In this document: positions 1 to 64,000 of the stretch, one piece after another | Layout of the letters: every line of letters begins with the position of its first letter | Numbering within the stretch: the first letter of the stretch is position 1 | From: Prosthecobacter sp. SYSU 5D2 | Lineage (GTDB): Bacteria > Verrucomicrobiota > Verrucomicrobiia > Verrucomicrobiales > Verrucomicrobiaceae | DNA length: 64,000 nucleotides | Reading direction: 5' to 3' | Assembly (NCBI RefSeq): GCF_039655865.1 | Contig: NZ_JBBYXL010000001.1 | Location: 186,001 to 250,000 of the forward strand | Translations under genes and position numbers: made by a program | Notes under the pieces: generated by a model | Databases searched by the model: none | Seen by the model: the letters and a program-made list of their open reading frames with translations, nothing else | Told to the model about the DNA's origin: nothing

Positions 1-119
1 GAAATGCCGCTGCATATCGGCACTTTACATCCCGGCCACCTTCAGGCTAGCATGTCGAACGCTTAAGTCTCGTTATGGTCTAACCTCCATTGCGCTAAGG
101 CTGTCTCATTAATCCCCGC

Positions 120-3100
120 ATGAAAGACTCCACCCAGCGCCTCCTGGCGGCGACGGTTCTGGTGCTATTGAGCATCGGCGCGTGGCAGATGTGGAGACCC
201 CTGGCGGCTGAATCTGAGCCGGAGCAAAAGCAGCCTCTGCAAACCTTCTCCCCGCCGCCCAGGCTGGCCATACCGCCTCTCATGAAGGCTGAGAAGGGCC
301 TGGTCACCCTGGAAACCCCACCGCAGAAACAAGACAAATACGCTGGCCGGGACATCATCGCCCAAAAGGAAACGGAAGAAGTGCTCCAAGGCGTCCGCCA
401 GGTCAAACGGGTGCGGCTGGTGCGCGATCCCTCCTTCAAATACCCGATCATCCGAGTGGAGGACGAACTGGTCCGGGGCCCCGAAGGCGACCGCCTCATT
501 CGCCAGATCGCCATGGTGGGCGACCATGTCCTGGTAAAGCCTGCCGACGCCTCCATCCGTGAAGAAGATCTGCTCTCCCTGCTCAAAGACACAGGGGCGA
601 CGGTCCGGAAAAAGATGCACGCCTCCGGCACCTGGCTGATCGCCTTTCCCCGGCCGGATCTGGACACTGTCCCGGAAATGGTGACCCGGCTCAGTGAGTT
701 AAAAAAGATCCTGCGATACGCAGAACCCGACTTCATCATGAGCGCCAATGTGCTGCCCAATGATGCTTCTTTCAGCAATCTGTGGGGCATGCACAATACC
801 GGGGCCAACAACGGCGTGGAAGATGCCGACATTGACGCCCCCGAGGCCTGGGACCTGACCACTGGCAGCCGCTCGGTCAGAGTGGCCGTGATTGATTCCG
901 GCATTGACCACACCCACCCCGATCTGCAGGCCAACATGTGGACCAACCCTCATGAGATTCCCGGCAACGGCATCGATGATGACGGCAACGGTTTCATTGA
1001 TGATGTCCGGGGCTGGAACTTCGTCAGCGACAATGCCAGCCCGCAGGATGACAACAGCCACGGCACCCACTGCGCCGGGACCATTGGCGCATTAGGCAAC
1101 AACGGCAGCGGAGTCGCCGGAGTATGCTGGCAGGTTTCCCTGGTTGCCGTCAAGTTTCTCGATGCTTCCGGCAACGGGCCCAATTCGGATGCCGTGGAGG
1201 CCGTGTCTTATGCGACCTCCATCGGCGTCAACCTCACCTCCAATTCCTACAGCGGCAGCGCTTATTCCCAGGCCATGGTGGAAGCCATTGATGAAGCCCG
1301 GGATGCCGGAATTCTGTTCATCACCGTGGCCGGTAACAATGGATCGTATGTCGAATTTTACCCGGAGTATCCAGGCAACTATGCAAACACGAATCTGATT
1401 TCCGTCGCCGCCACCACCCGTGAGGATGGGCTGGCGGATTTTTCCAACTATGGGGATATCTCCACAGACCTTGCCGCACCTGGCCAGGATATCTACAGCA
1501 CCATCCCAGGTGGCGGGTACGGCTATAAAAGCGGCACCTCCATGGCCTGCCCCCATGTTGCCGGAGCTTGCGCCCTGCTCATGGCACACCGGCCCGCGCT
1601 TACGCATCAAAACATTCGTGAGCTTATCCTCAAATCCGCCGATTCACTCCCTGCGCTCACAGGCAAGACCGTGACCGGCAGCCGGCTGAATCTGTTCAAT
1701 GCCCTCATGGCCGCCGACGACATCCTCGTCACCCCTGGCACCGGTTTCATTGCCACAGGCCCCTTTGTAGGTCCCTTCAGCCCGGCCAGCAAGACATATC
1801 TGGTTTCCAACGACACCCAGACCAGCGCCACCTGGACCGCCTCTTCCGACCGTCCTTGGGTCACTGCATTCCCCTTATCAGGCAGTCTGTCTGCGGGGGA
1901 GAGCATGAACCTGACCCTCACCCTCAACGAGCAGGCGGAAATCCTCCCTGCAGGCACTCACATCGCCAAGCTGACCGTGACCAATCCGGCAACCGGACGT
2001 TCCCAGATCCGCAACATCGCCCTGCAGGTGAATTCCATGCCCATCTATGTCTTTGATCTGGAAACAGACCCCGGCTGGCCGCGCGATGGCGAATGGGACT
2101 ATGGCACTCCCCAGGGTGGCGGCGGCAACTCCTATGGCCGGGCAGATCCCAAAACTGCGGCCAGCGGCTCCAACGTTTTCGGGATCAATCTGGCGGGGGA
2201 TTATTCCACGCAGGTCGGCCAGCCCCAACATCTCACCGCCGGTCCTTTTGACTTCACCGGGCATCGCAATGTCCTGTTGCGCTTCCACCGCTGGTTAAAC
2301 TCCGACTACCCAAGCTGGGTCTGGGCAACCGTGGAAGTATCCAACAATGGAAACGACTGGCATCAGGTCTGGAACAACCACGGCGCACCCAGTGGCGAAT
2401 CTGCTTGGACCCAGGTGGGATATGACATCTCCGCCTATGCCGACGGCCAGCCGGAGGTTTACATCCGCTGGGGGCATCACGTCGCCAGTTCCGGTGCCTA
2501 CCCTTATTCGGGCTGGAACATTGATGACATCCAGCTTCTCGGCTCCCCGCTGGAGCAGATGACTCTGGAATTGCCGGAATCCCTGACGGAAGGCGGCAGT
2601 CCGGCCCAGGCACGTGTCACCATTTCCCCCGCACCCACGGAAAACCTCACCATCGCCCTGAGCTCCAACCGGCCCGGCGAGGAGCTCACCCTGCCTGCCA
2701 GCGTGATCATCGCCACCGGGCAGGAGGAGGCCACCTTTGACCTCACCCCGCTCCAGGATGCCCTGGCGGACGGCAGCCAGACCGTCACCATCACGGCCAC
2801 CGCACCGGGCTACCCACCTGCTTCCAAAAACATTCAAGTGCATGATGATGAGCAGGCCCAGCTCACCCTCCATCTGCCGGCCAGCCTCCAGGAAGGCAGC
2901 GGTGAAATATTCAACCAGGCCTCCATCAGCCTCCCTGCCCCGGCCGCTGCGGACATCCTCATCAGCCTCCTTTCCAGCGATGTCACCGAGCTTCTCGTCC
3001 CTGCCAGCATCACCCTGCCTCAGGGGCAGCAAAGTGTGTCCCTGCCGCTCACTGTCCCGGATGATGTCATCATTGACGGTCAGCAAACGGTCACTGTCAC

Positions 3101-5513
3101 CGCCACCGTCACCAACTGGCCTGTCGCACAGGCCAGCCTCACGATTGCAGATAATGAACCTCTTCACCTGACGGTCACCCTCCCTGACAAGCGCCTGGAG
3201 AGCGCGGGCTTGCTGCCTGAGGCAGGAACCGTCAGCACCTCCGGCATCCTCGCGGCTCCGCTCACGGTCAGTCTCCTGAGCAGTGATTCTTCCGAGCTGA
3301 CCGTAGCCGCCAGCCTCGTGATTCCCGCTGGCAGTTCCACTGCCGGCTTTGATCTCCAGTTGGTGGATGATGATGTCAGTGATGGAGACCAAACCATCCA
3401 GGTGACGGTCAGCAGCCCCGGTTTCACCGAAGGTGCGGCCCTCATCGTGGTCGCAGACGATGAAGCACCCGCCCTGCCTGTCCTGCCCGTCCCGGCCAAT
3501 GGTCAAAATCCAGTCCATCCAGGCAGCAGTCTGTCCTGGCAGTATGATCCCCACAGCGGCGGCATTCCGGAAAGTTACGAGATCTATTTCGGCACTGCAC
3601 CAAGCCCCCAAGAACTTCTCGGCGTATCCGATGAGCCTCTCTGGGCCCTGCCCCTGCCAGGTCTTTCTTCGGCCACTACCTATTACTGGCGCGTCGTCGC
3701 CCGCCGTGGCAGCGCCAGCCGGCCTGGCCCGGTCTGGTCCTTCACCACGCCAGAGGTCGGTGCGCTGCATCATTTCATGTGGGATTCCACCCCTCCTGCG
3801 GTGGCCCTGGGCGTCCCCTTCCCTGTGCGTGTGACCGCCGTGGACGAGCATGACTTTGCCCTGGAGCGCTATGATTTGCGCACCCCGCTGAGCGCCCAGC
3901 TTTCCCAGCCGGAAACCGTCACCGGCACAGGCAGCTATCCCTGGCAGTATCCCCTGGCCACCAACTACCACGACGCCCGCAGCCAGAGCATCTATACCCC
4001 GGCAGAAATCGGCCCCGCAGGCCGGCTGACGGCCCTGGCCATTGAAGTGTCCAAACCCCCCGGACAGTCCCTCTCAGGCTTCACCGTGCGACTCCGCCAC
4101 ACCAGCAAGACCGACTATCTCAGCGGCGGTCTCACCTGGGAATCGGAGGATTGGACCACGGTTTATGCCGCTGACCAGACCCTCTCCGCCTACGGCTGGA
4201 CATGGTTTGTTTTCACCACCCCGTTTGACTACGACGGCAGCAGCAACCTCATGGTGGACTTCAGTTACAACAACTCCAGCTTCAGCACCAACGGTGCCAC
4301 CCGCACCACCATCATCAGCAACTACCGCACCCTCGCCTTCCGCAGTGACAGCACCTATGGAGATCCGCTCACCTGGTCCGGCGGCTACCCGGATGCCCTG
4401 GCCTACAACGGGCTGCCCAACCTCCGCCTGCAACGTGCTGACATCGCAGTACCTCTTACTCCGGAAATCAGCGGCACCTATGCCCATGCAAGCTGGACAG
4501 GACAGATCACCCTTCATGGCACGGGCGATGGCATCCGGCTGAAAGCTCATGATCCGGTCACACCTTCCATCCACGGCCTTTCCGCCCCGCTCAAGGTCGT
4601 GGAAGTGGAAGACTTCATCCTGGATCCGGAGCCTCCCTTCACAGGCGGCAGCACCAACCAGATCACCGGCCAGCCGCTTGGAGACGGCTATACCTATGAG
4701 ATCCAGCGCGCCACTCAGGGGGACTTCAGTGATGCGGCTTCCAGCGGTTTCGTCGCATCACCGGCCCACCTTTTCACGAACCTCACGGACGGCCAGCTTT
4801 ATCACTACCGGGGTCGCGCCCGCACCGGAGGTGCCCGGGGAAACTGGTCCGCCGTGGAGCGCTCCACGCAGGATGCCACTCCGCCAGCCATCACCTTTAC
4901 CCAGGCCACGGGCAACCTCACCGCCCTCGCCTCAGTGGATCTCGCGGGGACGGGCACAGACCAGGTCAGCGGCATCAGCAGCATCCGGGTCAATGACATC
5001 ATCAGCATTGCCGAAGATTCCTTTGCCGCCTGGAGCACTTCCGCCCTGCCGCTGATGGAAGGCATCAACACCTTCACGGTTACGGCCACCGACAAAGCGA
5101 TTCCGCCCAATGTCAGCCAGGCCACCTGGGTCATCACCCGCATCTCCCAGCCTGAAGCGGACGGAGACCACAACGGCATGTCCTCCCTCCTGGAATACGC
5201 CTTTCACACGAATGGCAGTGCCCTGGGTGAAAAGTGGCCCTTCATCAGCGCAGAGAAACATCCCACCACGGATGCCACCCACCTCATCCTCAGCTACCAC
5301 CGCCTGATCCACAACCCCGCCGGCCTAACCTACTCTGTCGAAACGAGCCCCGACATGGATGACTGGCAGCCTTTGGATGCACCGCCGGAAGTCCTGTCCG
5401 CCACTCCCGCTGCAGACGGCATGACGGAGCTTGTGAAGGTGCGCATCCATCCTGCCATCCACCTCCATCCCCGCCGCTTCGCTCGTGTGCGCGTGATCAA
5501 TCCGGCGGAGTGA
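120..5513 (+). CDS. Secreted giant subtilisin-family (S8) serine protease with Calx-beta-like and FN3-like repeats
   Basis: Extracellular or surface protease of 1797 residues. A hydrophobic stretch near residues 8-22 suggests a signal peptide or anchor. A propeptide-like region precedes a catalytic domain (about 222-530) with the full triad: Asp259 in VIDSGIDHTHPDL, His314 in SHGTHCAGT, Ser474 in GTSMACPHVAG, and oxyanion Asn406 in VAGNNGS. After it come a BACON-like sandwich (about 545-640), a MAM-like domain (645-805), three Calx-beta-like repeats with the pattern GSQTVTITAT (about 810-1115), an FN3-like domain (1120-1215) and further sandwich domains. The last 120 residues begin with a DGDHNGMSSLLEYAF-type segment that I associate with large secreted proteins of Verrucomicrobia and Planctomycetes. 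The start is ATG without a clear Shine-Dalgarno. Substrate unknown; the accessory domains suggest binding to polymers or cell surfaces. It converges with the next gene and appears monocistronic. Confidence 0.93.
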   Translation: MKDSTQRLLAATVLVLLSIGAWQMWRPLAAESEPEQKQPLQTFSPPPRLAIPPLMKAEKGLVTLETPPQKQDKYAGRDIIAQKETEEVLQGVRQVKRVRLVRDPSFKYPIIRVEDELVRGPEGDRLIRQIAMVGDHVLVKPADASIREEDLLSLLKDTGATVRKKMHASGTWLIAFPRPDLDTVPEMVTRLSELKKILRYAEPDFIMSANVLPNDASFSNLWGMHNTGANNGVEDADIDAPEAWDLTTGSRSVRVAVIDSGIDHTHPDLQANMWTNPHEIPGNGIDDDGNGFIDDVRGWNFVSDNASPQDDNSHGTHCAGTIGALGNNGSGVAGVCWQVSLVAVKFLDASGNGPNSDAVEAVSYATSIGVNLTSNSYSGSAYSQAMVEAIDEARDAGILFITVAGNNGSYVEFYPEYPGNYANTNLISVAATTREDGLADFSNYGDISTDLAAPGQDIYSTIPGGGYGYKSGTSMACPHVAGACALLMAHRPALTHQNIRELILKSADSLPALTGKTVTGSRLNLFNALMAADDILVTPGTGFIATGPFVGPFSPASKTYLVSNDTQTSATWTASSDRPWVTAFPLSGSLSAGESMNLTLTLNEQAEILPAGTHIAKLTVTNPATGRSQIRNIALQVNSMPIYVFDLETDPGWPRDGEWDYGTPQGGGGNSYGRADPKTAASGSNVFGINLAGDYSTQVGQPQHLTAGPFDFTGHRNVLLRFHRWLNSDYPSWVWATVEVSNNGNDWHQVWNNHGAPSGESAWTQVGYDISAYADGQPEVYIRWGHHVASSGAYPYSGWNIDDIQLLGSPLEQMTLELPESLTEGGSPAQARVTISPAPTENLTIALSSNRPGEELTLPASVIIATGQEEATFDLTPLQDALADGSQTVTITATAPGYPPASKNIQVHDDEQAQLTLHLPASLQEGSGEIFNQASISLPAPAAADILISLLSSDVTELLVPASITLPQGQQSVSLPLTVPDDVIIDGQQTVTVTATVTNWPVAQASLTIADNEPLHLTVTLPDKRLESAGLLPEAGTVSTSGILAAPLTVSLLSSDSSELTVAASLVIPAGSSTAGFDLQLVDDDVSDGDQTIQVTVSSPGFTEGAALIVVADDEAPALPVLPVPANGQNPVHPGSSLSWQYDPHSGGIPESYEIYFGTAPSPQELLGVSDEPLWALPLPGLSSATTYYWRVVARRGSASRPGPVWSFTTPEVGALHHFMWDSTPPAVALGVPFPVRVTAVDEHDFALERYDLRTPLSAQLSQPETVTGTGSYPWQYPLATNYHDARSQSIYTPAEIGPAGRLTALAIEVSKPPGQSLSGFTVRLRHTSKTDYLSGGLTWESEDWTTVYAADQTLSAYGWTWFVFTTPFDYDGSSNLMVDFSYNNSSFSTNGATRTTIISNYRTLAFRSDSTYGDPLTWSGGYPDALAYNGLPNLRLQRADIAVPLTPEISGTYAHASWTGQITLHGTGDGIRLKAHDPVTPSIHGLSAPLKVVEVEDFILDPEPPFTGGSTNQITGQPLGDGYTYEIQRATQGDFSDAASSGFVASPAHLFTNLTDGQLYHYRGRARTGGARGNWSAVERSTQDATPPAITFTQATGNLTALASVDLAGTGTDQVSGISSIRVNDIISIAEDSFAAWSTSALPLMEGINTFTVTATDKAIPPNVSQATWVITRISQPEADGDHNGMSSLLEYAFHTNGSALGEKWPFISAEKHPTTDATHLILSYHRLIHNPAGLTYSVETSPDMDDWQPLDAPPEVLSATPAADGMTELVKVRIHPAIHLHPRRFARVRVINPAE

Positions 5514-5530
5514 AAAAACCTAGTCAGCGC

Positions 5531-6832
5531 TTACTTTCCGCCAATCTTGTAAAGAGCCTTGTCCGTGCGCAGATAGAGCACGCCATCCACCGCCACCGGG
5601 CTGGCCATCAGCCCGCCGTCGAGACTGTTCTGCGCCAGAATTTTGAATTCCTTCGCCGCCGGGACCACGGTCACCACGCCTTCACGGCTGGAGAAATACA
5701 GTTTCCCGTCCGCAAGGATGGGGGACGCGCTGAACTTTCCACCTAACCGCTCGCGATACAAAGCCTCACCGGTCTGACAGTCCACACAGCTCACGATACC
5801 GCCATCATCCACATAAAACAGCAGCCCGTTGGCCAATACGGGCGAGCACATCTTGGGTGCGTTTTTGTTATTCCGCCAGGCCACCTCCGGCACTTCCAGA
5901 CCTGCATACTTCAGCGCCATCACCTGGGACTTACCGAAGCAGGTGCTGAAATAAATCTGGCTTTCATCCGCCACCGGCCTCACTGACATGGAAAAGCCCA
6001 GCTCGCCATACGGCACTTTCCACAGCTCTTTGCCCGTCGCCGCTTCATAACCATAAATCCAGTCCGCCGCCGGGCTCACCACCACCGGCTTCCCGTTCAT
6101 TTCCAGCACCAGCGGTGTTCCATAGGCTTTGCGCTGCTGCGGATTCTCCCGCATCTCTCCTGTCCGCGCGGTTTTCCAAACGAGCTTGCCATTCTCTTTA
6201 TCAAAGGCCGCGATGAACTGCTGGTCGCTGCCGTCGAAATGAATGACCAGCAGCTTTTCCCAAACCACCGGCGTGGAGCCCGGACCGTTCTCATGCATGA
6301 TCTGCAGTTCCTGGTTCTTCCACAGCACCTCATGGGTCACCGTATCCAGACAGGCCGTGCCAAAGCTGCCGAAATGCGCATAGAGGCGGCCTTCTTCAAT
6401 GATCGGGCTTGGCGAGGCATAACTGTTGAGCTGATGCACCCACTGCGGCTCCTTCACATTCAGCAGCTCCACTTCCTGCAAAATCTTGCCGCTGGCCCGG
6501 TCCACACACACCGCCCGCAGGCTCACGGATTCCAGCACCGTCACCGGCTGGTCACCCGTGTTGTTTTTCAGCCGCTTCTCAGCCTCCTCCGCACTCGCTG
6601 CTTTTTCAATCGCCGTGGTCAGCCATATTTGCTCGCCCCAGATCACCGGGGTGGAATGGCCACGTCCGGGCAGTTCCGTTTTCCAGGCCACCCCGCTCGT
6701 TTCGCTCCAGGTTTCCGGCAGGGATTTTGCCGCACTGATCCCCTGCCCACCCACCCCGCGCCATTCGGGCCAGTTTTCAGCAGCAGCAAAAGAAACCGTG
6801 AAGAAGAAGAGAAGGAGGGGAAGTCGCATCAT
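5531..6832 (-). CDS. Secreted PQQ-like beta-propeller repeat protein
   Basis: A 433-residue protein with an N-terminal signal peptide (MMRLPLLLFFFTVSFAAAE) followed directly by the NWPEWRG motif typical of planctomycete and verrucomicrobial PQQ-propeller proteins. Repeated blades carry segments such as DRASGKILQEVEL, AATGKELWKVPYG and DCQTGEALYRERLGG, each ending in a small strand with a Trp or Tyr, as in the BamB/PQQ_2 fold. No cytochrome motif or dehydrogenase-specific residues were seen, so it is probably a binding or scaffold propeller rather than an alcohol dehydrogenase. It lies tail to tail with the protease gene and head to head with the gene at 6917, sharing an 84-base divergent promoter region. 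Function beyond the fold is unknown. Confidence 0.88.
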   Translation of the reverse strand: MMRLPLLLFFFTVSFAAAENWPEWRGVGGQGISAAKSLPETWSETSGVAWKTELPGRGHSTPVIWGEQIWLTTAIEKAASAEEAEKRLKNNTGDQPVTVLESVSLRAVCVDRASGKILQEVELLNVKEPQWVHQLNSYASPSPIIEEGRLYAHFGSFGTACLDTVTHEVLWKNQELQIMHENGPGSTPVVWEKLLVIHFDGSDQQFIAAFDKENGKLVWKTARTGEMRENPQQRKAYGTPLVLEMNGKPVVVSPAADWIYGYEAATGKELWKVPYGELGFSMSVRPVADESQIYFSTCFGKSQVMALKYAGLEVPEVAWRNNKNAPKMCSPVLANGLLFYVDDGGIVSCVDCQTGEALYRERLGGKFSASPILADGKLYFSSREGVVTVVPAAKEFKILAQNSLDGGLMASPVAVDGVLYLRTDKALYKIGGK

Positions 6833-6916
6833 GATCAGCCCCTAACAACGCACGTTCTTCTGCGCAACTGTCTTCCAGACTGGACAGAATCTTCACCCCT
6901 GCCCTAGGCTGGCCCT

Positions 6917-7798
6917 ATGTTTGGGAAAAGTACGCTTCTTGCCGCCCTCGCCGCCTCCGTTCTGACGCTGCCAGCCCAGGATATCACTGAATACGTGGAC
7001 ATCCGCCCCGGCACCCTCCCCATCCTGCTGACCGTGCCGCATGGCGGAGACCTGAAACCGGAGAGCATCCTGGCCCGCCGCTACGGAGTGACCACCAAGG
7101 ATGCCAACACGGCAGAACTCAGCCTCATGATCATTGAGGAAATGCAGCAGCAGTTTGGCGGTGCTCCCCATGCCATCATCTGCCGCCTTCACCGGTCCAA
7201 GGTGGATTGCAACCGCGAGCTGGCCGAGGCCACCCAGGGAGACCCCATTGCCACAGCGGCATGGCAGAGATTCCATGGAGCCGCCACCGAGATCCGAAAG
7301 CAGATCACCCAAAGATTTGGCAGCGGCCTGACCCTCGATCTTCACGGCCACCGCCATGTAGATCCCCGTGTGGAACTCGGCTACCTCATCCCCGGCACCC
7401 AGCTCAATAACAGTGATGCAGCCCTGAACACCGATGGGAGATTCAAGTCCATGTCCAGCATCCATGAGCTGGCGCGGCGTTCCCCCCTGAACTTTGCCGA
7501 GCTGCTTCGCGGTCCCCAAAGTCTCGGCGCACTGCTGGAAGCCCGCGACTATCATTCCATTCCCAGCCCATCCAAACCCTCTCCAGGCACCGCCATTTAC
7601 TTCAGCGGCTCTTACACCATCCTCGCCCATGGTTCACGGGACAGCGGCAGCATCAGCGCCATCCAGATCGAATGCCCGTGGGAGGGAGTGCGCGATACGG
7701 AGGCCAACCAGCGGAGCTTTGCCAAAGCTTTCACCGCAGCCGTCGGTGAATACTTCGGGCTTCACTTCCAGTATCCCCTTGGACCGGTGAAAAAATAA
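6917..7798 (+). CDS. N-formylglutamate amidohydrolase-like family protein, secreted
   Basis: A 293-residue protein whose motifs match the N-formylglutamate amidohydrolase (FGase) fold: TVPHGGD near the start, an NTAELSLMIIEEM helix, RLHRSKVDCNRELAEA, and DLHGHRH, whose His and Asp/Glu residues would hold a catalytic metal. The first about 20 residues (MFGKSTLLAALAASVLTLPA) form a signal peptide, so the protein probably acts in the periplasm. That is unusual, since classical FGase works on a cytoplasmic histidine-degradation product. No hut genes lie nearby. The fold resembles zinc amidases and carboxypeptidases, so a peptide or amide substrate is equally possible. Its 3' end is 13 bases from the convergent gene at 7812. 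Confidence 0.75.
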   Translation: MFGKSTLLAALAASVLTLPAQDITEYVDIRPGTLPILLTVPHGGDLKPESILARRYGVTTKDANTAELSLMIIEEMQQQFGGAPHAIICRLHRSKVDCNRELAEATQGDPIATAAWQRFHGAATEIRKQITQRFGSGLTLDLHGHRHVDPRVELGYLIPGTQLNNSDAALNTDGRFKSMSSIHELARRSPLNFAELLRGPQSLGALLEARDYHSIPSPSKPSPGTAIYFSGSYTILAHGSRDSGSISAIQIECPWEGVRDTEANQRSFAKAFTAAVGEYFGLHFQYPLGPVKK

Positions 7799-7811
7799 GC
7801 CGCCGCCGGCT

Positions 7812-10235
7812 TCAAGATGCACCGTGTACGATCATGCCCCGAAAGGCGCTGCTGCTCATCATCGGCTGCAGGAGATTCATGGCTGCCCGCAGTTTGGCCG
7901 GATTGGAGACACTGGGATTGTTCACGATCAGAACATCCGTGGCCAGCGGTGCCAGGGGAGCCACATCGGCAAAGTTTTTCAGAATCGGGCCGCCATCCAG
8001 GATGATCCAGTCCACCTGCTGCCGCGCCCGGTCAATCCAGGACCGGTAGCCGTCCAGGAGTTCATTCGTTGCATAGGCGGGCAGATCGTGCGCCGGCAGC
8101 AAAAACAGGTTGGTCTTTCCATAGCGCAATGATTCCAGATCATGCGCCCAGGAGCTGTGATGCGAGGCATGCGGGAACCACTGGTGCAGGGTTGGAGACA
8201 CCGCATTGCACTCCATCATGAAAACACTGCGGCCCTGATGACAAAAGGCCGCCGCCAGCGCCGCAGCGGAGAGCGTCTTGCCCTCACCAGCCTCGGCACT
8301 CGTCAGGAGAATGATGCCGCCCATGCCGCTGCGCTTCAGCGCCTGCATTTCAAGCGTGGTCGTCAGTTGGGAAAGCGCTCCCGCCGCGCCATGCGGCTCC
8401 GGTTGTAAAAGCTGTCCCAGCATCGTTTCCGGATTGCCATGGCCAATCAATGGCAGCCGTGCCACCACGGGTGCCTGGTTGGGCGCCTGCATCACCAGCG
8501 GTGATGGCTCGGGAGCGGCTGCGGCGGCGCCAAACAAAGATGTCCTGACCTGAGCCTGTGCCTGGGGCAGGGTGGAAGGCTGGATAGAGGGCAAGTTGAC
8601 TGGAGCCGGGCCGAGCGGTCGTGTGTGCCCGGTGGGAATGTGCGGCACCTCTTTGACCGACGGAATGTTGGCTGAGGGTGAACCGTTCTGCCGGATTAAT
8701 TTCAGGACATGATCGTCAAACAATCCCCAGCCCACCGGCAGGCCCAGAAAAAAGCACACGAAAATGATCAGGCTGGCGACGGCGGCAACAGGCTTGTTAG
8801 GTTTCACCGGCTTGTCGGGAGTGCTCGCAATATCTGAAAGGCTCAGGGCCCCGCTGTCTTTGAAATTACCGGTCACTTCCGCCTGGTTCAGGCGCTTGAC
8901 GATGGTCTGGTACATCTCCCGGTCAGCCGCCACCTGGTCGCTCAACATTTTTTGCTGCACATTTTTACCGCTCTGGTCCAGCACGTCGCCCCGGGAAGCC
9001 TGGAGCTGTTTTTGAAAATCGGCGATCTGTCTTTCCTGGTTGGCCACTTCCGCCTCTGCCATCGTCACGACCGCCATCGCCGCCTGGTCCAAAGCTCTCC
9101 GCGAGGATTCGATGCGCCCGGCCAGCGCGATCATTTGCGGGTGCCTGCGCCCGCACAGCGGCTCCAGCGCTTTGCGCTCCGCCATGGCCGCATCCATTTC
9201 CTTGCGGTTAAAGGCCACATCCGGATTGTCCGCCACCAGCCGTACCTCCAGCAGGTCACGCCCCGCCTGCTGGGTGGCACGGATGCTCTGCACATCACTC
9301 TTGGCCTTGGCCAGGGCGATCTCGGCATTCGTGATCGCGGTCATGAGCTGGCGCACCTTGTCACCGCCTACATCCTGCGCGGCATCCGCCTGCATCAGGT
9401 TTTCGCTCTTGCTGTAGGCGGCCAGTTCCCGCTCGCTGACCTCCAGGCGTTTTCTCAGTTCATCCGCTTTGGTTTGCAGATAGTCGCGCTCGCTCTGCGT
9501 CTGCCCGCTCTCCTGCTCGCCAAAGAAACGGATGTATTCCTGGGCGAAGCCGTTGGCGATGTCCGCCGCCATCTTCGGGTCCCGGTTGCGCACCAGGATC
9601 CGTAGAATGTGGGATTCCTTCTGCGGCTCCACCCGCACCCATTCGTCTATGCTCTCCGCGAAGACATCCATCGGGGGAGCTGGTTTGGACGGCTCATACA
9701 TGCCCACCATCTTCAGCAACTGGTCCTTCCGTCCCAGGGTACTCAGTTCATCCGCAATGAAGACATCCCGCTGCACCGGATCAAAGTGGTCATAAAAATA
9801 GTCCACAAAGCGGCGGGATTTCAGCTCCGTGAGATGGTTATTGATGAGCTGCGGAGCGCTCAGCTCCGTCACTCCCTGGCGGCCCATCTCATTGAAGTTA
9901 AAGACATTCGTGTCCTGGAGCCGCAGCCGCAGCTTGGCCTCCGATTCATACACATTGGCACCCATGCCCAGCAGATAAAAAACCGCGGCGGCGGCAGGCA
10001 GCGCCAGCAGGAACCCCAGCAGACCAAACCTCTTCAAATACCCGATCAGGTCTGCCACGCTGATCACTGACTCACTAAAGTGCGGTCTCGGCGTGGAGAG
10101 GTAGGGATTGGTATCCACCTGCGGCAGTGAGAGCGGAGCCCCCACTTGCGAAGGCGCCAGCGGCACCAGCCCATGCTGCCCCGCGCCCCCGCCTGGCTGG
10201 GCGCGGTGAGGATCAAAGGTGAGCTGGTAGGACAT
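7812..10235 (-). CDS. Wzz/Wzc-like polysaccharide co-polymerase with degenerate tyrosine-kinase domain
   Basis: Inner-membrane chain-length and export regulator of 807 residues. A proline-rich cytoplasmic N-terminus leads to transmembrane helix 1 (about 68-90), a periplasmic Wzz domain with long coiled coils (about 230-470), a proline motif (TPDKPVKPNKP) before helix 2 (about 480-500), a low-complexity linker and a C-terminal P-loop domain. Walker A is SAEAGEGKT with Lys653, and Walker B is WIILDGG. The Walker A' motif, normally DxDxR, reads E675-C-N677-A-V, and the C-terminus has no tyrosine cluster, so autokinase activity is doubtful. I chose the ATG at 10235, 28 bases after the upstream glycosyltransferase stop, because a longer reading to 10361 would run into that gene and add no conserved sequence. 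Last gene of the minus-strand polysaccharide operon. Confidence 0.86.
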   Translation of the reverse strand: MSYQLTFDPHRAQPGGGAGQHGLVPLAPSQVGAPLSLPQVDTNPYLSTPRPHFSESVISVADLIGYLKRFGLLGFLLALPAAAAVFYLLGMGANVYESEAKLRLRLQDTNVFNFNEMGRQGVTELSAPQLINNHLTELKSRRFVDYFYDHFDPVQRDVFIADELSTLGRKDQLLKMVGMYEPSKPAPPMDVFAESIDEWVRVEPQKESHILRILVRNRDPKMAADIANGFAQEYIRFFGEQESGQTQSERDYLQTKADELRKRLEVSERELAAYSKSENLMQADAAQDVGGDKVRQLMTAITNAEIALAKAKSDVQSIRATQQAGRDLLEVRLVADNPDVAFNRKEMDAAMAERKALEPLCGRRHPQMIALAGRIESSRRALDQAAMAVVTMAEAEVANQERQIADFQKQLQASRGDVLDQSGKNVQQKMLSDQVAADREMYQTIVKRLNQAEVTGNFKDSGALSLSDIASTPDKPVKPNKPVAAVASLIIFVCFFLGLPVGWGLFDDHVLKLIRQNGSPSANIPSVKEVPHIPTGHTRPLGPAPVNLPSIQPSTLPQAQAQVRTSLFGAAAAAPEPSPLVMQAPNQAPVVARLPLIGHGNPETMLGQLLQPEPHGAAGALSQLTTTLEMQALKRSGMGGIILLTSAEAGEGKTLSAAALAAAFCHQGRSVFMMECNAVSPTLHQWFPHASHHSSWAHDLESLRYGKTNLFLLPAHDLPAYATNELLDGYRSWIDRARQQVDWIILDGGPILKNFADVAPLAPLATDVLIVNNPSVSNPAKLRAAMNLLQPMMSSSAFRGMIVHGAS

Positions 10236-10263
10236 GATTATCGGCAAATAATTATAAGTACCA

Positions 10264-11466
10264 TCATGCACCTGCCCCCTGGGAGCAAGCAGCAGACTCA
10301 AAAGAATGGTCCGTTTTACCCCCTTTCTGCGCGATTCCCATCGCCCGCAGGATGATGCCATTGACGATCTTCACATCAAAGACCTCTTCCGCCAGCCTCC
10401 GGCTAGCCAGGCCCATCACGGCAATCTGCGCCGGATTCTCCAGGAAAAACTCCATCGCCCGTGCCACGGCGTCAGCATCGCGCGTCGGCACCAGGAAACC
10501 GTTTTTTCCCTCCGGCACACATTCCCGCGCCCCCACCGAATCCGTCGTGATCATCGCCCTTCCGGTCGAAAGCGCCTCCAGGGAGGCATGCGGCACCCCT
10601 TCCCGGTACCACGTCGGCAGGCAGAAGACATGCATCCCTTTCAGCAGCGCCGGAACATCCCGCACCATGCCGTGATGAATCAAAATGCCTTCCTTCACCC
10701 AGGCCTCCACTTCCGCCTCAGGCACCCGGTTGGGATTCGGATCAAACGGCCCCACCAGATGAAATTCCGCCAGCGGATACCGTGCTTTGATTTTCCTCGC
10801 CGCCTCCGCAAAGACACAGACGCCTTTGCTGATCAGCAGACGGCTGACCAGCACGAAGCGGATGCGCCCCGCCGCGATGTCAGCATCCCCTTCCAGCGGC
10901 ACATGCGGATATTCCTCCAGGTTCACCCCGGAGCCTGCCGTCACATGCACCGGCACCCCCTTGGGCAGCATTCGCAGTTCCGTAAAAAGCTGCACATCAT
11001 CCCGGTTCTGCATGAAAATGACATCCGCCCTTTGGAGGGCAAAGCGGTGCAGTGCCTTGGATGCCCACTGTACAAGTGACTGCTTCAATGTCTCCGGCTT
11101 CACAAAGGTAAAGCCCAGCCCCGGCAGCAGCGCATACACCTTGGGGACACCCGCCAGCCGGGCCACCACACAGCCATAGACCACCGACTTGATTGTGTAG
11201 GCAAACAACGCATCCGGCTTTTCTCTTTTGAACAGACGGAACATGTCCAGCCAGGTGATCCAGTCCTTGGCCAGGTTCACCTGGCTGCGCACCATCCGGA
11301 TGGCCTCGTGCCGCACGCCTGCCGCTGCCAGGTATTCCCGCACATGCGGATAATCCTCCGCTGCGGAGGTGACGACCTCGCACCCGCTCGCGGCCATGTC
11401 GCGAATCAGATCTCCGCGATGATAGACCAGCGTATTGGCATCTGCAGTGAGGACGACGACTTTCAT
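10264..11466 (-). CDS. GT4-family glycosyltransferase
   Basis: A 400-residue GT-B fold enzyme expected to add a sugar to a lipid-linked polysaccharide intermediate at the inner face of the cytoplasmic membrane. The N-terminal Rossmann half starts MKVVVLTADANT, and the C-terminal half carries the nucleotide-sugar binding segment with the E-x7-E motif (REGVPHASLE) followed by TDSVGARECV. Segments such as AYTIKSVVYG and LPGLGF resemble the PglA/WbpU-type enzymes that transfer an N-acetylhexosamine; donor specificity cannot be read from the sequence. Its ATG overlaps the stop of the preceding gene by four bases (ATGA), implying translational coupling. Confidence 0.9.
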   Translation of the reverse strand: MKVVVLTADANTLVYHRGDLIRDMAASGCEVVTSAAEDYPHVREYLAAAGVRHEAIRMVRSQVNLAKDWITWLDMFRLFKREKPDALFAYTIKSVVYGCVVARLAGVPKVYALLPGLGFTFVKPETLKQSLVQWASKALHRFALQRADVIFMQNRDDVQLFTELRMLPKGVPVHVTAGSGVNLEEYPHVPLEGDADIAAGRIRFVLVSRLLISKGVCVFAEAARKIKARYPLAEFHLVGPFDPNPNRVPEAEVEAWVKEGILIHHGMVRDVPALLKGMHVFCLPTWYREGVPHASLEALSTGRAMITTDSVGARECVPEGKNGFLVPTRDADAVARAMEFFLENPAQIAVMGLASRRLAEEVFDVKIVNGIILRAMGIAQKGGKTDHSFESAACSQGAGA

Positions 11467-12575
11467 TCAATAGAAGATGGGTTCGGGCTGCGCAGCAGCA
11501 GGCGTTTCAGATGGCGTACCGAGCGGAAAGCCGAGGCCCGCATGCTCTCAGACCGGTAGCCTTCCAGGTCCATCACATAGCGGACCGAGGGTGCCCAGTC
11601 GGATTTATACCGGTAGGTGCCCGGCAGCATGTCAAATATCCGCATGCCCCGTGCCAGACAGCCTTCAAGTGCCCAGCGCAGGCTCAGATGACCCATCGAA
11701 AAGCGCGAATAACCGGCATCCCAGCCCATCTGGTAAAAGAAAAATTCATCTCTTTCCACGAAGCCGTAAATGCCTCCCACCATCTGCCGGTCTAACGAAA
11801 TATAGGGCAAAAGCGCCCGGCCGCTGGCCAGCCATTTCACCCCCAGCCGGCGGTGGAACCTCCAGCTTCGCGGCGTGATGAATGTGCTCACCCCCTCTGG
11901 GAAATGCTGTCGGTGCAGAGCGGCAAATTCATCCAGGCGGGAGGCCGCCTCCTCTGCCGTTACCAGGGATTCAATCACCTGGTGATCGGCCCGCAGCATC
12001 TCCCCGGCACGCTGGAGCTTCCGCCGCTGCCTGCCTGGCAGACGCCGCTCAAAATCTGCCCAACCGCCCGCCAGCTGGATGATGGTGCAACTCGTACGGA
12101 TGACGACGCCCGATTCCACCGCGCAGGCCTTCAGTGCGGCTGACACATGCGCATGGTTAGGCGATTCCTCCGGCAGCTTGTTCAGCCACACCGTCTCCCA
12201 CTCCTCACGCAGCAAGGCAAAGGCTTCACATAATTGAGGAGTCATTTCATCCTCGTTTCCGGCAGGCACCAGAAAGTCCATTCGCTCCCCTCGGGCCTCC
12301 CCCAGACCACCCAGGAAACCCAGATGCCGCAGGTGTTTGCGCATGCCGGTTTTTTCCCGGCCGATCATGAGCGGAGCGATTGCCACCGGCAACGCGGCGT
12401 CATTCCGCAAGACCGCAATCGTCAGTTCAAAGTCCGCTCCAAACTCCTCCCACCACAGCCGCACCCAGTCCCAGCGCATGAATGGCGTACAGGTGGCGCT
12501 GCAATCCAGCAGGGCGTCCCACACCGGTTCCAGTGCGGCGAAGCCCGCTTCATCTCTGACGATGTCCAGCCTCAT
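11463..12575 (-). CDS. FemAB/CelD-type GNAT-fold acyltransferase
   Basis: A 370-residue cytoplasmic protein of the BioF2-like/FemAB superfamily, which transfers acyl or aminoacyl groups and is frequent in exopolysaccharide loci (CelD/BcsL-like). Visible family features are the N-terminal DWVRLWWEEFG segment, a central LPGRQRRKLQRAGE basic helix, and the C-terminal GNAT-like core with ISLDRQMVGGIYGFV, followed by FFFYQMGWDAGYSRFSMGH and a LPGTYRYKSDWAP segment. It probably decorates the polysaccharide or its precursor with an acyl group. Four-base ATGA overlaps at both ends place it firmly inside the operon. Confidence 0.83.
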   Translation of the reverse strand: MRLDIVRDEAGFAALEPVWDALLDCSATCTPFMRWDWVRLWWEEFGADFELTIAVLRNDAALPVAIAPLMIGREKTGMRKHLRHLGFLGGLGEARGERMDFLVPAGNEDEMTPQLCEAFALLREEWETVWLNKLPEESPNHAHVSAALKACAVESGVVIRTSCTIIQLAGGWADFERRLPGRQRRKLQRAGEMLRADHQVIESLVTAEEAASRLDEFAALHRQHFPEGVSTFITPRSWRFHRRLGVKWLASGRALLPYISLDRQMVGGIYGFVERDEFFFYQMGWDAGYSRFSMGHLSLRWALEGCLARGMRIFDMLPGTYRYKSDWAPSVRYVMDLEGYRSESMRASAFRSVRHLKRLLLRSPNPSSIE

Positions 12576-14299
12576 TGGGCTCCTCCTTTGGCCACGATCA
12601 GCGCCGCCAGCTTGCTCCTCGCCTCATAGAGCTTGGCCATGTCATCTTCCCAGTCGCCAAAACCGCGCGCAAACGTCGCCGCCAGTTCCATGGCCTCCTT
12701 TTCCAGGCCCATGTCCTTGGCCAGCATCAGGTAATCATAATCCTCGGCCATTTCCCGCAGCCACTTCAGCCGGATGCTGGCCACCGGCATGTGCGCGCCG
12801 TGGCGTTCTTGCGTGGCCGGATAGATGTAGCTGCCATCCCCGTTATAGATGCCGCCGCCGGGGTGATGAAACGAACCTGCATCCTCCCAGACATCCACAC
12901 CGGGACTGGCGAACAGCGTGTCCCAATAGGTCAGACCGGTGATCCCATGCCGGGGCATCACCCAGGCCAGCACGCGATGGTTCATGGCCGGGTAGTCCAG
13001 GCACCACACGGGCGGATTCCCCTCCTTCAGCGTTTCCGGACTTCCCTTCGCAGCCATCCACTCATCCGGCATCTGCACCAGCGCTGCATAGCACCAGACT
13101 TCATCCCCAACCGCCAGCCGGCGCGCGATGTCACGCTTGCCATCAGGAGATTCCATGTCTTTCCAAACATCTGAAAAATGCGGCACCCAAATGTCCACAT
13201 TTCCATCCAGCCGTCCCCACCACCAGTCGTCAGGTGTCGGCTGCTCCGTGATCAGCAGGGGGATGCGCACCTTGTGCACGGCCTCCGCTTCATTGAAAAA
13301 GTCTCCCCATCGCCGCACCCTGGCGTAGGCCTCGTTGTCATTCGGTTCATCCAGCGAGCCCATGATCACATATCCGCGGGATTCCATGCGCAGCTTTTGC
13401 ATGATCTTCATCCAGTCCGCCACATAGCGCAGCGCCGCCTGCCGGTCCTTTCCCAAAGGATCCTGAAAAGGCCACTGAGGCCAGATGGGCAGGGCCAGGG
13501 TGCTCACATGCCGGTGCAGCAGGTGCTTGCGCATGGCAGCCTCCACCTTGCTTTCATCCAGCTTTCCAGTATCCGGCTCCGGATAGGTGGAATACATCTG
13601 GTCAATGCTCATCCGGTGCCTGGCCAGCAGGTCCGCATATTCATCCAGAAGCAGCCTCAGCTCCGGCTCCGGCGGCACCTGGTCACGGTCAAATCCGTGC
13701 ACTTCCGCAATCCGCCGCCAGCCGGTCATGATGGACGTCCTCAGCCTGGGCACCACCGGCATGTCAAAGTCCAGCACCGTCACGATAAACTGCCGGGTCG
13801 CCAGGAAAACACGCCCGGGCCCCAGCACACGGACCTCCCCTTTATAGACACCGGGCTTGGTTCCATAAGGAACAAAGACATCCACCCAGTAGGGCTGGTT
13901 GATGGACTCTTCCTTGGGCAGCTCCGGCCACGGAAAGTCCGACGGCACCAGGGCATCTGCATACTCCCCGGCAGGCAGAGGAGCCTTCAAGGTGGATTTT
14001 GTCACTTTGACATAATGCTCCCGCAGTACCGAGGGTGCCGGGATGCGACCCTTGTCAGGTCCTGTCAGGCCGGTCGCCTCCACCGTGGCCTCTTTCACTT
14101 CCTCCGGCGTGCCGGACACGACGATTTGCATCGCCTCCCATTCCCCACGCGCGGCTTGCAGTGACATCATCTGCGTCATGGGCTGCGCCCCCAGCCTGGG
14201 CACGCGCGTCATGGCATCCGCCAGGGAGACCTCCAGTTCTGCCTGCACCGCCGGGGCCGCAGCCATCAGCAGCAGCAGAATAAGGCGGCCTCTCCTCAT
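12572..14299 (-). CDS. DUF4091 / GH123-like secreted protein
   Basis: A 575-residue protein with a signal peptide (MRRGRLILLLLMAAAPAVQA), an N-terminal beta-sandwich (about 25-190, including the VDVFVPYGTKPGVYKGEVRV strand pair), and a TIM-barrel-like region ending in the DUF4091 signature (DGSYIYPATQ followed by ASIRLKWLREMAEDYDYLMLA). DUF4091 proteins are distant relatives of family GH123 beta-N-acetylgalactosaminidases. A periplasmic or outer-membrane glycosidase that trims the exported polymer is a reasonable inference, but no catalytic acid pair could be assigned with certainty. It overlaps both neighbours by four bases, so it is co-translated with the glycosyltransferases. Confidence 0.83.
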   Translation of the reverse strand: MRRGRLILLLLMAAAPAVQAELEVSLADAMTRVPRLGAQPMTQMMSLQAARGEWEAMQIVVSGTPEEVKEATVEATGLTGPDKGRIPAPSVLREHYVKVTKSTLKAPLPAGEYADALVPSDFPWPELPKEESINQPYWVDVFVPYGTKPGVYKGEVRVLGPGRVFLATRQFIVTVLDFDMPVVPRLRTSIMTGWRRIAEVHGFDRDQVPPEPELRLLLDEYADLLARHRMSIDQMYSTYPEPDTGKLDESKVEAAMRKHLLHRHVSTLALPIWPQWPFQDPLGKDRQAALRYVADWMKIMQKLRMESRGYVIMGSLDEPNDNEAYARVRRWGDFFNEAEAVHKVRIPLLITEQPTPDDWWWGRLDGNVDIWVPHFSDVWKDMESPDGKRDIARRLAVGDEVWCYAALVQMPDEWMAAKGSPETLKEGNPPVWCLDYPAMNHRVLAWVMPRHGITGLTYWDTLFASPGVDVWEDAGSFHHPGGGIYNGDGSYIYPATQERHGAHMPVASIRLKWLREMAEDYDYLMLAKDMGLEKEAMELAATFARGFGDWEDDMAKLYEARSKLAALIVAKGGAQ

Positions 14300-15591
14300 G
14301 CCTCCAGCACCTCCTTGTAAACCTGCTCATATGCCCGTGCGGCCACACCGATGTCAAACCGCTGCACCGCCTGGGCGCGCAGAGCCTTTGCATTTACGGG
14401 CCGGTCCAGCATCTCCTCCCAGGCTTTTTCCAAAGCCTCCGCATCCCGCACCGGAACCACCTGGCCTACGCCCTCCAGCAGGCGGGCGCAGTCTCCCACA
14501 TCTGTTGTCACGCAAGGCACCCCGCAGGAAAGCGCCTCCATTACGGTCATCGGGCAGGCCTCCGTCCGTGAGGACAGGGAAAAAACATCCATGGCCGGAT
14601 AGGCCCGCTCCGGGTCCGCACGGAAAGGCGTGAAGTGCACCTGGCTGCGATGCGGCATCACTGAAAGAGCGGCGCGTGCGCAGTCATCCAGATCCCACTC
14701 CTCCACCCCGCATAACCAAAAGTGCGTTTCCGGCTTGCGGGCCTGCAACAGCGCCGCCGCACGCAGCCAGGTGGAAAGGTTTTTCATCTCATGAAAACGC
14801 CCGATGTAGCCCACCAGCTTCGCTCCTTCCGGCACCCGCAGCTCCTTCCTCACCGCCTTGCGGGCGGCGGCATCCGGCACAAAGCGGGAGGTGTCAATGC
14901 CGTTGGGCACCCAGGTCATCGCATCCTGCGGATAGCCCATGGGCAGATGGTCCTTCATCGCTGCGGCGGAGCAGGAGACAATGCGGGTAGGCACCACCCG
15001 CGAGCTGCCGCCGACCATCCAGCGGAACAGCGCCATTTTTAAATCGCTGTCCCCAGGGCTCCGGTGCACCTCCCGGCAGTGGATGCCCCACACCACGTTC
15101 TTCACTCCCGCCAGCCGTGCACACCAGCCGCCCACAAAGTCCGCATAGTGCATCCAGGTCTGCATCACGTCCGGCTTGATCTCCCGCAGCAGTTTCATGA
15201 GCCGGACCACGGTGCGCGGCCGCAGAAAAGCCGTCGCCTCCAGGTCATGCACCACCGCCCCGGCAGCCTCCAGCCTGGACACCGCCTCAGGCCAGGCCCT
15301 GCCGTCCAGCACGATCACCACCGTCTTCCACTGGCGGCCGTCCATCGCGCTGACCAGGTTTCCCAGCATCGCCTCGGCACCTCCGCCGCCGGGCGTGGCG
15401 ATGAAATGCACCACCGTTTTTCTTTTCTTGAGGTCAAACTCCCCCGCACGTCCGGGCCAGAATTTTTTACCCAGTGCCGTCGCCATCTGGCTGGCGGTGT
15501 GAAGTCCTTGACCGGCCCCATGCAGGCTGGCTTCCGTCCAGGTGGACAGTCTGGCCAGCCAGGCATATTTATTTTTCAGGATCGCATTCAT
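14296..15591 (-). CDS. GT4-family glycosyltransferase (second)
   Basis: A 431-residue GT-B glycosyltransferase. The N-terminal half carries ATPGGGGAEAMLGNLV, the glycine-rich loop of GT4 enzymes, then VNGIDTSRF-like PNGIDTSRF, KLVGYIGRFHEMKN, and the E-x7-E donor site in EACPMTVMEALSCGVPCVTT. I chose the ATG at 15591 rather than 15609. It makes an ATGA overlap with the deacetylase stop and is preceded by a good purine-rich site (GGAGAGGAG). Like its neighbours it probably builds the repeat unit of the polymer in the cytoplasm. Acceptor and donor are unknown. Confidence 0.9.
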   Translation of the reverse strand: MNAILKNKYAWLARLSTWTEASLHGAGQGLHTASQMATALGKKFWPGRAGEFDLKKRKTVVHFIATPGGGGAEAMLGNLVSAMDGRQWKTVVIVLDGRAWPEAVSRLEAAGAVVHDLEATAFLRPRTVVRLMKLLREIKPDVMQTWMHYADFVGGWCARLAGVKNVVWGIHCREVHRSPGDSDLKMALFRWMVGGSSRVVPTRIVSCSAAAMKDHLPMGYPQDAMTWVPNGIDTSRFVPDAAARKAVRKELRVPEGAKLVGYIGRFHEMKNLSTWLRAAALLQARKPETHFWLCGVEEWDLDDCARAALSVMPHRSQVHFTPFRADPERAYPAMDVFSLSSRTEACPMTVMEALSCGVPCVTTDVGDCARLLEGVGQVVPVRDAEALEKAWEEMLDRPVNAKALRAQAVQRFDIGVAARAYEQVYKEVLEA

Positions 15592-16592
15592 GCAGCAGCT
15601 CCTCTCCATTTTTTGATCAGTTCAAAAGCTCCGGAAACCGTGGCTTCCGCCTCCCAGACAGATGACGGGGATCCATACCTCGGCATCGCCAGCGGCGGCT
15701 GAGCCGCAGAGGCCCGTCCGCTCATCATCGTCCAGGCAGATTCAAACCCTGCCTCAGCCAGCAGGCGCAGGGTTTCCTCCGTAAAATCATCCGCCCCCCC
15801 GTTGGGAAAGGCAAAGAGCTTAGGCTCTGTGCCCAGCTCCACCCTCATCCGCTCACGGCAGGTCATGATCTCCCGGCGCTGCTTTTCCACCGTGCAGCGG
15901 GCCAGGATGGGGTGCGTGTGAGTATGCCCGCCGAAGTCCACCAGGCCACTTTCCTGCATTTCGCGCGCCTGCCCCCAGCTCATCGGCCGCATCACCGGCG
16001 GCAGCTCTTCGGCCAGCGGCATTCCTGGCACTTTTTCCAGCAGCCGCCGCAGAGCTGCCCGCATTTCCTCATCCGGCAGTGTTTTAAAGTGGGCCAGTGT
16101 TTCGGAAAGCGAGGCCCCGGAGTCCAGAGCGGCCCCTTTTCCCATGGCCAGATCCACCTGCTGAAACCACAGCGGAACATCTCTGTCCAGAAAGCCCGTG
16201 GTCAGAAAAATCGTCGCCGGAAGCCCGAATTCCTTCAATACAGGCAGCCCAAGTTCATGATTGGAAGCATACCCGTCATCAAAGGTGATCGCCACGGCCC
16301 CAGCCGGAAGCTTTTCTCCACGGGCGAGCCATTCCGCCATTTCCTGCAGTTTCATGACCTCATACTTCCCAGCCAGGTGCTCACAAAGGCTGCGGAAGGT
16401 GCTCACCGGCAAATGCAGCGCTTCATCCCCTACCCCAGCTTCCACAGCATCTGCCCGCAGCCCATGAAAGGCCAGCACCGCCCCCTCTCCCGCCAGTTGT
16501 GATCTGCCCAGCCCAGCGACGCCACTGAGCACCAACGCCGCTGATTTAGCGGCCCGGCCTGCTCGGCTCAGAGTGGAGGGCAGAAAGGACAT
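15588..16592 (-). CDS. Polysaccharide deacetylase (NodB/CE4 family)
   Basis: A 334-residue enzyme with the NodB homology domain, expected to remove N- or O-acetyl groups from the polysaccharide. The catalytic signature AITFDDGYAS gives Asp105 and Asp106, followed by PATIFLTTGFLD and the metal-binding HTHTHP motif (His223, His227). A late FAFPNGGADD segment corresponds to motif 3. The first 35 residues contain a weak hydrophobic stretch and may be a membrane anchor. It is the first gene of the minus-strand operon, so transcription should start in the AT-rich region upstream (16593-16845). Confidence 0.9.
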   Translation of the reverse strand: MSFLPSTLSRAGRAAKSAALVLSGVAGLGRSQLAGEGAVLAFHGLRADAVEAGVGDEALHLPVSTFRSLCEHLAGKYEVMKLQEMAEWLARGEKLPAGAVAITFDDGYASNHELGLPVLKEFGLPATIFLTTGFLDRDVPLWFQQVDLAMGKGAALDSGASLSETLAHFKTLPDEEMRAALRRLLEKVPGMPLAEELPPVMRPMSWGQAREMQESGLVDFGGHTHTHPILARCTVEKQRREIMTCRERMRVELGTEPKLFAFPNGGADDFTEETLRLLAEAGFESAWTMMSGRASAAQPPLAMPRYGSPSSVWEAEATVSGAFELIKKWRGAAA

Positions 16593-16845
16593 TATTTTCC
16601 AAAATTACCATAAAATTATCAAATTTTAGCTAATAATCAACAAATTCTCATTATTTTCCTTTTTTGAGCCGCACCGATGCCCGCAAATCCTAAAAAAACA
16701 GTCGTCCCGATCTTTCGCTCTTTGCCATTTCGGTTCTCGCACCTCCAAAAAGAAATCCATCCCTTTCACCAGCGTGATTGACACTCAACGCTAAAATCCT
16801 CTAGTTTGATTATTCTCATAAAAATTTCCGCGAACCCCCCGCCGC
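16593..16845. promoter_or_regulatory. AT-rich divergent promoter region between EPS operon and secretion cluster
   Basis: This 253-base gap separates two divergently transcribed operons and contrasts with the G+C-rich genes on both sides. On the plus strand a TTGACA at 16778-16783 sits 18 bases before TAGTTT (16802-16807), a possible sigma-70-type promoter for the pilB-like gene. On the minus strand a TTGATT then TAATTT pair with 16-base spacing near 16615-16645 could serve the polysaccharide operon. Both are weak matches judged by eye. No open reading frame was seen here. Confidence 0.4.
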
Positions 16846-18489
16846 ATGTATTCAAACGAAGAGTATCTCCTGGAACTGCTGACTGAGTCAGGCCTCCTTA
16901 CCGACCATGACATCCAAAAGGCCAAAACGAGCAAAAAGGCCAACGAGACTCTTTTAGTCTGTCTCATCAAAACGGGCGTCATCAGCGACGAGCAGGTCGC
17001 CCAGACCGTGGCTGTCAACTCCGGTATGGAGTATGTGGACCTGCATGGATTTGAAGCCAGCCCGGCTCTGAAAACCCTGGTCAGCAAGGACATCGCCAAA
17101 AAATACAAAGTCTGCCCGATCGGCATGAATGGCAGCACCCTGCAGGTTGCCATCACCGATCCTTATGACTTTGAGACCCTGGACGCACTGCCGCACGTCC
17201 TGCAGCCGGACATTGAATACTTCTGCTCCACCCCGGCCCTGATCTCCCTCCTGCAGACCAATATTTACGGCAATGACTTCAATGAGCAGCCTCTGCCTCC
17301 CGGCGCAGGAGAAGGCGATGCGCCCGTCATCAAGCTGGTGACCAACATCCTGATGGAGGCCTTCAAAAACGGCGCTTCCGACATCCACATCGAGCCGCTT
17401 GAAAAAGATGTCCGCGTCCGCCTTCGCATTGACGGTGTGCTGCACGATGTGGAGCACCATCCAAAAAGGCTCCATTCTTCCATCATTGCCCGCATCAAGA
17501 TCCTGTGCGGCTCCATGAGCATTGATGAAAAACGCATCCCGCAGGATGGACGCCTTCAAATGGCCTTTAATGACAAGGAACTGGACATGCGTGTTTCCAT
17601 CATCCCCACCAACAACGGGGAGAGCATCGTCATGCGTGTTCTGGACAAAGGCAGCCTCCGTCTGGGCCTGTCAGATCTGGGCTTCCTTTCGGATGACCAG
17701 GACACCTTTGAAAAGCTTATTACGCTGCCGGATGGCATTGTCATGGTCACCGGTCCGACCGGGTCAGGAAAGACCACCACACTCTATGCCTGTCTGAACT
17801 TCATCAACCGGCCGGACCGCAAGATCATTACCGTGGAAGACCCGGTGGAATACGAGCTTGCAGGTATCAACCAGGTGGGGGTCCGCGAGGATGTCGGCAT
17901 GAGTTTTGGCGCCGCCCTGAAAGCGATCCTTCGTCAGGCGCCCAACATCATCATGATCGGGGAAATCCGAGACCTGGAGACCGCCTCCATCGCCATCAAC
18001 GCCTCTCTCACGGGTCACCTTGTCTTCAGTACATTGCACACCAACGACGCCCCCAGCTCGGTCGCCCGTCTTGCAGACATCGGCGTGAAGCCCTTCCTCA
18101 TCGCCTCCGCAGTCCGCGGCATCCTGGCCCAGCGTCTGGTCCGCAAGCTTTGCAACGAATGCAAGCAGCCCACCGGGCTGAGCGAGCGCGAACTGCGCAA
18201 CCTGGGGCTGGAGGCCAGCCAGCTCTTCAATGCCAAAATCATGGGCAACAAAGGCTGCAACAAGTGCCGCCAGTCCGGCTTCAAGGGACGAATGGTCATT
18301 GATGAAATCTTCAAAATTGATGATGAGGTCCGCAACATGATCAACCAGCAGCTCTCCACCCCGCAGATCCGCAAACGCGCAAGAGAGCTCGGCATGCGCA
18401 CCCTGCGTGAAGACGGCGTCCGCAAAGTGCTGGCTGGCATGACCACTGCCGAAGAGGTCATCGAGGCCACCATGGCTGACGCTGACTGA
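16846..18489 (+). CDS. PilB/GspE-family assembly ATPase (first copy)
   Basis: Cytoplasmic hexameric ATPase of 547 residues that powers pseudopilus or type IV pilus assembly. The N-terminal about 140 residues form a MshEN/GspE-N domain, followed by the catalytic core with Walker A GPTGSGKTT (Lys309), a Walker B-like IIMIGEIRD, a His box (HLVFSTLHTNDA) and the C-terminal zinc finger formed by Cys436, Cys439, Cys471 and Cys474. The length is normal for the family. It starts the plus-strand cluster and is followed by a second ATPase 52 bases downstream. PilB and GspE cannot be told apart from sequence alone; a T2SS-like or tad-like pseudopilus is equally possible. Confidence 0.93.
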   Translation: MYSNEEYLLELLTESGLLTDHDIQKAKTSKKANETLLVCLIKTGVISDEQVAQTVAVNSGMEYVDLHGFEASPALKTLVSKDIAKKYKVCPIGMNGSTLQVAITDPYDFETLDALPHVLQPDIEYFCSTPALISLLQTNIYGNDFNEQPLPPGAGEGDAPVIKLVTNILMEAFKNGASDIHIEPLEKDVRVRLRIDGVLHDVEHHPKRLHSSIIARIKILCGSMSIDEKRIPQDGRLQMAFNDKELDMRVSIIPTNNGESIVMRVLDKGSLRLGLSDLGFLSDDQDTFEKLITLPDGIVMVTGPTGSGKTTTLYACLNFINRPDRKIITVEDPVEYELAGINQVGVREDVGMSFGAALKAILRQAPNIIMIGEIRDLETASIAINASLTGHLVFSTLHTNDAPSSVARLADIGVKPFLIASAVRGILAQRLVRKLCNECKQPTGLSERELRNLGLEASQLFNAKIMGNKGCNKCRQSGFKGRMVIDEIFKIDDEVRNMINQQLSTPQIRKRARELGMRTLREDGVRKVLAGMTTAEEVIEATMADAD

Positions 18490-18541
18490 TGCTGCTGCGC
18501 CAACGAATTTAAATCTCCAGAACGACTACTCCCCCCCCTTT

Positions 18542-20200
18542 ATGACAGCCCAGAATGTGGTAGATATGCTCGAAGCCCGTGGCGTGATTGACAACGGCCA
18601 GGCTTATGACATCACCCAGGATGCCGTTCACAACGGCAAGGAAATCCTCCAGGTGGTGCTCGACTATGGCATCTTTGCCAGCGAAGACGAATTTTGGGCC
18701 ATGGTGGCCGAAGAGCTTGGCGCTGACCATTTTGACCTGACTGAATTTGAGCCGCCCCCTTCCGTCATCGGACTGATTCCCGCCGGTATGGCCCGCCTTT
18801 ATGGTGCCTTTCCCGTCACTTTGGACGGCCGCGGACTTCATGTGGCCTTTACCGATCCGCTGAACCCCCAGCTTGCCGAAGACCTCCGCTTCGGCATTGA
18901 CAAGATCATTGTCCCCGTCGTCGCCCGTCGCAGCCAGGTCCAGAACCTCATAGACAAACATTACGGCACCGCCGCCCCGAGCATTGATGAAATCTTCGGC
19001 AGCATGAAGGACGCCGGGAAGAACACCCCGGAGATGGAGGCCAACTCGGCCCCCATCGTGAAGTTCGTGGACCTGGTCATGACCCAGGCCATCAAAGAAC
19101 GCGCTTCGGACATTCACTTCGAGCCCTTTGAGCACGAATTCAAAATCCGCTACCGTGTGGATGGCGCCCTGTATGAAATGGCCCCGCCGCCAGTGCACCT
19201 GGCCGCGAGCGTCATCTCCCGCATCAAGGTCATGTCCAGCATGAACATTGCGGAGCGAAGAATTCCCCAGGACGGACGCATCATGACCTCCGTCAACGGC
19301 CAGGCCATTGACATGCGTGTCAGCTCCCTGCCCACCCAGCATGGTGAATCCGTCGTGCTTCGTGTTCTTGACCGCAGCTCGGTCAACCTGGATCTCGAGC
19401 ACCTGGGCATGACGCCTTACCTGTTTGATTACATCACGGACACAATCAACAAGCCTAACGGCATCTTTATCGTCACAGGCCCCACAGGTGCCGGCAAGAC
19501 TACCACTCTGTACGCCTGCCTGCGCCGCATCAATACGGTGGACACCAAACTGATCACCGCGGAAGACCCGGTCGAATACGAGCTCGATGGCATCATGCAG
19601 GTGCCGATCAATGACGCGGTGGGACTGACCTTTGCCAAAGCGCTGCGCGCCTTCCTCCGTCAGGATCCCGACCGTATCATGGTGGGAGAAATGCGTGACA
19701 AGGAGACGGCACAGATCGCCATCCAGGCCTCACTGACCGGACACTTGGTGCTCAGCACGCTGCACACCAACGACTCCGCCGGGGCCATCACCCGTCTTGT
19801 GGACATGGGGGTGGAACCCTTCCTGGTCTCCGCCACGCTGGAAGGTGTCCTCGCCCAGCGTCTGCTGCGTACCGTCTGCAAAAGCTGCCGCACTCCTTAC
19901 GAGCCCAGCCTCTCCATTCTGAACCAGCTCAACCTCAGCCAGTCTGACATTGGTGATAAAATGTTCTATACCGGCAACGGCTGTTCCAAATGCGGAGGCA
20001 GCGGCTACAAAGGACGCAAAGGCCTCTACGAACTGCTGGACGTCACCGACCCGATCCGTGAGCTCATCACCCAGCGTGCCGCGACCCTTGTCCTCAAGCA
20101 AAAGGCCATCGAGCTCGGCATGCAGACGCTGCGCGATGACGGCCTCAGAAACATCTATGATGGCGAGACCACCATTGAAGAAGTCTTGAAATACACGTGA
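18542..20200 (+). CDS. PilB/GspE-family assembly ATPase (second copy)
   Basis: A 552-residue paralogue of the preceding ATPase with the same domain order: MshEN-like N-terminus, Walker A GPTGAGKTT (Lys319), Walker B-like RIMVGEMRD, the His box HLVLSTLHTNDS, and the zinc-binding Cys446, Cys449, Cys481 and Cys484. All key residues are intact in both copies, so neither looks decayed. Two adjacent assembly ATPases suggest either hetero-oligomers or two separate pilus/pseudopilus machines sharing the downstream GspF. A striking inverted repeat lies directly after its stop codon. Confidence 0.93.
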   Translation: MTAQNVVDMLEARGVIDNGQAYDITQDAVHNGKEILQVVLDYGIFASEDEFWAMVAEELGADHFDLTEFEPPPSVIGLIPAGMARLYGAFPVTLDGRGLHVAFTDPLNPQLAEDLRFGIDKIIVPVVARRSQVQNLIDKHYGTAAPSIDEIFGSMKDAGKNTPEMEANSAPIVKFVDLVMTQAIKERASDIHFEPFEHEFKIRYRVDGALYEMAPPPVHLAASVISRIKVMSSMNIAERRIPQDGRIMTSVNGQAIDMRVSSLPTQHGESVVLRVLDRSSVNLDLEHLGMTPYLFDYITDTINKPNGIFIVTGPTGAGKTTTLYACLRRINTVDTKLITAEDPVEYELDGIMQVPINDAVGLTFAKALRAFLRQDPDRIMVGEMRDKETAQIAIQASLTGHLVLSTLHTNDSAGAITRLVDMGVEPFLVSATLEGVLAQRLLRTVCKSCRTPYEPSLSILNQLNLSQSDIGDKMFYTGNGCSKCGGSGYKGRKGLYELLDVTDPIRELITQRAATLVLKQKAIELGMQTLRDDGLRNIYDGETTIEEVLKYT

Positions 20201-20204
20201 TCCA

Positions 20205-20258
20205 AATGTCCAAAAATAATGCATTGTCATCATTGGCTGCATTTATTTGTTGGACATT
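20205..20258. repeat. Long imperfect inverted repeat after pilB-like gene
   Basis: Left arm 20205-20223 (AATGTCCAAAAATAATGCA) pairs with the right arm 20238-20258 around a 14-base loop. Only two single-base bulges interrupt about 19 base pairs. There is no following T run, so it is not a standard intrinsic terminator. It may be an mRNA processing or stabilising hairpin, an attenuator between the second ATPase and the gspF-like gene, or the remains of a small mobile element. Confidence 0.7.
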
Positions 20259-20318
20259 CTCCCATCCGACCCGGTAATCTCAAAATCGTTCCAGAACCCC
20301 CGCAGCGCCCACTTTTCT

Positions 20319-21596
20319 ATGCCGAAGTTCCACTACATCGCCCTTGACCAAAACGGGCAAGAAGTCGCCGGTGAACTTGATGCCTCCACTGAAGCCGAGG
20401 CCATCAATCTCCTCCGCCAAAGCCAGCTTTATCCCACCCAGGTCGCCCAGGAGGGCAAAGGCGATGCGGCAGTCAAAAAACGCGCCAAGGCCACCACTTC
20501 TGCGCAAGGAAAAGGTAAAACCGCCAAAGCGGGAGCCAATTCGAAGATCAAGGCCAAGGTGCTGATGATCTTCACACGACAGCTTGCCACCCTCATTGAT
20601 TCAGGTCTGCCCCTGCTGCGCGGTCTGACCGTATTGGCCCGCCAGGAGCCCAATCCGATCATGAAGAGCACGGTGACCACCATTGCCGAAAACGTGCAGA
20701 CCGGCAGCACCTTCTCGGAGACACTTTCGCAATACCCGAAAATCTTTAACAAGCTTTACATCAACATGGTGAAGGCCGGTGAGTTGGGCGGGGTGCTGGA
20801 AATCGTCCTCAACCGTCTTGCCGAATATCAGGAGAAGGCCCAGAAGCTGAAGAACAAGGTCGTGGCGGCGATGGTTTACCCCATTATCGTCATGGTCATT
20901 GCCATTCTGATCATGGTCTTCCTCATGCTGGTCATCGTCCCCCGTTTCGAAAAAATCTTCGAAGACATGCTGGGATCCGCCGACAAGCTCCCCGGCCTGA
21001 CCAAGCTCGTCATTGGCTTCAGCCGCTGGATGCAGGGCAACTTCCTTTACCTCGTCATTGCCGGAGTCGTGATCACGGTAGCCTTTAGGCTCTATGCCTC
21101 CACGGTCAAAGGCCGTCGTGTCATTGACCAGCTCAAGCTTAAGATGCCGCTCTTTGGTGACGTCCAGCGCAAGACGGCCATCTCCCGTTTCAGCCGTACC
21201 CTCGGCACCCTCGTCACCTCCGGTGTTCCCATCCTTCAGGCCCTCAACATCACCCGTGAAACCGCCGGCAACGTCGTCATCTCTGACGCCATCACCAAGG
21301 TGCATGATGCCGTCAAAGAAGGTGAATCCATGGTGGCCCCGCTGGAGGCCAGCAACGTCTTCCCCCCCATGGTGATTTCCATGGTGGACGTTGGTGAAGA
21401 AACGGGCCAGCTCCCTGAGATGCTGCTCAAAATCGCCGATGTGTATGAGGACGAAGTGGACAACGCCGTTTCCGCCCTCACCTCCATGCTGGAGCCCCTC
21501 ATGATTGTGCTTCTTGCGGTGGTCGTCGGCGTGATCGTCATGGCCCTCTTCCTTCCGCTCATCGAGGTGATCAAAGGCCTCAGTGGCGGTGCATAG
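20319..21596 (+). CDS. PilC/GspF-family inner-membrane platform protein
   Basis: A 425-residue type II secretion system F family protein, the membrane platform that couples the assembly ATPase to pilin insertion. It starts with the typical KFHYIALDQNGQEVAGELDA segment. Two T2SSF domains follow, the first containing FTRQLATLIDSGLPLLRGL and the second ISRFSRTLGTLVTSGVPILQAL, with hydrophobic helices near residues 188-210, 240-260 and 390-415. I chose ATG 20319 because family homology begins at that Met; an upstream in-frame Met at 20247 would add 24 residues overlapping the inverted repeat. A lysine/alanine-rich linker (about 50-80) is unremarkable. Confidence 0.93.
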   Translation: MPKFHYIALDQNGQEVAGELDASTEAEAINLLRQSQLYPTQVAQEGKGDAAVKKRAKATTSAQGKGKTAKAGANSKIKAKVLMIFTRQLATLIDSGLPLLRGLTVLARQEPNPIMKSTVTTIAENVQTGSTFSETLSQYPKIFNKLYINMVKAGELGGVLEIVLNRLAEYQEKAQKLKNKVVAAMVYPIIVMVIAILIMVFLMLVIVPRFEKIFEDMLGSADKLPGLTKLVIGFSRWMQGNFLYLVIAGVVITVAFRLYASTVKGRRVIDQLKLKMPLFGDVQRKTAISRFSRTLGTLVTSGVPILQALNITRETAGNVVISDAITKVHDAVKEGESMVAPLEASNVFPPMVISMVDVGEETGQLPEMLLKIADVYEDEVDNAVSALTSMLEPLMIVLLAVVVGVIVMALFLPLIEVIKGLSGGA

Positions 21597-21621
21597 AAAT
21601 CCCTGCAATCCCCCCCACGCT

Positions 21622-22272
21622 ATGAAAAGTCAGTTCCGGAAGGCTTCCCGCCCAGGCTTCACCATTGTGGAGCTCCTCATTGTCATCACCATCATTGCCC
21701 TGCTCTTCGCTCTCACCGTCGGTGGATTCACCTTCGCCCAGAGATCCGCAGCCCGCAGCCGCACCACCGTGGCCATGAATGCCATGAAAAGTGCTCTTGA
21801 GCGCTACCGGAATGAATTTGGCGAATATCCTGCCCCTCAAAATCCGCAGGACAGCATCGCCATTGCAGACAAGACCTATGAAGTGGGCTCCGCCGCCATG
21901 CTTTACCAGGCTTTGAGCGGCGACGGTTATGACAACATCGTCATCGCCCAGGGTTCACCCTCCGCCGGAGAGCCCAATTCCAACGGCTCCCTGGAACCGG
22001 AAGAATCCAAAAACGTCATGCTCACCGACATGCCGAAGGAAATGTGGATTGAGCGGGATGGACGGTATTTCATGGCAGACGGTTTTGGCAAACCTTTCCA
22101 GTATGTCAAAGCCGTGCCCGCCGCCGGTGACCAGTCCCCGGTGACCATCAACTCCACCTATGACCTCTGGTCCTATGGCGAAGACGATGTGAACATCACC
22201 GCCCGTTCCGTGGACACCCTGACCCCTGGCCCGATCAAGGACGCCAGCCAGAAGTGGATCAAGAACTGGTGA
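21622..22272 (+). CDS. GspG-like type II secretion pseudopilin (intact)
   Basis: A 216-residue prepilin with a class III leader: a short basic N-terminus, the peptidase site RPG|FTIVELLIVI with Phe at +1 and Glu at +5, and a hydrophobic N-terminal helix. After the helix a KSALERYRNEFGEYPAPQNPQD segment resembles the GspG major pseudopilin core. ATG 21622 gives the correct leader; an in-frame Met at 21583 overlaps the gspF-like gene end. It should be processed by a prepilin peptidase, which is not in this window. It is followed by a hairpin terminator and by a same-length duplicate. Confidence 0.92.
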   Translation: MKSQFRKASRPGFTIVELLIVITIIALLFALTVGGFTFAQRSAARSRTTVAMNAMKSALERYRNEFGEYPAPQNPQDSIAIADKTYEVGSAAMLYQALSGDGYDNIVIAQGSPSAGEPNSNGSLEPEESKNVMLTDMPKEMWIERDGRYFMADGFGKPFQYVKAVPAAGDQSPVTINSTYDLWSYGEDDVNITARSVDTLTPGPIKDASQKWIKNW

Positions 22273-22278
22273 TTGTTT

Positions 22279-22310
22279 GAAGCCTCCTTCTGGAGGCTAC
22301 GTCATTTTCA
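22279..22310 (+). terminator. Hairpin after first pseudopilin
   Basis: A perfect 7-base-pair stem AGCCTCC (22281-22287) / GGAGGCT (22292-22298) with a 4-base loop, followed by a modestly T-rich GTCATTTT. The same element, slightly changed, follows the duplicate gene. Confidence 0.6.
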
Positions 22311-22383
22311 GACGGATTAAAGTCAGAGCATTGGCAGGAATCGAAATCGTAGCTGGCGGGACATAACTATCTCTACTCCCGCT

Positions 22384-23034
22384 ATGAAGGGTCACATCAA
22401 GAGAGCTGCCAGTCCGGGTGGGACCGTTCTCAAGCTTCTCGTCGTTGTCGCGGTCATTGCTCTGCTCTTCATATTCGGCTCTGGTGGTTGGATCGTCACG
22501 GGCACATCGGCAGAGCTTAGCCGCACCAGGGTTGCAATGAATGCCATGAAAAGCGCCCTTGAGGGCTACCACAATGAGTTTGGCGCATATCCAACCCCCA
22601 AAAATCCGCAGGACACCATCACAATTGATGGCAAAAGCTACCTGGTGGGTGCCGCCACCATGCTATACCAGGCACTCAGCGGCGACGGTTCTGACAACAT
22701 TCTGAATGCACCCGGTTCCCGGTCCGCCGGACAGGCCTCTTCAAATGGAAAACTGGAATCCGAGGAGGTTACAAACGTCAGGCTCGTTGACATGCCCAGG
22801 GAAATGTGGATGGAGCGCGACGGACGTTACTTCATGGTGGACGGTTTCGGCAGGCCCTTCCAATACGTCCAAGCCGAACCGCCCGTCGGCGGCAGTTCCC
22901 CACGGACCATCAATTCCACCCATGACCTCTGGTCGTACGGTGAAGACGATGTGAACATAACCGCCCGTTCGGTTGATACCCTCCCCCCTGGCCCCATCAA
23001 GGACGCCAGCCAGAAGTGGATCAAGAACTGGTGA
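22384..23034 (+). CDS. Diverged tandem duplicate of GspG-like pseudopilin, processing site altered
   Basis: A 216-residue protein, exactly as long as its neighbour and highly similar to it after about residue 45; the last 30 residues and the DNA just past the stop are almost identical. The leader has changed: where the intact copy has PG|FTIVE, this one has PG|GTVLK, so +1 Phe is now Gly and the nearly invariant +5 Glu is now Lys (GAG to AAG, a single transition). The helix remains hydrophobic. The reading frame is intact, so the gene may still be expressed as a membrane-anchored or minor pilin-like protein. In ordinary pilins +5 Glu is needed for assembly, so incorporation is doubtful. Confidence 0.85.
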   Translation: MKGHIKRAASPGGTVLKLLVVVAVIALLFIFGSGGWIVTGTSAELSRTRVAMNAMKSALEGYHNEFGAYPTPKNPQDTITIDGKSYLVGAATMLYQALSGDGSDNILNAPGSRSAGQASSNGKLESEEVTNVRLVDMPREMWMERDGRYFMVDGFGRPFQYVQAEPPVGGSSPRTINSTHDLWSYGEDDVNITARSVDTLPPGPIKDASQKWIKNW

Positions 23035-23040
23035 TTGTTT

Positions 23041-23087
23041 GAAGCTCCTTCGGAGGCTTCGAAATTTCTTCGATTATCTGTTTTTTT
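23041..23087 (+). terminator. Hairpin and T run after duplicate pseudopilin
   Basis: The hairpin GAAGCTCC / GGAGGCTTC (23041-23060, one bulged base) is a changed copy of the hairpin at 22279, showing the duplication included the downstream element. A run of seven T follows at 23081. Confidence 0.5.
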
Positions 23088-23141
23088 CAGTTGAGATCTG
23101 TTCGGGACAGTGGATGATCCCCACCCCGACCCAAGGCGTTT

Positions 23142-23226
23142 GCGCGCGTGGCGGAATTGGTAGACGCGCTAGATTCAGGTTCTAGTGAGTAACATCGTGG
23201 AGGTTCGAGTCCTCTCGCGCGCACCA
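23142..23226 (+). tRNA. tRNA-Leu (anticodon CAG)
   Basis: A class II tRNA of 85 bases including an encoded CCA. The acceptor stem GCGCGCG pairs perfectly with CGCGCGC. The D arm is GCGGAATTGGTAGACGCGC. The anticodon stem-loop is CTAGA-TTCAGGT-TCTAG, giving anticodon CAG, followed by a variable arm and the T loop TTCGAGT. It lies 32 bases upstream of the UbiE/MenG gene. Confidence 0.96.
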
Positions 23227-23258
23227 CCTCAACAACTTGTTGGGGTGCCGTTAATAAG

Positions 23259-23939
23259 ATGCAGGACGCCGGTTATGTCAAAAACGCCTTCGCAGGCATC
23301 GCCCGGCGTTACATGCTGGCCAATCACGTCCTCAGCCTGGGCATTGACGTTCTCTGGCGGCGCAAGACCGCCCGCCATGTGGCCGAAGCCCAGCCCCGGA
23401 TCATCCTCGACCTGGCCACGGGCAGCGGCGACCTCGCCCGCGAAATCCAGCGCCAGAATCCTGCCGCCAAAGTCCTGGGAGCTGATTTTTCCCTGCCCAT
23501 GATGCGTGAGGCCCAGGCCCACCACTTCCATCAGCTTGTCGCGGCAGACGGCACCAACCTGCCTTTTCAAAACGGTGCCTTTGATGCGCTCACGGTCGCC
23601 TTTGGCCTGCGTAACATGGCCTCCTGGCCGGGTGCCTTGCAGGAAATGAACCGCGTGCTGAAACCCGCAGGCAGACTTTACGTGCTGGATTTTTCCCTTC
23701 CCACCCTGCCCCTCATCCGGCCCGCTTATCTCTTTTATCTGAAAAAGGTGATGCCCCGCATCGCCGGCTGGATCACCGGGGAGCGTGCCGCCTACGAGTA
23801 CCTGTGCAGTTCAGTGGAGCGCTTCCCCTCTGGCAGGGCGATGGAAGAGCTCATTGGCAACGCCGGCTTTGATCCGGTGAAGTCGCACCGTCTGTCCTTC
23901 GGCATTGCCTCCCTCTATATCGGCAGCAAGACGGCCTGA
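23259..23939 (+). CDS. Demethylmenaquinone/ubiquinone biosynthesis methyltransferase (UbiE/MenG family)
   Basis: A 226-residue SAM-dependent methyltransferase expected to carry out the C-methylation step of menaquinone or ubiquinone synthesis. It begins VKNAFAGIARRYMLANHVLS, the UbiE N-terminal signature. Motif I is ILDLATGSGDLA, and the family motifs ADGTNLPFQNGAFDALTVAF with GLRNM and LKPAGRLYVLDFS follow. The region ITGERAAYEYLCSSVERFPSG matches the UbiE C-terminal signature. The length is normal for the family. Quinone type is unknown; Verrucomicrobia usually use menaquinone. Confidence 0.92.
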   Translation: MQDAGYVKNAFAGIARRYMLANHVLSLGIDVLWRRKTARHVAEAQPRIILDLATGSGDLAREIQRQNPAAKVLGADFSLPMMREAQAHHFHQLVAADGTNLPFQNGAFDALTVAFGLRNMASWPGALQEMNRVLKPAGRLYVLDFSLPTLPLIRPAYLFYLKKVMPRIAGWITGERAAYEYLCSSVERFPSGRAMEELIGNAGFDPVKSHRLSFGIASLYIGSKTA

Positions 23940-23957
23940 CCATCCGCACAGACTTAA

Positions 23958-26051
23958 TCAGCCGTGCACCAGGGCGGCCTCCAGCCGGGTGATTTCCACG
24001 GGCTTCACCAGATGATGCGCAAAACCCGCGTCCAGCGCGCGTTGGGCATCCTCCTTCATGCCAAAGCCGCTGAGGACGATGGCATGGACTGCCTGTTTTT
24101 GTGAAACGTTCCGAAACACATCAATGCCATTGCCGTCCGGCAGGCCAAAATCCGTGACGAGGATGTCCAGGGCCGCTTCGGACGAGAGGCGGGCCGCTTC
24201 TTCCACACTGCCCGCCGTGTGCACCTCATGTCCGCGACGGCGCAGCAGACGTGCGAGAGTGTCCCGGGTATCCTGGTGGTCTTCCACGAGCAGGATGCGC
24301 CAGGTCTGGCGCTCCTTCATCTCCGGCGGTTGTCCCGCAACTTCACTCTTATCTCCGTCATCCTGGTTCCCTTCAGGCATCTGCATTGAGGAGGCATCCT
24401 GGACGGGAAGCTCAAGCCGGAAAGTGGAGCCCTGGTTAGGACCTCCGCTGCTGGCGCGCAGATGCCCATCATGGCGTTCCACAATGGCGCGGCTGATGGC
24501 CAGGCCCAAGCCCAGACCGCCGAACATCCGCGTGGTCTGCACGCTCTCCTGCTGGAAGGCATCGAAAATACGTCCCAGCATCTCAGGCTCGATGCCCACC
24601 CCCGTATCCTGGACCTCCAAGGCCAGGCAAGGCACCCCGCCGACGGTTTCCTGAGTGAGCCGGATGTCAATGCTACCGCCATCCGCCGGGGTAAACTTGA
24701 TGGCATTTTGAAGAAGGTTCCAGACGACCTGGGTCAGCCTTACGGCATCTCCGATGACCATGGCCTGTGCACCCGCACTGCGATAAGTGATTTTTGGCTG
24801 AACTGCCTGGGCGGAGCAGCACATTGCCACGACCTCCGTCACGATACGGTTCATGTCCACCGGGTCGTGGTTCACCTCCAGCTTGCCCTGGGTGATGCGG
24901 GTCAGGTCCAGCAGATCATTGATGAGGTGCGTCTCCAGCTTGACGTTGCGGGAGATCATTTCAAAATCCCGCCGCACATCCTCCGGCAGTGCCGGGTCCT
25001 GGCTGCGGTCTTCCACCACCGCCAGCACCGGCGTCAGCGGGGTGCGCAGTTCATGGCTCAGCATGGCCAGAAACTGGTCCTTGGCGGCACTGGCCCGGCG
25101 CAGTTCCTCGCGAGACCGGTTGAGCTCCTCCGTCTTGGCCTCCAGTTCCTCCACCAGTGCTGCGCGTGTTTCAGCAGCCTCCTTTGCCGCACGCTCGCGC
25201 AGGGCTTCCAGCTCCTTGTGCTTCAGCTCCTGCAGGATGCGGTTGTTTTCCTCGGCAAAAAACTTCCTTCTCAGCAAGGCCCGGATGCGGCCTTTGAGGA
25301 TGGAAAAGTCATTCGACTTGCCGACAAAATCGTCCGCCCCGGCATCCAGGGCTTTGGAGAGGTTGTCGGTGGATTCTGCCCCGGTCAGGAGGATGGAGAC
25401 CAGGGGGAACTGGTTCTTTTTGCGCCACTCGCTGACCTGGCGGCAGACCTCAAATCCGTCCACCTTGGGCATGATCAGATCAATGATCACCCCGTCGAAC
25501 CTGCCTGCCCGCAGCCGCTCCAGCCCCTCCTCCGGATCCAGCGCCGTCTCCACCTTGTAGCCCTCAGCCGCGAGCTCATGCTTCAGCTTTTCAAGAAAGA
25601 TGGCGCTGTCATCAATGGCCAGGAGATGAACTTCGCGGAAGGAATCCTGTGAACCCGCAATGATGCGGTCTTTGGCCTCGGACTTCTGAAGAAGGGTGCG
25701 CAGCCGCACAAGCAGCACTTCCGGGTTGGTGGATTTGGCGACGAAATCATCCGCACCGCTGTCCAGCCCCTGCACCTGGTGCGCCTCCTGGGAGGTCAGC
25801 ATCACAATGGGCAGGCTGCGCGAGTCCACATTCATGCGGATGCGGCGGCAGACCTCGTCTCCGCGGATGCCCGGCAGGTGATAATCCAGCAGAATCAGAT
25901 CGGGCTGGCAATCCCGCAGAACAGAAAAGGCCTTCTCAGCACTTGATACCCAGGTGACCTTCCATCCCTCCCCCTCCAGCAGGGCGGTCAGGCTGATGGC
26001 CTGGGTGGTGGAATCTTCCACCAGCATGAGATGGTAGGTCCGTTCATTCAT
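23958..26051 (-). CDS. Hybrid histidine kinase with REC-REC-HisKA-HATPase-REC architecture
   Basis: A 697-residue soluble protein without transmembrane helices. REC1 (about 5-120) has LILLDYHLPG and REC2 (about 142-265) has GVIIDLIMPKVDG. A coiled coil (about 265-335, rich in Glu and Ala) leads to the H box FLAMLSHELRTPLTP and HATPase motifs with LLQNAIKFTP, DTGVGIEPEMLGRIFDAF and GLGLGLAISR. A terminal REC3 (about 580-695) has ILVTDFGLPDGNG. The start overlaps the CheB stop by eight bases, so it belongs to the chemosensory operon. It stands where Wsp operons carry the diguanylate cyclase WspR and is presumably the output: CheA phosphorylates one or both N-terminal REC domains, which then gate the kinase. 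No GGDEF or DNA-binding domain is present. Confidence 0.92.
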   Translation of the reverse strand: MNERTYHLMLVEDSTTQAISLTALLEGEGWKVTWVSSAEKAFSVLRDCQPDLILLDYHLPGIRGDEVCRRIRMNVDSRSLPIVMLTSQEAHQVQGLDSGADDFVAKSTNPEVLLVRLRTLLQKSEAKDRIIAGSQDSFREVHLLAIDDSAIFLEKLKHELAAEGYKVETALDPEEGLERLRAGRFDGVIIDLIMPKVDGFEVCRQVSEWRKKNQFPLVSILLTGAESTDNLSKALDAGADDFVGKSNDFSILKGRIRALLRRKFFAEENNRILQELKHKELEALRERAAKEAAETRAALVEELEAKTEELNRSREELRRASAAKDQFLAMLSHELRTPLTPVLAVVEDRSQDPALPEDVRRDFEMISRNVKLETHLINDLLDLTRITQGKLEVNHDPVDMNRIVTEVVAMCCSAQAVQPKITYRSAGAQAMVIGDAVRLTQVVWNLLQNAIKFTPADGGSIDIRLTQETVGGVPCLALEVQDTGVGIEPEMLGRIFDAFQQESVQTTRMFGGLGLGLAISRAIVERHDGHLRASSGGPNQGSTFRLELPVQDASSMQMPEGNQDDGDKSEVAGQPPEMKERQTWRILLVEDHQDTRDTLARLLRRRGHEVHTAGSVEEAARLSSEAALDILVTDFGLPDGNGIDVFRNVSQKQAVHAIVLSGFGMKEDAQRALDAGFAHHLVKPVEITRLEAALVHG

Positions 26052-27123
26052 GGCTGGTTGCAGGACGGGGATTAAACAGAGTATTCAGGCGGGAGCTGAT
26101 CTCCCCCAAGGGAAGGACGGCACTGACAGCCCCCAGCTTGACGGCCGCAGCGGGCATGCCGTAAACGACCGCTGTGGATTCATGCTCAGCGACAGTATAG
26201 GCACCCGCCTGGAACATGTCACGCATGCCCAGCGCTCCATCTTCACCCATGCCCGTAAGCAGCACCGCTGCCGCTCCGCTCCCCAGGCTGGCAAGAGATT
26301 TGAACAACACTGTCCCTGACGGCTTCTGCGCATTGAAGGACGGTGTATCCAGGAGCTGCGCCTGAAACGGCTCAGCATAAATGAGATGCCTGTTGGCCGG
26401 GGCCACATACACCGTGCCAGGCTCCAGCGGCATGCAGTGCTGCGCCTCCTTCACCTTCAGGGCGGGCAGGACATCTCCCAGCCAGGAGACAAAACCACGA
26501 ACGAACCCCGGAGTGATGTGCTGGACCAGGAGGATGGGGGCGGGAAATTGAGGATCCAGTCCGTTCAGTAGCTGCACAATGGCATTCGGTCCGCCCGTGG
26601 AAGCGACCAGCCCAAGTACACTCGGGACACCATTTTTTCCAAACCGCGCGGTCGGCATCACCGGAGCCGAAACCGTCTCTTTGGGATTGGCAAAGGTCCG
26701 ATAACGCTGCCGGATGACCCTCACTTCACTCATGATGGTCAGCTTGGTGCACAGCTCGGTGGCCAGCTTGTCATAGTCATCATGCTTCAGGCCCACCGGC
26801 TTTTGCACCACGGCCAGCGCACCTGCGCGCAGGGCGTTCATGGAGATGTTCAACTCCTCATCCTGCACGTCTGAGGACACCACGACAATAGGAGTGGGAT
26901 GCTCATTCATGATCCGCTGCGTGGCCTCAAAGCCGTTCATCCCAGGCAGGCGGATATCCAGGGAAATGATGTCTGGGTTTACCTCTTCCAGGGTTTCCAG
27001 AGCTTCTTCCGCACTCCTCACATTCGCCACCACCACCAGCCGGGGATCACGGTTGATGATGTGCTCCAAGAACTCGCTGACCGTTCTCGAGTCCTCGACA
27101 ATCATGACCGTGACTTTCTTCAT
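26044..27123 (-). CDS. cheB: Chemotaxis response regulator methylesterase CheB
   Basis: A 359-residue CheB: a receiver domain (1-120) with phospho-acceptor Asp56 in IISLDIRLPGMNG, a linker, and the methylesterase domain with catalytic Ser175 (VASTGGPN), His202 (LVQHITPGF) and Asp295 (GMGEDGALG). It removes methyl groups from the receptor and thereby resets the array. In Wsp-type systems this protein (WspF) is the negative regulator of signalling. It is translated from the minus strand between CheA and the hybrid kinase. Confidence 0.96.
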   Translation of the reverse strand: MKKVTVMIVEDSRTVSEFLEHIINRDPRLVVVANVRSAEEALETLEEVNPDIISLDIRLPGMNGFEATQRIMNEHPTPIVVVSSDVQDEELNISMNALRAGALAVVQKPVGLKHDDYDKLATELCTKLTIMSEVRVIRQRYRTFANPKETVSAPVMPTARFGKNGVPSVLGLVASTGGPNAIVQLLNGLDPQFPAPILLVQHITPGFVRGFVSWLGDVLPALKVKEAQHCMPLEPGTVYVAPANRHLIYAEPFQAQLLDTPSFNAQKPSGTVLFKSLASLGSGAAAVLLTGMGEDGALGMRDMFQAGAYTVAEHESTAVVYGMPAAAVKLGAVSAVLPLGEISSRLNTLFNPRPATSHE

Positions 27124-27181
27124 GGATCGAGTGGGGCGGAGGACGATAATTTTTTAAGGGTAAAAGATGGATGGAACCGGA

Positions 27182-29227
27182 TCATACTAACTGCCTGACG
27201 ACAGCGAGCAACTCCTGGTGATCGAAGCGTTCTTTGACAATATACGCATCGGCCCCCAGGGCCAGACCGCGCTCCTGATCCTCCTGGCTGCTCAAAGAAG
27301 TGACCAGGATCAGCGGGATTTCCGCGAGTGCCGGCTGGCTTTTCATCGTGGCCAGGAGCTGGAAACCGTCCACATGCGGCATCTGCACGTCACTGACCAC
27401 CAGCGCCACCTCCGTGCTGTGCAGGATGGCCAGGGCCGCTCTGCCATCCTCCGCCGTGCGGACGTTATAGCCCGCAGTCTCCAAAATGCTTTTCTGCAAA
27501 GTGCGGGCCGTGAAGGAATCATCCGCCACGAGGATGGTGGAGCGCCTCACCTGCACAGGGGCGGTCTTTGTGTCCTCCTGCAGCGGCGTGGCCCGGCAGC
27601 GGTCTGCCAGCGTCTGGGGATTGAGCACGAGTACGACGGCCCCCTCCTCGGTGACGATGCCTCCGGAAAAATGCGGCGACAGGGAGGCCGGATAGGGCAG
27701 CGGGCGGATCAAAGCATGAATCTCCCCCACAAAGGCCTCCACATGCAGCGCCAGGGGCTTTTGCCCATGCAAGACAGCCACCTGCACACGCCCTTCTTCA
27801 TTGCGCAGGATGCGCGCCGTTTTTCCGGCCGCTTCCGCCGCCGTGGTGACCTGGATGGAGCTGCCCTCCCAGAAGATGATGCTGCGCCCTTCCGCCACAT
27901 GCACCTCATCCACGTGCAGGAGAGCCCTGATGTTATTGATGGGCAGGGCAAAGAGCTGCCCTGCCGACCGGAACAACAGCAGCCGCCGCGCGGAGATGCT
28001 CACGGGCACCCGCAGTTCCAGCTCACTCCCCTGCCCCGGCCGGGTGCTCATGCGCACATTCCCCTGGAATTGCACCACCCGTTCCCGCACGACGGATAGG
28101 CCCATGCCACGGCCAGACACATTGGTGACCTGCCGTGCCGTGGAGAGCCCGGCATGGAAAATGAGGTCCATCGCAGCCTCGTCCGTCTGCTGCTCAGCCT
28201 CTGCTGCGGAAAGGATCCCTGCCTGCAGAGCCTTGCTTTTGACCTGGGCGATGTCCACTCCCCGGCCGTCATCCCGGATGCTCAGGCGCAAAAAGTGACC
28301 GTCCATTTCCAAGTGCAGGCGTACGTCGCCCTTCTCCGGCTTGCCTGCGGACCGGCGCTGCGCCGGTGGCTCGATGCCGTGGGAAAGGGCGTTTCGCAGC
28401 GCATGCATCACCGGATCCTTCAGCGCCTGCAAAACCGCACGGTCAGCCTGGAGCTCGGTTCCGGTCATGGTGAAGCTGACCGGCTTGCCGGTCTCCCCCG
28501 CCAGATCCCGCATCATTTTGGGAAACCCTTCAAACACGCTGCTGATAGGCACCATGCAGATGCGGCTGACATTCTGCTGCAACTGGCCGCTGAGCACCCG
28601 CAGGCTGCGGCTGCCCCGCTGCTGTTTGTCGCGGAGCTCCTGAAGATGCTTCCCTGCTTCACGCACATGAAACCGCAAGTCCCCCGGCTCATAGCGGTCC
28701 TGGTGCAGCAGCCGGCGGAGCTGCTCCAACTTTGCCGAAAGCAGGTCCAGTTCACGCCCCAGGCTTTCCTGGCCGGTCGCCTCCATCAGCAGCAGGCCGG
28801 AGGTTTGCAGCAGCTCTCCCAAAAGCACGGATTCGATCCGCAGTGTCTCCTGCACGACCGCCGGCGGAGCTTTTGCTTCTTCAGGAGTGTCAGAGACCTG
28901 CTCCATCTCCAAGGCCAGGGCCATGGCGTCTTCCGCAGCATCCGCATGCGCTGTCAACTTTTCCCTGACATCCGGATTTAATCCCGCCCGGCCTTTGGTC
29001 AGGTCTGACAGGATGCTCTCCATCTCATGGGCGATGGATTCCACCTCCTCGAGGTCGCAGACCCGCGCACTTCCTTTCATGCTGTGCGCCATGCGGAAGG
29101 CATCATCCAGCATCGCGGTGGAGACCGCCGGCCAGGCCGCAAGCATGGCCCGGATGACCTCCATCTGCTCCTTGAATTCCGTCTGAAAGGCGGCCAGCAC
29201 CCGCTGATGGAGGTCAGAGTCGGACAT
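27182..29227 (-). CDS. cheA: Hybrid chemotaxis kinase CheA-REC (WspE-like)
   Basis: A 681-residue kinase with an N-terminal HPt domain (His48 in RMAHSMKGSARV), a dimerisation helix pair, a HATPase domain with N box HALRNALSHGIE, DDGRGVDIAQ and SGRGMGLSVV, a CheW-like regulatory domain, and a C-terminal receiver with VVSDVQMPHVDGFQ. I see no recognisable P2 docking domain. The fused receiver is typical of alternative chemosensory pathways such as Wsp and Frz. It should pass phosphate from His48 to its own receiver, to CheB and to the hybrid kinase. Confidence 0.95.
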   Translation of the reverse strand: MSDSDLHQRVLAAFQTEFKEQMEVIRAMLAAWPAVSTAMLDDAFRMAHSMKGSARVCDLEEVESIAHEMESILSDLTKGRAGLNPDVREKLTAHADAAEDAMALALEMEQVSDTPEEAKAPPAVVQETLRIESVLLGELLQTSGLLLMEATGQESLGRELDLLSAKLEQLRRLLHQDRYEPGDLRFHVREAGKHLQELRDKQQRGSRSLRVLSGQLQQNVSRICMVPISSVFEGFPKMMRDLAGETGKPVSFTMTGTELQADRAVLQALKDPVMHALRNALSHGIEPPAQRRSAGKPEKGDVRLHLEMDGHFLRLSIRDDGRGVDIAQVKSKALQAGILSAAEAEQQTDEAAMDLIFHAGLSTARQVTNVSGRGMGLSVVRERVVQFQGNVRMSTRPGQGSELELRVPVSISARRLLLFRSAGQLFALPINNIRALLHVDEVHVAEGRSIIFWEGSSIQVTTAAEAAGKTARILRNEEGRVQVAVLHGQKPLALHVEAFVGEIHALIRPLPYPASLSPHFSGGIVTEEGAVVLVLNPQTLADRCRATPLQEDTKTAPVQVRRSTILVADDSFTARTLQKSILETAGYNVRTAEDGRAALAILHSTEVALVVSDVQMPHVDGFQLLATMKSQPALAEIPLILVTSLSSQEDQERGLALGADAYIVKERFDHQELLAVVRQLV

Positions 29228-29284
29228 GAAACTCTAAAGTGCGCGGTGTGGGTGGCCGGGGTTAAAGGTAAACAGGCAGGACAA

Positions 29285-30910
29285 TCAGACCTGATAGCGG
29301 CTGACGGCAGTGCGGAGCTGCACGCTCAGGTCGTTGAGGTTGGCCAGGGCCTTTTCCAGCTGGGAGGTGCCGAGGGCCGTTTGCTCTGTTGCCTGGCGGA
29401 TGTCCCGCATGCCCTGGGTGACCTGGTCAAAACCGATCTGCTGCTGGCTGGTGGATGCGATGATCTGCTGGAAGGCATGCACACTTTCCACCGTCGTGCG
29501 GGTCATCTGGTGGATGGTCTGCTCGGTGATCTCCGCCTGCTGTTTGCCGGAGTCGGAGCGCTTCACGGCCTCCTCCGTCATCATTACGGTGCCATTGATA
29601 CCGCGCTGGATTTCCCCCAGGATGGTCCCTACCTGCACCGTGCTCTCTTTGGCACGCTGGGCCAGGTTGCGCATCTCTCCGGCCACCACGGCAAAACGGC
29701 TGCCCTGCTCCCCGGCAGAGGCCGCCTCAATGCTGGCATTAAGCGCCAGCAGGTTGGACTGCTCGGCGATCTCATTGACCGTGCTGACGATCTCCCCGAT
29801 GGCCTGGGTACGCTCGCTCAGCGCCACGATCTTGGTAGCCACATCCTCCACCTGCTGGCGGATGCCTTCCATCAGGCGGCTCGTGGTTTTCACCGCGTTG
29901 ATGCCGGATTCACCGGCAGCCGAGGTCGCCTCCGCAGAGGCGGCCACCTGCTTGGCCTTCTCGGTAATCTCGTTTCCGGACTGGCTGATCTCCTGCATGG
30001 TCGCGGAAATTTCCTGCACCGTCGCCGCCTGCTCCTTGGTGCTGGAGGCCTGCTGCTGGGTGGAGGCCAGGATCTCCGCCGCTGCGGAATTGATGTTGCC
30101 GGTGACGCCGAGGATCTGCCCGCTGAGGTCCTTCAAGTTGTCCAGCATGTTGTTAAACGCGCTGCCCAGCTTGCCGATCTCGTCACGGCTTCTGACGTTC
30201 ATTTTTTCAATCCTCAGGTTCCCCGTGGCAATGCTGTCCGCAGACTCCGCCACCCTTTGCAGGGGCAGGCTGATGCTGCGTGCGATGAACCAGCTGAACA
30301 GAAAGCTCAGTACGCCCGCCACGATGGCGATCACCCAGCCCATCCGCATAAGCTCTTCCACCTGGCCTTCCATGTGGCGGGTGTACCCCCTGGCGATCTC
30401 CATGCCGTAATTCTGAATCTCTGTCTCTTTGACCAGAAGGCTGGCCAGGACCTCTTCATAATCCGGAGAATCCACAGGCGTGGCCAGCAACCGGTCAATC
30501 TCCTGTACGGATACATTGATGAGCTGGGTCTGGGCTTGCAGCAACCCCCGGAGATGATCCGATGGAACAGGTTCCATTTCCACTGTCCCCGTCTCATTCA
30601 GGCGCGCGAGAATGGGGCCCCCATAAGTCAGGGCCTTCTGGCCATCCAGCCACACTTTGCGGACATAGTCCAGCTTCTCACGGGTCATCTTTCCCTGGGT
30701 GATCAGAAGAGCTGTCGCGAAGTGCTGCTGCTGGAGCATGCGCTGGCGGCCCACCTTTTCCACCACTTCAATGTTCCCCTGCTGGTCCTTTGATGTCGAA
30801 ATGGTCAGAGACAAAACCACGGCCAGAATGACCAGGAAAAACAGCGGAATGAAAGTAAGTTTGGCGCCGACACTGAGGTCGTTCCATGAGGATCTGGGTA
30901 GCGGGGACAT
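29285..30910 (-). CDS. Methyl-accepting chemotaxis protein with PilJ-like sensor domain
   Basis: A 541-residue receptor: TM1 (17-39), a periplasmic four-helix domain whose start (about 47-62, VVEKVGRQRMLQQQ) matches the GRQRMLSQ motif of the PilJ/NarX-type sensor domain, TM2 (190-210), HAMP (211-265) and a long signalling coiled coil. The hairpin tip is intact, including NLLALNASIEAASAGEQG and FAVVAGEMRNLAQ. No CheR-docking pentapeptide is present at the C-terminus, consistent with a TPR-type CheR. The signal is unknown; PilJ-type domains are linked to surface sensing and type IV pili, relevant because a pilus/secretion cluster lies upstream at 16846. Confidence 0.94.
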   Translation of the reverse strand: MSPLPRSSWNDLSVGAKLTFIPLFFLVILAVVLSLTISTSKDQQGNIEVVEKVGRQRMLQQQHFATALLITQGKMTREKLDYVRKVWLDGQKALTYGGPILARLNETGTVEMEPVPSDHLRGLLQAQTQLINVSVQEIDRLLATPVDSPDYEEVLASLLVKETEIQNYGMEIARGYTRHMEGQVEELMRMGWVIAIVAGVLSFLFSWFIARSISLPLQRVAESADSIATGNLRIEKMNVRSRDEIGKLGSAFNNMLDNLKDLSGQILGVTGNINSAAAEILASTQQQASSTKEQAATVQEISATMQEISQSGNEITEKAKQVAASAEATSAAGESGINAVKTTSRLMEGIRQQVEDVATKIVALSERTQAIGEIVSTVNEIAEQSNLLALNASIEAASAGEQGSRFAVVAGEMRNLAQRAKESTVQVGTILGEIQRGINGTVMMTEEAVKRSDSGKQQAEITEQTIHQMTRTTVESVHAFQQIIASTSQQQIGFDQVTQGMRDIRQATEQTALGTSQLEKALANLNDLSVQLRTAVSRYQV

Positions 30911-30973
30911 GAAGTGGAAAAGTTAAAATAAGGATTGGAGAACTGAACCTGAAAAAGAACACTGGAACAAGTG

Positions 30974-31549
30974 CTAAGCCTGCTTTTCCCAGCTTTGCAG
31001 AAGGGCGCGGACATCCAGCAGCACGGCTGGGCTGCGCTCCGGGCTGAAGAAAAACAACCGGTCACTCTGCCAGGCGTCCTCCGGCAGTTCCACCAGATCC
31101 AATACCTGGGTGCAACCGATGGCCACCTTTAACTGCGGATGCCGGAGCAGCACCGCCTGGGAAAACTCACTGGCAACGGCCGCAAAACCCTCATTCAAAA
31201 GCGGCGCAGGATTCACCAGGTTCACTAGATGGTTATGCACATTCACCACGCCCAGGAGAAGCTCATGCGCATCCGGTACCGGCGTGTAGCTTTGAGTCAA
31301 ATTCACCACCTCCTGAATCCATTGGATCTCGATTCCCGCCATGTGCCCGCCCGCTTCAAGAAGCAGCACCGTCCGGAGTGCAGACTGGCTCGTGGTCAGC
31401 TTTTCACGCCGCGCCAGCAGGTCAGCCCGGGCAGCAAGCGTGCGCTCGACAACCTCCGGTGTCGGCTCAAAAGCGGATTTCAAAAGCAGGGAGCTTTCAT
31501 CCAGTTGATGATGAACTGCCTGCCAGTCAATTTTGCGTTGGTCACTCAT
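30974..31549 (-). CDS. cheW: CheW-like coupling protein (second)
   Basis: A 191-residue adaptor that links the receptor to CheA. The CheW fold is seen from about residue 55: RTVLLLEAGGHMAGIEIQW, IQEVVNLTQSYTPVPDA, LLGVVNVHNHLVNLVNPAPL. An N-terminal extension of about 50 residues contains helices that might bind elsewhere in the array. Its ATG overlaps the CheR stop by four bases. By position it corresponds to WspD or WspB of the Wsp pathway. Confidence 0.9.
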   Translation of the reverse strand: MSDQRKIDWQAVHHQLDESSLLLKSAFEPTPEVVERTLAARADLLARREKLTTSQSALRTVLLLEAGGHMAGIEIQWIQEVVNLTQSYTPVPDAHELLLGVVNVHNHLVNLVNPAPLLNEGFAAVASEFSQAVLLRHPQLKVAIGCTQVLDLVELPEDAWQSDRLFFFSPERSPAVLLDVRALLQSWEKQA

Positions 31550-32976
31550 GCGCGGATGGATGTTGCACAGGCACTTTCAGGAACGGCCAGCAGAGAGCGA
31601 AATTCCCTCACGGTCAAGCCCTGGCCCAAGGGCACAGGATCCTCCGGATGATGCGGTGCCAGGAGATTCAGTGTATTTTCAAAATGGCGGCGCGCGTTGC
31701 GTCCCTGCCTCTCCTGCACCAGCCCCATGTAGTAATGCGCCAGCGCCAGATCGCGCGCCAGGTACAGGCACCGATGAATGGACTTCTCCGCAGCCGTCCA
31801 CTCGCCGAGCTGAAAAAGGATCATGCCATGATAATAATGCGCCCCTGCGGAGAGCGGGGACTGCAAAAGCACCCGGTCACAGGCCTTGAGGGCCGCATGC
31901 AGGTCCCCCGCATCTGCATGCCGCGTGATCTCCGCCAGCTCTCCCTCCCCTGCCGCGGGCTGCACCGGCGCAGCCGGCAGGGGCGGTGCTTTAGGCAGAG
32001 GAAGCTCCGCACTCCTGAGCCGGACTTCCGGCGCAGGCGGTTCAGGCTGCCTCTGCCATTCAGCCGACGGAAACCACACAGGCAAAACAGGTGGAGTCCA
32101 GGCCACCTCATCTGGCGAAACCGGCCGCTGATAAAGCACCGCCCCCGGTGTATTCACCGTGCGGAACATACGAAAGGTGTCCGTATGCGGCTCCGCGTGC
32201 CCCACGGCCAGCCAGCCGCCAGGCGTCAGCGTATCATAGAACTGCCTGGCCAGCTTTTGAATGGACGGCTGGTCAAAGTAGATCATCACATTCCGGCAGA
32301 TGATCAGGTCAAACCCGGAGAGGGCTCGGGTTTCATCTGGAAACGGGTCCGTGGCCAGATTGTGGTTTTGAAAAGTCACCCCTTCCCGGCAGGGGTCCGT
32401 CAGCCGCCATTTCGCCCCCTGTTTGGTAAAGCATCGGTGCAAAACATGCGGCGGCGTGCCCCGTAGCGCCCAGGGATCGTAGGCCCCGGCCTCGGCAATG
32501 CGCAGGAACTTGCGGTTGATGTCCGTCCCCAGGATCTGGATGGACCAGTTTCTGAACTGCTCTCCCAGCATCTCACGCAGCAGGATGGCCAGCGAATACG
32601 GCTCCGCCCCGATGGAGCAGCCCGCGCTCCAGATGCGCAGACTGCGCGAGCCCGCCTTCCGCCGCAGGATGTCTGGAAAAACCGCATCCCGCAGCGCAGT
32701 GAACATCTCCGCATGGCGGAAGAAAAAAGTCTCCCCAATCGTAAGCTGCTCCACCAGCGCATCCTGAGCCTCAGCATCCGTTTTCAGCCGTTTTAACAGC
32801 GCCCCTCCCCCCGGCAGCGGTCCTTCTGGGCCAAACACCCGCTCCAAGGCCAGCAGCAGATCCACATCCCTTTCCTTGTAATAGGACAGCCCCGTCCGGC
32901 CAATGATCCAGTCCTTCAACAGGAAAAACTGAGGATCACTCAGCAGCTCATGAGGTTTGTCCACAGCGATTCTCAC
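31546..32976 (-). CDS. cheR: CheR methyltransferase with C-terminal TPR repeats (WspC-like)
   Basis: Receptor glutamate methyltransferase. The all-alpha N-terminal domain (GLSYYKERDVDLLLALERV) is followed by the SAM-binding domain with IGETFFFRHAEMF, RIWSAGCSIGAEPYSLAILL and LIICRNVMIYF. A proline-rich linker then leads to TPR repeats (about 380-455, e.g. GAHYYHGMILFQLGEW). The start is uncertain: the only good candidate after the upstream CheW stop is GTG at 32976 (476 residues), while a reading that begins at 33120 would lie inside CheW. No strong Shine-Dalgarno was seen. TPR-type CheR proteins such as WspC do not need a receptor pentapeptide. Confidence 0.9.
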   Translation of the reverse strand: MRIAVDKPHELLSDPQFFLLKDWIIGRTGLSYYKERDVDLLLALERVFGPEGPLPGGGALLKRLKTDAEAQDALVEQLTIGETFFFRHAEMFTALRDAVFPDILRRKAGSRSLRIWSAGCSIGAEPYSLAILLREMLGEQFRNWSIQILGTDINRKFLRIAEAGAYDPWALRGTPPHVLHRCFTKQGAKWRLTDPCREGVTFQNHNLATDPFPDETRALSGFDLIICRNVMIYFDQPSIQKLARQFYDTLTPGGWLAVGHAEPHTDTFRMFRTVNTPGAVLYQRPVSPDEVAWTPPVLPVWFPSAEWQRQPEPPAPEVRLRSAELPLPKAPPLPAAPVQPAAGEGELAEITRHADAGDLHAALKACDRVLLQSPLSAGAHYYHGMILFQLGEWTAAEKSIHRCLYLARDLALAHYYMGLVQERQGRNARRHFENTLNLLAPHHPEDPVPLGQGLTVREFRSLLAVPESACATSIRA

Positions 32977-32983
32977 AGCAATG

Positions 32984-33481
32984 TCAGGCGGTTTCCATCT
33001 CCAGCATGGCCATCCGGCTTGCGGCCCGCTGCCGCAGCTCCGCCAGCCGCCTGATTTCACTGGCCAGCAGCAGTTTGTCAGGCTCCAGCAGGATGACCGG
33101 AGGCGTGTGCTGCAGCACACCGAAGGCGCAGTTGTTCAGCACATGATCCTCCGGAAGCTCTGCAACGTCCCTTGTGCGGTAGGAAAGGGGTTCCATCTGC
33201 GCCCCCGCCAGCCAGGCGACCTGCGTGCCGCCCAGCCTGGCAATGATGATCCGGTCGCTCAGTTTCATCGCAGGAGAAGACGGCTCAGCTCCCCCATCCA
33301 GCAGTTTTTCCAGCCGGATGACGGGAATCAGCCCGCCATGAAAAGTGACAAAGCCCCGCACCAGTGGCGGTATCTCCGGCGGAGTCACCAGCCGCACGCT
33401 TGGGATGACCTCCTGCACATGGCTGGCATCCAGCCCCAGGCTGACGCCACCGATAGAAAATGTGAGCACTGTTCTTAGCAT
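32984..33481 (-). CDS. cheW: CheW-like coupling protein (first of operon)
   Basis: A 165-residue CheW-fold protein beginning directly with the domain: VLTFSIGGVSLGLDASHVQEV, GFVTFHGGLIPVIRLEKLLDG. It opens the minus-strand chemosensory operon. Two CheW proteins flank CheR, the same gene order as wspB-wspC-wspD. The promoter should lie in 33482-33612, where nothing stronger than a short CCGG-type hairpin was seen. Confidence 0.9.
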   Translation of the reverse strand: MLRTVLTFSIGGVSLGLDASHVQEVIPSVRLVTPPEIPPLVRGFVTFHGGLIPVIRLEKLLDGGAEPSSPAMKLSDRIIIARLGGTQVAWLAGAQMEPLSYRTRDVAELPEDHVLNNCAFGVLQHTPPVILLEPDKLLLASEIRRLAELRQRAASRMAMLEMETA

Positions 33482-33612
33482 GCAAGACAGAGGATTACGG
33501 CATCCCCCGAAACATATCGAGAGAGAAATGCCAGATGGCCGCCTCCGCAGTCTTTTTTCGCTTGGCTCCGTTTCGCCGGAATGCCGGTCTCCAGATCATT
33601 CGCTCCAGAGAG

Positions 33613-33684
<72 letters not shown>

Positions 33685-33700
33685 ATGGGTGTTATTTAAA

Positions 33701-33775
33701 TGGCTCCTGAGGTAGGGTTCGAACCTACGACCTAGTGGTTAACAGCCACCCGCTCTACCGCTGAGCTACTCAGGA
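33701..33775 (-). tRNA. tRNA-Asn (anticodon GTT)
   Basis: A perfect cloverleaf with CCA encoded: acceptor TCCTGAG/CTCAGGA, anticodon stem-loop GGTGG-CTGTTAA-CCACT (GTT), T arm GTAGG-TTCGAAC-CCTAC, discriminator G. It is 16 bases upstream of the tRNA-Met on the same strand, so the two are probably one transcript. Confidence 0.96.
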
Positions 33776-33844
33776 GTGTGGTCCCGTTCTTGTGAAACGG
33801 GCCGACATATTGGACTCTCCGTTTCATTCTGGCAAGCGATTGTT

Positions 33845-34738
33845 TCAATGAATGACCGGGGTTTTTTCGCGGTCCTCTGACAATGGCAGTGGCTCCGGGG
33901 AGATGCGCCGCTGGCCGCGCCTGGTCGCCAGAAGGCCATGCTTGGGTGCAAACACGAAGGCTAACGTGAAAAACAGCGCCTGCGTGAGCACAATGCAGGC
34001 CCCGGTGGAGCCATCAATGAAGAAGCTGATATAGACCCCCAGGCAGCTGGCCAGGACGGATGAGACGCCCGCGATGATGAGCATGTGGTCAAAGCGGTCC
34101 GTCAGCAGCCGGGCCGTGCAACCAGGCGTGACCAGCATGGCAACGACGAGGATGATGCCGACCGCCTGGATGGAGGCAACGATGGTGGCGGAGAGCAGAG
34201 CCAGGAATAGATAATAGGTCAGGGCGGTGTTCTGGCCAATGGCGCGGGCATGGGAGGGGTCAAAGCAGAACAGCAGCAGATCCCGGCGCAGGAGAAGGGT
34301 GACGGCGAGGGTGACGAGCGCGGTGAAGGCCGTCTGGATCATGGCGCTCCGCTCGATGCCCAGGATATTGCCGAACAAAATGTGCGTGAGATGCAGGTCG
34401 GACTGCACTTTGGAGTGCATGACCAGCCCCAGGGCAAAGAGGCCGGTGAACACAATGCCCATCACCGTGTCCTCCTTGATGCGGCTGTTGGATTTGATCC
34501 AGCCGGTAGCGGTGGCGCACAGCAGCCCGGAAACGAAAGCCCCCGCCGCGAGAGGAAAGCCGACGATATATGCCAGCACCACGCCCGGCAGAACTGCATG
34601 GGAGATGGCGTCGCCCATCAGCGACCAGCCTTTGAGCACCAGGTAGCAGGAGAGCACCGCGCAGACCGCCCCGACGAGGGCACCGACCAGCAGCGCCTCG
34701 TTCATGAAGCTGTATTGAAAAGGGTCCAGCCAGTTCAT
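33845..34738 (-). CDS. mntD: Metal ABC transporter permease (MntD-like)
   Basis: A 297-residue integral membrane permease of the zinc/manganese ABC-3 family with about eight hydrophobic helices. Family motifs include GWSLMGDAISHAVLPGVVLAYIVG and DPSHARAIGQN. ATG 34738 overlaps the stop of the upstream permease by four bases; an in-frame Met at 34897 lies within that gene. It is last in the manganese operon. The short basic and polar tail (about 270-297) is cytoplasmic. Confidence 0.93.
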   Translation of the reverse strand: MNWLDPFQYSFMNEALLVGALVGAVCAVLSCYLVLKGWSLMGDAISHAVLPGVVLAYIVGFPLAAGAFVSGLLCATATGWIKSNSRIKEDTVMGIVFTGLFALGLVMHSKVQSDLHLTHILFGNILGIERSAMIQTAFTALVTLAVTLLLRRDLLLFCFDPSHARAIGQNTALTYYLFLALLSATIVASIQAVGIILVVAMLVTPGCTARLLTDRFDHMLIIAGVSSVLASCLGVYISFFIDGSTGACIVLTQALFFTLAFVFAPKHGLLATRRGQRRISPEPLPLSEDREKTPVIH

Positions 34739-35583
34739 GCGGCAGTGGCTTGGTGGCGTTGGGAACGGGCGGCCATGAGCCCGTGCTTGGGGGCGAGGAC
34801 GAGGGCCAGGAGAAAGATGATAGTTTGCAAAACGACAATGCAACCGCCGGTGGAGCCATTGAAGTAGTAGCTGATGTAAGCGCCGGTCACGCCGCAAAAA
34901 ACACCCAGGCCGGTGGCGATGCCCAGCATGCGGCCAAAGCGGTCCGTGAGCAGATAAGCCGTGGCACCGGGTGTGACCAGCATGGCCACGACAAGACAGG
35001 CACCCACAGTTTGCAGCGCAGCGACCGCCGTGGCCGAGAGCAGGGCAAGGAGCAGCACATTCAGAAATCGCGTGTTCAGGCCGATGCTGCGGGCGTGGGT
35101 TTCATCAAAGCAGTATAACAACAAGTCTTTCCATTTCATCCCCAGCACCAGCATGGAGATGGCGGAGATGATGACGACTTGAACAATGTCCGGATCCGAG
35201 ATGGCCAGGATGTTGCCAAAGATGATGGTCTTCAGGCTGATGTTGCTCTCATACAGCGTCAGCAACAAAAGCCCGGCGGCAAAGAAGGTGGTGAAAACCA
35301 CCCCAATAACCGCATCCTCCCGCAGCCGTGAATTCGCCTTCACCCAACCCATGCCGAGGGCTGCGAGAATGCCCGCGATAAATGCGCCGACGGAAAAAGG
35401 CAGCCCAAGCATCCAGGCCACTGACACACCGGGGACGACGGCATGGGAAAGCGCATCCCCCATGAGCGACCAGCCCTTCAGTGTGATGAAGCAGGACAAA
35501 AAGGCACACACGCCGCCGATGAGGCCGCTGATGAGGATGGCCTTCACCATGTACTCGTATTCGAAGGGAGTTAGAAGGGACAT
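34735..35583 (-). CDS. mntC: Metal ABC transporter permease (MntC-like)
   Basis: A 282-residue ABC-3 family permease, paralogous to the next gene: GWSLMGDALSHAVVPGVSVAWMLG and DETHARSIGLN. Together the two probably form a heterodimeric channel, as MntC/MntD do in Bacillus subtilis. ATG 35583 is preceded by a GG-rich region and begins the family homology; an in-frame Met at 35745 would be encoded by the repeat element upstream and adds only repeat-derived, Cys-rich residues. The repeat at 35590-35757 separates it from the ATPase gene. Confidence 0.93.
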   Translation of the reverse strand: MSLLTPFEYEYMVKAILISGLIGGVCAFLSCFITLKGWSLMGDALSHAVVPGVSVAWMLGLPFSVGAFIAGILAALGMGWVKANSRLREDAVIGVVFTTFFAAGLLLLTLYESNISLKTIIFGNILAISDPDIVQVVIISAISMLVLGMKWKDLLLYCFDETHARSIGLNTRFLNVLLLALLSATAVAALQTVGACLVVAMLVTPGATAYLLTDRFGRMLGIATGLGVFCGVTGAYISYYFNGSTGGCIVVLQTIIFLLALVLAPKHGLMAARSQRHQATAA

Positions 35584-35589
35584 GGGCAC

Positions 35590-35757
35590 CCCCTTCTTTG
35601 AAATCCGAATGACGAATTCCGAATGACGAATGATCCCGCAAGGCGGGAACGAATGATTCCAAATAGCAGGAATGAATGCATGCCGGGCGCCCATGCAGGG
35701 ATTCTGACATTCGTCATTCGACATTCGACATTCGTCATTCGGCATTCCTCATTCATT
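35590..35757. repeat. Inverted array of degenerate CGAATGACGAAT / ATTCGTCATTCG repeats
   Basis: The left half (35598-35660) reads as copies of CGAATGACGAAT around a small CCCGCAAGGCGGG hairpin, and the right half (35705-35757) as several copies of the reverse complement ATTCGTCATTCG and ATTCGACATTCG. The halves could fold into one large stem of about 50 bases. The array sits between the ATPase and permease genes of one operon and just overlaps the ATPase stop. No coding role was seen. Confidence 0.75.
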
Positions 35758-36661
35758 CCCCCACCTCCCTGGCGCGTTCTTTGACCAGGGCTTCCCTGCC
35801 CTGGCGGTCGGTGTATTCCAGATGGCCGTCCTTGCCAAAGACCAGCGGGCGCTCGTCATCGGTGAGGAGCTTCACGGTGCGCCCGTCGTGCTCCTGGATG
35901 GTGGACTGCTCAAAGTGGAACTGGCGCAGCACGCCGCCGAAGGCGTGAGTCAGGTTCTGTTCCGTAAAGACCTCCTCCGTGGGGCCATGGGCGAGCACGG
36001 TGCGGTTGATGAGCACCACATGATCACAAAACTCGGGCACGCTGCCCAGGTTATGCGTGGAGACGAGCATGATGTGCCCCTCTTCCCGCAGGGAGCGGAG
36101 GAGCTCGATGATCGCTGTTTCCGTCTGCACATCCACGCCGGTAAAGGGCTCATCCAGCAGCATGATGCGGCCCTTCTGCGCCAGGGCACGGGCCAGGAAA
36201 ACGCGCTTCTTCTGCCCGCCGGACAGCTCGCCGATCTGGCGTTCTTTAAACTCCGTCATGCCCACCCGCTTCAGGGATTCCAGGGCCACTCGCTTGTCCT
36301 CCGCACGCGGGATGCGCAGAAAATTCATGTGGCCATAGCGGCCCATCATCACGACATCCCAAACGCTGACAGGAAAGCTCCAGTCCACCTCCTCGCTCTG
36401 CGGCACATAGGCCACCAGCTTGCTGCGGCGCGCAGCCAGGGCGGTGCCACCGGCGATTTTGACCTGGCCTTTCACCGGTTTCAGGAAGCCCATGATGGAC
36501 TTGAACAGCGTGCTTTTGCCGCTGCCGTTCATGCCCACCAGCGCACAAATGGTCCCTGCCTGGAGATCAAAGGTGGCATCCCTCAGCGCCGTGTGGCCAT
36601 TGGCATAGGCCACCGTGACATCGGTGACTTGCAGAGAGAGCGGCGGGGAGTCTTGGAGCAT
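35753..36661 (-). CDS. mntB: Metal ABC transporter ATP-binding protein (MntB-like)
   Basis: A 302-residue ATPase with Walker [10 protein letters not shown] (43-51), Q loop ([10 protein letters not shown]), signature LSGGQ (146-150) and Walker B RIMLLDEP (Asp170, Glu171). A C-terminal extension of about 60 residues (from about 240) is longer than in most ZnuC/MntB proteins; its role is unknown. It follows the binding-protein gene by nine bases. It supplies energy for manganese or iron import across the cytoplasmic membrane. Confidence 0.94.
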
Positions 36662-36670
36662 GGAGTGGGG

Positions 36671-37570
36671 TCAGGGAGCCGAGAATGCCTTCACAATGGT
36701 GTCAGCATTGTATTGCAGCAATTTCAGATACGTGGGAGCCGGGCCATCTGCGCTGGTGAGTGAGTCCACATACAGCACGCCGCCGAAGCGGGCACCGGTT
36801 TCTTTGGCCACCTGCTGCATGGCCTTGTCGCTGATGGTGCTTTCTGAAAAGACCACAGGGATGCGGTTGGCCTTGACGGTATCCACCACTTTTTGCACTT
36901 GCTGGGGCGTGCCTTCTTCATCGGCATTGATTGGCCAGAGGTACAGTTCTTTCATGCTATAATTACGGGTGAGATAGGAGAAGGCTCCTTCGCAGCTTAC
37001 GAGCCAACGTTGCTCTTCCGGTATGCTCTCCAACGCTTTCCTCACGGGTTCATCCACCGCGCGGAGTTTTTCCGTATAGGCGGCTGCATTGGCGTTATAC
37101 GTGGCCTCATTCTCGGGGTCCAGTTTCACCAGCGCCTGGCGGATGTTTTCCACATAGAGGATGGCATTCGCCGGGGCCATCCATGAATGCGGATTCGGCT
37201 TGCCGGAATACGGTCCCTCGCCGATTCCGACAGGCTCAATGCCTTCCGTCAGCACCACGCCGGGCACGTCCTTGACCTGCTGGAGAAATTTCTCAAACCA
37301 GCGCTCCAGGCCCATTCCATTCCACAATACCAGGTCCGCTTTTTGCGCCCGCACCAGGTCCTGCGGCGTCGGTTCGTAATCGTGGATTTCAGCCCCCGGC
37401 TTGGTGATGGACTCCACGATGGCGGCATCCCCAGCGACGTTTTGGGCGATGTCCTGGATGATAGTGAAGGTGGTGAGGATGCGTTTTTTACCGTCGGCAG
37501 ATGGCTTGGCCGAAGGGCCGCAGGCGACCAGAAAACCAGCCAGGAGAAGGAGAAAATGATTTCGTTTCAT
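36671..37570 (-). CDS. mntA: Manganese-type ABC transporter substrate-binding lipoprotein
   Basis: A 299-residue cluster A-I binding protein with lipobox LAGFLVAC (Cys17). The predicted metal ligands are His63 (EIHDYEP), His128 (NPHSWM), Glu194 (SCEGAFSYL) and Asp269 (LYVDSL). Glu in the third position, as in PsaA/MntC, points to manganese or iron; zinc binders such as ZnuA normally have His there, plus a His-rich loop that is absent here. It lies directly behind the outer-membrane gene (10-base gap) and before the ATPase. Confidence 0.92.
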   Translation of the reverse strand: MKRNHFLLLLAGFLVACGPSAKPSADGKKRILTTFTIIQDIAQNVAGDAAIVESITKPGAEIHDYEPTPQDLVRAQKADLVLWNGMGLERWFEKFLQQVKDVPGVVLTEGIEPVGIGEGPYSGKPNPHSWMAPANAILYVENIRQALVKLDPENEATYNANAAAYTEKLRAVDEPVRKALESIPEEQRWLVSCEGAFSYLTRNYSMKELYLWPINADEEGTPQQVQKVVDTVKANRIPVVFSESTISDKAMQQVAKETGARFGGVLYVDSLTSADGPAPTYLKLLQYNADTIVKAFSAP

Positions 37571-37580
37571 AGAGGTCGGA

Positions 37581-38402
37581 TTAAAAACGGAAGCTCACGC
37601 CAGAGAAGATGCCAAAGTCTGGCGCGGGGCGGTTCAAGCCGATGCGAACCCCGGCATCGAAGACCAGGTTGTCCGTGACCGCATAAGTCACGCCAGTATT
37701 AAAAAGGGCAATGAAATCCACATCCTCCCCGGCCGCGGCCACCGCCTCGAAATACATGCCGGCGCGGTCCGTGACCGCCAGGCCCAGAGTGGCGGAGGCC
37801 AGCCATTGCAGGTCGTATCCCTGGGTCTCCGCATCATGCACCATGTCCATCTGGCCCATGGCTCCAAATGCCAGCCGGTCACTCAGCTCATAGGCAAACG
37901 GTGCGATCAGGCCGCCCCGCCAGGCATTGGCGCTCAGCTCCGTGCCGGTGGGAATGCTCACATACGGCATGAGGGCAAAGGCGCTGCGGCCTGCATCATT
38001 GCCCCACAGGTTCTTCTTGAGCCGCAGGATGACATCGCCAAAACCGGACTGCCGCAGCGTGCTGCCTGCCGTGGAAGTGCGGACTTCCTGATAGGAATCA
38101 AAAACGAGCTGGAGGTCCATGCTGTCAGTCAGGCCAGCTTTAAAATTGATCTGTCCCCAGGTGGACGTCTCCGTCCGGCTGCCGCTTGAGGCATCCCGCT
38201 CGTAATCAAAAAAACCGGCCTCCATCTGGAACATGCCAGCCGGGACGGTGTAGGCGGATTCAGTGGTGTCAGGGCGGTCGGTGCTCATGGGGCGGACTTG
38301 GGCGAGGGGAGCTTCGGTCATGACGGCAGCAGGGGAACCGGCGTAGCTCACAGCCACGCCAAGGAATACGATGGGGAGAAAAGATAAATTGTCCAGCTTC
38401 AT
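37581..38402 (-). CDS. Outer-membrane beta-barrel (phenol MetA-like transporter family) leading the manganese operon
   Basis: A 273-residue outer-membrane protein with a signal peptide (about 1-22) and alternating hydrophobic strands ending in SFRF, the C-terminal Phe of OMPs. The STDRPDTTESAYTVPAGMFQMEAG segment and the closing LVFDAGVRIGLNRPAPDFGIFSG motif match the family named MetA-pathway of phenol degradation, which is broad and poorly characterised. Being first in an operon with a binding protein and ABC transporter, it probably provides outer-membrane passage for manganese; that is inferred from context only. The start codon is only about 5 bases from an MntR-like operator. Confidence 0.82.
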   Translation of the reverse strand: MKLDNLSFLPIVFLGVAVSYAGSPAAVMTEAPLAQVRPMSTDRPDTTESAYTVPAGMFQMEAGFFDYERDASSGSRTETSTWGQINFKAGLTDSMDLQLVFDSYQEVRTSTAGSTLRQSGFGDVILRLKKNLWGNDAGRSAFALMPYVSIPTGTELSANAWRGGLIAPFAYELSDRLAFGAMGQMDMVHDAETQGYDLQWLASATLGLAVTDRAGMYFEAVAAAGEDVDFIALFNTGVTYAVTDNLVFDAGVRIGLNRPAPDFGIFSGVSFRF

Positions 38403-38406
38403 AAAG

Positions 38407-38420
38407 TTAGTCTAGGCTAA
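38407..38420. promoter_or_regulatory. Putative MntR/DtxR-type operator 1
   Basis: TTAGTCTAGGCTAA is an imperfect dyad (TTAG...CTAA) resembling DtxR-family boxes. It overlaps the -10 element and start region of the outer-membrane gene at 38402, so repressor binding would block transcription. Confidence 0.7.
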
Positions 38421-38445
38421 TAATTCGCGCAGATCATTTCGACAA
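38417..38445 (-). promoter_or_regulatory. Putative promoter of the manganese operon
   Basis: On the minus strand TTGTCG (38440-38445) and TATTAG (38417-38422) are separated by exactly 17 bases. The -10 element overlaps operator 1. Transcription would begin near 38410, giving a leader of roughly eight bases; no Shine-Dalgarno is present. Confidence 0.55.
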
Positions 38446-38453
38446 CAACATTT

Positions 38454-38467
38454 TTAGTCGAGGCTAA
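38454..38467. promoter_or_regulatory. Putative MntR/DtxR-type operator 2
   Basis: TTAGTCGAGGCTAA differs from operator 1 by one base and lies 47 bases from it, in the same orientation, 67 bases upstream of mntR. It probably mediates autoregulation of mntR or cooperative repression of both genes. Confidence 0.7.
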
Positions 38468-38534
38468 CTTTTATTCGCCAGAGCCTGAGGATTTCCGATT
38501 TTCCTTCCACCCAGCCGCTGCTATACATCCTCTG

Positions 38535-38981
38535 ATGCCCGCCAAGCGCAAAGAACCCACGGCCCACGTGCATTCCCCGGCCATTGAAGATTACCTCGAG
38601 CAGATTCACAATCTGATCGAGTCCAAGGGCTATGCGCGGGTGGTGGACATCGCGCAAAACCTGGGGATCTCCCAGGCCAGTGTGACCAACATGATCCAGA
38701 AGCTGGATGCCGAAGGTTATCTCGTCTATGAGCGCTACCGTGGCGTGGTGCTCACGGATGAAGGGCGGCAGATCGGCATGGAGATCGCCCGGCGGCATGA
38801 GGTGCTGACCCGGCTGCTCTCCACCTTTGGCCTGGATGCCGAGACCGTACATCACGATGTGGAAGGCATGGAGCACCACATCAGCCGACAGACGCTGGAT
38901 GTGCTGACGCTGCTCATGGAGGAGCTGGAGGGCAATCCGGAACTGCTGAAGAAGCTGAAACGAAAAATGTCGCGCCCTTGA
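38535..38981 (+). CDS. mntR: Manganese-responsive DtxR-family regulator MntR
   Basis: A 148-residue winged-helix repressor very like Bacillus MntR: EDYLEQIHNLIESKGYARV, the recognition helix ISQASVTNMIQKL, the wing VYERYRGVVLTDEG, and the metal-binding set Asp19, Glu22, His88, Glu110, Glu113 and His114. This is the classical Mn(II) ligand pattern. It lacks the SH3-like third domain of iron regulators DtxR/IdeR, as expected for MntR. An N-terminal 11-residue basic extension is unusual. It is divergent from the manganese uptake operon and is expected to repress it when Mn is plentiful, through the two operators upstream. Confidence 0.94.
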   Translation: MPAKRKEPTAHVHSPAIEDYLEQIHNLIESKGYARVVDIAQNLGISQASVTNMIQKLDAEGYLVYERYRGVVLTDEGRQIGMEIARRHEVLTRLLSTFGLDAETVHHDVEGMEHHISRQTLDVLTLLMEELEGNPELLKKLKRKMSRP

Positions 38982-39049
38982 CAACCGGAGCACGGCAGTG
39001 GCACGATTAAGCCCATGGAATCAACGATGATTCCTACCAACCTGTTCTT

Positions 39050-39328
39050 ATGAAATTCTTATTGCTCCTCATCGTCGTCGCCGGCGGCCTCGCATTCACC
39101 AATCCCACCGAGGCAGACTTCCGCGAGCACGTGCGGCAGAAAACCGGCATCGCCGGGACGGTAGGTCTGGCTGTGGCCGATCTCGTCTCCGGTGGCGAAA
39201 AGGGCGGCATCCAGCGCGAGAACTACATCGTGGCGAGCAAATTTTATGTCGGCGGCGATGGCGTGCTGCCGCGTCAGGACATCGCCTGGGGTGTGGCCAA
39301 GCAGATTATCGAAATCAAAAAGGAGTAG
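39050..39328 (+). CDS. Small secreted protein, DUF4359-like
   Basis: A 92-residue protein with an N-terminal hydrophobic signal-like segment (MKFLLLLIVVAGGLAFTNPT) followed by a TEADFREHVRQK helix and a NYIVASKFYV strand. The pattern NPTEADF...NYIVASKF resembles DUF4359 small proteins, but I rate the family call as tentative. A 7-base-pair hairpin (GGAATCA/TGATTCC, 39015-39032) lies 18 bases upstream and may cap the mntR transcript. No partner is obvious. Confidence 0.7.
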   Translation: MKFLLLLIVVAGGLAFTNPTEADFREHVRQKTGIAGTVGLAVADLVSGGEKGGIQRENYIVASKFYVGGDGVLPRQDIAWGVAKQIIEIKKE

Positions 39329-39364
39329 TCGCAAGAAGCAGCCCGTAGCGGACGAAAAGCTCTG

Positions 39365-40162
39365 ATGCGTTCTGTTTCCTTCCTCTGCCTCCTCCTGGTC
39401 TGCACCCTGGCCCAGGCGGAGGCTCCGCCCATCCAGCAATGGATTGACGAGGCCATCCAGGCCGGTGGCGGTGTGGTCACCATTCCGGAGGGCGAGCACG
39501 TTTTGGATAAAGGGCTCGTCATTAAAGATGCCAACAAACTGGCCCTGCGTGGTGTGGACAAAGAGCGCTGCATTCTTAAATTGGCCGCCACAGACGATGA
39601 AAGTGCATTGATCCAGATCACAGGCACCTGTGAGACCCTGGAGATCGCCAGTCTGACCCTCGACAGCGGCAGCGGCAAGCCCCAAGAACTCGTGCTGATG
39701 ACAGGCCTGCCGGAGAAATACCAGGTGCCTGCCAAACCTGCTGCCCCCACGGCGTCCATTCAAGACGTCACCCTCCGCGACTGCCTGCTGCAAAACTTTC
39801 CCGGTTCAGCCATTTCGGTGAAGCATGCAGCGGCGGTGGCCATTGAGCGATGCAGTTTCCGCGATGGGACAGGCGCAGCCATGAAGTGGGAGAGCGCGCA
39901 GGCCAGCGTAGCCAGGGGCAATCAGATCATTCGCGTGGCAACGGCATTTAACCTCCATTCCAGCCACGCCTGCCTGCTGGAGGGCAATGAAGTGCGCGAC
40001 AGTCAGGAGGCAATAAGCATCACAAGCTCCAGCCCCCAGCCTGAGGACGCCCGCCACACCCTCCGCAATAACGGGTTCTTTAAGGTGGCCGAAGGTCTGG
40101 ATCTCTCATCGGTCCAACCTGCACCCCTTTGCGAAAACAACGACCCTCTGGTGACCCCCTGA
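39365..40162 (+). CDS. Secreted right-handed parallel beta-helix protein
   Basis: A 265-residue protein with a signal peptide (SFLCLLLVCTLAQAEA) and pectate-lyase-like coils: AIQAGGGVVTIPEGEHVLDK, LRGVDKERCILKL, SLTLDSGSG, LRDCLLQNFPGSAISVKHA, NEVRDSQEAISITSSS. This is a small polygalacturonase/pectate-lyase-type solenoid. No catalytic acid set is clear, so enzyme activity is not certain. It starts 36 bases after the preceding gene and ends 16 bases before the SGNH hydrolase, possibly one transcript. Confidence 0.85.
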   Translation: MRSVSFLCLLLVCTLAQAEAPPIQQWIDEAIQAGGGVVTIPEGEHVLDKGLVIKDANKLALRGVDKERCILKLAATDDESALIQITGTCETLEIASLTLDSGSGKPQELVLMTGLPEKYQVPAKPAAPTASIQDVTLRDCLLQNFPGSAISVKHAAAVAIERCSFRDGTGAAMKWESAQASVARGNQIIRVATAFNLHSSHACLLEGNEVRDSQEAISITSSSPQPEDARHTLRNNGFFKVAEGLDLSSVQPAPLCENNDPLVTP

Positions 40163-40178
40163 CTCCTGTTATCCAAAC

Positions 40179-40862
40179 ATGAAACGCCTGTTACTCTCCC
40201 TTCTCGTTGCCCTTGCAGCGCCCTCCCTCTTCGCCCTGGAGCCGACTCCACGTCCAGATCCGGCCCGCTTTGCCAAAGACATCGCCGCCTTTGCAGAGCA
40301 GCCTGCGGAAAAAGGCGGCATCGTCTTCACCGGCAGTTCCAGCATCCGGCTGTGGAAGACGCTGAACGAGGACTTCCCGGGTCTCCCGGTTCTAAACCGC
40401 GGCTTCGGCGGCAGTGTGGCCAATGACCTCATCGTCCATTTTGACACCCTCATCTCTCGCCACAAGCCCAGGCTCATCGTCACTTATACCGGCAGCAACG
40501 ATATCAATGCCAAGCTGACCGTCGCGGAAACGATGGCCGATTACACGAAGTTTCTGGAGCTCGTCCACGAGCGCTTTCCCAAAGCCCGCGTCATCATCAC
40601 CTCCGTCAAAATCGGCGAAAAAAGAATCGCCCAGATCCCGCAGGTACTTGAAGTCAACCGCCAGCTCCAAGCCTGGGCCGAGGGCAAGAACTGGGCACGC
40701 TATGTGGACTGCCACAGCTACCTGGCAGATGAAACCGGCCATCCCATCCGCAAATATTATGCGAAGGATCTGCTCCATCTCAGCCCGGAAGGCTACGAAG
40801 AATGGACCAAGATCCTGAAGCCCGTTCTGCATGAAGAATGGGCGAAGGTGAAACCAGAGTAA
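40179..40862 (+). CDS. Secreted SGNH/GDSL-family hydrolase
   Basis: A 227-residue esterase-type protein with a signal peptide (first about 20 residues). Block I is VFTGSSSIRLW (residues 49-59, nucleophilic Ser in the SSS run), block II NRGFGGS, block III YTGSNDI and block V DLLHLSPEG with Asp197 and His200. The fold is the same as in secreted acyl-esterases that deacetylate polysaccharides; the substrate is unknown. Located just after the beta-helix protein, so a joint role in polymer breakdown is possible. Confidence 0.9.
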   Translation: MKRLLLSLLVALAAPSLFALEPTPRPDPARFAKDIAAFAEQPAEKGGIVFTGSSSIRLWKTLNEDFPGLPVLNRGFGGSVANDLIVHFDTLISRHKPRLIVTYTGSNDINAKLTVAETMADYTKFLELVHERFPKARVIITSVKIGEKRIAQIPQVLEVNRQLQAWAEGKNWARYVDCHSYLADETGHPIRKYYAKDLLHLSPEGYEEWTKILKPVLHEEWAKVKPE

Positions 40863-40900
40863 TCACTTCCCTGCCCTGCGGGCCGGGGTGCGGTCAGGGT

Positions 40901-41230
40901 TCAGTCAATAAAAGAGCAGATGTATTCGCAGATGCCTGCGGTCACCGCGATGTCGAACCCGGACTTGGCTGGGACTTCAAAGACATCACCAGCAGCGTAG
41001 GCGGTCTTTTCTTCACTGCCATCCAGTTTCACTTCACAGGCACCGGCGACGATTTCCATGATCTCAGCTTTCTCGGTGCCGAAGTGATAGCTGCCCGGAT
41101 AGATGAGGCCGAGGGTCTTTTTCCGGCCGTCCGGAAAGACGATGCTGTGGCTGACGACCTTGCCATCGAAATAAACGTTGGCTTTGGTGATGGCGGTGAC
41201 TTGGGTAAATTCAGCAGGAATGGCGGGCAT
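40901..41230 (-). CDS. ppnP: Pyrimidine/purine nucleoside phosphorylase PpnP (DUF1255)
   Basis: A 109-residue single-domain cupin. NVYFDGKVVSHSIVFPDGRKKT, GLIYPGSYHFGTEKAEIMEI and AYAAGDVFEVPAKSGFDI are the PpnP signatures. The E. coli protein (94 residues) phosphorolyses several nucleosides to base and ribose 1-phosphate. The N-terminus is about 10 residues longer than in E. coli. Convergent with the hydrolase gene. Confidence 0.93.
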   Translation of the reverse strand: MPAIPAEFTQVTAITKANVYFDGKVVSHSIVFPDGRKKTLGLIYPGSYHFGTEKAEIMEIVAGACEVKLDGSEEKTAYAAGDVFEVPAKSGFDIAVTAGICEYICSFID

Positions 41231-41309
41231 AGGGGCGCGCAGAATGCGCAGACTTGCCTCCGGCTCAAGCCTGGTTTTGCTGAAATGACCTAAAAGGTGA
41301 CTGAAAAAC

Positions 41310-41705
41310 TCAGGCTTCCTGCCGGTTCAATTTCGGCTTAAACGGTTCGGTAAACGCCGTTTCAAAGTCATACCCGCCGCTAAAATCCTCCAGGCTGTCG
41401 CCGTCATTTTTGCCAAAGTAGCCGGTCTCGATGAGGTTATAGACAATGTTTCCGACATCGGATCCCTGGTGCAGACCCCATTCCCCCAGAATGGTGAAGG
41501 CCATGGGACCGTATTCCGCCAAGGCATGGAGACGCACCCCTTCCAGCACCTCCTGGCCGGACACATGCTGGTTTTCCTGCCCTTCACGATAGTGCTTCAC
41601 CGCCACATGCAGGGCATCCCGCACAAACTCATAGGCATGAGGGTGATAGCGGGGATCTTTTTCAACTGCCTGGACGATGGCATAGTGAAAGGGAAGGTCT
41701 GACAT
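41310..41705 (-). CDS. Minf_1886 family conserved protein
   Basis: A 131-residue protein conserved in the PVC group under the name Minf_1886; function unknown. A helical N-terminal half (YAIVQAVEKDPRYHPHAYEFV, LHVAVKHY) precedes an AEYGPMAFTILGEWGLHQGSDVG motif that is the family hallmark. ATG 41705 (MSDLPFHYA) is chosen because an upstream reading from 41807 runs back into a terminator hairpin of the preceding gene. No operon partner is evident; a regulatory role is often guessed but not shown. Confidence 0.85.
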   Translation of the reverse strand: MSDLPFHYAIVQAVEKDPRYHPHAYEFVRDALHVAVKHYREGQENQHVSGQEVLEGVRLHALAEYGPMAFTILGEWGLHQGSDVGNIVYNLIETGYFGKNDGDSLEDFSGGYDFETAFTEPFKPKLNRQEA

Positions 41706-41767
41706 ACCGAAGATACGAACACCGTGGGGTAAACCCCGAACCGAATGCGGACAACCGCGAAATGAAA

Positions 41768-41803
41768 TCAGGCAGCCTGAGAGTTCCCTCTCAAACTGCC
41801 TGA
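41768..41803 (-). terminator. Hairpin terminator after sugar isomerase gene
   Basis: TCAGGCAG at 41768-41775 pairs with CTGCCTGA at 41796-41803, with an inner TGAGAG/CTCTCA stem and TTCC loop. On the minus strand it is followed by TTTCATTTC. It ends the transcript of the gene at 41826. Confidence 0.8.
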
Positions 41804-41825
41804 ACACGTTATTATAAATTTCCCC

Positions 41826-42854
41826 TCACCAGCCGTGGGCGTTTCGCACCTTGATCATGGCATCCAGGATGTTGTTCCACGTCTCAGGCTTCTCCAGCGT
41901 CGCGTTGGGGAACATGCAGCCATCCCAGCAAATGTGCTGGATGCCTCGGCTCGGCGCATCCTTGAGCCAGTAACCGGCAGCTTTGGTGATGTCCAGCTTG
42001 CCATTTGGATCGTCCGCTGGGCAATGCTTGCCGGTCTTGTCATGAGAGCCTGCACCATGGACCTGGCCGTCGTTCTGGGCGACATGGAAATCAATCGTCC
42101 ATGGGCGGAGCTTGTCCGTCATTTTCTCATAGGCCGTCCAGAATTCCTCATCGGTATAGCCTTCCTGAACCAGAGCATGTTCCGGTGCATTGTACCCCAG
42201 AGTGTAAAGATAGGTGTGGGCCAGATCCGCCTGGAAGCCAAAGGACTCCGGCATCCCCACCCCTTCGAGAACGTCCAGCATATCTTTCCAGGAATGCATG
42301 CCCGCCCAGCAGATTTCTCCTTCAGCGGCCAGTCGCTCACCATGGTCAGCGGCAATTTTGGCGGCCTTTTTAAAGGTATCCACGATCCGGGAAGTATTCA
42401 CTGCCGGGTTTTCCTTCCACTTGGCCACCCCGAACTCGGCCGAATCCACGCGGATGACGCCATATTTGCGCACACCGTGTTCATTGAAGATTTTGGCAAT
42501 CCGGCAGGCCACAGTAACTGCGTCGAGGAACTTCGCCTGGGAGGCATCATCACCCATGGCGGAATCACCGACGGTGCCAGGCCAGACCGGGGCCACCAGG
42601 GAGCCCACGTCAAAACCCTTGCCCGAGATCAGATCCGCGATTTTCTTCAGCTCGTCATCGCTCGCGTTGGGATCGGTGTGAGGATGGAACAGGAAATAAT
42701 CAATACCGTCGAACTTTTGGCCGCCGACCTCTGCCGCAGCCGTCAGATCCAGCATGTGCTCCAGGCTGATTGGCGGCTCCTGGCCTTCGCCATCACCTTT
42801 GCCCACCAGTCCGGGCCACATTGCGTTATGAAGTTTTGGTTTAGAATGACTCAT
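41826..42854 (-). CDS. Xylose-isomerase-like TIM-barrel sugar phosphate isomerase/epimerase
   Basis: A 342-residue cytoplasmic protein of the AP_endonuc_2 (TIM barrel) superfamily. Acidic and His clusters that would bind the metal are [39 protein letters not shown] and [12 protein letters not shown]. The start ATG 42854 is preceded by a purine-rich patch; homology begins at [11 protein letters not shown]. Substrate unknown. The transcript ends at the strong terminator at 41768. Confidence 0.85.
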
Positions 42855-42904
42855 ATGATTTAATGGGAATAAGAAATTGGTCTTGTTTGGCCTCAAAAGA
42901 AAAG

Positions 42905-42937
42905 CAAAAACGAGCAATCATGGAGGGATGTTGCTCG
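42905..42937 (-). terminator. Intrinsic terminator after Wzc gene
   Basis: On the minus strand CGAGCAA / TTGCTCG (42911-42937) form a stem with a 13-base loop, followed by five T bases. It lies 50 bases after the stop of the tyrosine kinase gene. Confidence 0.8.
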
Positions 42938-42987
42938 AATTGCACAATCCAGTCAGACACAGCGCACTTGAGATGCCCAGGCCGCGA

Positions 42988-45255
42988 TCAACTCATCTTT
43001 TTGGGTTTTTCCTCATCCCAGTTCGAGTCATAATAGCTGGACGAATAATAATAGTAGTAATAATGATTTAAGCGCTTGCTGAAATCCACTCCATTCAACA
43101 CAAAACCATAGAAGTGACCGCCAAGCTTTTGAAGGGTCTGTACTGCATCTACCACATCTTTGCGTTGAGTGATTCCACATCGCACGATTATCACAATGCC
43201 ATCAGCGTGGTTCTGCAAAAATGCAGTCTCACTCAGGCCAAGTACTGGCGGGGTATCCAGGATAATACGGTCATACTGCCCTTTTAACTGATCAAGCACA
43301 GCTGCAAACACGCCAGAGTTCAGCAGCTCAGTGGTGCCTGGAACCACGGGACCCCGGCTAATTGTCCAGAGATTGTCAGTATTGGATTTTTGAACACATT
43401 GATCAAGAGTGGCACGACCGGTAAGCAAATTGGTCAAGCCAAATTCATTTGAAACGCCAACCACATTATGAAGCCGTCCACGGCGAAGGTCACAATCAAT
43501 TATCAATGTACGCTCTCCCAATGAAGAAAAAGCCCAGGCAACATTGGATGAAATGGTGGTCTTCCCCTCACCTGGCCGCGCACTCGTAAACATAATGATG
43601 CGGCCATCACCTTTTGGGCTTTTATTGAGAAGAATACTGCTTCGGACAAGCCGGAAGTTTTCAAGCAGCGCGTTAGGCACCGTCGCACCAATGGCAGGCG
43701 AGCGGTTCAGCTCTTGCAGCACCTTTGGATCGCTCATCGGAATCAAACCGATGCCATTAATGCCTAAGGTCCCCTCAAACTCATTCAAATCCACCACCGA
43801 GCTGTCGAACCGGCGGAGTAAGAATGGCACCCCGCCTGCCATGCCAAAGCCAAGAAGACACCCCATCATCAACAATTTCATTTTATTCGGAGAAGCGGGC
43901 CTGCCATCTCGCAAATTGGTAAAACCACGGAACTCCATATTCATGGACGTTTTGCCATCATCGGAGCCTAGCGTTTCGATTCTCTTGCTCAATGTTTCAT
44001 AGGCTTTATCCCAGGAAAGCTGGCTCTTTTCCAACAGGTCATAATCCTGCCTTTTAACATCAAAGTTTTTCGTTGCTTGATAATATGCAGGAAGCTTGCT
44101 CTCCAGTTCAGAAAGTTTTTCTGTCAAGCGGGCCTTTTGCAGTTCAAAGCCAGAAACAGAGACATTTAATTCGACTTCCAGCGCCGCGTCCACTTGCCGC
44201 AATTCTTCCTTCAGCTTTAGTATCTCCGGATGGTCACCTAGAAATTTAGCACTGGCAAACCGGAGCTGCTCCTCAATGGCTCGCTTCTGTCGTTCCAGCT
44301 CCTGCCAAGGTCTCAACCCTTCAACCATATTCGGTTTGACTACAACTTGGTTGCTCACCGTGTTAGGACTGGTAAACGTAAAAGGAGATGAGCCACCTGC
44401 CCGCCTGACAACCCTCCCGGCTTCTAGCGGATCATTTTCATCTTCATCAAAACTGTTTAACAACGCAAGCTTGGCTATAACATCCAGAGTATTACTCTGG
44501 GCGTCCAAAATCGACTCAATTTCCGCATGCTGGCTGAGCCTGTATTTGGTTCTGACAATATCTACGGGTATGTTACTCAACCGTTCCATCTCAATCTGCG
44601 CACTGGCCAACGCGCTTTGCTCTTCAAATTGAAGCTTTTTTTCCAATTGCTCTGCAACTTTTTTTCGCACTTGATTAATTTCGAGCAGATACCTTTCAAT
44701 CGCCTTTTCGCGATATTCAGCATTCATTTTTAGACGCAACTCCTCGTAAGTATCTACCAACGCCTGTGGCAGCTCCCTCACGACGTGGGGACTGAAAGAA
44801 AGGACCAAAACTTCAAGATGCGACGAGTCCAAGACGGAAACGCGGCATACAGGCAGCAGGGATTCCCTCAAGTTGTCGTATGATGTCTCAGAATCAGCCA
44901 CTCCGATTTTTTTCGCAGCTTCCAAAATATGAATCCCAGTATTGAGCCTGCTAGCCAGGCTTCTAATCTGCAAATACCCAAATTCGTTATTACCTTGGCC
45001 GCTCGCAGTATCTACGCCAACGATGAACGTATTGACCCTGACCAAAGAGCGTGATTCATAAGTCGCTGTGGCGAATACAAAATAGCATACGGCCGCAAGC
45101 AATCCGGCAAGCAGCATTATGATCATCAGACGCCAGTATTCTTCATATCCCAAAACAAAACGAATTATACTTGAAGAGTCGAATTTGGACTCTTTGCCCG
45201 CCTGATTGTTTGCTTGCATGTTCATAAACCTGTCAATTGGATCAGCAGACTCCAC
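42988..45255 (-). CDS. wzc: Wzc/GumC-type bacterial tyrosine autokinase, polysaccharide co-polymerase
   Basis: A 755-residue inner-membrane BY-kinase controlling capsule or EPS chain length. TM1 lies at about 42-62, a Wzz periplasmic domain with coiled coils follows (about 80-440), TM2 lies at about 460-480, and the cytoplasmic kinase has Walker A SARPGEGKTT (Lys565), Walker A' LIIDCDLRRG and Walker B RIILDTPP, all canonical. The C-terminal tail (731-742) holds a cluster of eight Tyr (HYYYYYYSSSYY), the autophosphorylation target. Start ATG 45255 gives a normal length. It follows the Wza-like gene by 48 bases. Its base composition is AT-richer than the rest of the window. Confidence 0.95.
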   Translation of the reverse strand: MESADPIDRFMNMQANNQAGKESKFDSSSIIRFVLGYEEYWRLMIIMLLAGLLAAVCYFVFATATYESRSLVRVNTFIVGVDTASGQGNNEFGYLQIRSLASRLNTGIHILEAAKKIGVADSETSYDNLRESLLPVCRVSVLDSSHLEVLVLSFSPHVVRELPQALVDTYEELRLKMNAEYREKAIERYLLEINQVRKKVAEQLEKKLQFEEQSALASAQIEMERLSNIPVDIVRTKYRLSQHAEIESILDAQSNTLDVIAKLALLNSFDEDENDPLEAGRVVRRAGGSSPFTFTSPNTVSNQVVVKPNMVEGLRPWQELERQKRAIEEQLRFASAKFLGDHPEILKLKEELRQVDAALEVELNVSVSGFELQKARLTEKLSELESKLPAYYQATKNFDVKRQDYDLLEKSQLSWDKAYETLSKRIETLGSDDGKTSMNMEFRGFTNLRDGRPASPNKMKLLMMGCLLGFGMAGGVPFLLRRFDSSVVDLNEFEGTLGINGIGLIPMSDPKVLQELNRSPAIGATVPNALLENFRLVRSSILLNKSPKGDGRIIMFTSARPGEGKTTISSNVAWAFSSLGERTLIIDCDLRRGRLHNVVGVSNEFGLTNLLTGRATLDQCVQKSNTDNLWTISRGPVVPGTTELLNSGVFAAVLDQLKGQYDRIILDTPPVLGLSETAFLQNHADGIVIIVRCGITQRKDVVDAVQTLQKLGGHFYGFVLNGVDFSKRLNHYYYYYYSSSYYDSNWDEEKPKKMS

Positions 45256-45303
45256 CGAAGTAAAACTCAGGTGAACTGCAAATAAATCATCTGGCCCCCC
45301 GGC

Positions 45304-46008
45304 TCAAAAACCAAACACTTTTTCTGGAACATTAATAATGTCACCCTCTGAGATGGGAGGATCATCAGCTTCGCCCTTCATGATAGGACGCAGATCCACA
45401 ATCGCTTTTTTCCTCTTACCTGAACTATCAAAACGAAAAATTTCAACCTTGCCCAGGGTCGCGAACTTGCCAAGGCCACCGCTAATCAAAAGAGCCTCAT
45501 AAACACCGACTATCTTGCCAGGTGGAACTGGAATCGCGTGCAGACCTGAACGCGGAACGCTTCCTGTAATATAAACAGGCACCCGGACAATGCTTTCTCC
45601 TGAGACGGAACCCGGACCGGAAGAACTGGAAGCCCCAGGAAGCCGCTCCACTATTACACTTGCCTGCGTTAGCTGGGATTTTTGAAGAAACTCTTTCAGT
45701 TTAGGTTCGATCTCTTCACGGGTGAATCCGGACACGGTGATCCGTCCAGCCCTCGGAATGACGATATAACCGCCTTCACGTACTGCATAGCTACCATTTA
45801 AAGTAGAATCTTCTTTAACGAAGAGTTCCAGCGTATCTCCAGCTCGAAAAGCATTTGGTTTAACGGGTTGACCAATCGTTGGAGGTACAACAGCAACTGG
45901 CCCAGGAAATGCCTCATCAGATTGGGTTTTCGCGCAGCTCGCAAGCAGTAACAGCAAGGCACAAGTAGAAAAATATTTCCAGACGATGGGAAAATGCACA
46001 GGCATCAT
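45304..46008 (-). CDS. wza: Wza-like polysaccharide export lipoprotein
   Basis: A 234-residue outer-membrane export protein with lipobox LLLLLASC (Cys25), a PES (Poly_export) domain starting about residue 48 (KPNAFRAGDTLELFVKED) and an SLBB-type domain (about 145-215, VYITGSVPRSGLHAIPVP). It is shorter than E. coli Wza (379 residues), a common size for non-enterobacterial homologues, so the OM pore helix may be absent. It is paired with the Wzc kinase downstream, forming the core export machine. It lies downstream of a terminator and is therefore probably a separate transcript from the genes upstream. Confidence 0.9.
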   Translation of the reverse strand: MMPVHFPIVWKYFSTCALLLLLASCAKTQSDEAFPGPVAVVPPTIGQPVKPNAFRAGDTLELFVKEDSTLNGSYAVREGGYIVIPRAGRITVSGFTREEIEPKLKEFLQKSQLTQASVIVERLPGASSSSGPGSVSGESIVRVPVYITGSVPRSGLHAIPVPPGKIVGVYEALLISGGLGKFATLGKVEIFRFDSSGKRKKAIVDLRPIMKGEADDPPISEGDIINVPEKVFGF

Positions 46009-46050
46009 GAAAAGGTGTTCAGTATCTATGTCAGCAGAGAGAAGGATTGC

Positions 46051-46095
46051 AAAAAGGAACGAGGAGGCCCGATATTATCAGACCTCCTCTATTCC
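46051..46095 (-). terminator. Intrinsic terminator after 46114 gene
   Basis: On the minus strand GAGGAGG and CCTCCTC pair, extended by AGGAA/TTCCT, around a 15-base loop, followed by TTTTT (46051-46055 reversed). It separates the outer-membrane pair from the Wza-Wzc pair. Confidence 0.75.
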
Positions 46096-46113
46096 TGGCT
46101 TTGATGAGCAATT

Positions 46114-47034
46114 TCAATAGGAGCCTGTGGGGCTGACCCACACACCTTCGTTATTGCCATTGATAAACTCTTTTGGCACCGGCGTTGGTTGCACGGTGAA
46201 CAATATATGGTCAAAACTAGTTCGGAAGCTCTTAATCGGACTTGATTTTTGCTCAGGCAGTGGATCGCCCTGTTTTCCAGATGTTTTGCCAGAAGTCAGA
46301 TCGCTGTATGCAGGTTGTCCAATAGCACGGTGTGAACATGTGACGAGAAGCCGGATGTCACCAATATGAATTGGGGATGAAGAAACGCCTTCAACAAAGA
46401 CAAAGCGAGGCACTTCCAATGGCAGGTTGTAAGGGTAGGTTTTATACTGAGTAGTGAACTCAACAACACGCTTTGCCGGATCCCGCGTGTCCAGCAACAA
46501 GGTCTTCTTGGTTGAATCCCTCCAGACACGAATGTGCCCCATTGAAGCAAGTTCCTCGTCAAGAGAAGCAAACTCACCTGTCTTGTCAGAGCGGTTGATT
46601 CCCTCGGCTTCCAAAGTGATCACAACCTCACCATCAAAGTCAATGCGATAAGGTAACAAACGGATGACCACACGTGTCAATTCACCAGCACCCAAAATCA
46701 CTCCCGGTGGCGTAGCTTCAAATGCGCCGTTGTCAGCAGGGTCCGTATTGCTAATGGTACCATCCTGATTCATGTCAGCATCCATGTCCAGTTTGGCGAT
46801 CTGGCGCTCCCGATCGCGCCAGCTATTGACCCGCTGGCCAAAGTATTTATGAAAATCCGCAGGCACATCCCGGTTTGTTTGAAGTGCGGGAGGAGCGGGT
46901 TCGATAACACCTTTAGGATCCCCTGCATTTAAAGCACTTGCTGAGACAAATGCTAACGCGGCACATAAAAAAGAGCTAAGCTCTAATGATGCTTTTTGAT
47001 GATTTGCTTTCACGATGTTCATTTTATTAGTCAT
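46114..47034 (-). CDS. Secreted protein of unknown function with an EF-hand-like calcium loop
   Basis: A 306-residue protein with a long signal-peptide-like N-terminus (LSSFLCAALAFVSASALNAG). The loop DMNQDGTISNTD (residues 87-98) matches a canonical 12-residue EF-hand/dockerin calcium loop. The rest is beta-rich (RVVIRLLPYRIDFDGEVVITLE, IRVWRDSTKKTLLLDTRDPA) with no recognised domain. Its start is ATG 47034 or 47022; a longer reading to 47148 overlaps the preceding gene. It follows the outer-membrane gene 47060 closely and may be a partner in polymer export or a matrix protein; function is not known. Confidence 0.8.
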   Translation of the reverse strand: MTNKMNIVKANHQKASLELSSFLCAALAFVSASALNAGDPKGVIEPAPPALQTNRDVPADFHKYFGQRVNSWRDRERQIAKLDMDADMNQDGTISNTDPADNGAFEATPPGVILGAGELTRVVIRLLPYRIDFDGEVVITLEAEGINRSDKTGEFASLDEELASMGHIRVWRDSTKKTLLLDTRDPAKRVVEFTTQYKTYPYNLPLEVPRFVFVEGVSSSPIHIGDIRLLVTCSHRAIGQPAYSDLTSGKTSGKQGDPLPEQKSSPIKSFRTSFDHILFTVQPTPVPKEFINGNNEGVWVSPTGSY

Positions 47035-47059
47035 TGAATGGTAAGACAAGTGCGAGTGC

Positions 47060-48790
47060 TTAAAAATATCGGCGCAAAGAGAGACCACATACATGTTCCG
47101 AAAATTGTGTGAGGTCACTCCGGAATTCTTCATATTGATAAAATACATTGCCCGTCAACCGATGTCCTAGCTGCTGGTTCAACTGGATCCGATACAACCA
47201 CCGGGCACTGTCATCAAATACTTCTCTATCAGAATCACTTTGCTCATAAAGAGCAAATGCATTTATCGAAGTGAAATCGAGCGGTCGGTAAGTTAAAGAA
47301 AGTCCCATTCCCATTCGATCACGGGTGGGGAAAAGATCAGTTGTTGATGTCTCATTTTCAGAAAATTGAGCAAAGAAACCCGCATTGAATCTGGATGTAA
47401 TCCGTTGATCCAATGAGTATCTAAGATACCTAGCAAAACGAGTATCCGAGATAAATTCATTTTGGAAATAATTTTCCCCCATAGAGACACCATGCCTTGT
47501 AGAACGGGATAAATCGTGATTTAGAGATAACGACCAAATAAAATTATCATTTTCTGAAGTATCCCCAGTGGAGGTGGCATAACCCACACTTCCAGCCCAA
47601 TCAATATTTTCTGTGATTCTGCCCGTAAGCTGGAGTTCAAATATGTGCAAGAGACTCCGATAACCATCATTGGATACATATCCATAACTAAACCTGGGTG
47701 CAAAGGGTATGGATGACCCCTCATATTGCATAGCCAAATTCAAAAAGTCACGAGTTCCATGATTATCGAAGTCAAATGTTTGCCAAAAATCTCCATGACC
47801 AATGTCGAAAAACAATCTCCATTGGTTCCCAAAAAGTGCCCGAGATGCAGCAAATCCAACAGTGTTTCCAAACAATGCTGTGTTTTCATTAAAGAAATCA
47901 TTGCTTCGATCCGTCAAGAATCCAAATGAATAGCGCCCAGCTCTATCAAATGCCGTGGAGCTAGAATCTACAAATATTTCAAGCCCAGGCCTGCCCGTAA
48001 ATCTATTGTAGAGCAAAATTTCCCATTCGCCAATTGTATCGTTATAAGCAAAATTAAAGTCAATACCTGAATTACCGCTATTTCCTAATGCAAATCCGAG
48101 TTTGTTTTCGAATGGAAGATAAATAACGTTAGCAACAACTGAAAAGTAAATTGAATCTGTTATTCTAACTAACCCTCTTACACCCAATTCTACATACGCA
48201 ATCCAACCATCCTCATCATCATCGCCATTTACAGTAACAGGCATATCGCCTTTGAAATCTGAGTAAACAACACCACTGCCCACCCACAAAACATCAAAGT
48301 ACAGCATACCCAATTTAACGTGGGCCAGCTCTGGATTAAAAGTTCGAGTAAAAAGGTTCAAGCTGGCATCAGCGGAAAACGAAACGTGTTGCAGCCTTTG
48401 TGATTCCAGCACGAAACTGTCGTGGGGAGTGAAGTGACCCAAAACATTGTTTACTGGCCTAAAAAAGTCTATATTCCTTTGATAAAAATCCGGGTTATTG
48501 TCGTAATACCTGAATAAACCTGAGGCTACTTGCCCCCTACCATCAGGCCCTCCCGCAGCATCCGGCCCAAGGCCTATCCCAAGACTGCGCGAATCACTGG
48601 GTCCACGGAGTAAGATATCTTCGGTGATCGTTGGGAAGTAGCCAGCACTCTGGACTTCAGTCGAAGCAGGCAAAGTGGGTTCATAAGCTGTCTGCGCCGT
48701 CACATGCCCAATCGGCAGGAGCGTGAGCAAGCAGGCAAATTTCACCACGCTGAGGGCATAGTATCTGTTACAGGCATGGGAGTGGGCCAT
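47060..48790 (-). CDS. Outer-membrane beta-barrel protein of unknown function in polysaccharide island
   Basis: A 576-residue protein with a signal peptide (about 14-33) and a run of amphipathic strands full of aromatic residues (e.g. SIYFSVVANVIYLPFEN, NFIWSLSLNHDLSRSTRH), closing with SLRRYF, a C-terminal Phe typical of OMPs. No family is recognised by eye. One 60-base line (47461-47520) counts only 24 G/C, low for this window. Its place beside Wza/Wzc suggests an export or anchoring role. Confidence 0.8.
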   Translation of the reverse strand: MAHSHACNRYYALSVVKFACLLTLLPIGHVTAQTAYEPTLPASTEVQSAGYFPTITEDILLRGPSDSRSLGIGLGPDAAGGPDGRGQVASGLFRYYDNNPDFYQRNIDFFRPVNNVLGHFTPHDSFVLESQRLQHVSFSADASLNLFTRTFNPELAHVKLGMLYFDVLWVGSGVVYSDFKGDMPVTVNGDDDEDGWIAYVELGVRGLVRITDSIYFSVVANVIYLPFENKLGFALGNSGNSGIDFNFAYNDTIGEWEILLYNRFTGRPGLEIFVDSSSTAFDRAGRYSFGFLTDRSNDFFNENTALFGNTVGFAASRALFGNQWRLFFDIGHGDFWQTFDFDNHGTRDFLNLAMQYEGSSIPFAPRFSYGYVSNDGYRSLLHIFELQLTGRITENIDWAGSVGYATSTGDTSENDNFIWSLSLNHDLSRSTRHGVSMGENYFQNEFISDTRFARYLRYSLDQRITSRFNAGFFAQFSENETSTTDLFPTRDRMGMGLSLTYRPLDFTSINAFALYEQSDSDREVFDDSARWLYRIQLNQQLGHRLTGNVFYQYEEFRSDLTQFSEHVCGLSLRRYF

Positions 48791-48826
48791 AAAGTCGGGA
48801 GCAGGAGTGAAGGAAACGAAAAAGTC

Positions 48827-49102
48827 TCAAGCGGCCTTTCGGGAAAAAAAGCCAAATTGTTTCAACGAACTGATATCAGCAAGAGTCACACAGTGGAGGC
48901 AGTGCGCCAGTATTCCCAGAAAAGGCATCCCGACAACGACGAAAATCCAAAAAAAACGTGACACCACACTTTTGTTCGTCACCCAAACACTGGCGAGGGT
49001 GACCAGCACTGCACAAACGTAAATTCCCAGTATCGCCCAGAGGATCTCAGGAATGACATTTTTTGCCTCAAGCGTCAAGAGACGAATTAAAACGGTGCTC
49101 AT
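48827..49102 (-). CDS. Small two-helix membrane protein, PLDc_N-like
   Basis: A 91-residue protein with two transmembrane segments (about 14-40 and 50-71). The second segment FFWIFVVVGMPFLGILAHCL vaguely resembles the PLDc_N motif (W-x-hydrophobic-P-h-x-G). The gene lies 36 bases upstream of the barrel gene on the same strand, so they could share a transcript. Function unknown. Confidence 0.6.
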   Translation of the reverse strand: MSTVLIRLLTLEAKNVIPEILWAILGIYVCAVLVTLASVWVTNKSVVSRFFWIFVVVGMPFLGILAHCLHCVTLADISSLKQFGFFSRKAA

Positions 49103-49345
49103 GCAAAGTGATACGCAATATTTTGTCGAAGGTTACTAATGCCAAATTTAAAAAAACGGGGTGGATGCTGAAAAAATAAAACTGATTTTAAATTCTTAGG
49201 TCTTTTGGCTTATTTCTCACAAATGATAAGGGTTTATTTACGGAAGTCAATTTTACAAATTGAAAATCATTTTTCAGCATTTTGCACGCCAAGCCATCGA
49301 GCATTTCATTCAGGTTACAGATAATACTGAGATGCCACGGATCAT
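49103..49345. other. AT-rich intergenic stretch without a gene
   Basis: A 243-base AT-rich region between the small membrane protein and the IS remnant. No tRNA or plausible ORF longer than 30 codons with a coding-like pattern was seen. It probably holds the promoter of the minus-strand outer-membrane operon. Confidence 0.6.
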
Positions 49346-49387
49346 TGGACCAAAAGTGATTTAGTTTGAGAGAGCGATTTCGCTCTC

Positions 49388-50076
49388 GAAGTGGTGGGGG
49401 TGTTCGGTAGCTGAGGAAGTAGGCGGGTTGGCCCGTGCTGACATGCTCTGCCTCATCTGGGCCTGCTGGAGCACCTGGCGGAAGGCGCGGCTGCCAATTG
49501 GCTGCTGCGGTCACTATAGAAGATGAGGCCGCCGGTGTGACGGCGCGAGGTGAGGGCCTGCTGCATGGCCTCAACGACCAGCTCGCTGCGCATGTGATCG
49601 GCCAGCGACCAGCCCATGATGCGCCGTGAGCACAGGTCGATGACGACGGCCAGGTAAAGCCATTTTTCGCCACAGGGGATGAAGGTGATGTCGCCTGCCC
49701 AGCCCTCGTTGGGGCGCTCTGGCATGGGTTTGTCCAGTAGCAGGTTGGGTGAAGGGAGGTCGGCACACCCGTCGCTGGTCTGGGGTGTGTAGGTCCGTGG
49801 CTGGAGGGCGATGAGGCCTTGCTCCTGCATGAGGCGGCGCATACGGTCTGGAGCGCATACGATACCGTCAGCGGCGAGCTGCTTCCAGATGCGCCGGTAG
49901 CCGTAACGGCGGCGATGGTGGTGGAAGATGATGCCGATGGCCTGGCTGAGTTGCGCGTCGCTGCGCTGGCTCGCGGTGGGCGTGGCGGCATGGTAGTAGC
50001 TGTTGCGGGGCACTTGGAGGCACTGGCAGATGAGGCGCACGCTGTGACCTGTGTCCTGGAAGATGAGGTGGATCAT
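49388..50076 (-). pseudogene. IS3-family transposase orfB, C-terminally truncated and frameshifted
   Basis: The reading starts as an orfB: SVRLICQCLQVPRNSYYH, HHHRRRYGYRRIWKQL, then the integrase core WAGDITFIPCGEKWLYLAVV with the first Asp and the second Asp in IFYSDRSSQ. The canonical SDRGSQY has become SDRSSQL. A frame change then occurs: the expected AFRQVLQQAQMRQSMS continuation is readable in another frame. The C-terminal part, with the ESFFxxLK segment that holds the catalytic Glu, is absent. It cannot make an active transposase. Confidence 0.85.
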
Positions 50077-50090
50077 TTCGCGCAGCTGGG

Positions 50091-50290
50091 CTAGGGTCTG
50101 GAGCCGAGGATAATGGCGGCCTTTTTTAAAATGTCATTTTCAGCCTGCAGACGGGCGTTCTCGCGGCCAAGCGCCAGTTGTAGAGGAGGTTTTCGCTGAT
50201 CTGGAGTTCCCTGGCCACTTCGGAGAATGGCTTGCCGAGGGCCTGCTACTTGAACTCGGGGGTGTCTCGTTGATAGGTTTTCTGGCTCAT
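50091..50290 (-). pseudogene. IS3-family orfA (helix-turn-helix), disrupted by stop and frameshift
   Basis: From ATG 50290 the frame reads MSQKTYQRDTPEFK then an in-frame TAG, then QALGKPFSEVARELQISEN, a typical HTH of IS3 orfA, followed by a shift into the frame GRENARLQAENDILKKAAII, the leucine-zipper end. So the gene carries both a nonsense mutation and at least one indel, in agreement with the damaged orfB. Confidence 0.8.
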
Positions 50291-50429
50291 GATCGGACTG
50301 TGCTTTTGGTTTTGACACTGGTCCAGAAATCTAGAGCACCTCAGATGACATTGCGCACGAAAGCATTTTGGCTTTGCCTTCTCTCGTGGCATAATCGGGC
50401 GTCAGGCAAGCCCACTCCCATCATTGATT

Positions 50430-50954
50430 ATGACCACCTCACCTGCCTCCGCAAACTTGGCCACGGAATCCCCGCTTTGGTCGGGTCATACCTCCCAATG
50501 GGTGCACTTTTGGTATTATTTTTTCTGCGTGCTGCTTGCCATTGGAGCAGTGGTTGGAGCCACCGTCACGGGCGGACTCGCTGCTGTGGGCTTGGTCGTG
50601 CCGTTGTTGATGTGGATCATCCGCTGGTGGCTTACCAAATGCACCTTGTATGAACTGACCAGCCAGCGGCTTAAAATTTCCACCGGCATTTTTAACAAGC
50701 ATCTGGACGAAATGGAGCTTTTCCGGGTGAAGGATTACTCGATGGTCCGGCCATTTTTTCTCCGGATGCTTGGCCTGGGGCACCTGACTTTAATAACATC
50801 GGATCTAAGCACGCCCACCGTTACGATCAAAGCCATCCCCAATGTGGAAGCTGTCAGGGAAATGCTGCGCACCGCAGTTCAGGCCGAACGGGATCGCAAA
50901 CGGGTGAGGGAGCTGGACATGGGCGGTGATGGAGGCGAAGCCCTTCTGGAATAG
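50430..50954 (+). CDS. Membrane protein with bacterial PH domain (bPH2/YdbS-like)
   Basis: A 174-residue protein with two transmembrane helices (about 26-45 and 47-66) followed by a bPH2 domain: TLYELTSQRLKISTGIFNKHLDEMELFRVKDY and LGLGHLTLITSDLSTPTVTI. The usual pattern of an inner-membrane protein whose PH domain faces the cytoplasm. I use ATG 50430; a TTG two codons upstream would also be possible. No Shine-Dalgarno. Function of the family is not established. It is the first intact gene after the IS remnant. Confidence 0.88.
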   Translation: MTTSPASANLATESPLWSGHTSQWVHFWYYFFCVLLAIGAVVGATVTGGLAAVGLVVPLLMWIIRWWLTKCTLYELTSQRLKISTGIFNKHLDEMELFRVKDYSMVRPFFLRMLGLGHLTLITSDLSTPTVTIKAIPNVEAVREMLRTAVQAERDRKRVRELDMGGDGGEALLE

Positions 50955-51020
50955 AAGCTCCGCTTCCTTCTGAGGCTCTGATAACCTGGGAAGGACGCGG
51001 AGCGGGTAACCGGGCGAAAA

Positions 51021-52286
51021 TTACAGTCCCCAGCCGGGGCGGTATTCGCGGCTCCAGAGTTTTTCACCCTCGGGATTGTCAATGAGTTTGCCAGTCTTCG
51101 GGTCACAGCGCACGACGGTATTCGTCCTGTAGGCAATGTTGCCCAGGTGGCATAGCATGGTGCTCTTCTGGCCTTCATCAATGGGGCTGTTAAGCTGGGC
51201 GGTGCCGCGGATGGCATCCAGGAAATTGCCCATGTGGGCGGGATCACCGCCCCCAGCGCCTTTCTCGGTGCTGATCTCCTTGCCTTTCGGATCATAAATC
51301 GTCCAGGAATCCCGGCCGATGCCCATGGTGCCGTTGTCACCGTAGAACACGACTTCGGCGAGGGGTTTTTCCGCAGCGCGCGGATGGCAGCTGCTGCATT
51401 CCCAGCTCATGCCGGCATGGCCAAAGTCGTACACGGCGGTGCCGGTATCGGGCGTCTCCTGGATGTCATCATAAAAGTAGCGGCCGCCATTGTAGGTGAC
51501 CTTGAGCGGATAATCACCCTTGATGCCCCAGCGCAGGATGTCCAGTGTGTGGATGCCATTGTTGCCCAGCTCGCCATTGCCCCAATGCCAGAGCCAGTGC
51601 CAGTCGTAGTGGGCGTATTTTTTGATGTCATGCTGCGCATCATCCGGTACAGGACCCTGCCACAGGTTCCAGTCCATGTCCGCCGGGGCAGGCTTGACCG
51701 GTGCCCCCACCTCCTTGCGGGAGTTGTAGTAAAACCCGCGCCCGTAGCGCACCGTGCCGATAGCACCCCCGTGGAGGGATGCGATGGCTTCCTTCATCCA
51801 GGTGCGGCGCTGATTGCCCATCTGCACCACACGGTCATACTTTTTCATGGCGGCGACCAGCGCCTCGGCCTCGCCAGGGTTTTGGCTGCCGGGCTTTTCC
51901 ACATACACATGCTTTCCCGCCTGCATGGCCAGGATGGCCATCGGTGTGTGCCAGAAATTCGGCGTGGCGATGAAGACCGCATCCACGGACTTGTCCTCCA
52001 GGATTTTGCGGAAGTCAGTCACGCCCTGGCAGGAAACTTCCTGCTTGTCGGCGACGACCTTGAGGCCCTGCTGGAGGCGGTTCGCATCTGTCTCCGCCAG
52101 ATAGGCGATCTCCACATCCGGCAGCCTCAGCAGCGCCTGCACATGGGCCATGCCACGGCCCAGCGCCACCACGGCTACTTTTAGCTTTTTACCCGCCTTG
52201 TCGGCGGCCCGCAGACGGGTCAGGGAGGAAAACGCGGCAGTGATGCCGATGGCGGAAGTTTGATGCAGAAGTGTGCGGCGATTCAT
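51021..52286 (-). CDS. Gfo/Idh/MocA-family oxidoreductase with twin-arginine leader
   Basis: A 421-residue NAD(P)-dependent sugar or cyclitol dehydrogenase-like protein. A twin-arginine-type leader (MNRRTLLHQTSAIGITAAF) is followed by a Rossmann domain with VAVVALGRG, IAYLAETD and FIATPNFWH, the EKP motif (VYVEKPGS) and a C-terminal alpha/beta domain (GELGNNGIHTLDILRWGIKGD). ATG 52286 begins the leader. Such Tat-exported members abound in Verrucomicrobia and Planctomycetes. The substrate is unknown. Confidence 0.92.
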   Translation of the reverse strand: MNRRTLLHQTSAIGITAAFSSLTRLRAADKAGKKLKVAVVALGRGMAHVQALLRLPDVEIAYLAETDANRLQQGLKVVADKQEVSCQGVTDFRKILEDKSVDAVFIATPNFWHTPMAILAMQAGKHVYVEKPGSQNPGEAEALVAAMKKYDRVVQMGNQRRTWMKEAIASLHGGAIGTVRYGRGFYYNSRKEVGAPVKPAPADMDWNLWQGPVPDDAQHDIKKYAHYDWHWLWHWGNGELGNNGIHTLDILRWGIKGDYPLKVTYNGGRYFYDDIQETPDTGTAVYDFGHAGMSWECSSCHPRAAEKPLAEVVFYGDNGTMGIGRDSWTIYDPKGKEISTEKGAGGGDPAHMGNFLDAIRGTAQLNSPIDEGQKSTMLCHLGNIAYRTNTVVRCDPKTGKLIDNPEGEKLWSREYRPGWGL

Positions 52287-52383
52287 AGGCAACTGTAGAA
52301 TCGCGCATACCCGCCCGCGTCTTGCGCTGCTAAAGACACGGGCTCCGATACTTTTCGCACCTGCGGCCTTTCCGCCACCCGAA

Positions 52384-52797
52384 TCAGCCGTTCCAGACGA
52401 AGCTCACCGGCTTGTCAATGTCCGGATGCACACTGTGATGCACCGGGCAGGCCAGGGCCGTGGCCTCCAGGAGCTTGCGGTCCGGGTGATCCTCAGGAAA
52501 GGGGATCTCGATCACGATGGGCAGGCGCACGATGCGGCGTGGTGAATCCTCGCTCATGTGTTTTTCCACGCTCACCTTCATACCCACCAGGTCATAGCCC
52601 TTTTGCTGCGCCTTGATGTTCATGACCGTGGCCATGCAGGTGGCCAGGGCGGTGGCGACGAGATCCGTCGGGGAAAAGGATTCCCCCTTGCCGTGATTGT
52701 CCACCGGGGCATCGGTGAGCAACTCGTTTTTCGACGGACCATGGGTCGCGCGGCAGCGCAGTCCGCCTTCATAATCAACAGTGATGGAAACAGCCAT
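52384..52797 (-). CDS. OsmC family peroxiredoxin-like protein
   Basis: A 137-residue protein with OsmC fold: FSPTDLVATALATCMATVM (peroxidatic-type Cys54) and a second Cys117 in ALACPVHHS. It may detoxify organic hydroperoxides in the cytoplasm. Start ATG 52797 (MAVSITVDYEG); a TTG/ATG reading further upstream to 52830 adds no family sequence. Confidence 0.92.
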   Translation of the reverse strand: MAVSITVDYEGGLRCRATHGPSKNELLTDAPVDNHGKGESFSPTDLVATALATCMATVMNIKAQQKGYDLVGMKVSVEKHMSEDSPRRIVRLPIVIEIPFPEDHPDRKLLEATALACPVHHSVHPDIDKPVSFVWNG

Positions 52798-52848
52798 GCG
52801 CAGAATTACCCGCAGCCTGGGAAAATGCAAAGCCTGGATGAAGAAGAC

Positions 52849-53466
52849 TCAGCTCCTCACCTGTCGCCTGGCCCACCAGGTCCCGAGCAATCCCAGCAAG
52901 GCGGCCACGGCTCCCCCTGCCAGCCATGAGGCTGAATACTGAACCGGCCTCTCCAACCGGATCAATGGGCTGCTCTCGCCGCCGATCAGCATCATCCATT
53001 TGGCCTGTCTGTCCCCCAGCTTTTCATCCCGGGTCCACAGCAGCACATCGTGGCCGGTGACTTCAGGGAGCACCAGCGTCACTTCATCCACCTTCGCAGC
53101 CGCATGCCACTGCCAGATGCCCGTCACGAGCTGATGAGGCTGCCCATCGGGAGCGGGGGCAAAGGCCGTGGGTGCATCCGCATCCCAGTCGGAGCGTTTC
53201 TCCAGCTTCATCGGAGCCAGCTCTTCCAGGGCACGCAGGGTATCTCCCATGTGCAGTTTCACGGCTCCCTTCACCGCCTCGCGCGCTTCGGCTTCATCCG
53301 TGATGAAAGGATTTCCGCCATAGTCGGCGGTGATCTCCAGATGCAGGGTGCCCTGCTTCACCTCCAGCCGTGCCACGAGAAACTCACAGGCATGGCCAAA
53401 AACAAGCAGGGGGGCCATCATGGCCCCCCCTGCGAGCATTGAAAGAATGACTCTGCGGCCGGTCAT
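52849..53466 (-). CDS. Exported protein of unknown function with C-terminal membrane anchor
   Basis: A 205-residue protein with an N-terminal signal peptide (MTGRRVILSMLAGGAMMAPLLVFGHA), a beta-rich middle (TLHLEITADYGGNPFI, VTLVLPEVTGHDVLLWTRDE) and a C-terminal transmembrane segment (WLAGGAVAALLGLLGTWW) ending in basic residues. The layout resembles sorting-type or tail-anchored exported proteins, but no motif identifies the family. It ends seven bases from the NHL gene and is probably co-transcribed with it. Confidence 0.7.
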   Translation of the reverse strand: MTGRRVILSMLAGGAMMAPLLVFGHACEFLVARLEVKQGTLHLEITADYGGNPFITDEAEAREAVKGAVKLHMGDTLRALEELAPMKLEKRSDWDADAPTAFAPAPDGQPHQLVTGIWQWHAAAKVDEVTLVLPEVTGHDVLLWTRDEKLGDRQAKWMMLIGGESSPLIRLERPVQYSASWLAGGAVAALLGLLGTWWARRQVRS

Positions 53467-53472
53467 TTAAAT

Positions 53473-54435
53473 TTATGACTTCCGGTTCCAGCGCAGCACC
53501 CGGCCAAACTGGTTCCACTCGGTCTCCAGGATGTTACCGTCATTGTCAAACGTGATGCCGTGCGGGGAGGTCACCGTGCCCTGCTTCCAGTCCGGAGGCG
53601 TCACCTTGGGAGTATTCACTTGTTTTTCATTCTCGTTGGCCCCCAACTCGGCCACCATCTTGCCTTCCTTGTCCCACACGCTCACGCGCCCGGCGATTTC
53701 AGCCACGCACATCAGGTCACCATGAAAGGAGGCGCTACTAGGGCGGCGCAGGCCTTCGCTGGCGATGACGCTGATCAGCTTGCCGTCCAGCTCGAGGTGC
53801 AACAGGCGGTTGTTGCCCCGGTCACAGGCCAGGATGCGGGCGGGCTCAAAGCGGCGGTCAATGAAGATCTTGTGCGTATTGGCCAGTTTCAGAGGCTCTC
53901 CGGGGCCGCCGAAGACGCTCTTAAATTTGCCTACGCGGTCAAAAACGAAAATCCAGCTCTGCCCGTAGCCATCCACCACAAAGATGTCGCCATTAGGAGC
54001 CACATCGCAGTTGGTCAGCTTCAGCCCCTTCGGACCAGCCTTGCCCTCAGGAAAAGCGGAGGTGGGGATCTCCATCACCACCATGCCATCCAGCTTGGCT
54101 TTGATCACCTTTTGCTCCGTCAGCACGGCGGCGAAGATGAACTCGCCCCCCTCATCCTTGCGGATCACAAAACCATGCAGCGAGGCCGGCAGCGGCAGCG
54201 CCTTGATGAACTTGCCATCCGGCCCATAGACCTGGATTCCCGCATTCGGCTCCTGAACACTCACATAAAAATTCCCCGCACTGTCGCAGGCGATCTCGCC
54301 ATGGCCATTGCCCAGCGTTTCCTTGCCCGGAGGCGGTGTGATGAAGTTGGGAGCAAATTCATAAGCCAAGTCCGCAGCGGCAGCAGTGCCGCCCAGAGCC
54401 AGGGCAGTGAGAAGGGAGAGGATGGAATGACGCAT
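53473..54435 (-). CDS. Secreted NHL-repeat beta-propeller (SMP-30-like) protein
   Basis: A 320-residue protein with signal peptide (MRHSILSLLTALALGGTAAAA) and propeller blades marked by GEIACDSAGNFYVS, NCDVAPNGDIFVVDGYGQ, RFEPARILACDRGNNRLLHL and SPHGITFDNDGNILETEWNQF. The family covers lactonases and binding propellers. Start ATG 54435 is chosen; upstream in-frame starts at 54447 and 54462 are also possible. Confidence 0.85.
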   Translation of the reverse strand: MRHSILSLLTALALGGTAAAADLAYEFAPNFITPPPGKETLGNGHGEIACDSAGNFYVSVQEPNAGIQVYGPDGKFIKALPLPASLHGFVIRKDEGGEFIFAAVLTEQKVIKAKLDGMVVMEIPTSAFPEGKAGPKGLKLTNCDVAPNGDIFVVDGYGQSWIFVFDRVGKFKSVFGGPGEPLKLANTHKIFIDRRFEPARILACDRGNNRLLHLELDGKLISVIASEGLRRPSSASFHGDLMCVAEIAGRVSVWDKEGKMVAELGANENEKQVNTPKVTPPDWKQGTVTSPHGITFDNDGNILETEWNQFGRVLRWNRKS

Positions 54436-54579
54436 AGCGAAGGCCATTCCAAACGAAGCCACCCGCCCCGGTCAATCACCAACACATGATGTATCCGGTT
54501 TTATCCTGTGTTTCATTCTGCGGGCGCCCCCTCCCATCCCCCCGCTTGCAATGCCGCCCCAGCGCCCCACCTTGCGCTC

Positions 54580-56169
54580 GTGTTTCGTCTGCTGCCCATT
54601 CTTGCTCTGGCCCTCACCGCCTGCCTGTTCCCGGACTCGCGGGCACAGGCGCAGACGTTTGAGGAAACTTTGGGGCTCCAGCCGAGCTACCTGACGATGG
54701 AGGAGGCCCTGCACAAGGTCCTGGAAAAAAGCCTGGATGTACGCATCGAGTGGCTGAACTGGGCGGTGGCGGATTCCCAGACGGATGCGGCCTGGGGCAA
54801 GTTTGAGCCTTCGTATTTCCTGAACTCCACCTGGCGGGAATCGAATCTCCCGCAGAACGCGCTGGAATACGTCCAGACGGGCGGCATCTTTGTGGCGCTG
54901 GATGAGCCGAACATGTTCAAGCAGCAGAGCTTCCTGAGCCAGACGGGCATTGAGGGTCTGCTGCCGCTGGGCACGCAGTATAAGCTCTTCGCCAGCCTGG
55001 GGGAATTTCGCAACGACCTCAACCGGCAGACGCCACCCTCCATCTTTTATCCTGAGTATGCTGCGGCGGTGGGGGTCACACTCACCCAGCCCCTGCTGCG
55101 GGATTTCGGTCCCGATGTGAATCTGGCCGAGGTGCACATCAGCCGCCGCAACGAGGCGATTGCCGACCATCAGTGGGAGGCCAAATTGCAGCGCTCCATC
55201 GCCATGGTGATGCTGGATTACTACGACCTCATCTTTGCCGTGGAAAATCTGACGGTGAAACGGGATGTCGTCGTCTTTGCCCAAAAGCTGGTCGCTGAAA
55301 ACAAGAAGCGGTTGGAGGCCGGCCAGCTCTCCCCGGCGGATGTGCAGGAGGCGGAGGTGGCCGTGGCCATCGCGAAGGAAGAGGTCATCACGGCGCTCAG
55401 CTTTGCCGTGGAAAAACAGCGCAGCATCAAGGGCCAGATCCTCGGCTCGCTTGAGGAAGGTGCGGGCCTCATTTTCCTGCCCCGGGATTCCCTGCCCCTC
55501 ATCTCACCGCGCACGGACCGGACCGCCCTGTTGCAGTCCGCCCTGGCCCGCCGCCCGGATCATCGCGCGGCCATCGAGGAAGCAGAAAAGCAGGCCATCG
55601 TGGTGAAGTACACCCGCAACCAGCTTCTGCCCCGGCTCGACCTGCAGGCCACTTTGACCGCCAACGGCCTCAGCGGCGACCGCAGCGGAGCGTATGAGCG
55701 GGCGTTTGACCGCCAGGGATACGATACTCAGGTGGGCTTCCAGTTTTCCATCCCGCTGGGCAACCGCACCGCCAAGGCCAACAGCGCCGTCGCGGAAAAC
55801 CGCCAGCAGCAGGCCATCCTGAACATCGCCCGGTCCGAGCTGAATGTGTCCGTGGAGCTGGACACCATCATCGCCCAGGTGAAGGCCGCCAAAGCCCGGC
55901 TGGAATCCACCCGCGAATCCGTGGGCCTGAGCGAGCGCTTGGTGGAGACGGAGCAAAAGCGGTTAGGCCAGGGCGTGGCCCGCACCTTTGATGTCCTAAA
56001 AGCCCGGCGAGATCAGGCTGATGCACGCACGCGCCAGATCGCCGCGCTGGCAGATTATAACAAAGCCGCCACCCAGCTCTCCCTCATCACCGGCACGCTG
56101 TTGGAGCGCCAGGGCATCCGCATAGACCGCAGCGGCCGGCAGCCGCAGGCGGTGAAAGACAAGCATTGA
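54580..56169 (+). CDS. TolC-family outer-membrane efflux channel
   Basis: A 529-residue outer-membrane channel with two OEP repeats of coiled coil. A signal peptide (VFRLLPILALALTACLFPDSRAQA) begins at GTG 54580; an in-frame GTG at 54508 would add 24 unlikely residues. Characteristic segments are LDVRIEWLNWAVADSQTDAAWG, GVTLTQPLLRDFG, and SERLVETEQKRLGQGVARTFDVL. The next gene, a membrane fusion protein, starts within the last few bases, so the two form a transport pair. No matching ABC or RND inner-membrane pump is in this window. Confidence 0.9.
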   Translation: MFRLLPILALALTACLFPDSRAQAQTFEETLGLQPSYLTMEEALHKVLEKSLDVRIEWLNWAVADSQTDAAWGKFEPSYFLNSTWRESNLPQNALEYVQTGGIFVALDEPNMFKQQSFLSQTGIEGLLPLGTQYKLFASLGEFRNDLNRQTPPSIFYPEYAAAVGVTLTQPLLRDFGPDVNLAEVHISRRNEAIADHQWEAKLQRSIAMVMLDYYDLIFAVENLTVKRDVVVFAQKLVAENKKRLEAGQLSPADVQEAEVAVAIAKEEVITALSFAVEKQRSIKGQILGSLEEGAGLIFLPRDSLPLISPRTDRTALLQSALARRPDHRAAIEEAEKQAIVVKYTRNQLLPRLDLQATLTANGLSGDRSGAYERAFDRQGYDTQVGFQFSIPLGNRTAKANSAVAENRQQQAILNIARSELNVSVELDTIIAQVKAAKARLESTRESVGLSERLVETEQKRLGQGVARTFDVLKARRDQADARTRQIAALADYNKAATQLSLITGTLLERQGIRIDRSGRQPQAVKDKH

Positions 56170-56180
56170 AATTCCCTCCA

Positions 56181-58130
56181 ATGGCAGCCCTCACACCAGA
56201 CCGCCAGCAGGCCATGAAAGCCCTCTCCGCAGAGCTTTCCCGGCTGGCCGGCCTGAATGCCAGCGAGGCCGACATCCATCAGGCTGTGCTTCAGCGTCTT
56301 GTCTCCGCCACGGAGGCTCTCGGCGGAGCCGTCTGGCTGGTGGCCCAGCGCACGGGCAAAGAGATATCCCTTCGGTTAGGCGCAGCCTCAGAACTGGAAA
56401 CCGCCGCCGGACCAGCAGAAAGCGACCAGCGCCAGCAGACCCTGCAGGCCGCCACGGAAACCATCCTCTCCTCCCAGCCCCTTGTCCTCATGCCCTCCCC
56501 CGCCGGGCAGGGACCCGTCACTCCTGGCGTCCTGGTGAACCTCGGCCCGCACGCCATCATCGGTGCGCCACTGCGCAGCGGCGACGACCACCTCGGTGCA
56601 GTGCAGCTTTGGTTTCCTGCCAAAAGCGATCCCCAAAAGCTGGCGGACATCGTCCTCATGATCCAGGCCTTGCTGACCGAACTGGGTCCGCGCCTGCGCT
56701 CCCGGCAGCTCCGCGATCTCGGTGCCCAGAGCCAGCGCCAGCAGCGACTGCTGCAATTGGCGGGCGATTTAACCGGCGTGCTGGATGCCGAAACTGGCGG
56801 CAAGCTGGCCACCGCCCATGCGCGTGAGTTGTTAGGCATCAACCGTGTCAGCATCCTCCTCCGCCACGGGGACCGCTGGCGCGTGCTGGCCATCTCCGGG
56901 CAGGAATCCGTGGATAAACGCAGCCGCCTCGTCACCGGCTTGCTGCTCTTCGTTTCCCGCCAGGCCAGGGACCAGGCCTGGGTCGTGCTCGCAGATTCAA
57001 ATGAGCCCTACTTCACCGACAGCCAGATGCAGTCCGCCGCCCTCGTCCCGCTGCGCGATGGGCCGGAGGGGCGCGTGCTCGGCTGCCTGCTGTGTGAATC
57101 CACGGATGCCGCCAGCTTCGGTGCTGCCGGGGCACCGGGGGATCCGCGTCCCCCTTCCCTGGCCCTGGCCCAATGGCTGGCCGACCTCTCTGGCAAGGCG
57201 CTGAATGCCGCCCTTGTACATCAGGCGATGCCTTTTGGCAAGTCGCTGACCAAGCTCGGCCGCTGGCAGCATGAGGCCTCCGCTTCCAGCAAGCGGCGCT
57301 GGGTTTTCCGTACGGCTTTCCTTGCCGCCTTTTTGGTTATGGCAGCCCTCTGGCCCATGAAGGTGAAGGTGGAGGGCGATTGCAGCCTGCTGCCGTTGAA
57401 GCGGGCCCTCGTCACCGCCGAGGCCGCCGGCCGGGTGGAAGAAGTACTCGTTCGCGAAGGCGACCGTGTGACCAAAGACCAAATCATCGCCCGCCTGGAC
57501 ACCCGCCGTCTGGAGAGCGACCTCGCCGCCACAGCCCAGGCCCGCAAGCGGCTGCAGGCCGAGGCCCAGCGCCAGCGCGGCCAGGGAAAAGAAGCCCTGG
57601 CCCGCATCGCCAGCCTGGAGGCCGAAGCCCAGGCCGAAATGGAAAACCGCCTGCGCCTGGAGATCGAGCTCGCCCAACTCAGATCCCCCCTGGACGGCCT
57701 CATCATGACCAAGGAGGTGCATTTGAAAAACGGCACCTTTCTGCAAGCCGGCGAAGTCCTGGCGGAGGTGGCCAGCGTGGACGTCTGGGACCTGCGGCTG
57801 GAGATCGCCGAAGCCGACATCAGCCTCATCGAAGAAGCCCTGGATGAAAGCAGCCCCCGCCCCGTGGACTACCTGCTTTACACCCAAAGTTCCCGCCAGC
57901 TCCACGCCAGCCTCACCGGCAAAAATCAGATCAGCCCCGCCCTCCAGCCCGGCCCGGACGGCGGCGTCTTCAGCATCACCCTGCCCACGGTGGACATCCC
58001 CGAAGAGCTGCGCCCCCTCATGCGCCCCGGCCTGACTGGACGTGCCAAAATCGAGCTCGGACGCCGCCCCGCCGGCACCGTCCTCCTTCGCAAATTTACC
58101 CGCTGGCTGCGCATGCGCTGGTGGATTTAA
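56181..58130 (+). CDS. Tandem-GAF membrane fusion protein (HlyD family)
   Basis: A 649-residue fusion: two GAF-like domains in the cytoplasm (about 20-180 and 195-340, e.g. AVWLVAQRTGKEISLRLGA and RVSILLRHGDRWRVLAISG), a transmembrane helix (about 370-392), then a HlyD/biotin-lipoyl periplasmic adaptor (ALVTAEAAGRVEEVLVREGD) with a coiled coil, a lipoyl second half (LRSPLDGLIMTKEVHL) and a beta-barrel. The TTG at 56166 overlapping the TolC stop is an alternative start; the ATG at 56181 is preferred here. Domain order implies the adaptor can sense a cytoplasmic small molecule. Translational coupling with TolC is likely. Confidence 0.88.
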   Translation: MAALTPDRQQAMKALSAELSRLAGLNASEADIHQAVLQRLVSATEALGGAVWLVAQRTGKEISLRLGAASELETAAGPAESDQRQQTLQAATETILSSQPLVLMPSPAGQGPVTPGVLVNLGPHAIIGAPLRSGDDHLGAVQLWFPAKSDPQKLADIVLMIQALLTELGPRLRSRQLRDLGAQSQRQQRLLQLAGDLTGVLDAETGGKLATAHARELLGINRVSILLRHGDRWRVLAISGQESVDKRSRLVTGLLLFVSRQARDQAWVVLADSNEPYFTDSQMQSAALVPLRDGPEGRVLGCLLCESTDAASFGAAGAPGDPRPPSLALAQWLADLSGKALNAALVHQAMPFGKSLTKLGRWQHEASASSKRRWVFRTAFLAAFLVMAALWPMKVKVEGDCSLLPLKRALVTAEAAGRVEEVLVREGDRVTKDQIIARLDTRRLESDLAATAQARKRLQAEAQRQRGQGKEALARIASLEAEAQAEMENRLRLEIELAQLRSPLDGLIMTKEVHLKNGTFLQAGEVLAEVASVDVWDLRLEIAEADISLIEEALDESSPRPVDYLLYTQSSRQLHASLTGKNQISPALQPGPDGGVFSITLPTVDIPEELRPLMRPGLTGRAKIELGRRPAGTVLLRKFTRWLRMRWWI

Positions 58131-58193
58131 AGTGATGCGGCCACTCCTGGCTGCAATCGTTTCATCCAACAGCCACCTTCGTCAGGTCATTCC

Positions 58194-58997
58194 TCACTCC
58201 CTCTCCACCGCCCGCACCTCCATCCCCCCGAACTCCGCCCAGCCCTGCCCTTTGGGTGCCCAGGACTTGTCCCCGCCACCGTAAAAAGTCTCAAAGTACA
58301 GCCCGTCCACGCCGAAGGTATCCTGGCTGCGCCACTCCATGTCCGTCTGCTCCACCATCAGCTTTTCCGGCACCTCCGGCAGCGTGATCCAGACCCGCAA
58401 AGTCCCGTCGCGTTTCCCCGTTGTGTTCATCGTCACGGCCAGGCGGACGCCCACTGGCCGGCCTTTGGGAAAACGGAAGTCCGCCGGAAAGGGAAAGCTG
58501 TGACCGTATTTGTCCGGCTGGTTTTTGTGATACACATACGCCTCACCACGGCCCTCCCGCCGCCACATCAGGCGCGCTGAGAAGCCGTTCTCCCCGTCCG
58601 CCGGACGGCCACCGCTGACGTTCTCCGGCCCGCCGCACAGACCTGGCAGCTTGCCGCCTTTGACAAACTCAAAGTCAGGCCCAAACCTCAATGTGTAGCG
58701 CAGTTCCGCACCCTCCTGGCGGCCAAAGGGCCAGCGCCACCCGGCCCCGCCGTCTTCTGGGCCGATCTCCCCCGGCGCAAAGCTCACCCGCAGCACGGCC
58801 TCCTCCCCTTCCCCAATCTGCTCCACCCGTCCCGGCGCAATGCCACCCTCAAAGCCGCAGCCAGGCCAGTCCTTTTTCCACTGTTCTTTGGTATAAACGC
58901 CGGGCTTCCCCGAAAGCACCACTTTTACCGGCAGATCCGCCGCAGCGGCAATCAGGGAAATCCCGGCAAAGCAAAGAAGGGTGGTCCGCAGAATCAT
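58194..58997 (-). CDS. Secreted polysaccharide lyase, PL14-like
   Basis: A 267-residue protein with a signal peptide (MILRTTLLCFAGISLIAAA). The segments KGGKLPGLCGG, SARLMWRREGRGEAYVYH and GLYFETFYGGGDKSWAP are those of PL14-type alginate/glucuronan lyases, where aromatic and basic residues line the active cleft. ATG 58997 begins the leader; longer starts to 59069 lie in an unlikely region. Which polymer it cuts is not readable. It is convergent with the TolC/HlyD pair. Confidence 0.8.
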   Translation of the reverse strand: MILRTTLLCFAGISLIAAAADLPVKVVLSGKPGVYTKEQWKKDWPGCGFEGGIAPGRVEQIGEGEEAVLRVSFAPGEIGPEDGGAGWRWPFGRQEGAELRYTLRFGPDFEFVKGGKLPGLCGGPENVSGGRPADGENGFSARLMWRREGRGEAYVYHKNQPDKYGHSFPFPADFRFPKGRPVGVRLAVTMNTTGKRDGTLRVWITLPEVPEKLMVEQTDMEWRSQDTFGVDGLYFETFYGGGDKSWAPKGQGWAEFGGMEVRAVERE

Positions 58998-59146
58998 GAC
59001 GCCAATCAGGCACAGGTCCCCTTTCAGGGAAGCTAGAAAACGTAATCTTTTATGATCCCAGATTAACATTTCAAATAACTTAGGTAAGATTGGCCAAATC
59101 TTGGATTCATCTGAAAAAATCAGCGGGGTGCAAACGATTAAATCTT

Positions 59147-59860
59147 ATGGAACTCTCCTCCCGTCTTTTTCGCTCCGCCCCGTCGGTGGTTCTGGGTGTT
59201 GTCCTCGCCCTCTCTGCTGAAGCAGCGCCCCGTACTTTCACCAGCCCGGATGGCCGCACCCTCCAGGCCGAGATCCAGGCCGCCACGGCAGACACTGTGA
59301 CGCTCAAACTGGCAGCGGGTCCCGCAATGACGGTACCTGTCAGCAAGTTTAGCAAAGCCGACCAGGCCTTCATCACCGAATGGCGGAAGGCCAACCCCGA
59401 GACCATCAAGTATGAGTTTGTGCCTGCCTTCACAAAAAGCAAAACGGACAGCAGCAAGGCCGTGGTCAACAATGAGGAGAGAACGACTGAAAGCTGGGTC
59501 TGCAATGTGAAGCTGCTCAACCGCTCAGGCCAGCAACTGGATGACCTCAAGGTGGATTATGAAATTTACTTCAGCCAGGCCAATGGCCCGGATTATGTCA
59601 CTCGCAAAGCCACGGGCAGCGCAGCGGTCGGCAGCATCAAACATTTGCAGGAAATCAATTTTCAAACCAGCGATGTCAAACTGGTCACGTACAAACTGGA
59701 AGGCGGATTTTACTACTCGGATGGCTCACGTTCACGAAGGAAGGATTCCATCGAAGGTGTCGTCTTGAAAATCAAACATGGTGGCAAGCAGGTTTTCGAA
59801 TGGGCCTCTAGCGGAGTGCCCAAAGACCGTGCACCGGCCACAGGCACCGCGAACCGCTAA
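59147..59860 (+). CDS. Secreted SHD1-like domain protein
   Basis: A 237-residue exported protein with a signal peptide (RLFRSAPSVVLGVVLALSAEA) followed by an SHD1-like domain (RTFTSPDGRTLQAEIQAATAD and VPVSKFSKADQAFITEW), a very common module of Verrucomicrobia and Planctomycetes secreted proteins. The remainder is a beta-sandwich (ESWVCNVKLLNRSGQQLDDLKVDYEIYF). Function unknown. ATG 59147 is used because the leader begins there. Confidence 0.78.
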   Translation: MELSSRLFRSAPSVVLGVVLALSAEAAPRTFTSPDGRTLQAEIQAATADTVTLKLAAGPAMTVPVSKFSKADQAFITEWRKANPETIKYEFVPAFTKSKTDSSKAVVNNEERTTESWVCNVKLLNRSGQQLDDLKVDYEIYFSQANGPDYVTRKATGSAAVGSIKHLQEINFQTSDVKLVTYKLEGGFYYSDGSRSRRKDSIEGVVLKIKHGGKQVFEWASSGVPKDRAPATGTANR

Positions 59861-59966
59861 AAAACCTGCTCGCCTGGAGCCTCCTCATCTGCACTATGCA
59901 GAAACACTTCAGCGCGGACCAGAGTCCGCAGCAAGAAGCTGTCCCCAACCCCGTTCCCATCCGTCC

Positions 59967-60824
59967 ATGAAGAAATTCCTTCTCCCTCTCCTTCTCATTG
60001 CCGTCGCCGGCTTCGCCGCGACCATTCCGGATTCCGCCAAAGTCGGACATTTTTATGCCGGTTGCCAGGCTTATAGCTTCCGCATGTTCACCGTCATGGA
60101 GGCCATCGAGAAAACGGCCGCCGCCGGCGGCAAGACCATCGAGTTTTACCCCAAGCAGAAGCTGTCTCCAGAACAGCCTGAAGTCATCTTCAATCACGAA
60201 TCCACACCGGAAGTCATCGCCGCCGTCAAGGCCAAGCTGGCTGAGCAGGGCATCACTGCCGTCGGTTATGGCGTCATCAAAATCGGCACCGATGCCGCCG
60301 CTGACCGCAAGGTTTTTGAATTCTGCAAAACCATGGGCATCGGCATTGTCATCACCGAACCCGATGTCAAAGGCCTGGACGGCATCGAAGCCCTGGTGAA
60401 GGAATTCGACATCAAGATGGCCATTCACAACCATCCCAAGCGCCCTCTGGACCGCTCCTACCTTTTCTGGGATCCAAACTATGTGCTGGAGCTCGTCAAA
60501 GACCGCGACCCCCGCATGGGCGCCTGCGCCGACGTCGGCCACTGGGTGCGCAGCGGCCTGAATCCTGTGGATTGCATCCGTATCCTCAAGGGCCGCATCT
60601 TCGACAGCCACATGAAGGACCTCAGCGAATTCGGCAATCCGAAAGCCCATGACCTCCCCTTCGGCACCGGCAAGTCTGACATCCCCGCCATCCTGGCCGA
60701 ATACCACGCCCAGGGCTATCCCGGCCCCCTGCATGTCGAATATGAGCACAACTGGGAAACCAGCCTGCCTGAGATCAAGCAGAGCCTCGAGTTCGTGAAA
60801 AACTGGCAGCCCGCTGCCAAGTAA
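59967..60824 (+). CDS. Secreted sugar phosphate isomerase/epimerase-like TIM-barrel protein
   Basis: A 285-residue protein with signal peptide (MKKFLLPLLLIAVAGFAA) and the xylose-isomerase-like barrel: YAGCQAYSFRMFTVMEAIEK, IAMH-type MAIHNHPKR, GACADVGHWVRSG, IFDSHMKDLS and VEYEHNWE, which supply Glu, His and Asp metal ligands. Translation from ATG 59967; a reading frame open back to 59778 overlaps the previous gene. Secreted versions are typical of this phylum. Followed by a strong terminator. Confidence 0.9.
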   Translation: MKKFLLPLLLIAVAGFAATIPDSAKVGHFYAGCQAYSFRMFTVMEAIEKTAAAGGKTIEFYPKQKLSPEQPEVIFNHESTPEVIAAVKAKLAEQGITAVGYGVIKIGTDAAADRKVFEFCKTMGIGIVITEPDVKGLDGIEALVKEFDIKMAIHNHPKRPLDRSYLFWDPNYVLELVKDRDPRMGACADVGHWVRSGLNPVDCIRILKGRIFDSHMKDLSEFGNPKAHDLPFGTGKSDIPAILAEYHAQGYPGPLHVEYEHNWETSLPEIKQSLEFVKNWQPAAK

Positions 60825-60854
60825 GGCTGTTCTTCCAAAACCGATTCTTCCTCA

Positions 60855-60890
60855 GCGGGAAGTGGAGCCAGCCTCCGCTTCCCGCTTTTT
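60855..60890 (+). terminator. Intrinsic terminator after sugar isomerase gene
   Basis: A strong stem GCGGGAAGTGGAG / CTCCGCTTCCCGC with a CCAGC loop, followed by TTTTT. Confidence 0.93.
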
Positions 60891-60930
60891 CATTTTAGCT
60901 TTCCGTTTTCTTAATTTCTTCTTTTTACAT

Positions 60931-61797
60931 TCACGGCAGCCCCCATGTCCCCCGTAGCGCCTGATAGTCCGCCTTGGGCAGCAGCACATAATGAGGAGAC
61001 GCCTTTGGGTCCAGCCAGCGGATCAGGCTTTCCAAGTTCTCCAGCGCCATCGTGGAGCAGCCGGCGCTGGGTTTCGTCGGGCCACGACGCACATGGAAAA
61101 AGATGGCACTGCCATAGCCCGGTGCCACCGGCTGCTGGTTGTGGCGGATCTCCAGCATCCATTTATAAGCCGCATCCCCCAGCCGCATGCGCTGCTTTTC
61201 AAACCAGGGTGGCACGCCCCGCTTCGGGTCCACACGGACATGCTGGTTATAATAGGGGTTGTTGGGATCATCCACATACGCATCCCACGGCCCCACCTGC
61301 ACATACGGCCAGTTCGTCCCCGCTGGCGGGCGAGCGGCATAACCAAAAAGAGAACCAAGCTGGAACACTCCTGCAGGCGCACGCCAGTCCTTCTCCACCT
61401 TCATAGGAATGCCATTACGAGGCGGCGTGAAGACTCCCCTGCCCCAGGCCAGTCCGGACCGCCCGAGCAAGATCGGCACCGGCTGGCCGAAGACGGGCTG
61501 CCAGGGGCTGCTGGCCGAGGCCCGCTGATAAGCCTGCAACGTCGCCGTATTGGAATTCCATCCAGCAGCCTGCGCCACAATGACCTGACGCACGCTTTTT
61601 CCGATCTGTGCGGAGGATTTAGCGGGAATGCATGTCAAAGAGAGCGCCAGCGTCAGGCAAACTAAAAATAAATTCCATCGGCTCGCGACATACCTTGCCT
61701 GGGCATTGTCATGACATTGTATCCACGATGAAAAGGTTTTTGCCAATGAGATCATTTTTTGGGATTGCCTGGAGAAGTTCGACCTGAATATACTCAT
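60931..61797 (-). CDS. L,D-transpeptidase (YkuD family)
   Basis: A 288-residue periplasmic enzyme that cross-links or modifies peptidoglycan through a Cys thioester. A hydrophobic leader (about 42-63) precedes the catalytic domain. The YkuD signature is present: His235 in IFFHVRRGP and Ser244 and Cys247 in KPSAGCS. The long N-terminus before the leader suggests the true start may be Met15 (61755). Not in an obvious operon. Confidence 0.85.
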   Translation of the reverse strand: MSIFRSNFSRQSQKMISLAKTFSSWIQCHDNAQARYVASRWNLFLVCLTLALSLTCIPAKSSAQIGKSVRQVIVAQAAGWNSNTATLQAYQRASASSPWQPVFGQPVPILLGRSGLAWGRGVFTPPRNGIPMKVEKDWRAPAGVFQLGSLFGYAARPPAGTNWPYVQVGPWDAYVDDPNNPYYNQHVRVDPKRGVPPWFEKQRMRLGDAAYKWMLEIRHNQQPVAPGYGSAIFFHVRRGPTKPSAGCSTMALENLESLIRWLDPKASPHYVLLPKADYQALRGTWGLP

Positions 61798-61951
61798 AAA
61801 TCGGCCCTGCCGGATAATTAATTGGTTTCAGGTTTTGGGGGTTTTTTTCCTGAGCGCCAAGTCCGGCAGGGCTGTCCTTTTTATAGGGGCTGCGGAAGAT
61901 GATTTTGCGGGATTGAAAGTGACGTTTACACAGCTATTCGTCCTGCCATCC

Positions 61952-62644
61952 ATGAAGAGCCTGCTTTCTTTTGCCACCCTGCTCAGTGTTTTGGCCCTGG
62001 CCGCCTGCAGCACCACATCCCAGGTGAGCCTTGACTATGCCTCCGGCCCTGGACACGTAAAGCCGGGTTCCCCAGAGTATTCCACCCGCCTTTTCAGCGA
62101 CCAGCGCGGCCTCGGGCCCCTGGATCTGGGCACCGTGCGAACGCAGATCGGCACGCCGCTGGAACATGTGCAGACCCGCGTGCCTATCAGCGAGGTAGTG
62201 ACCAATGCCTTCGGTTACGGGCTTCAGGCCAGGGGCATGCTCACCCGCCCCCGCGCAGCCCGTTACATCGTCACCGGGGACATCCTGGACCTGTATTGCC
62301 AGATGCTGGTGCGGCCTTATGGTTATGCACGCGTGCGTGTGACCGTGCTTGAAGCTGGCACCGGCCAGATCATCCACAGCCGCGTCTATACGGGCGAGCG
62401 CAGCGGCGGTGCCTACCTCCCCGGCAGCGGCTCCCCCGTCCCCATGCTGCGTGACCTTGTCTCCGGCGCGCTTCAGGATGCCGTGGACCGCGCGCTGGAT
62501 GATCCTGCCCTGCGCAGCAAGACCCGCGCGGGTGGCATGCAGTATGATGTGCCCACCGGCCCCGGTCCAGGCAGCTTCCCTGGCCCCGGCCCCTCTTCCC
62601 TGCCGCCAAGGGACTTTGAAGACCGCCCTACCATCAGCATTTAA
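61952..62644 (+). CDS. Lipoprotein of unknown function
   Basis: A 230-residue protein with lipobox LALAAC (Cys19). Segments TNAFGYGLQARGMLTRPRAARYIVTGDILD and RVRVTVLEAGTGQII resemble YajG/FlgO-type uncharacterised lipoproteins. A proline/glycine-rich tail (about 200-225). ATG 61952 is used because the lipobox requires it. Follows a dGTPase gene only by proximity. Confidence 0.75.
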   Translation: MKSLLSFATLLSVLALAACSTTSQVSLDYASGPGHVKPGSPEYSTRLFSDQRGLGPLDLGTVRTQIGTPLEHVQTRVPISEVVTNAFGYGLQARGMLTRPRAARYIVTGDILDLYCQMLVRPYGYARVRVTVLEAGTGQIIHSRVYTGERSGGAYLPGSGSPVPMLRDLVSGALQDAVDRALDDPALRSKTRAGGMQYDVPTGPGPGSFPGPGPSSLPPRDFEDRPTISI

Positions 62645-62676
62645 AGCCTGAGGAAAAAGCACCCGGTCCTCCCTCC

Positions 62677-63948
62677 ATGCCTGCCAACCGATTTTATAAC
62701 AGCTTCGATTCCGATACGCTGAATCCACGCCCCTCCAGCCAGGGCGAATACCGCAATGCTTTCCAAATCGACCGGGACCGCATCATCCACAGCAGCGCCT
62801 TTCGCCGTCTGCAAAACAAGACCCAGGTCTTCCTCTCCGGCGAGTACGATTTTTACCGTACCCGCCTGACGCACAGCATCGAGGTCGCCCAGATCGGCCG
62901 CTCCATCTGCGCCTACCTGGCCCACCAGCGCGACCTGCTGGACGAGGATTTTTACATTGATCCCGACCTGGTCGAATGCGCCTGCCTTTCCCATGACCTC
63001 GGCCATCCGCCCTTCGGCCATACAGGGGAGCGCACCCTGCACCGCGTCATGCAGCCCTATGGTGGTTTTGAAGGCAATGCCCAGACCCTGCGAATCCTCA
63101 CCGAAACCCTCTTTAACGAAGGCCGTGAAGGCATGAACCCCTCCCGAGCTGTGCTGGATGGAGTCCTCAAATACAAGACCCTCCAGGCCGAGGTCCCCAC
63201 GGCCAAAAACCACTACCTGTACAATGACCAGGAACGCTGGCTGGACTTCACCCTCGGTGGCCAGTCCTTCCCGCCAGAGCTGACGCCGGGTAAAATCCGC
63301 AACCAGTTCCGCAGCATCGAATGCCAGATCATGGACTGGGCGGATGACACCGCTTATTCGCTGAATGACATCGCCGATGGCATCCACGCCGGCTTTATCA
63401 ACGTCGCCCGGCTGGAGCAGTGGGCCTCCGGCCAGACCTTGGATGAAACCGATACCACCCACATCCAAAAACTCTGTGCCGCCATCCGTGAAGGACGTGT
63501 GGAAAGGAAGCTCAACAGCGCAATCGGCCGTTACATCCGCGCCGCCCGGCTGGTGCCTGACAGCACCTTCCTTAGCTCCATGACCCGGCGGCATCAGTTC
63601 CGCCTGGAAATTGATCCCGTCATGCAGGCCCAGTCCCGGCTGAACAAAAAGATCGCCTTCGAGCTCGTCTTCAAAAGCCCCCAGCTTCAGCAGCTAGACT
63701 ACAAGGCCGACTTTATCCTCACCCGTCTCTTTGAAGTGCTGCGGGACCGCTACATTGAGCAGGACAAAGAAAACACCCTGCATCTCATGCCCGCCACCCT
63801 GGAGGCCGAGATCGCCAAAGCCCCCGATGCCAGCACACGTGCCCGCCTCGTCTGTGATTGGGTGGCCAGCATGACCGACAGCTTCGCCTTCCGCACCTAC
63901 CGCCGCCTTTTTGACGCCGATTTCGGCTCCATCACTGATTTTGTGTAA
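62677..63948 (+). CDS. dgt: Deoxyguanosine triphosphate triphosphohydrolase (dGTPase)
   Basis: A 423-residue HD-domain enzyme that hydrolyses dGTP to deoxyguanosine and triphosphate. The N-terminal RNAFQIDRDRIIHSSAFRRL and KTQVFLSGEYDFYRTRLTHS blocks are dGTPase signatures. The metal ligands are His66, His106 and Asp107 (CLSHDLGHPPFGHTGE) and an Asp in MDWADDTAYSLND. The gene is complete, ending 52 bases before the window end. It follows the lipoprotein gene by 32 bases and could be on the same transcript. Confidence 0.94.
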   Translation: MPANRFYNSFDSDTLNPRPSSQGEYRNAFQIDRDRIIHSSAFRRLQNKTQVFLSGEYDFYRTRLTHSIEVAQIGRSICAYLAHQRDLLDEDFYIDPDLVECACLSHDLGHPPFGHTGERTLHRVMQPYGGFEGNAQTLRILTETLFNEGREGMNPSRAVLDGVLKYKTLQAEVPTAKNHYLYNDQERWLDFTLGGQSFPPELTPGKIRNQFRSIECQIMDWADDTAYSLNDIADGIHAGFINVARLEQWASGQTLDETDTTHIQKLCAAIREGRVERKLNSAIGRYIRAARLVPDSTFLSSMTRRHQFRLEIDPVMQAQSRLNKKIAFELVFKSPQLQQLDYKADFILTRLFEVLRDRYIEQDKENTLHLMPATLEAEIAKAPDASTRARLVCDWVASMTDSFAFRTYRRLFDADFGSITDFV

Positions 63949-64000
63949 AGAACGGCAGCCACCGATTTTGGCAAAAGGTGCGGTTCATGATTGACCCGTG

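Follow-up and report, generated by a model that had tools for sequence, protein, structure and literature searches.

Seven minus-strand genes in the window, the 64,000-nucleotide stretch of Prosthecobacter sp. SYSU 5D2 DNA analysed here, probably form a chemosensory pathway of the ACF (alternative cellular function) type, with a mode of action like that of the Che3 system of Rhodospirillum centenum. The first-pass annotation had proposed that phosphate from CheA gates a second kinase. This is supported as the likely mechanism by the anatomy of the last protein and by the CheA3-CheS3 precedent described in passages of PMC3868531.

Gene content and order

The set runs from 33481 to 23958. ORFs and Pfam matches give the order, 5' to 3', as CheW, CheR-TPR, CheW, chemoreceptor, CheA-REC, CheB and a REC-REC-HisKA-HATPase-REC kinase, in agreement with the components first listed for the six genes ahead of the kinase. 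The first CheW-like coupling protein (32984..33481, 165 aa) matches PF01584 (E 3.1e-13). It is followed by a CheR methyltransferase with C-terminal TPR (31546..~32976; PF01739, E 6.9e-48; TPR_16, E 3.7e-5), where the TPR models, TPR_16 included, have significant E-values with scores under Pfam's own cut-offs. The cheR ORF was called from 33120, inside cheW in another frame; since CheR orthologues are 471-488 aa long, a GTG at ~32976 is the more likely start, and this inferred start is the one given above. The second CheW-like protein (30974..31549, 191 aa; PF01584, E 4.4e-12) has a gene that overlaps cheR by 4 bases.

Next come the chemoreceptor (MCP; 29285..30910, 541 aa), with HAMP and MCPsignal, and the CheA-REC hybrid kinase (27182..29227, 681 aa), with Hpt, HATPase, CheW and REC, both by Pfam. 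The CheB methylesterase with REC (26044..27123, 359 aa) matches PF01339 (E 2.2e-51). Finally, the last gene (23958..26051) encodes a 697-aa kinase, REC1-REC2-helix-HisKA-HATPase-REC3, in which Pfam finds three Response_reg stretches, HisKA and HATPase_c. The earlier description of this protein as two N-terminal receivers, a kinase core and a third receiver, not GGDEF, is thus borne out by Pfam, as is the 8-base overlap of its gene with cheB (26044-26051). Scans for promoters and terminators yielded no decisive result. In terms of class, CheR is fused to TPR and a multidomain response regulator lies inside the cluster, both of which belong to the ACF (CheR-TPR type) definition in passages of PMC3447774.

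The last kinase

The predicted phospho-sites of the last kinase are D56, D191, H333 and D634. A residue check on the alignment found the key residues present in all three receivers and in the kinase core, and every kinase motif checked was intact. REC1 residues are intact in all nine rows containing REC1 (in L072 it was the second receiver that was aligned) and REC3 residues in 6/6. REC1 and REC2 are both intact in the verrucomicrobial rows examined; in the three alphaproteobacterial rows REC2 is degenerate. Pfam gives no PAS match in the window protein, and its kinase core is HisKA, not HWE. The AlphaFold model of the full-length kinase has a helix at 249-336 and is of low confidence (mean pLDDT 65.8, pTM 0.30); it was therefore kept out of reasoning on domain contacts.

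Distribution and genome context

The six-gene cluster followed by a REC-REC-HK-REC gene, sought in relatives as first suggested, is conserved with this gene order in 6 of the 96 related genomes searched, own genome included. As five other genomes keep all seven genes in the window's order, the arrangement is not due to chance. The first-pass annotation had set against its reading a separate GGDEF gene in every such cluster and an unlinked kinase. The kinase was instead linked to the cluster in all six genomes with the full-length protein, five of which gave no GGDEF match. GGDEF absence as a trait specific to the cluster was rejected, with 81 of the 96 related genomes having no match.

A first scan of genome contigs gave no match. 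A second, with alignment, returned 20 rows, of which the true relatives are Verrucomicrobium sp. BvORR034 and BvORR106; the other 18 are a single-REC protein (L028, by eye) and 17 weak, partial matches to the first receiver. As for the flanks of the seven family loci, clearly shared genes were found only in L012, a metal-type ABC transporter operon that lies there on the opposite side, and four loci have an ATPase-level flank match only (~79 bits). Conserved neighbourhood as a clue to the output was rejected for this reason. In the literature on verrucomicrobial chemosensory systems, mostly without subscription papers, we found nothing plainly on this cluster.

Within its own genome, no GGDEF and no FliM were detected, the only MCP is the one of the cluster and CheW domains are confined to it. 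The window cluster is the only chemosensory system found there. The number of Hpt domains found is two, although such domains are easy to miss in searches: one belongs to CheA and the other lies on contig C2. Judged by eye, the frame of the latter includes a kinase ATPase domain and a receiver as well, and it thus resembles a piece of a further hybrid kinase.

These counts bear on a linear phosphorelay, from His333 to REC3, an Hpt and a DNA-binding regulator, with no CheA phosphate and with REC1 and REC2 as sinks or dimerisation domains. HK-REC is the usual layout of phosphorelays, and the intact REC3 would fit it. However, these two Hpt domains are the only ones found, the caveat on missed Hpt domains applying here too. 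Furthermore, linkage to cheA in 6/6 genomes argues for a shared circuit, as do REC-REC kinases that neighbour cheA and cheB in three distant verrucomicrobial clusters. We consider the linear relay unlikely.

Comparison with Che3 and other CheR-TPR clusters

In R. centenum, gating of the second kinase was demonstrated biochemically and genetically: CheA3 phosphorylates REC1 of CheS3 and restrains this second kinase, and the published evidence comprises CheA3 to CheS3-REC1 transfer, CheS3 to CheY3 transfer and epistasis (passages of PMC3868531). Che3 shares with the window an MCP, two CheW, CheR, CheB, CheA-REC and a second kinase that starts with two receivers, the first of them intact. The differences lie in the second kinase. 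According to the same passages, CheS3 is REC-REC-PAS-HWE with a second receiver that lacks the phospho-Asp (A191), whereas the window kinase has HisKA, no PAS and an intact REC2. Che3 also has a separate CheY3, in place of which the window kinase carries the fused C-terminal REC3; no separate single-domain CheY3-like gene was found between 23958 and 33481. REC3 as a captured CheY3 stays a guess: a free REC downstream in L070 (6126-6572) had matches reported to REC1-2 (33 bits), CheA (30) and the whole kinase (30), with none to REC3 among them.

An Indioceanicola (Azospirillaceae) cluster has, at the corresponding position, a REC-REC-PAS-HWE kinase, the architecture of CheS3, and its REC2 aspartate is replaced by alanine, as reported for A191 in the passages of PMC3868531. 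In our comparison this cluster, together with the published CheS3 domain descriptions, stands in for R. centenum itself; by these, the window core proteins may be related to Che3.

Among alphaproteobacterial plasmid clusters, those of Azospirillum (L066, L067, L081), Methylobacterium bullatum (L069) and Pseudoroseomonas (L082) have the order cheW-cheR-cheW-mcp-cheA.REC-cheB, as in the window. In L069 and L082 a REC-REC-HK gene comes next, but REC2 is degenerate and there is an extra kinase gene with a C-terminal REC. In Azospirillum the place of the REC-REC-HK is taken by a short response regulator together with a separate kinase.

The 2012 CheR-TPR survey reported a kinase module in ~40% of the response regulators of such clusters and raised the possibility that the kinase is modulated through phosphorylation of the REC (passages of PMC3447774). 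Its CheR-TPR clusters are like the window's in having CheR-TPR and a multidomain response regulator, and the passages concerned name no REC-REC-HK-REC form. Chlamydiae/Verrucomicrobia appear in Figure 2 of the survey as one of the groups in which CheR-TPR was analysed, so that Table S2 may already list such a cluster from Verrucomicrobia.

The layered output, first put forward as undescribed, is therefore already known: the CheS3 architecture and the action of CheA3 are in print, as are the Wsp H-systems and the 2012 survey. What differs here, as read from the sequence, is the predicted HisKA core in place of PAS-HWE, the intact REC2 and the fused third receiver. A further difference is that this is the sole chemosensory system found in its genome, where neither GGDEF nor FliM was detected.

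By sequence, the best match of the REC pair among solved structures is PleD. PleD receivers act in regulated dimerisation. This would suit a design in which the REC pair, driven directly by CheA, serves to switch output or localisation, with the kinase domain mainly a phosphatase or a brake on REC3. Against it stand the intact kinase motifs and the CheS3 kinase, which is active and needed (passages of PMC3868531), and we consider such a switch improbable.

Relatedness of the core proteins

In a concatenated CheR, MCP, CheA and CheB tree (23 rows, 1888 columns), the window falls in a 14-row clade with support 100/100, which also holds Azospirillum (3), Indioceanicola, Methylobacterium, Pseudoroseomonas and two distant verrucomicrobial clusters. 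Four single-gene quick trees gave the same split each time, 13 v 6 rows, with SH-aLRT 100, four long or odd rows having been removed after the concatenated tree had been seen. The verrucomicrobial L072, with three receivers and a kinase, sits outside the clade, and Niveispirillum (L083) pairs with L074, another verrucomicrobial cluster, in the concatenated tree. Warnings from the tree program concerned long branches in L071, L072, L074 and L068 and unusual composition in 10 rows, three of them from the window's own family.

A clade of Verrucomicrobiaceae with Wsp was rejected by the AU test (p-AU 7.81e-6). Core identity is 29-30% to four Wsp-type rows and 35-43% to seven alphaproteobacterial rows, a comparison that favours close kin, these being 11 of 40 listed rows picked as matches to the window's CheA. 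Wsp is represented in these comparisons by rows from Burkholderia (L078, L079), Cupriavidus (L080) and Novosphingobium (L084). These comparisons place the window core proteins with the alphaproteobacterial clusters, not with Wsp.

The cluster had first been matched to Wsp in both content and order. The gene content agrees; the order does not, with the MCP gene fourth here and ahead of cheR, cheA and cheB in all four Wsp-type loci. There is also no WspR (REC-GGDEF) output in the cluster; of the comparators, Cupriavidus and Novosphingobium have GGDEF. Gene order, output domain, core-protein trees and AU test all speak against Wsp: the label is wrong, and membership was rejected.

Wsp H-systems, in which a REC-kinase (WspH/WspHRR) is the output instead of a diguanylate cyclase, are already published for Burkholderia (passages of PMC8552884 and PMC4324302). 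A surface sensor of this type, with WspR replaced by a kinase, would have an equal component list (MCP, CheW, CheR-TPR, CheA-REC, CheB, REC-kinase) and appears to act without c-di-GMP (PMC8552884, in part), but it is highly improbable here: L078 and L079 begin with the kinase gene, followed by the MCP gene, no single-REC kinase is encoded 5' of the MCP gene in the cluster, the L079 (B. cenocepacia) kinase, taken as WspH by position, has by Pfam one REC and HATPase and no C-terminal REC, the core proteins belong to another clade, and the synteny survey in passages of PMC8552884 places Wsp only in beta- and gammaproteobacteria.

The chemoreceptor

The chemoreceptor has a predicted helical periplasmic part, HAMP and a signalling hairpin of 140 residues per arm. 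A G-x-x-R motif in the periplasmic part is invariant in 6/6 orthologues (G54, R57), one of which has a Pfam PilJ match (E 6.6e-4). Foldseek on the sensor region ranked NarQ 1-4 (best E 7.1e-3), with no match under E 1e-3. Structural re-alignment gave Z 13.4 for PilJ and Z 12.7 for NarQ, and values as high as Z 15.0 for unrelated four-helix bundles; by sequence against solved structures the sensor domain gave one chance-like match only. As the assignment depends mainly on the G-x-x-R motif, the link to the PilJ/NarX type is weak.

Proposed mechanism

What was observed is the gene content and order, the intact active sites, the relatedness and the lack of detectable GGDEF or FliM; in the model that follows, the ligand, each phosphotransfer step and the gating direction are inferred. 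The chemoreceptor, perhaps of PilJ/NarX type, would control the CheA-REC kinase, with adaptation by CheR-TPR and CheB, and CheA's own REC would probably drain phosphate. CheA would phosphorylate REC1 of the last protein and, unlike in CheS3, perhaps REC2 too. The phospho-state of the REC pair would then travel along the helix to HisKA and switch the second kinase, most likely off, by analogy with CheS3. The output would pass through the fused REC3 and/or a response regulator encoded elsewhere. It may also be that CheB and the REC of CheA are the only targets of CheA, which would count against transfer to the last kinase.

A more tentative extension is that the last protein is a single-chain integrator, whose two live receivers would have different donors (CheA and another kinase, or CheA and its own HisKA) and would together gate the kinase, with a CheY3-like output receiver fused in cis. 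The sole array would then report through a multi-receiver kinase and not through any CheY.

Significance

These results tie the published CheA3-CheS3 two-kinase circuit to a cluster type that spans Alphaproteobacteria to Verrucomicrobiota; CheA-to-kinase signalling may therefore be widespread as an output of ACF arrays. With its intact REC2 and its fused REC3, the window kinase poses a specific question that is out of reach of CheS3, whose REC2, in the passages of PMC3868531, is without phospho-aspartate. The genome is a clean test bed, with one receptor, one CheA and no detectable GGDEF or FliM. Lastly, if the single-chain integrator is true, a cell in which neither c-di-GMP synthesis nor flagella are detectable would signal through one multi-receiver kinase.

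Organization of the operon and its last kinase

The minus strand of the window carries a compact operon (33481 to 23958) in which open reading frames and Pfam identify CheW, CheR-TPR, a second CheW, MCP, CheA-REC, CheB and a last kinase (23958-26051). This content, and an 8-base overlap between cheB and the kinase gene, are as described in the first-pass annotation. The last protein has 697 residues, arranged as REC-REC-HisKA-HATPase-REC. REC1 (E12-D13-D56-T86-K106), REC2 (D147-D148-D191-T223-K245) and REC3 (E590-D591-D634-S661-K683) carry the expected phosphorylation residues, and the kinase core has H333 together with N- and G-box residues. Among the six family orthologues, these residues do not vary in REC1 and REC2 and are identical in REC3 and the kinase core. 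The AlphaFold model, of low overall confidence, has a single helix (249-336) linking REC2 to DHp.

Conservation of the cluster

Near-full-length matches to the kinase are found in 6 of 96 genomes searched (own included), at 3/48 in the genus, 3/11 in the rest of the family and 0/37 in the rest of the order. Many of these genomes are drafts, with completeness of 52-100%, and gaps may account for some of the absences. When other Verrucomicrobia were searched for the cluster followed by its last kinase, the seven-gene order was identical in all five other kinase-bearing genomes, whose regions were read. Verrucomicrobium sp. BvORR106 has the cluster too.

Across 387 phylum-wide genomes, 47 pass 1e-25 with a REC-REC profile, eight scoring above 200 bits and the remaining 39 at most 115 bits. 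The eight include three distant genomes, in each of which the kinase adjoins cheB, cheA, mcp and cheR. Their kinases are REC-REC-HK (locus L070), REC-REC-HK-REC (L071) and three RECs followed by HK (L072), with CheW detected by comparison in L070 only.

Comparison with Wsp

The first-pass annotation had called the operon Wsp-like; we reject a Wsp identity on the position of the MCP gene, core identities and trees. In the four Wsp-type loci fetched, the MCP gene precedes cheR, cheA and cheB; in two from Burkholderia (L078, L079) a REC-kinase gene lies 5' of MCP, and those of Cupriavidus (L080) and Novosphingobium (L084) end in REC-GGDEF. Over CheR, the MCP cytoplasmic part, CheA and CheB, the window is 29-30% identical to these four and 35-43% to seven alphaproteobacterial rows with its gene order, with distant and other verrucomicrobial clusters spanning the same range (L070 43%, L071 37%, L072 33%, L074 33%, L075 30%, L073 29%).

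The concatenated tree of 23 rows, for which the program flagged long branches and, in 10 rows, unusual letter make-up, groups the window with L070, L071 and six of the seven alphaproteobacterial rows in a clade of 14 rows (100/100). Niveispirillum (L083) pairs with L074, and L072 lies farther out on a long branch. Forcing the six Verrucomicrobiaceae together with three Burkholderia/Cupriavidus rows cost 1080 log-likelihood units (p-AU 7.81e-6). With L071, L072, L074 and L083 excluded, all four single-gene trees give the same split of 13 versus 6 rows. Wsp is limited to beta- and gammaproteobacteria in the relevant part of a synteny survey (PMC8552884).

The own genome, at 5.87 Mb and 99.98% complete, gives no GGDEF match. 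Five of the six cluster-bearing genomes lack the domain, and G053 has two. Most of the group shares this absence (81 of 96 related genomes), which is therefore no marker of the cluster. It nevertheless argues against an output through a Wsp-style diguanylate cyclase in those five.

Comparison with alphaproteobacterial clusters

In two Azospirillum records, annotation gives the order cheW-cheR-cheW-mcp-cheA.REC-cheB, with CheA called "response regulator". By comparison it also occurs in Indioceanicola (second CheW undetected), Methylobacterium and Pseudoroseomonas. The last gene of Indioceanicola, REC-REC-PAS-HWE with alanine in the phospho-aspartate column of REC2, matches CheS3 of Rhodospirillum centenum as outlined in sections of PMC3868531. 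There, CheA3 phosphorylates CheS3 REC1, as seen with the CheA3 D663A protein; CheS3, not CheA3, phosphorylates CheY3; cheS3 is epistatic to cheA3, and the CheA3 REC is a proposed phosphate sink. We infer direct kinship of the window's operon to Che3, R. centenum being compared by published description only.

Differences are also seen. The window's kinase has a HisKA core without PAS, unlike CheS3 (PAS-HWE), and its REC3 is fused at the C-terminus, whereas CheY3 is free. A ten-row alignment, in which L072 is represented by its second and third receivers, shows an intact REC1 in each of the nine rows having it. REC2 is intact in all six verrucomicrobial rows; each of the three alphaproteobacterial REC-REC kinases lacks at least one of five key residues. 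The remaining row is a response regulator from Azospirillum that retains the REC2 residues and does not extend over REC1 in the alignment.

In Pseudoroseomonas cervicalis (L082, 14229-16112) and Methylobacterium bullatum (L069, 17176-19041), the REC-REC-HK gene is followed by a second hybrid kinase (two RECs, PAS, HisKA, HATPase), giving three kinases per cluster, CheA counted. The L082 CheB frame (11425-12485), without an entry in the record's gene table, reads as two ORFs of 288 and 185 aa that overlap, which may reflect a frameshift or an error in sequencing.

Receptor, genome setting and neighbouring genes

The receptor hairpin has 140 residues either side of its tip, which would place it in the 40-heptad class. 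Its periplasmic part carries G-R-Q-R (G54 and R57 invariant in 6/6), fitting the G-x-x-R nitrate-binding motif of NarX, NarQ and McpN covered in part of PMC8199190. Pfam PilJ matches one of six orthologues, and the top Foldseek match is NarQ (E 7.1e-3). Together these are hints on sensor type; nitrate as the ligand is speculation.

The own genome has one MCP match, CheW matches confined to this operon, two Hpt matches (one being CheA's own) and no match to FliM.

Type II secretion or type IV pilus-like genes (18542-23034, plus strand) stop about 0.9 kb short of the operon, separated from it by a UbiE-type gene. By Pfam they encode a T2SSE ATPase with MshEN and a T2SSF protein; a prepilin-type gene (N_methyl) is accompanied by a tandem second copy, very similar by eye and without a Pfam match. 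None of these genes finds a match in the compared stretches of seven related loci. A metal transporter operon of the ZnuA/ABC-3 type lies beside the chemosensory operon in the window (33845-37570, minus strand) and, on the opposite side, in G018 (L012, 15335-18897), so one of the two has moved.

GC falls to 44-51% per 2 kb at 42-50 kb. The locus there (42988-50076) encodes an AAA_31 protein resembling a Wzc-type polysaccharide kinase, a Poly_export protein and a transposase-like ORF (49453-50076; rve, HTH_21), together with an ORF of 576 aa that Pfam does not match. It may represent an acquired exopolysaccharide locus and is a candidate for the output of the chemosensory operon.

Proposed signal path

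A layered CheA-to-kinase output, which the first-pass annotation did not recognise among described Wsp systems, has precedents: sections of a 2012 survey (PMC3447774) already propose that REC state may alter kinase activity in such proteins, and those of PMC3868531 supported this for CheS3 in 2013. As a figure legend of the survey lists Chlamydiae/Verrucomicrobia among the taxa analysed for CheR-TPR, its supplement may already hold a relative of the window's cluster. Judging from the anatomy, the receptor would signal to CheA, whose phosphate would pass to REC1 and possibly also REC2. The REC pair would then act on the kinase through the helix, and the kinase on REC3 and onward to a putative regulator.
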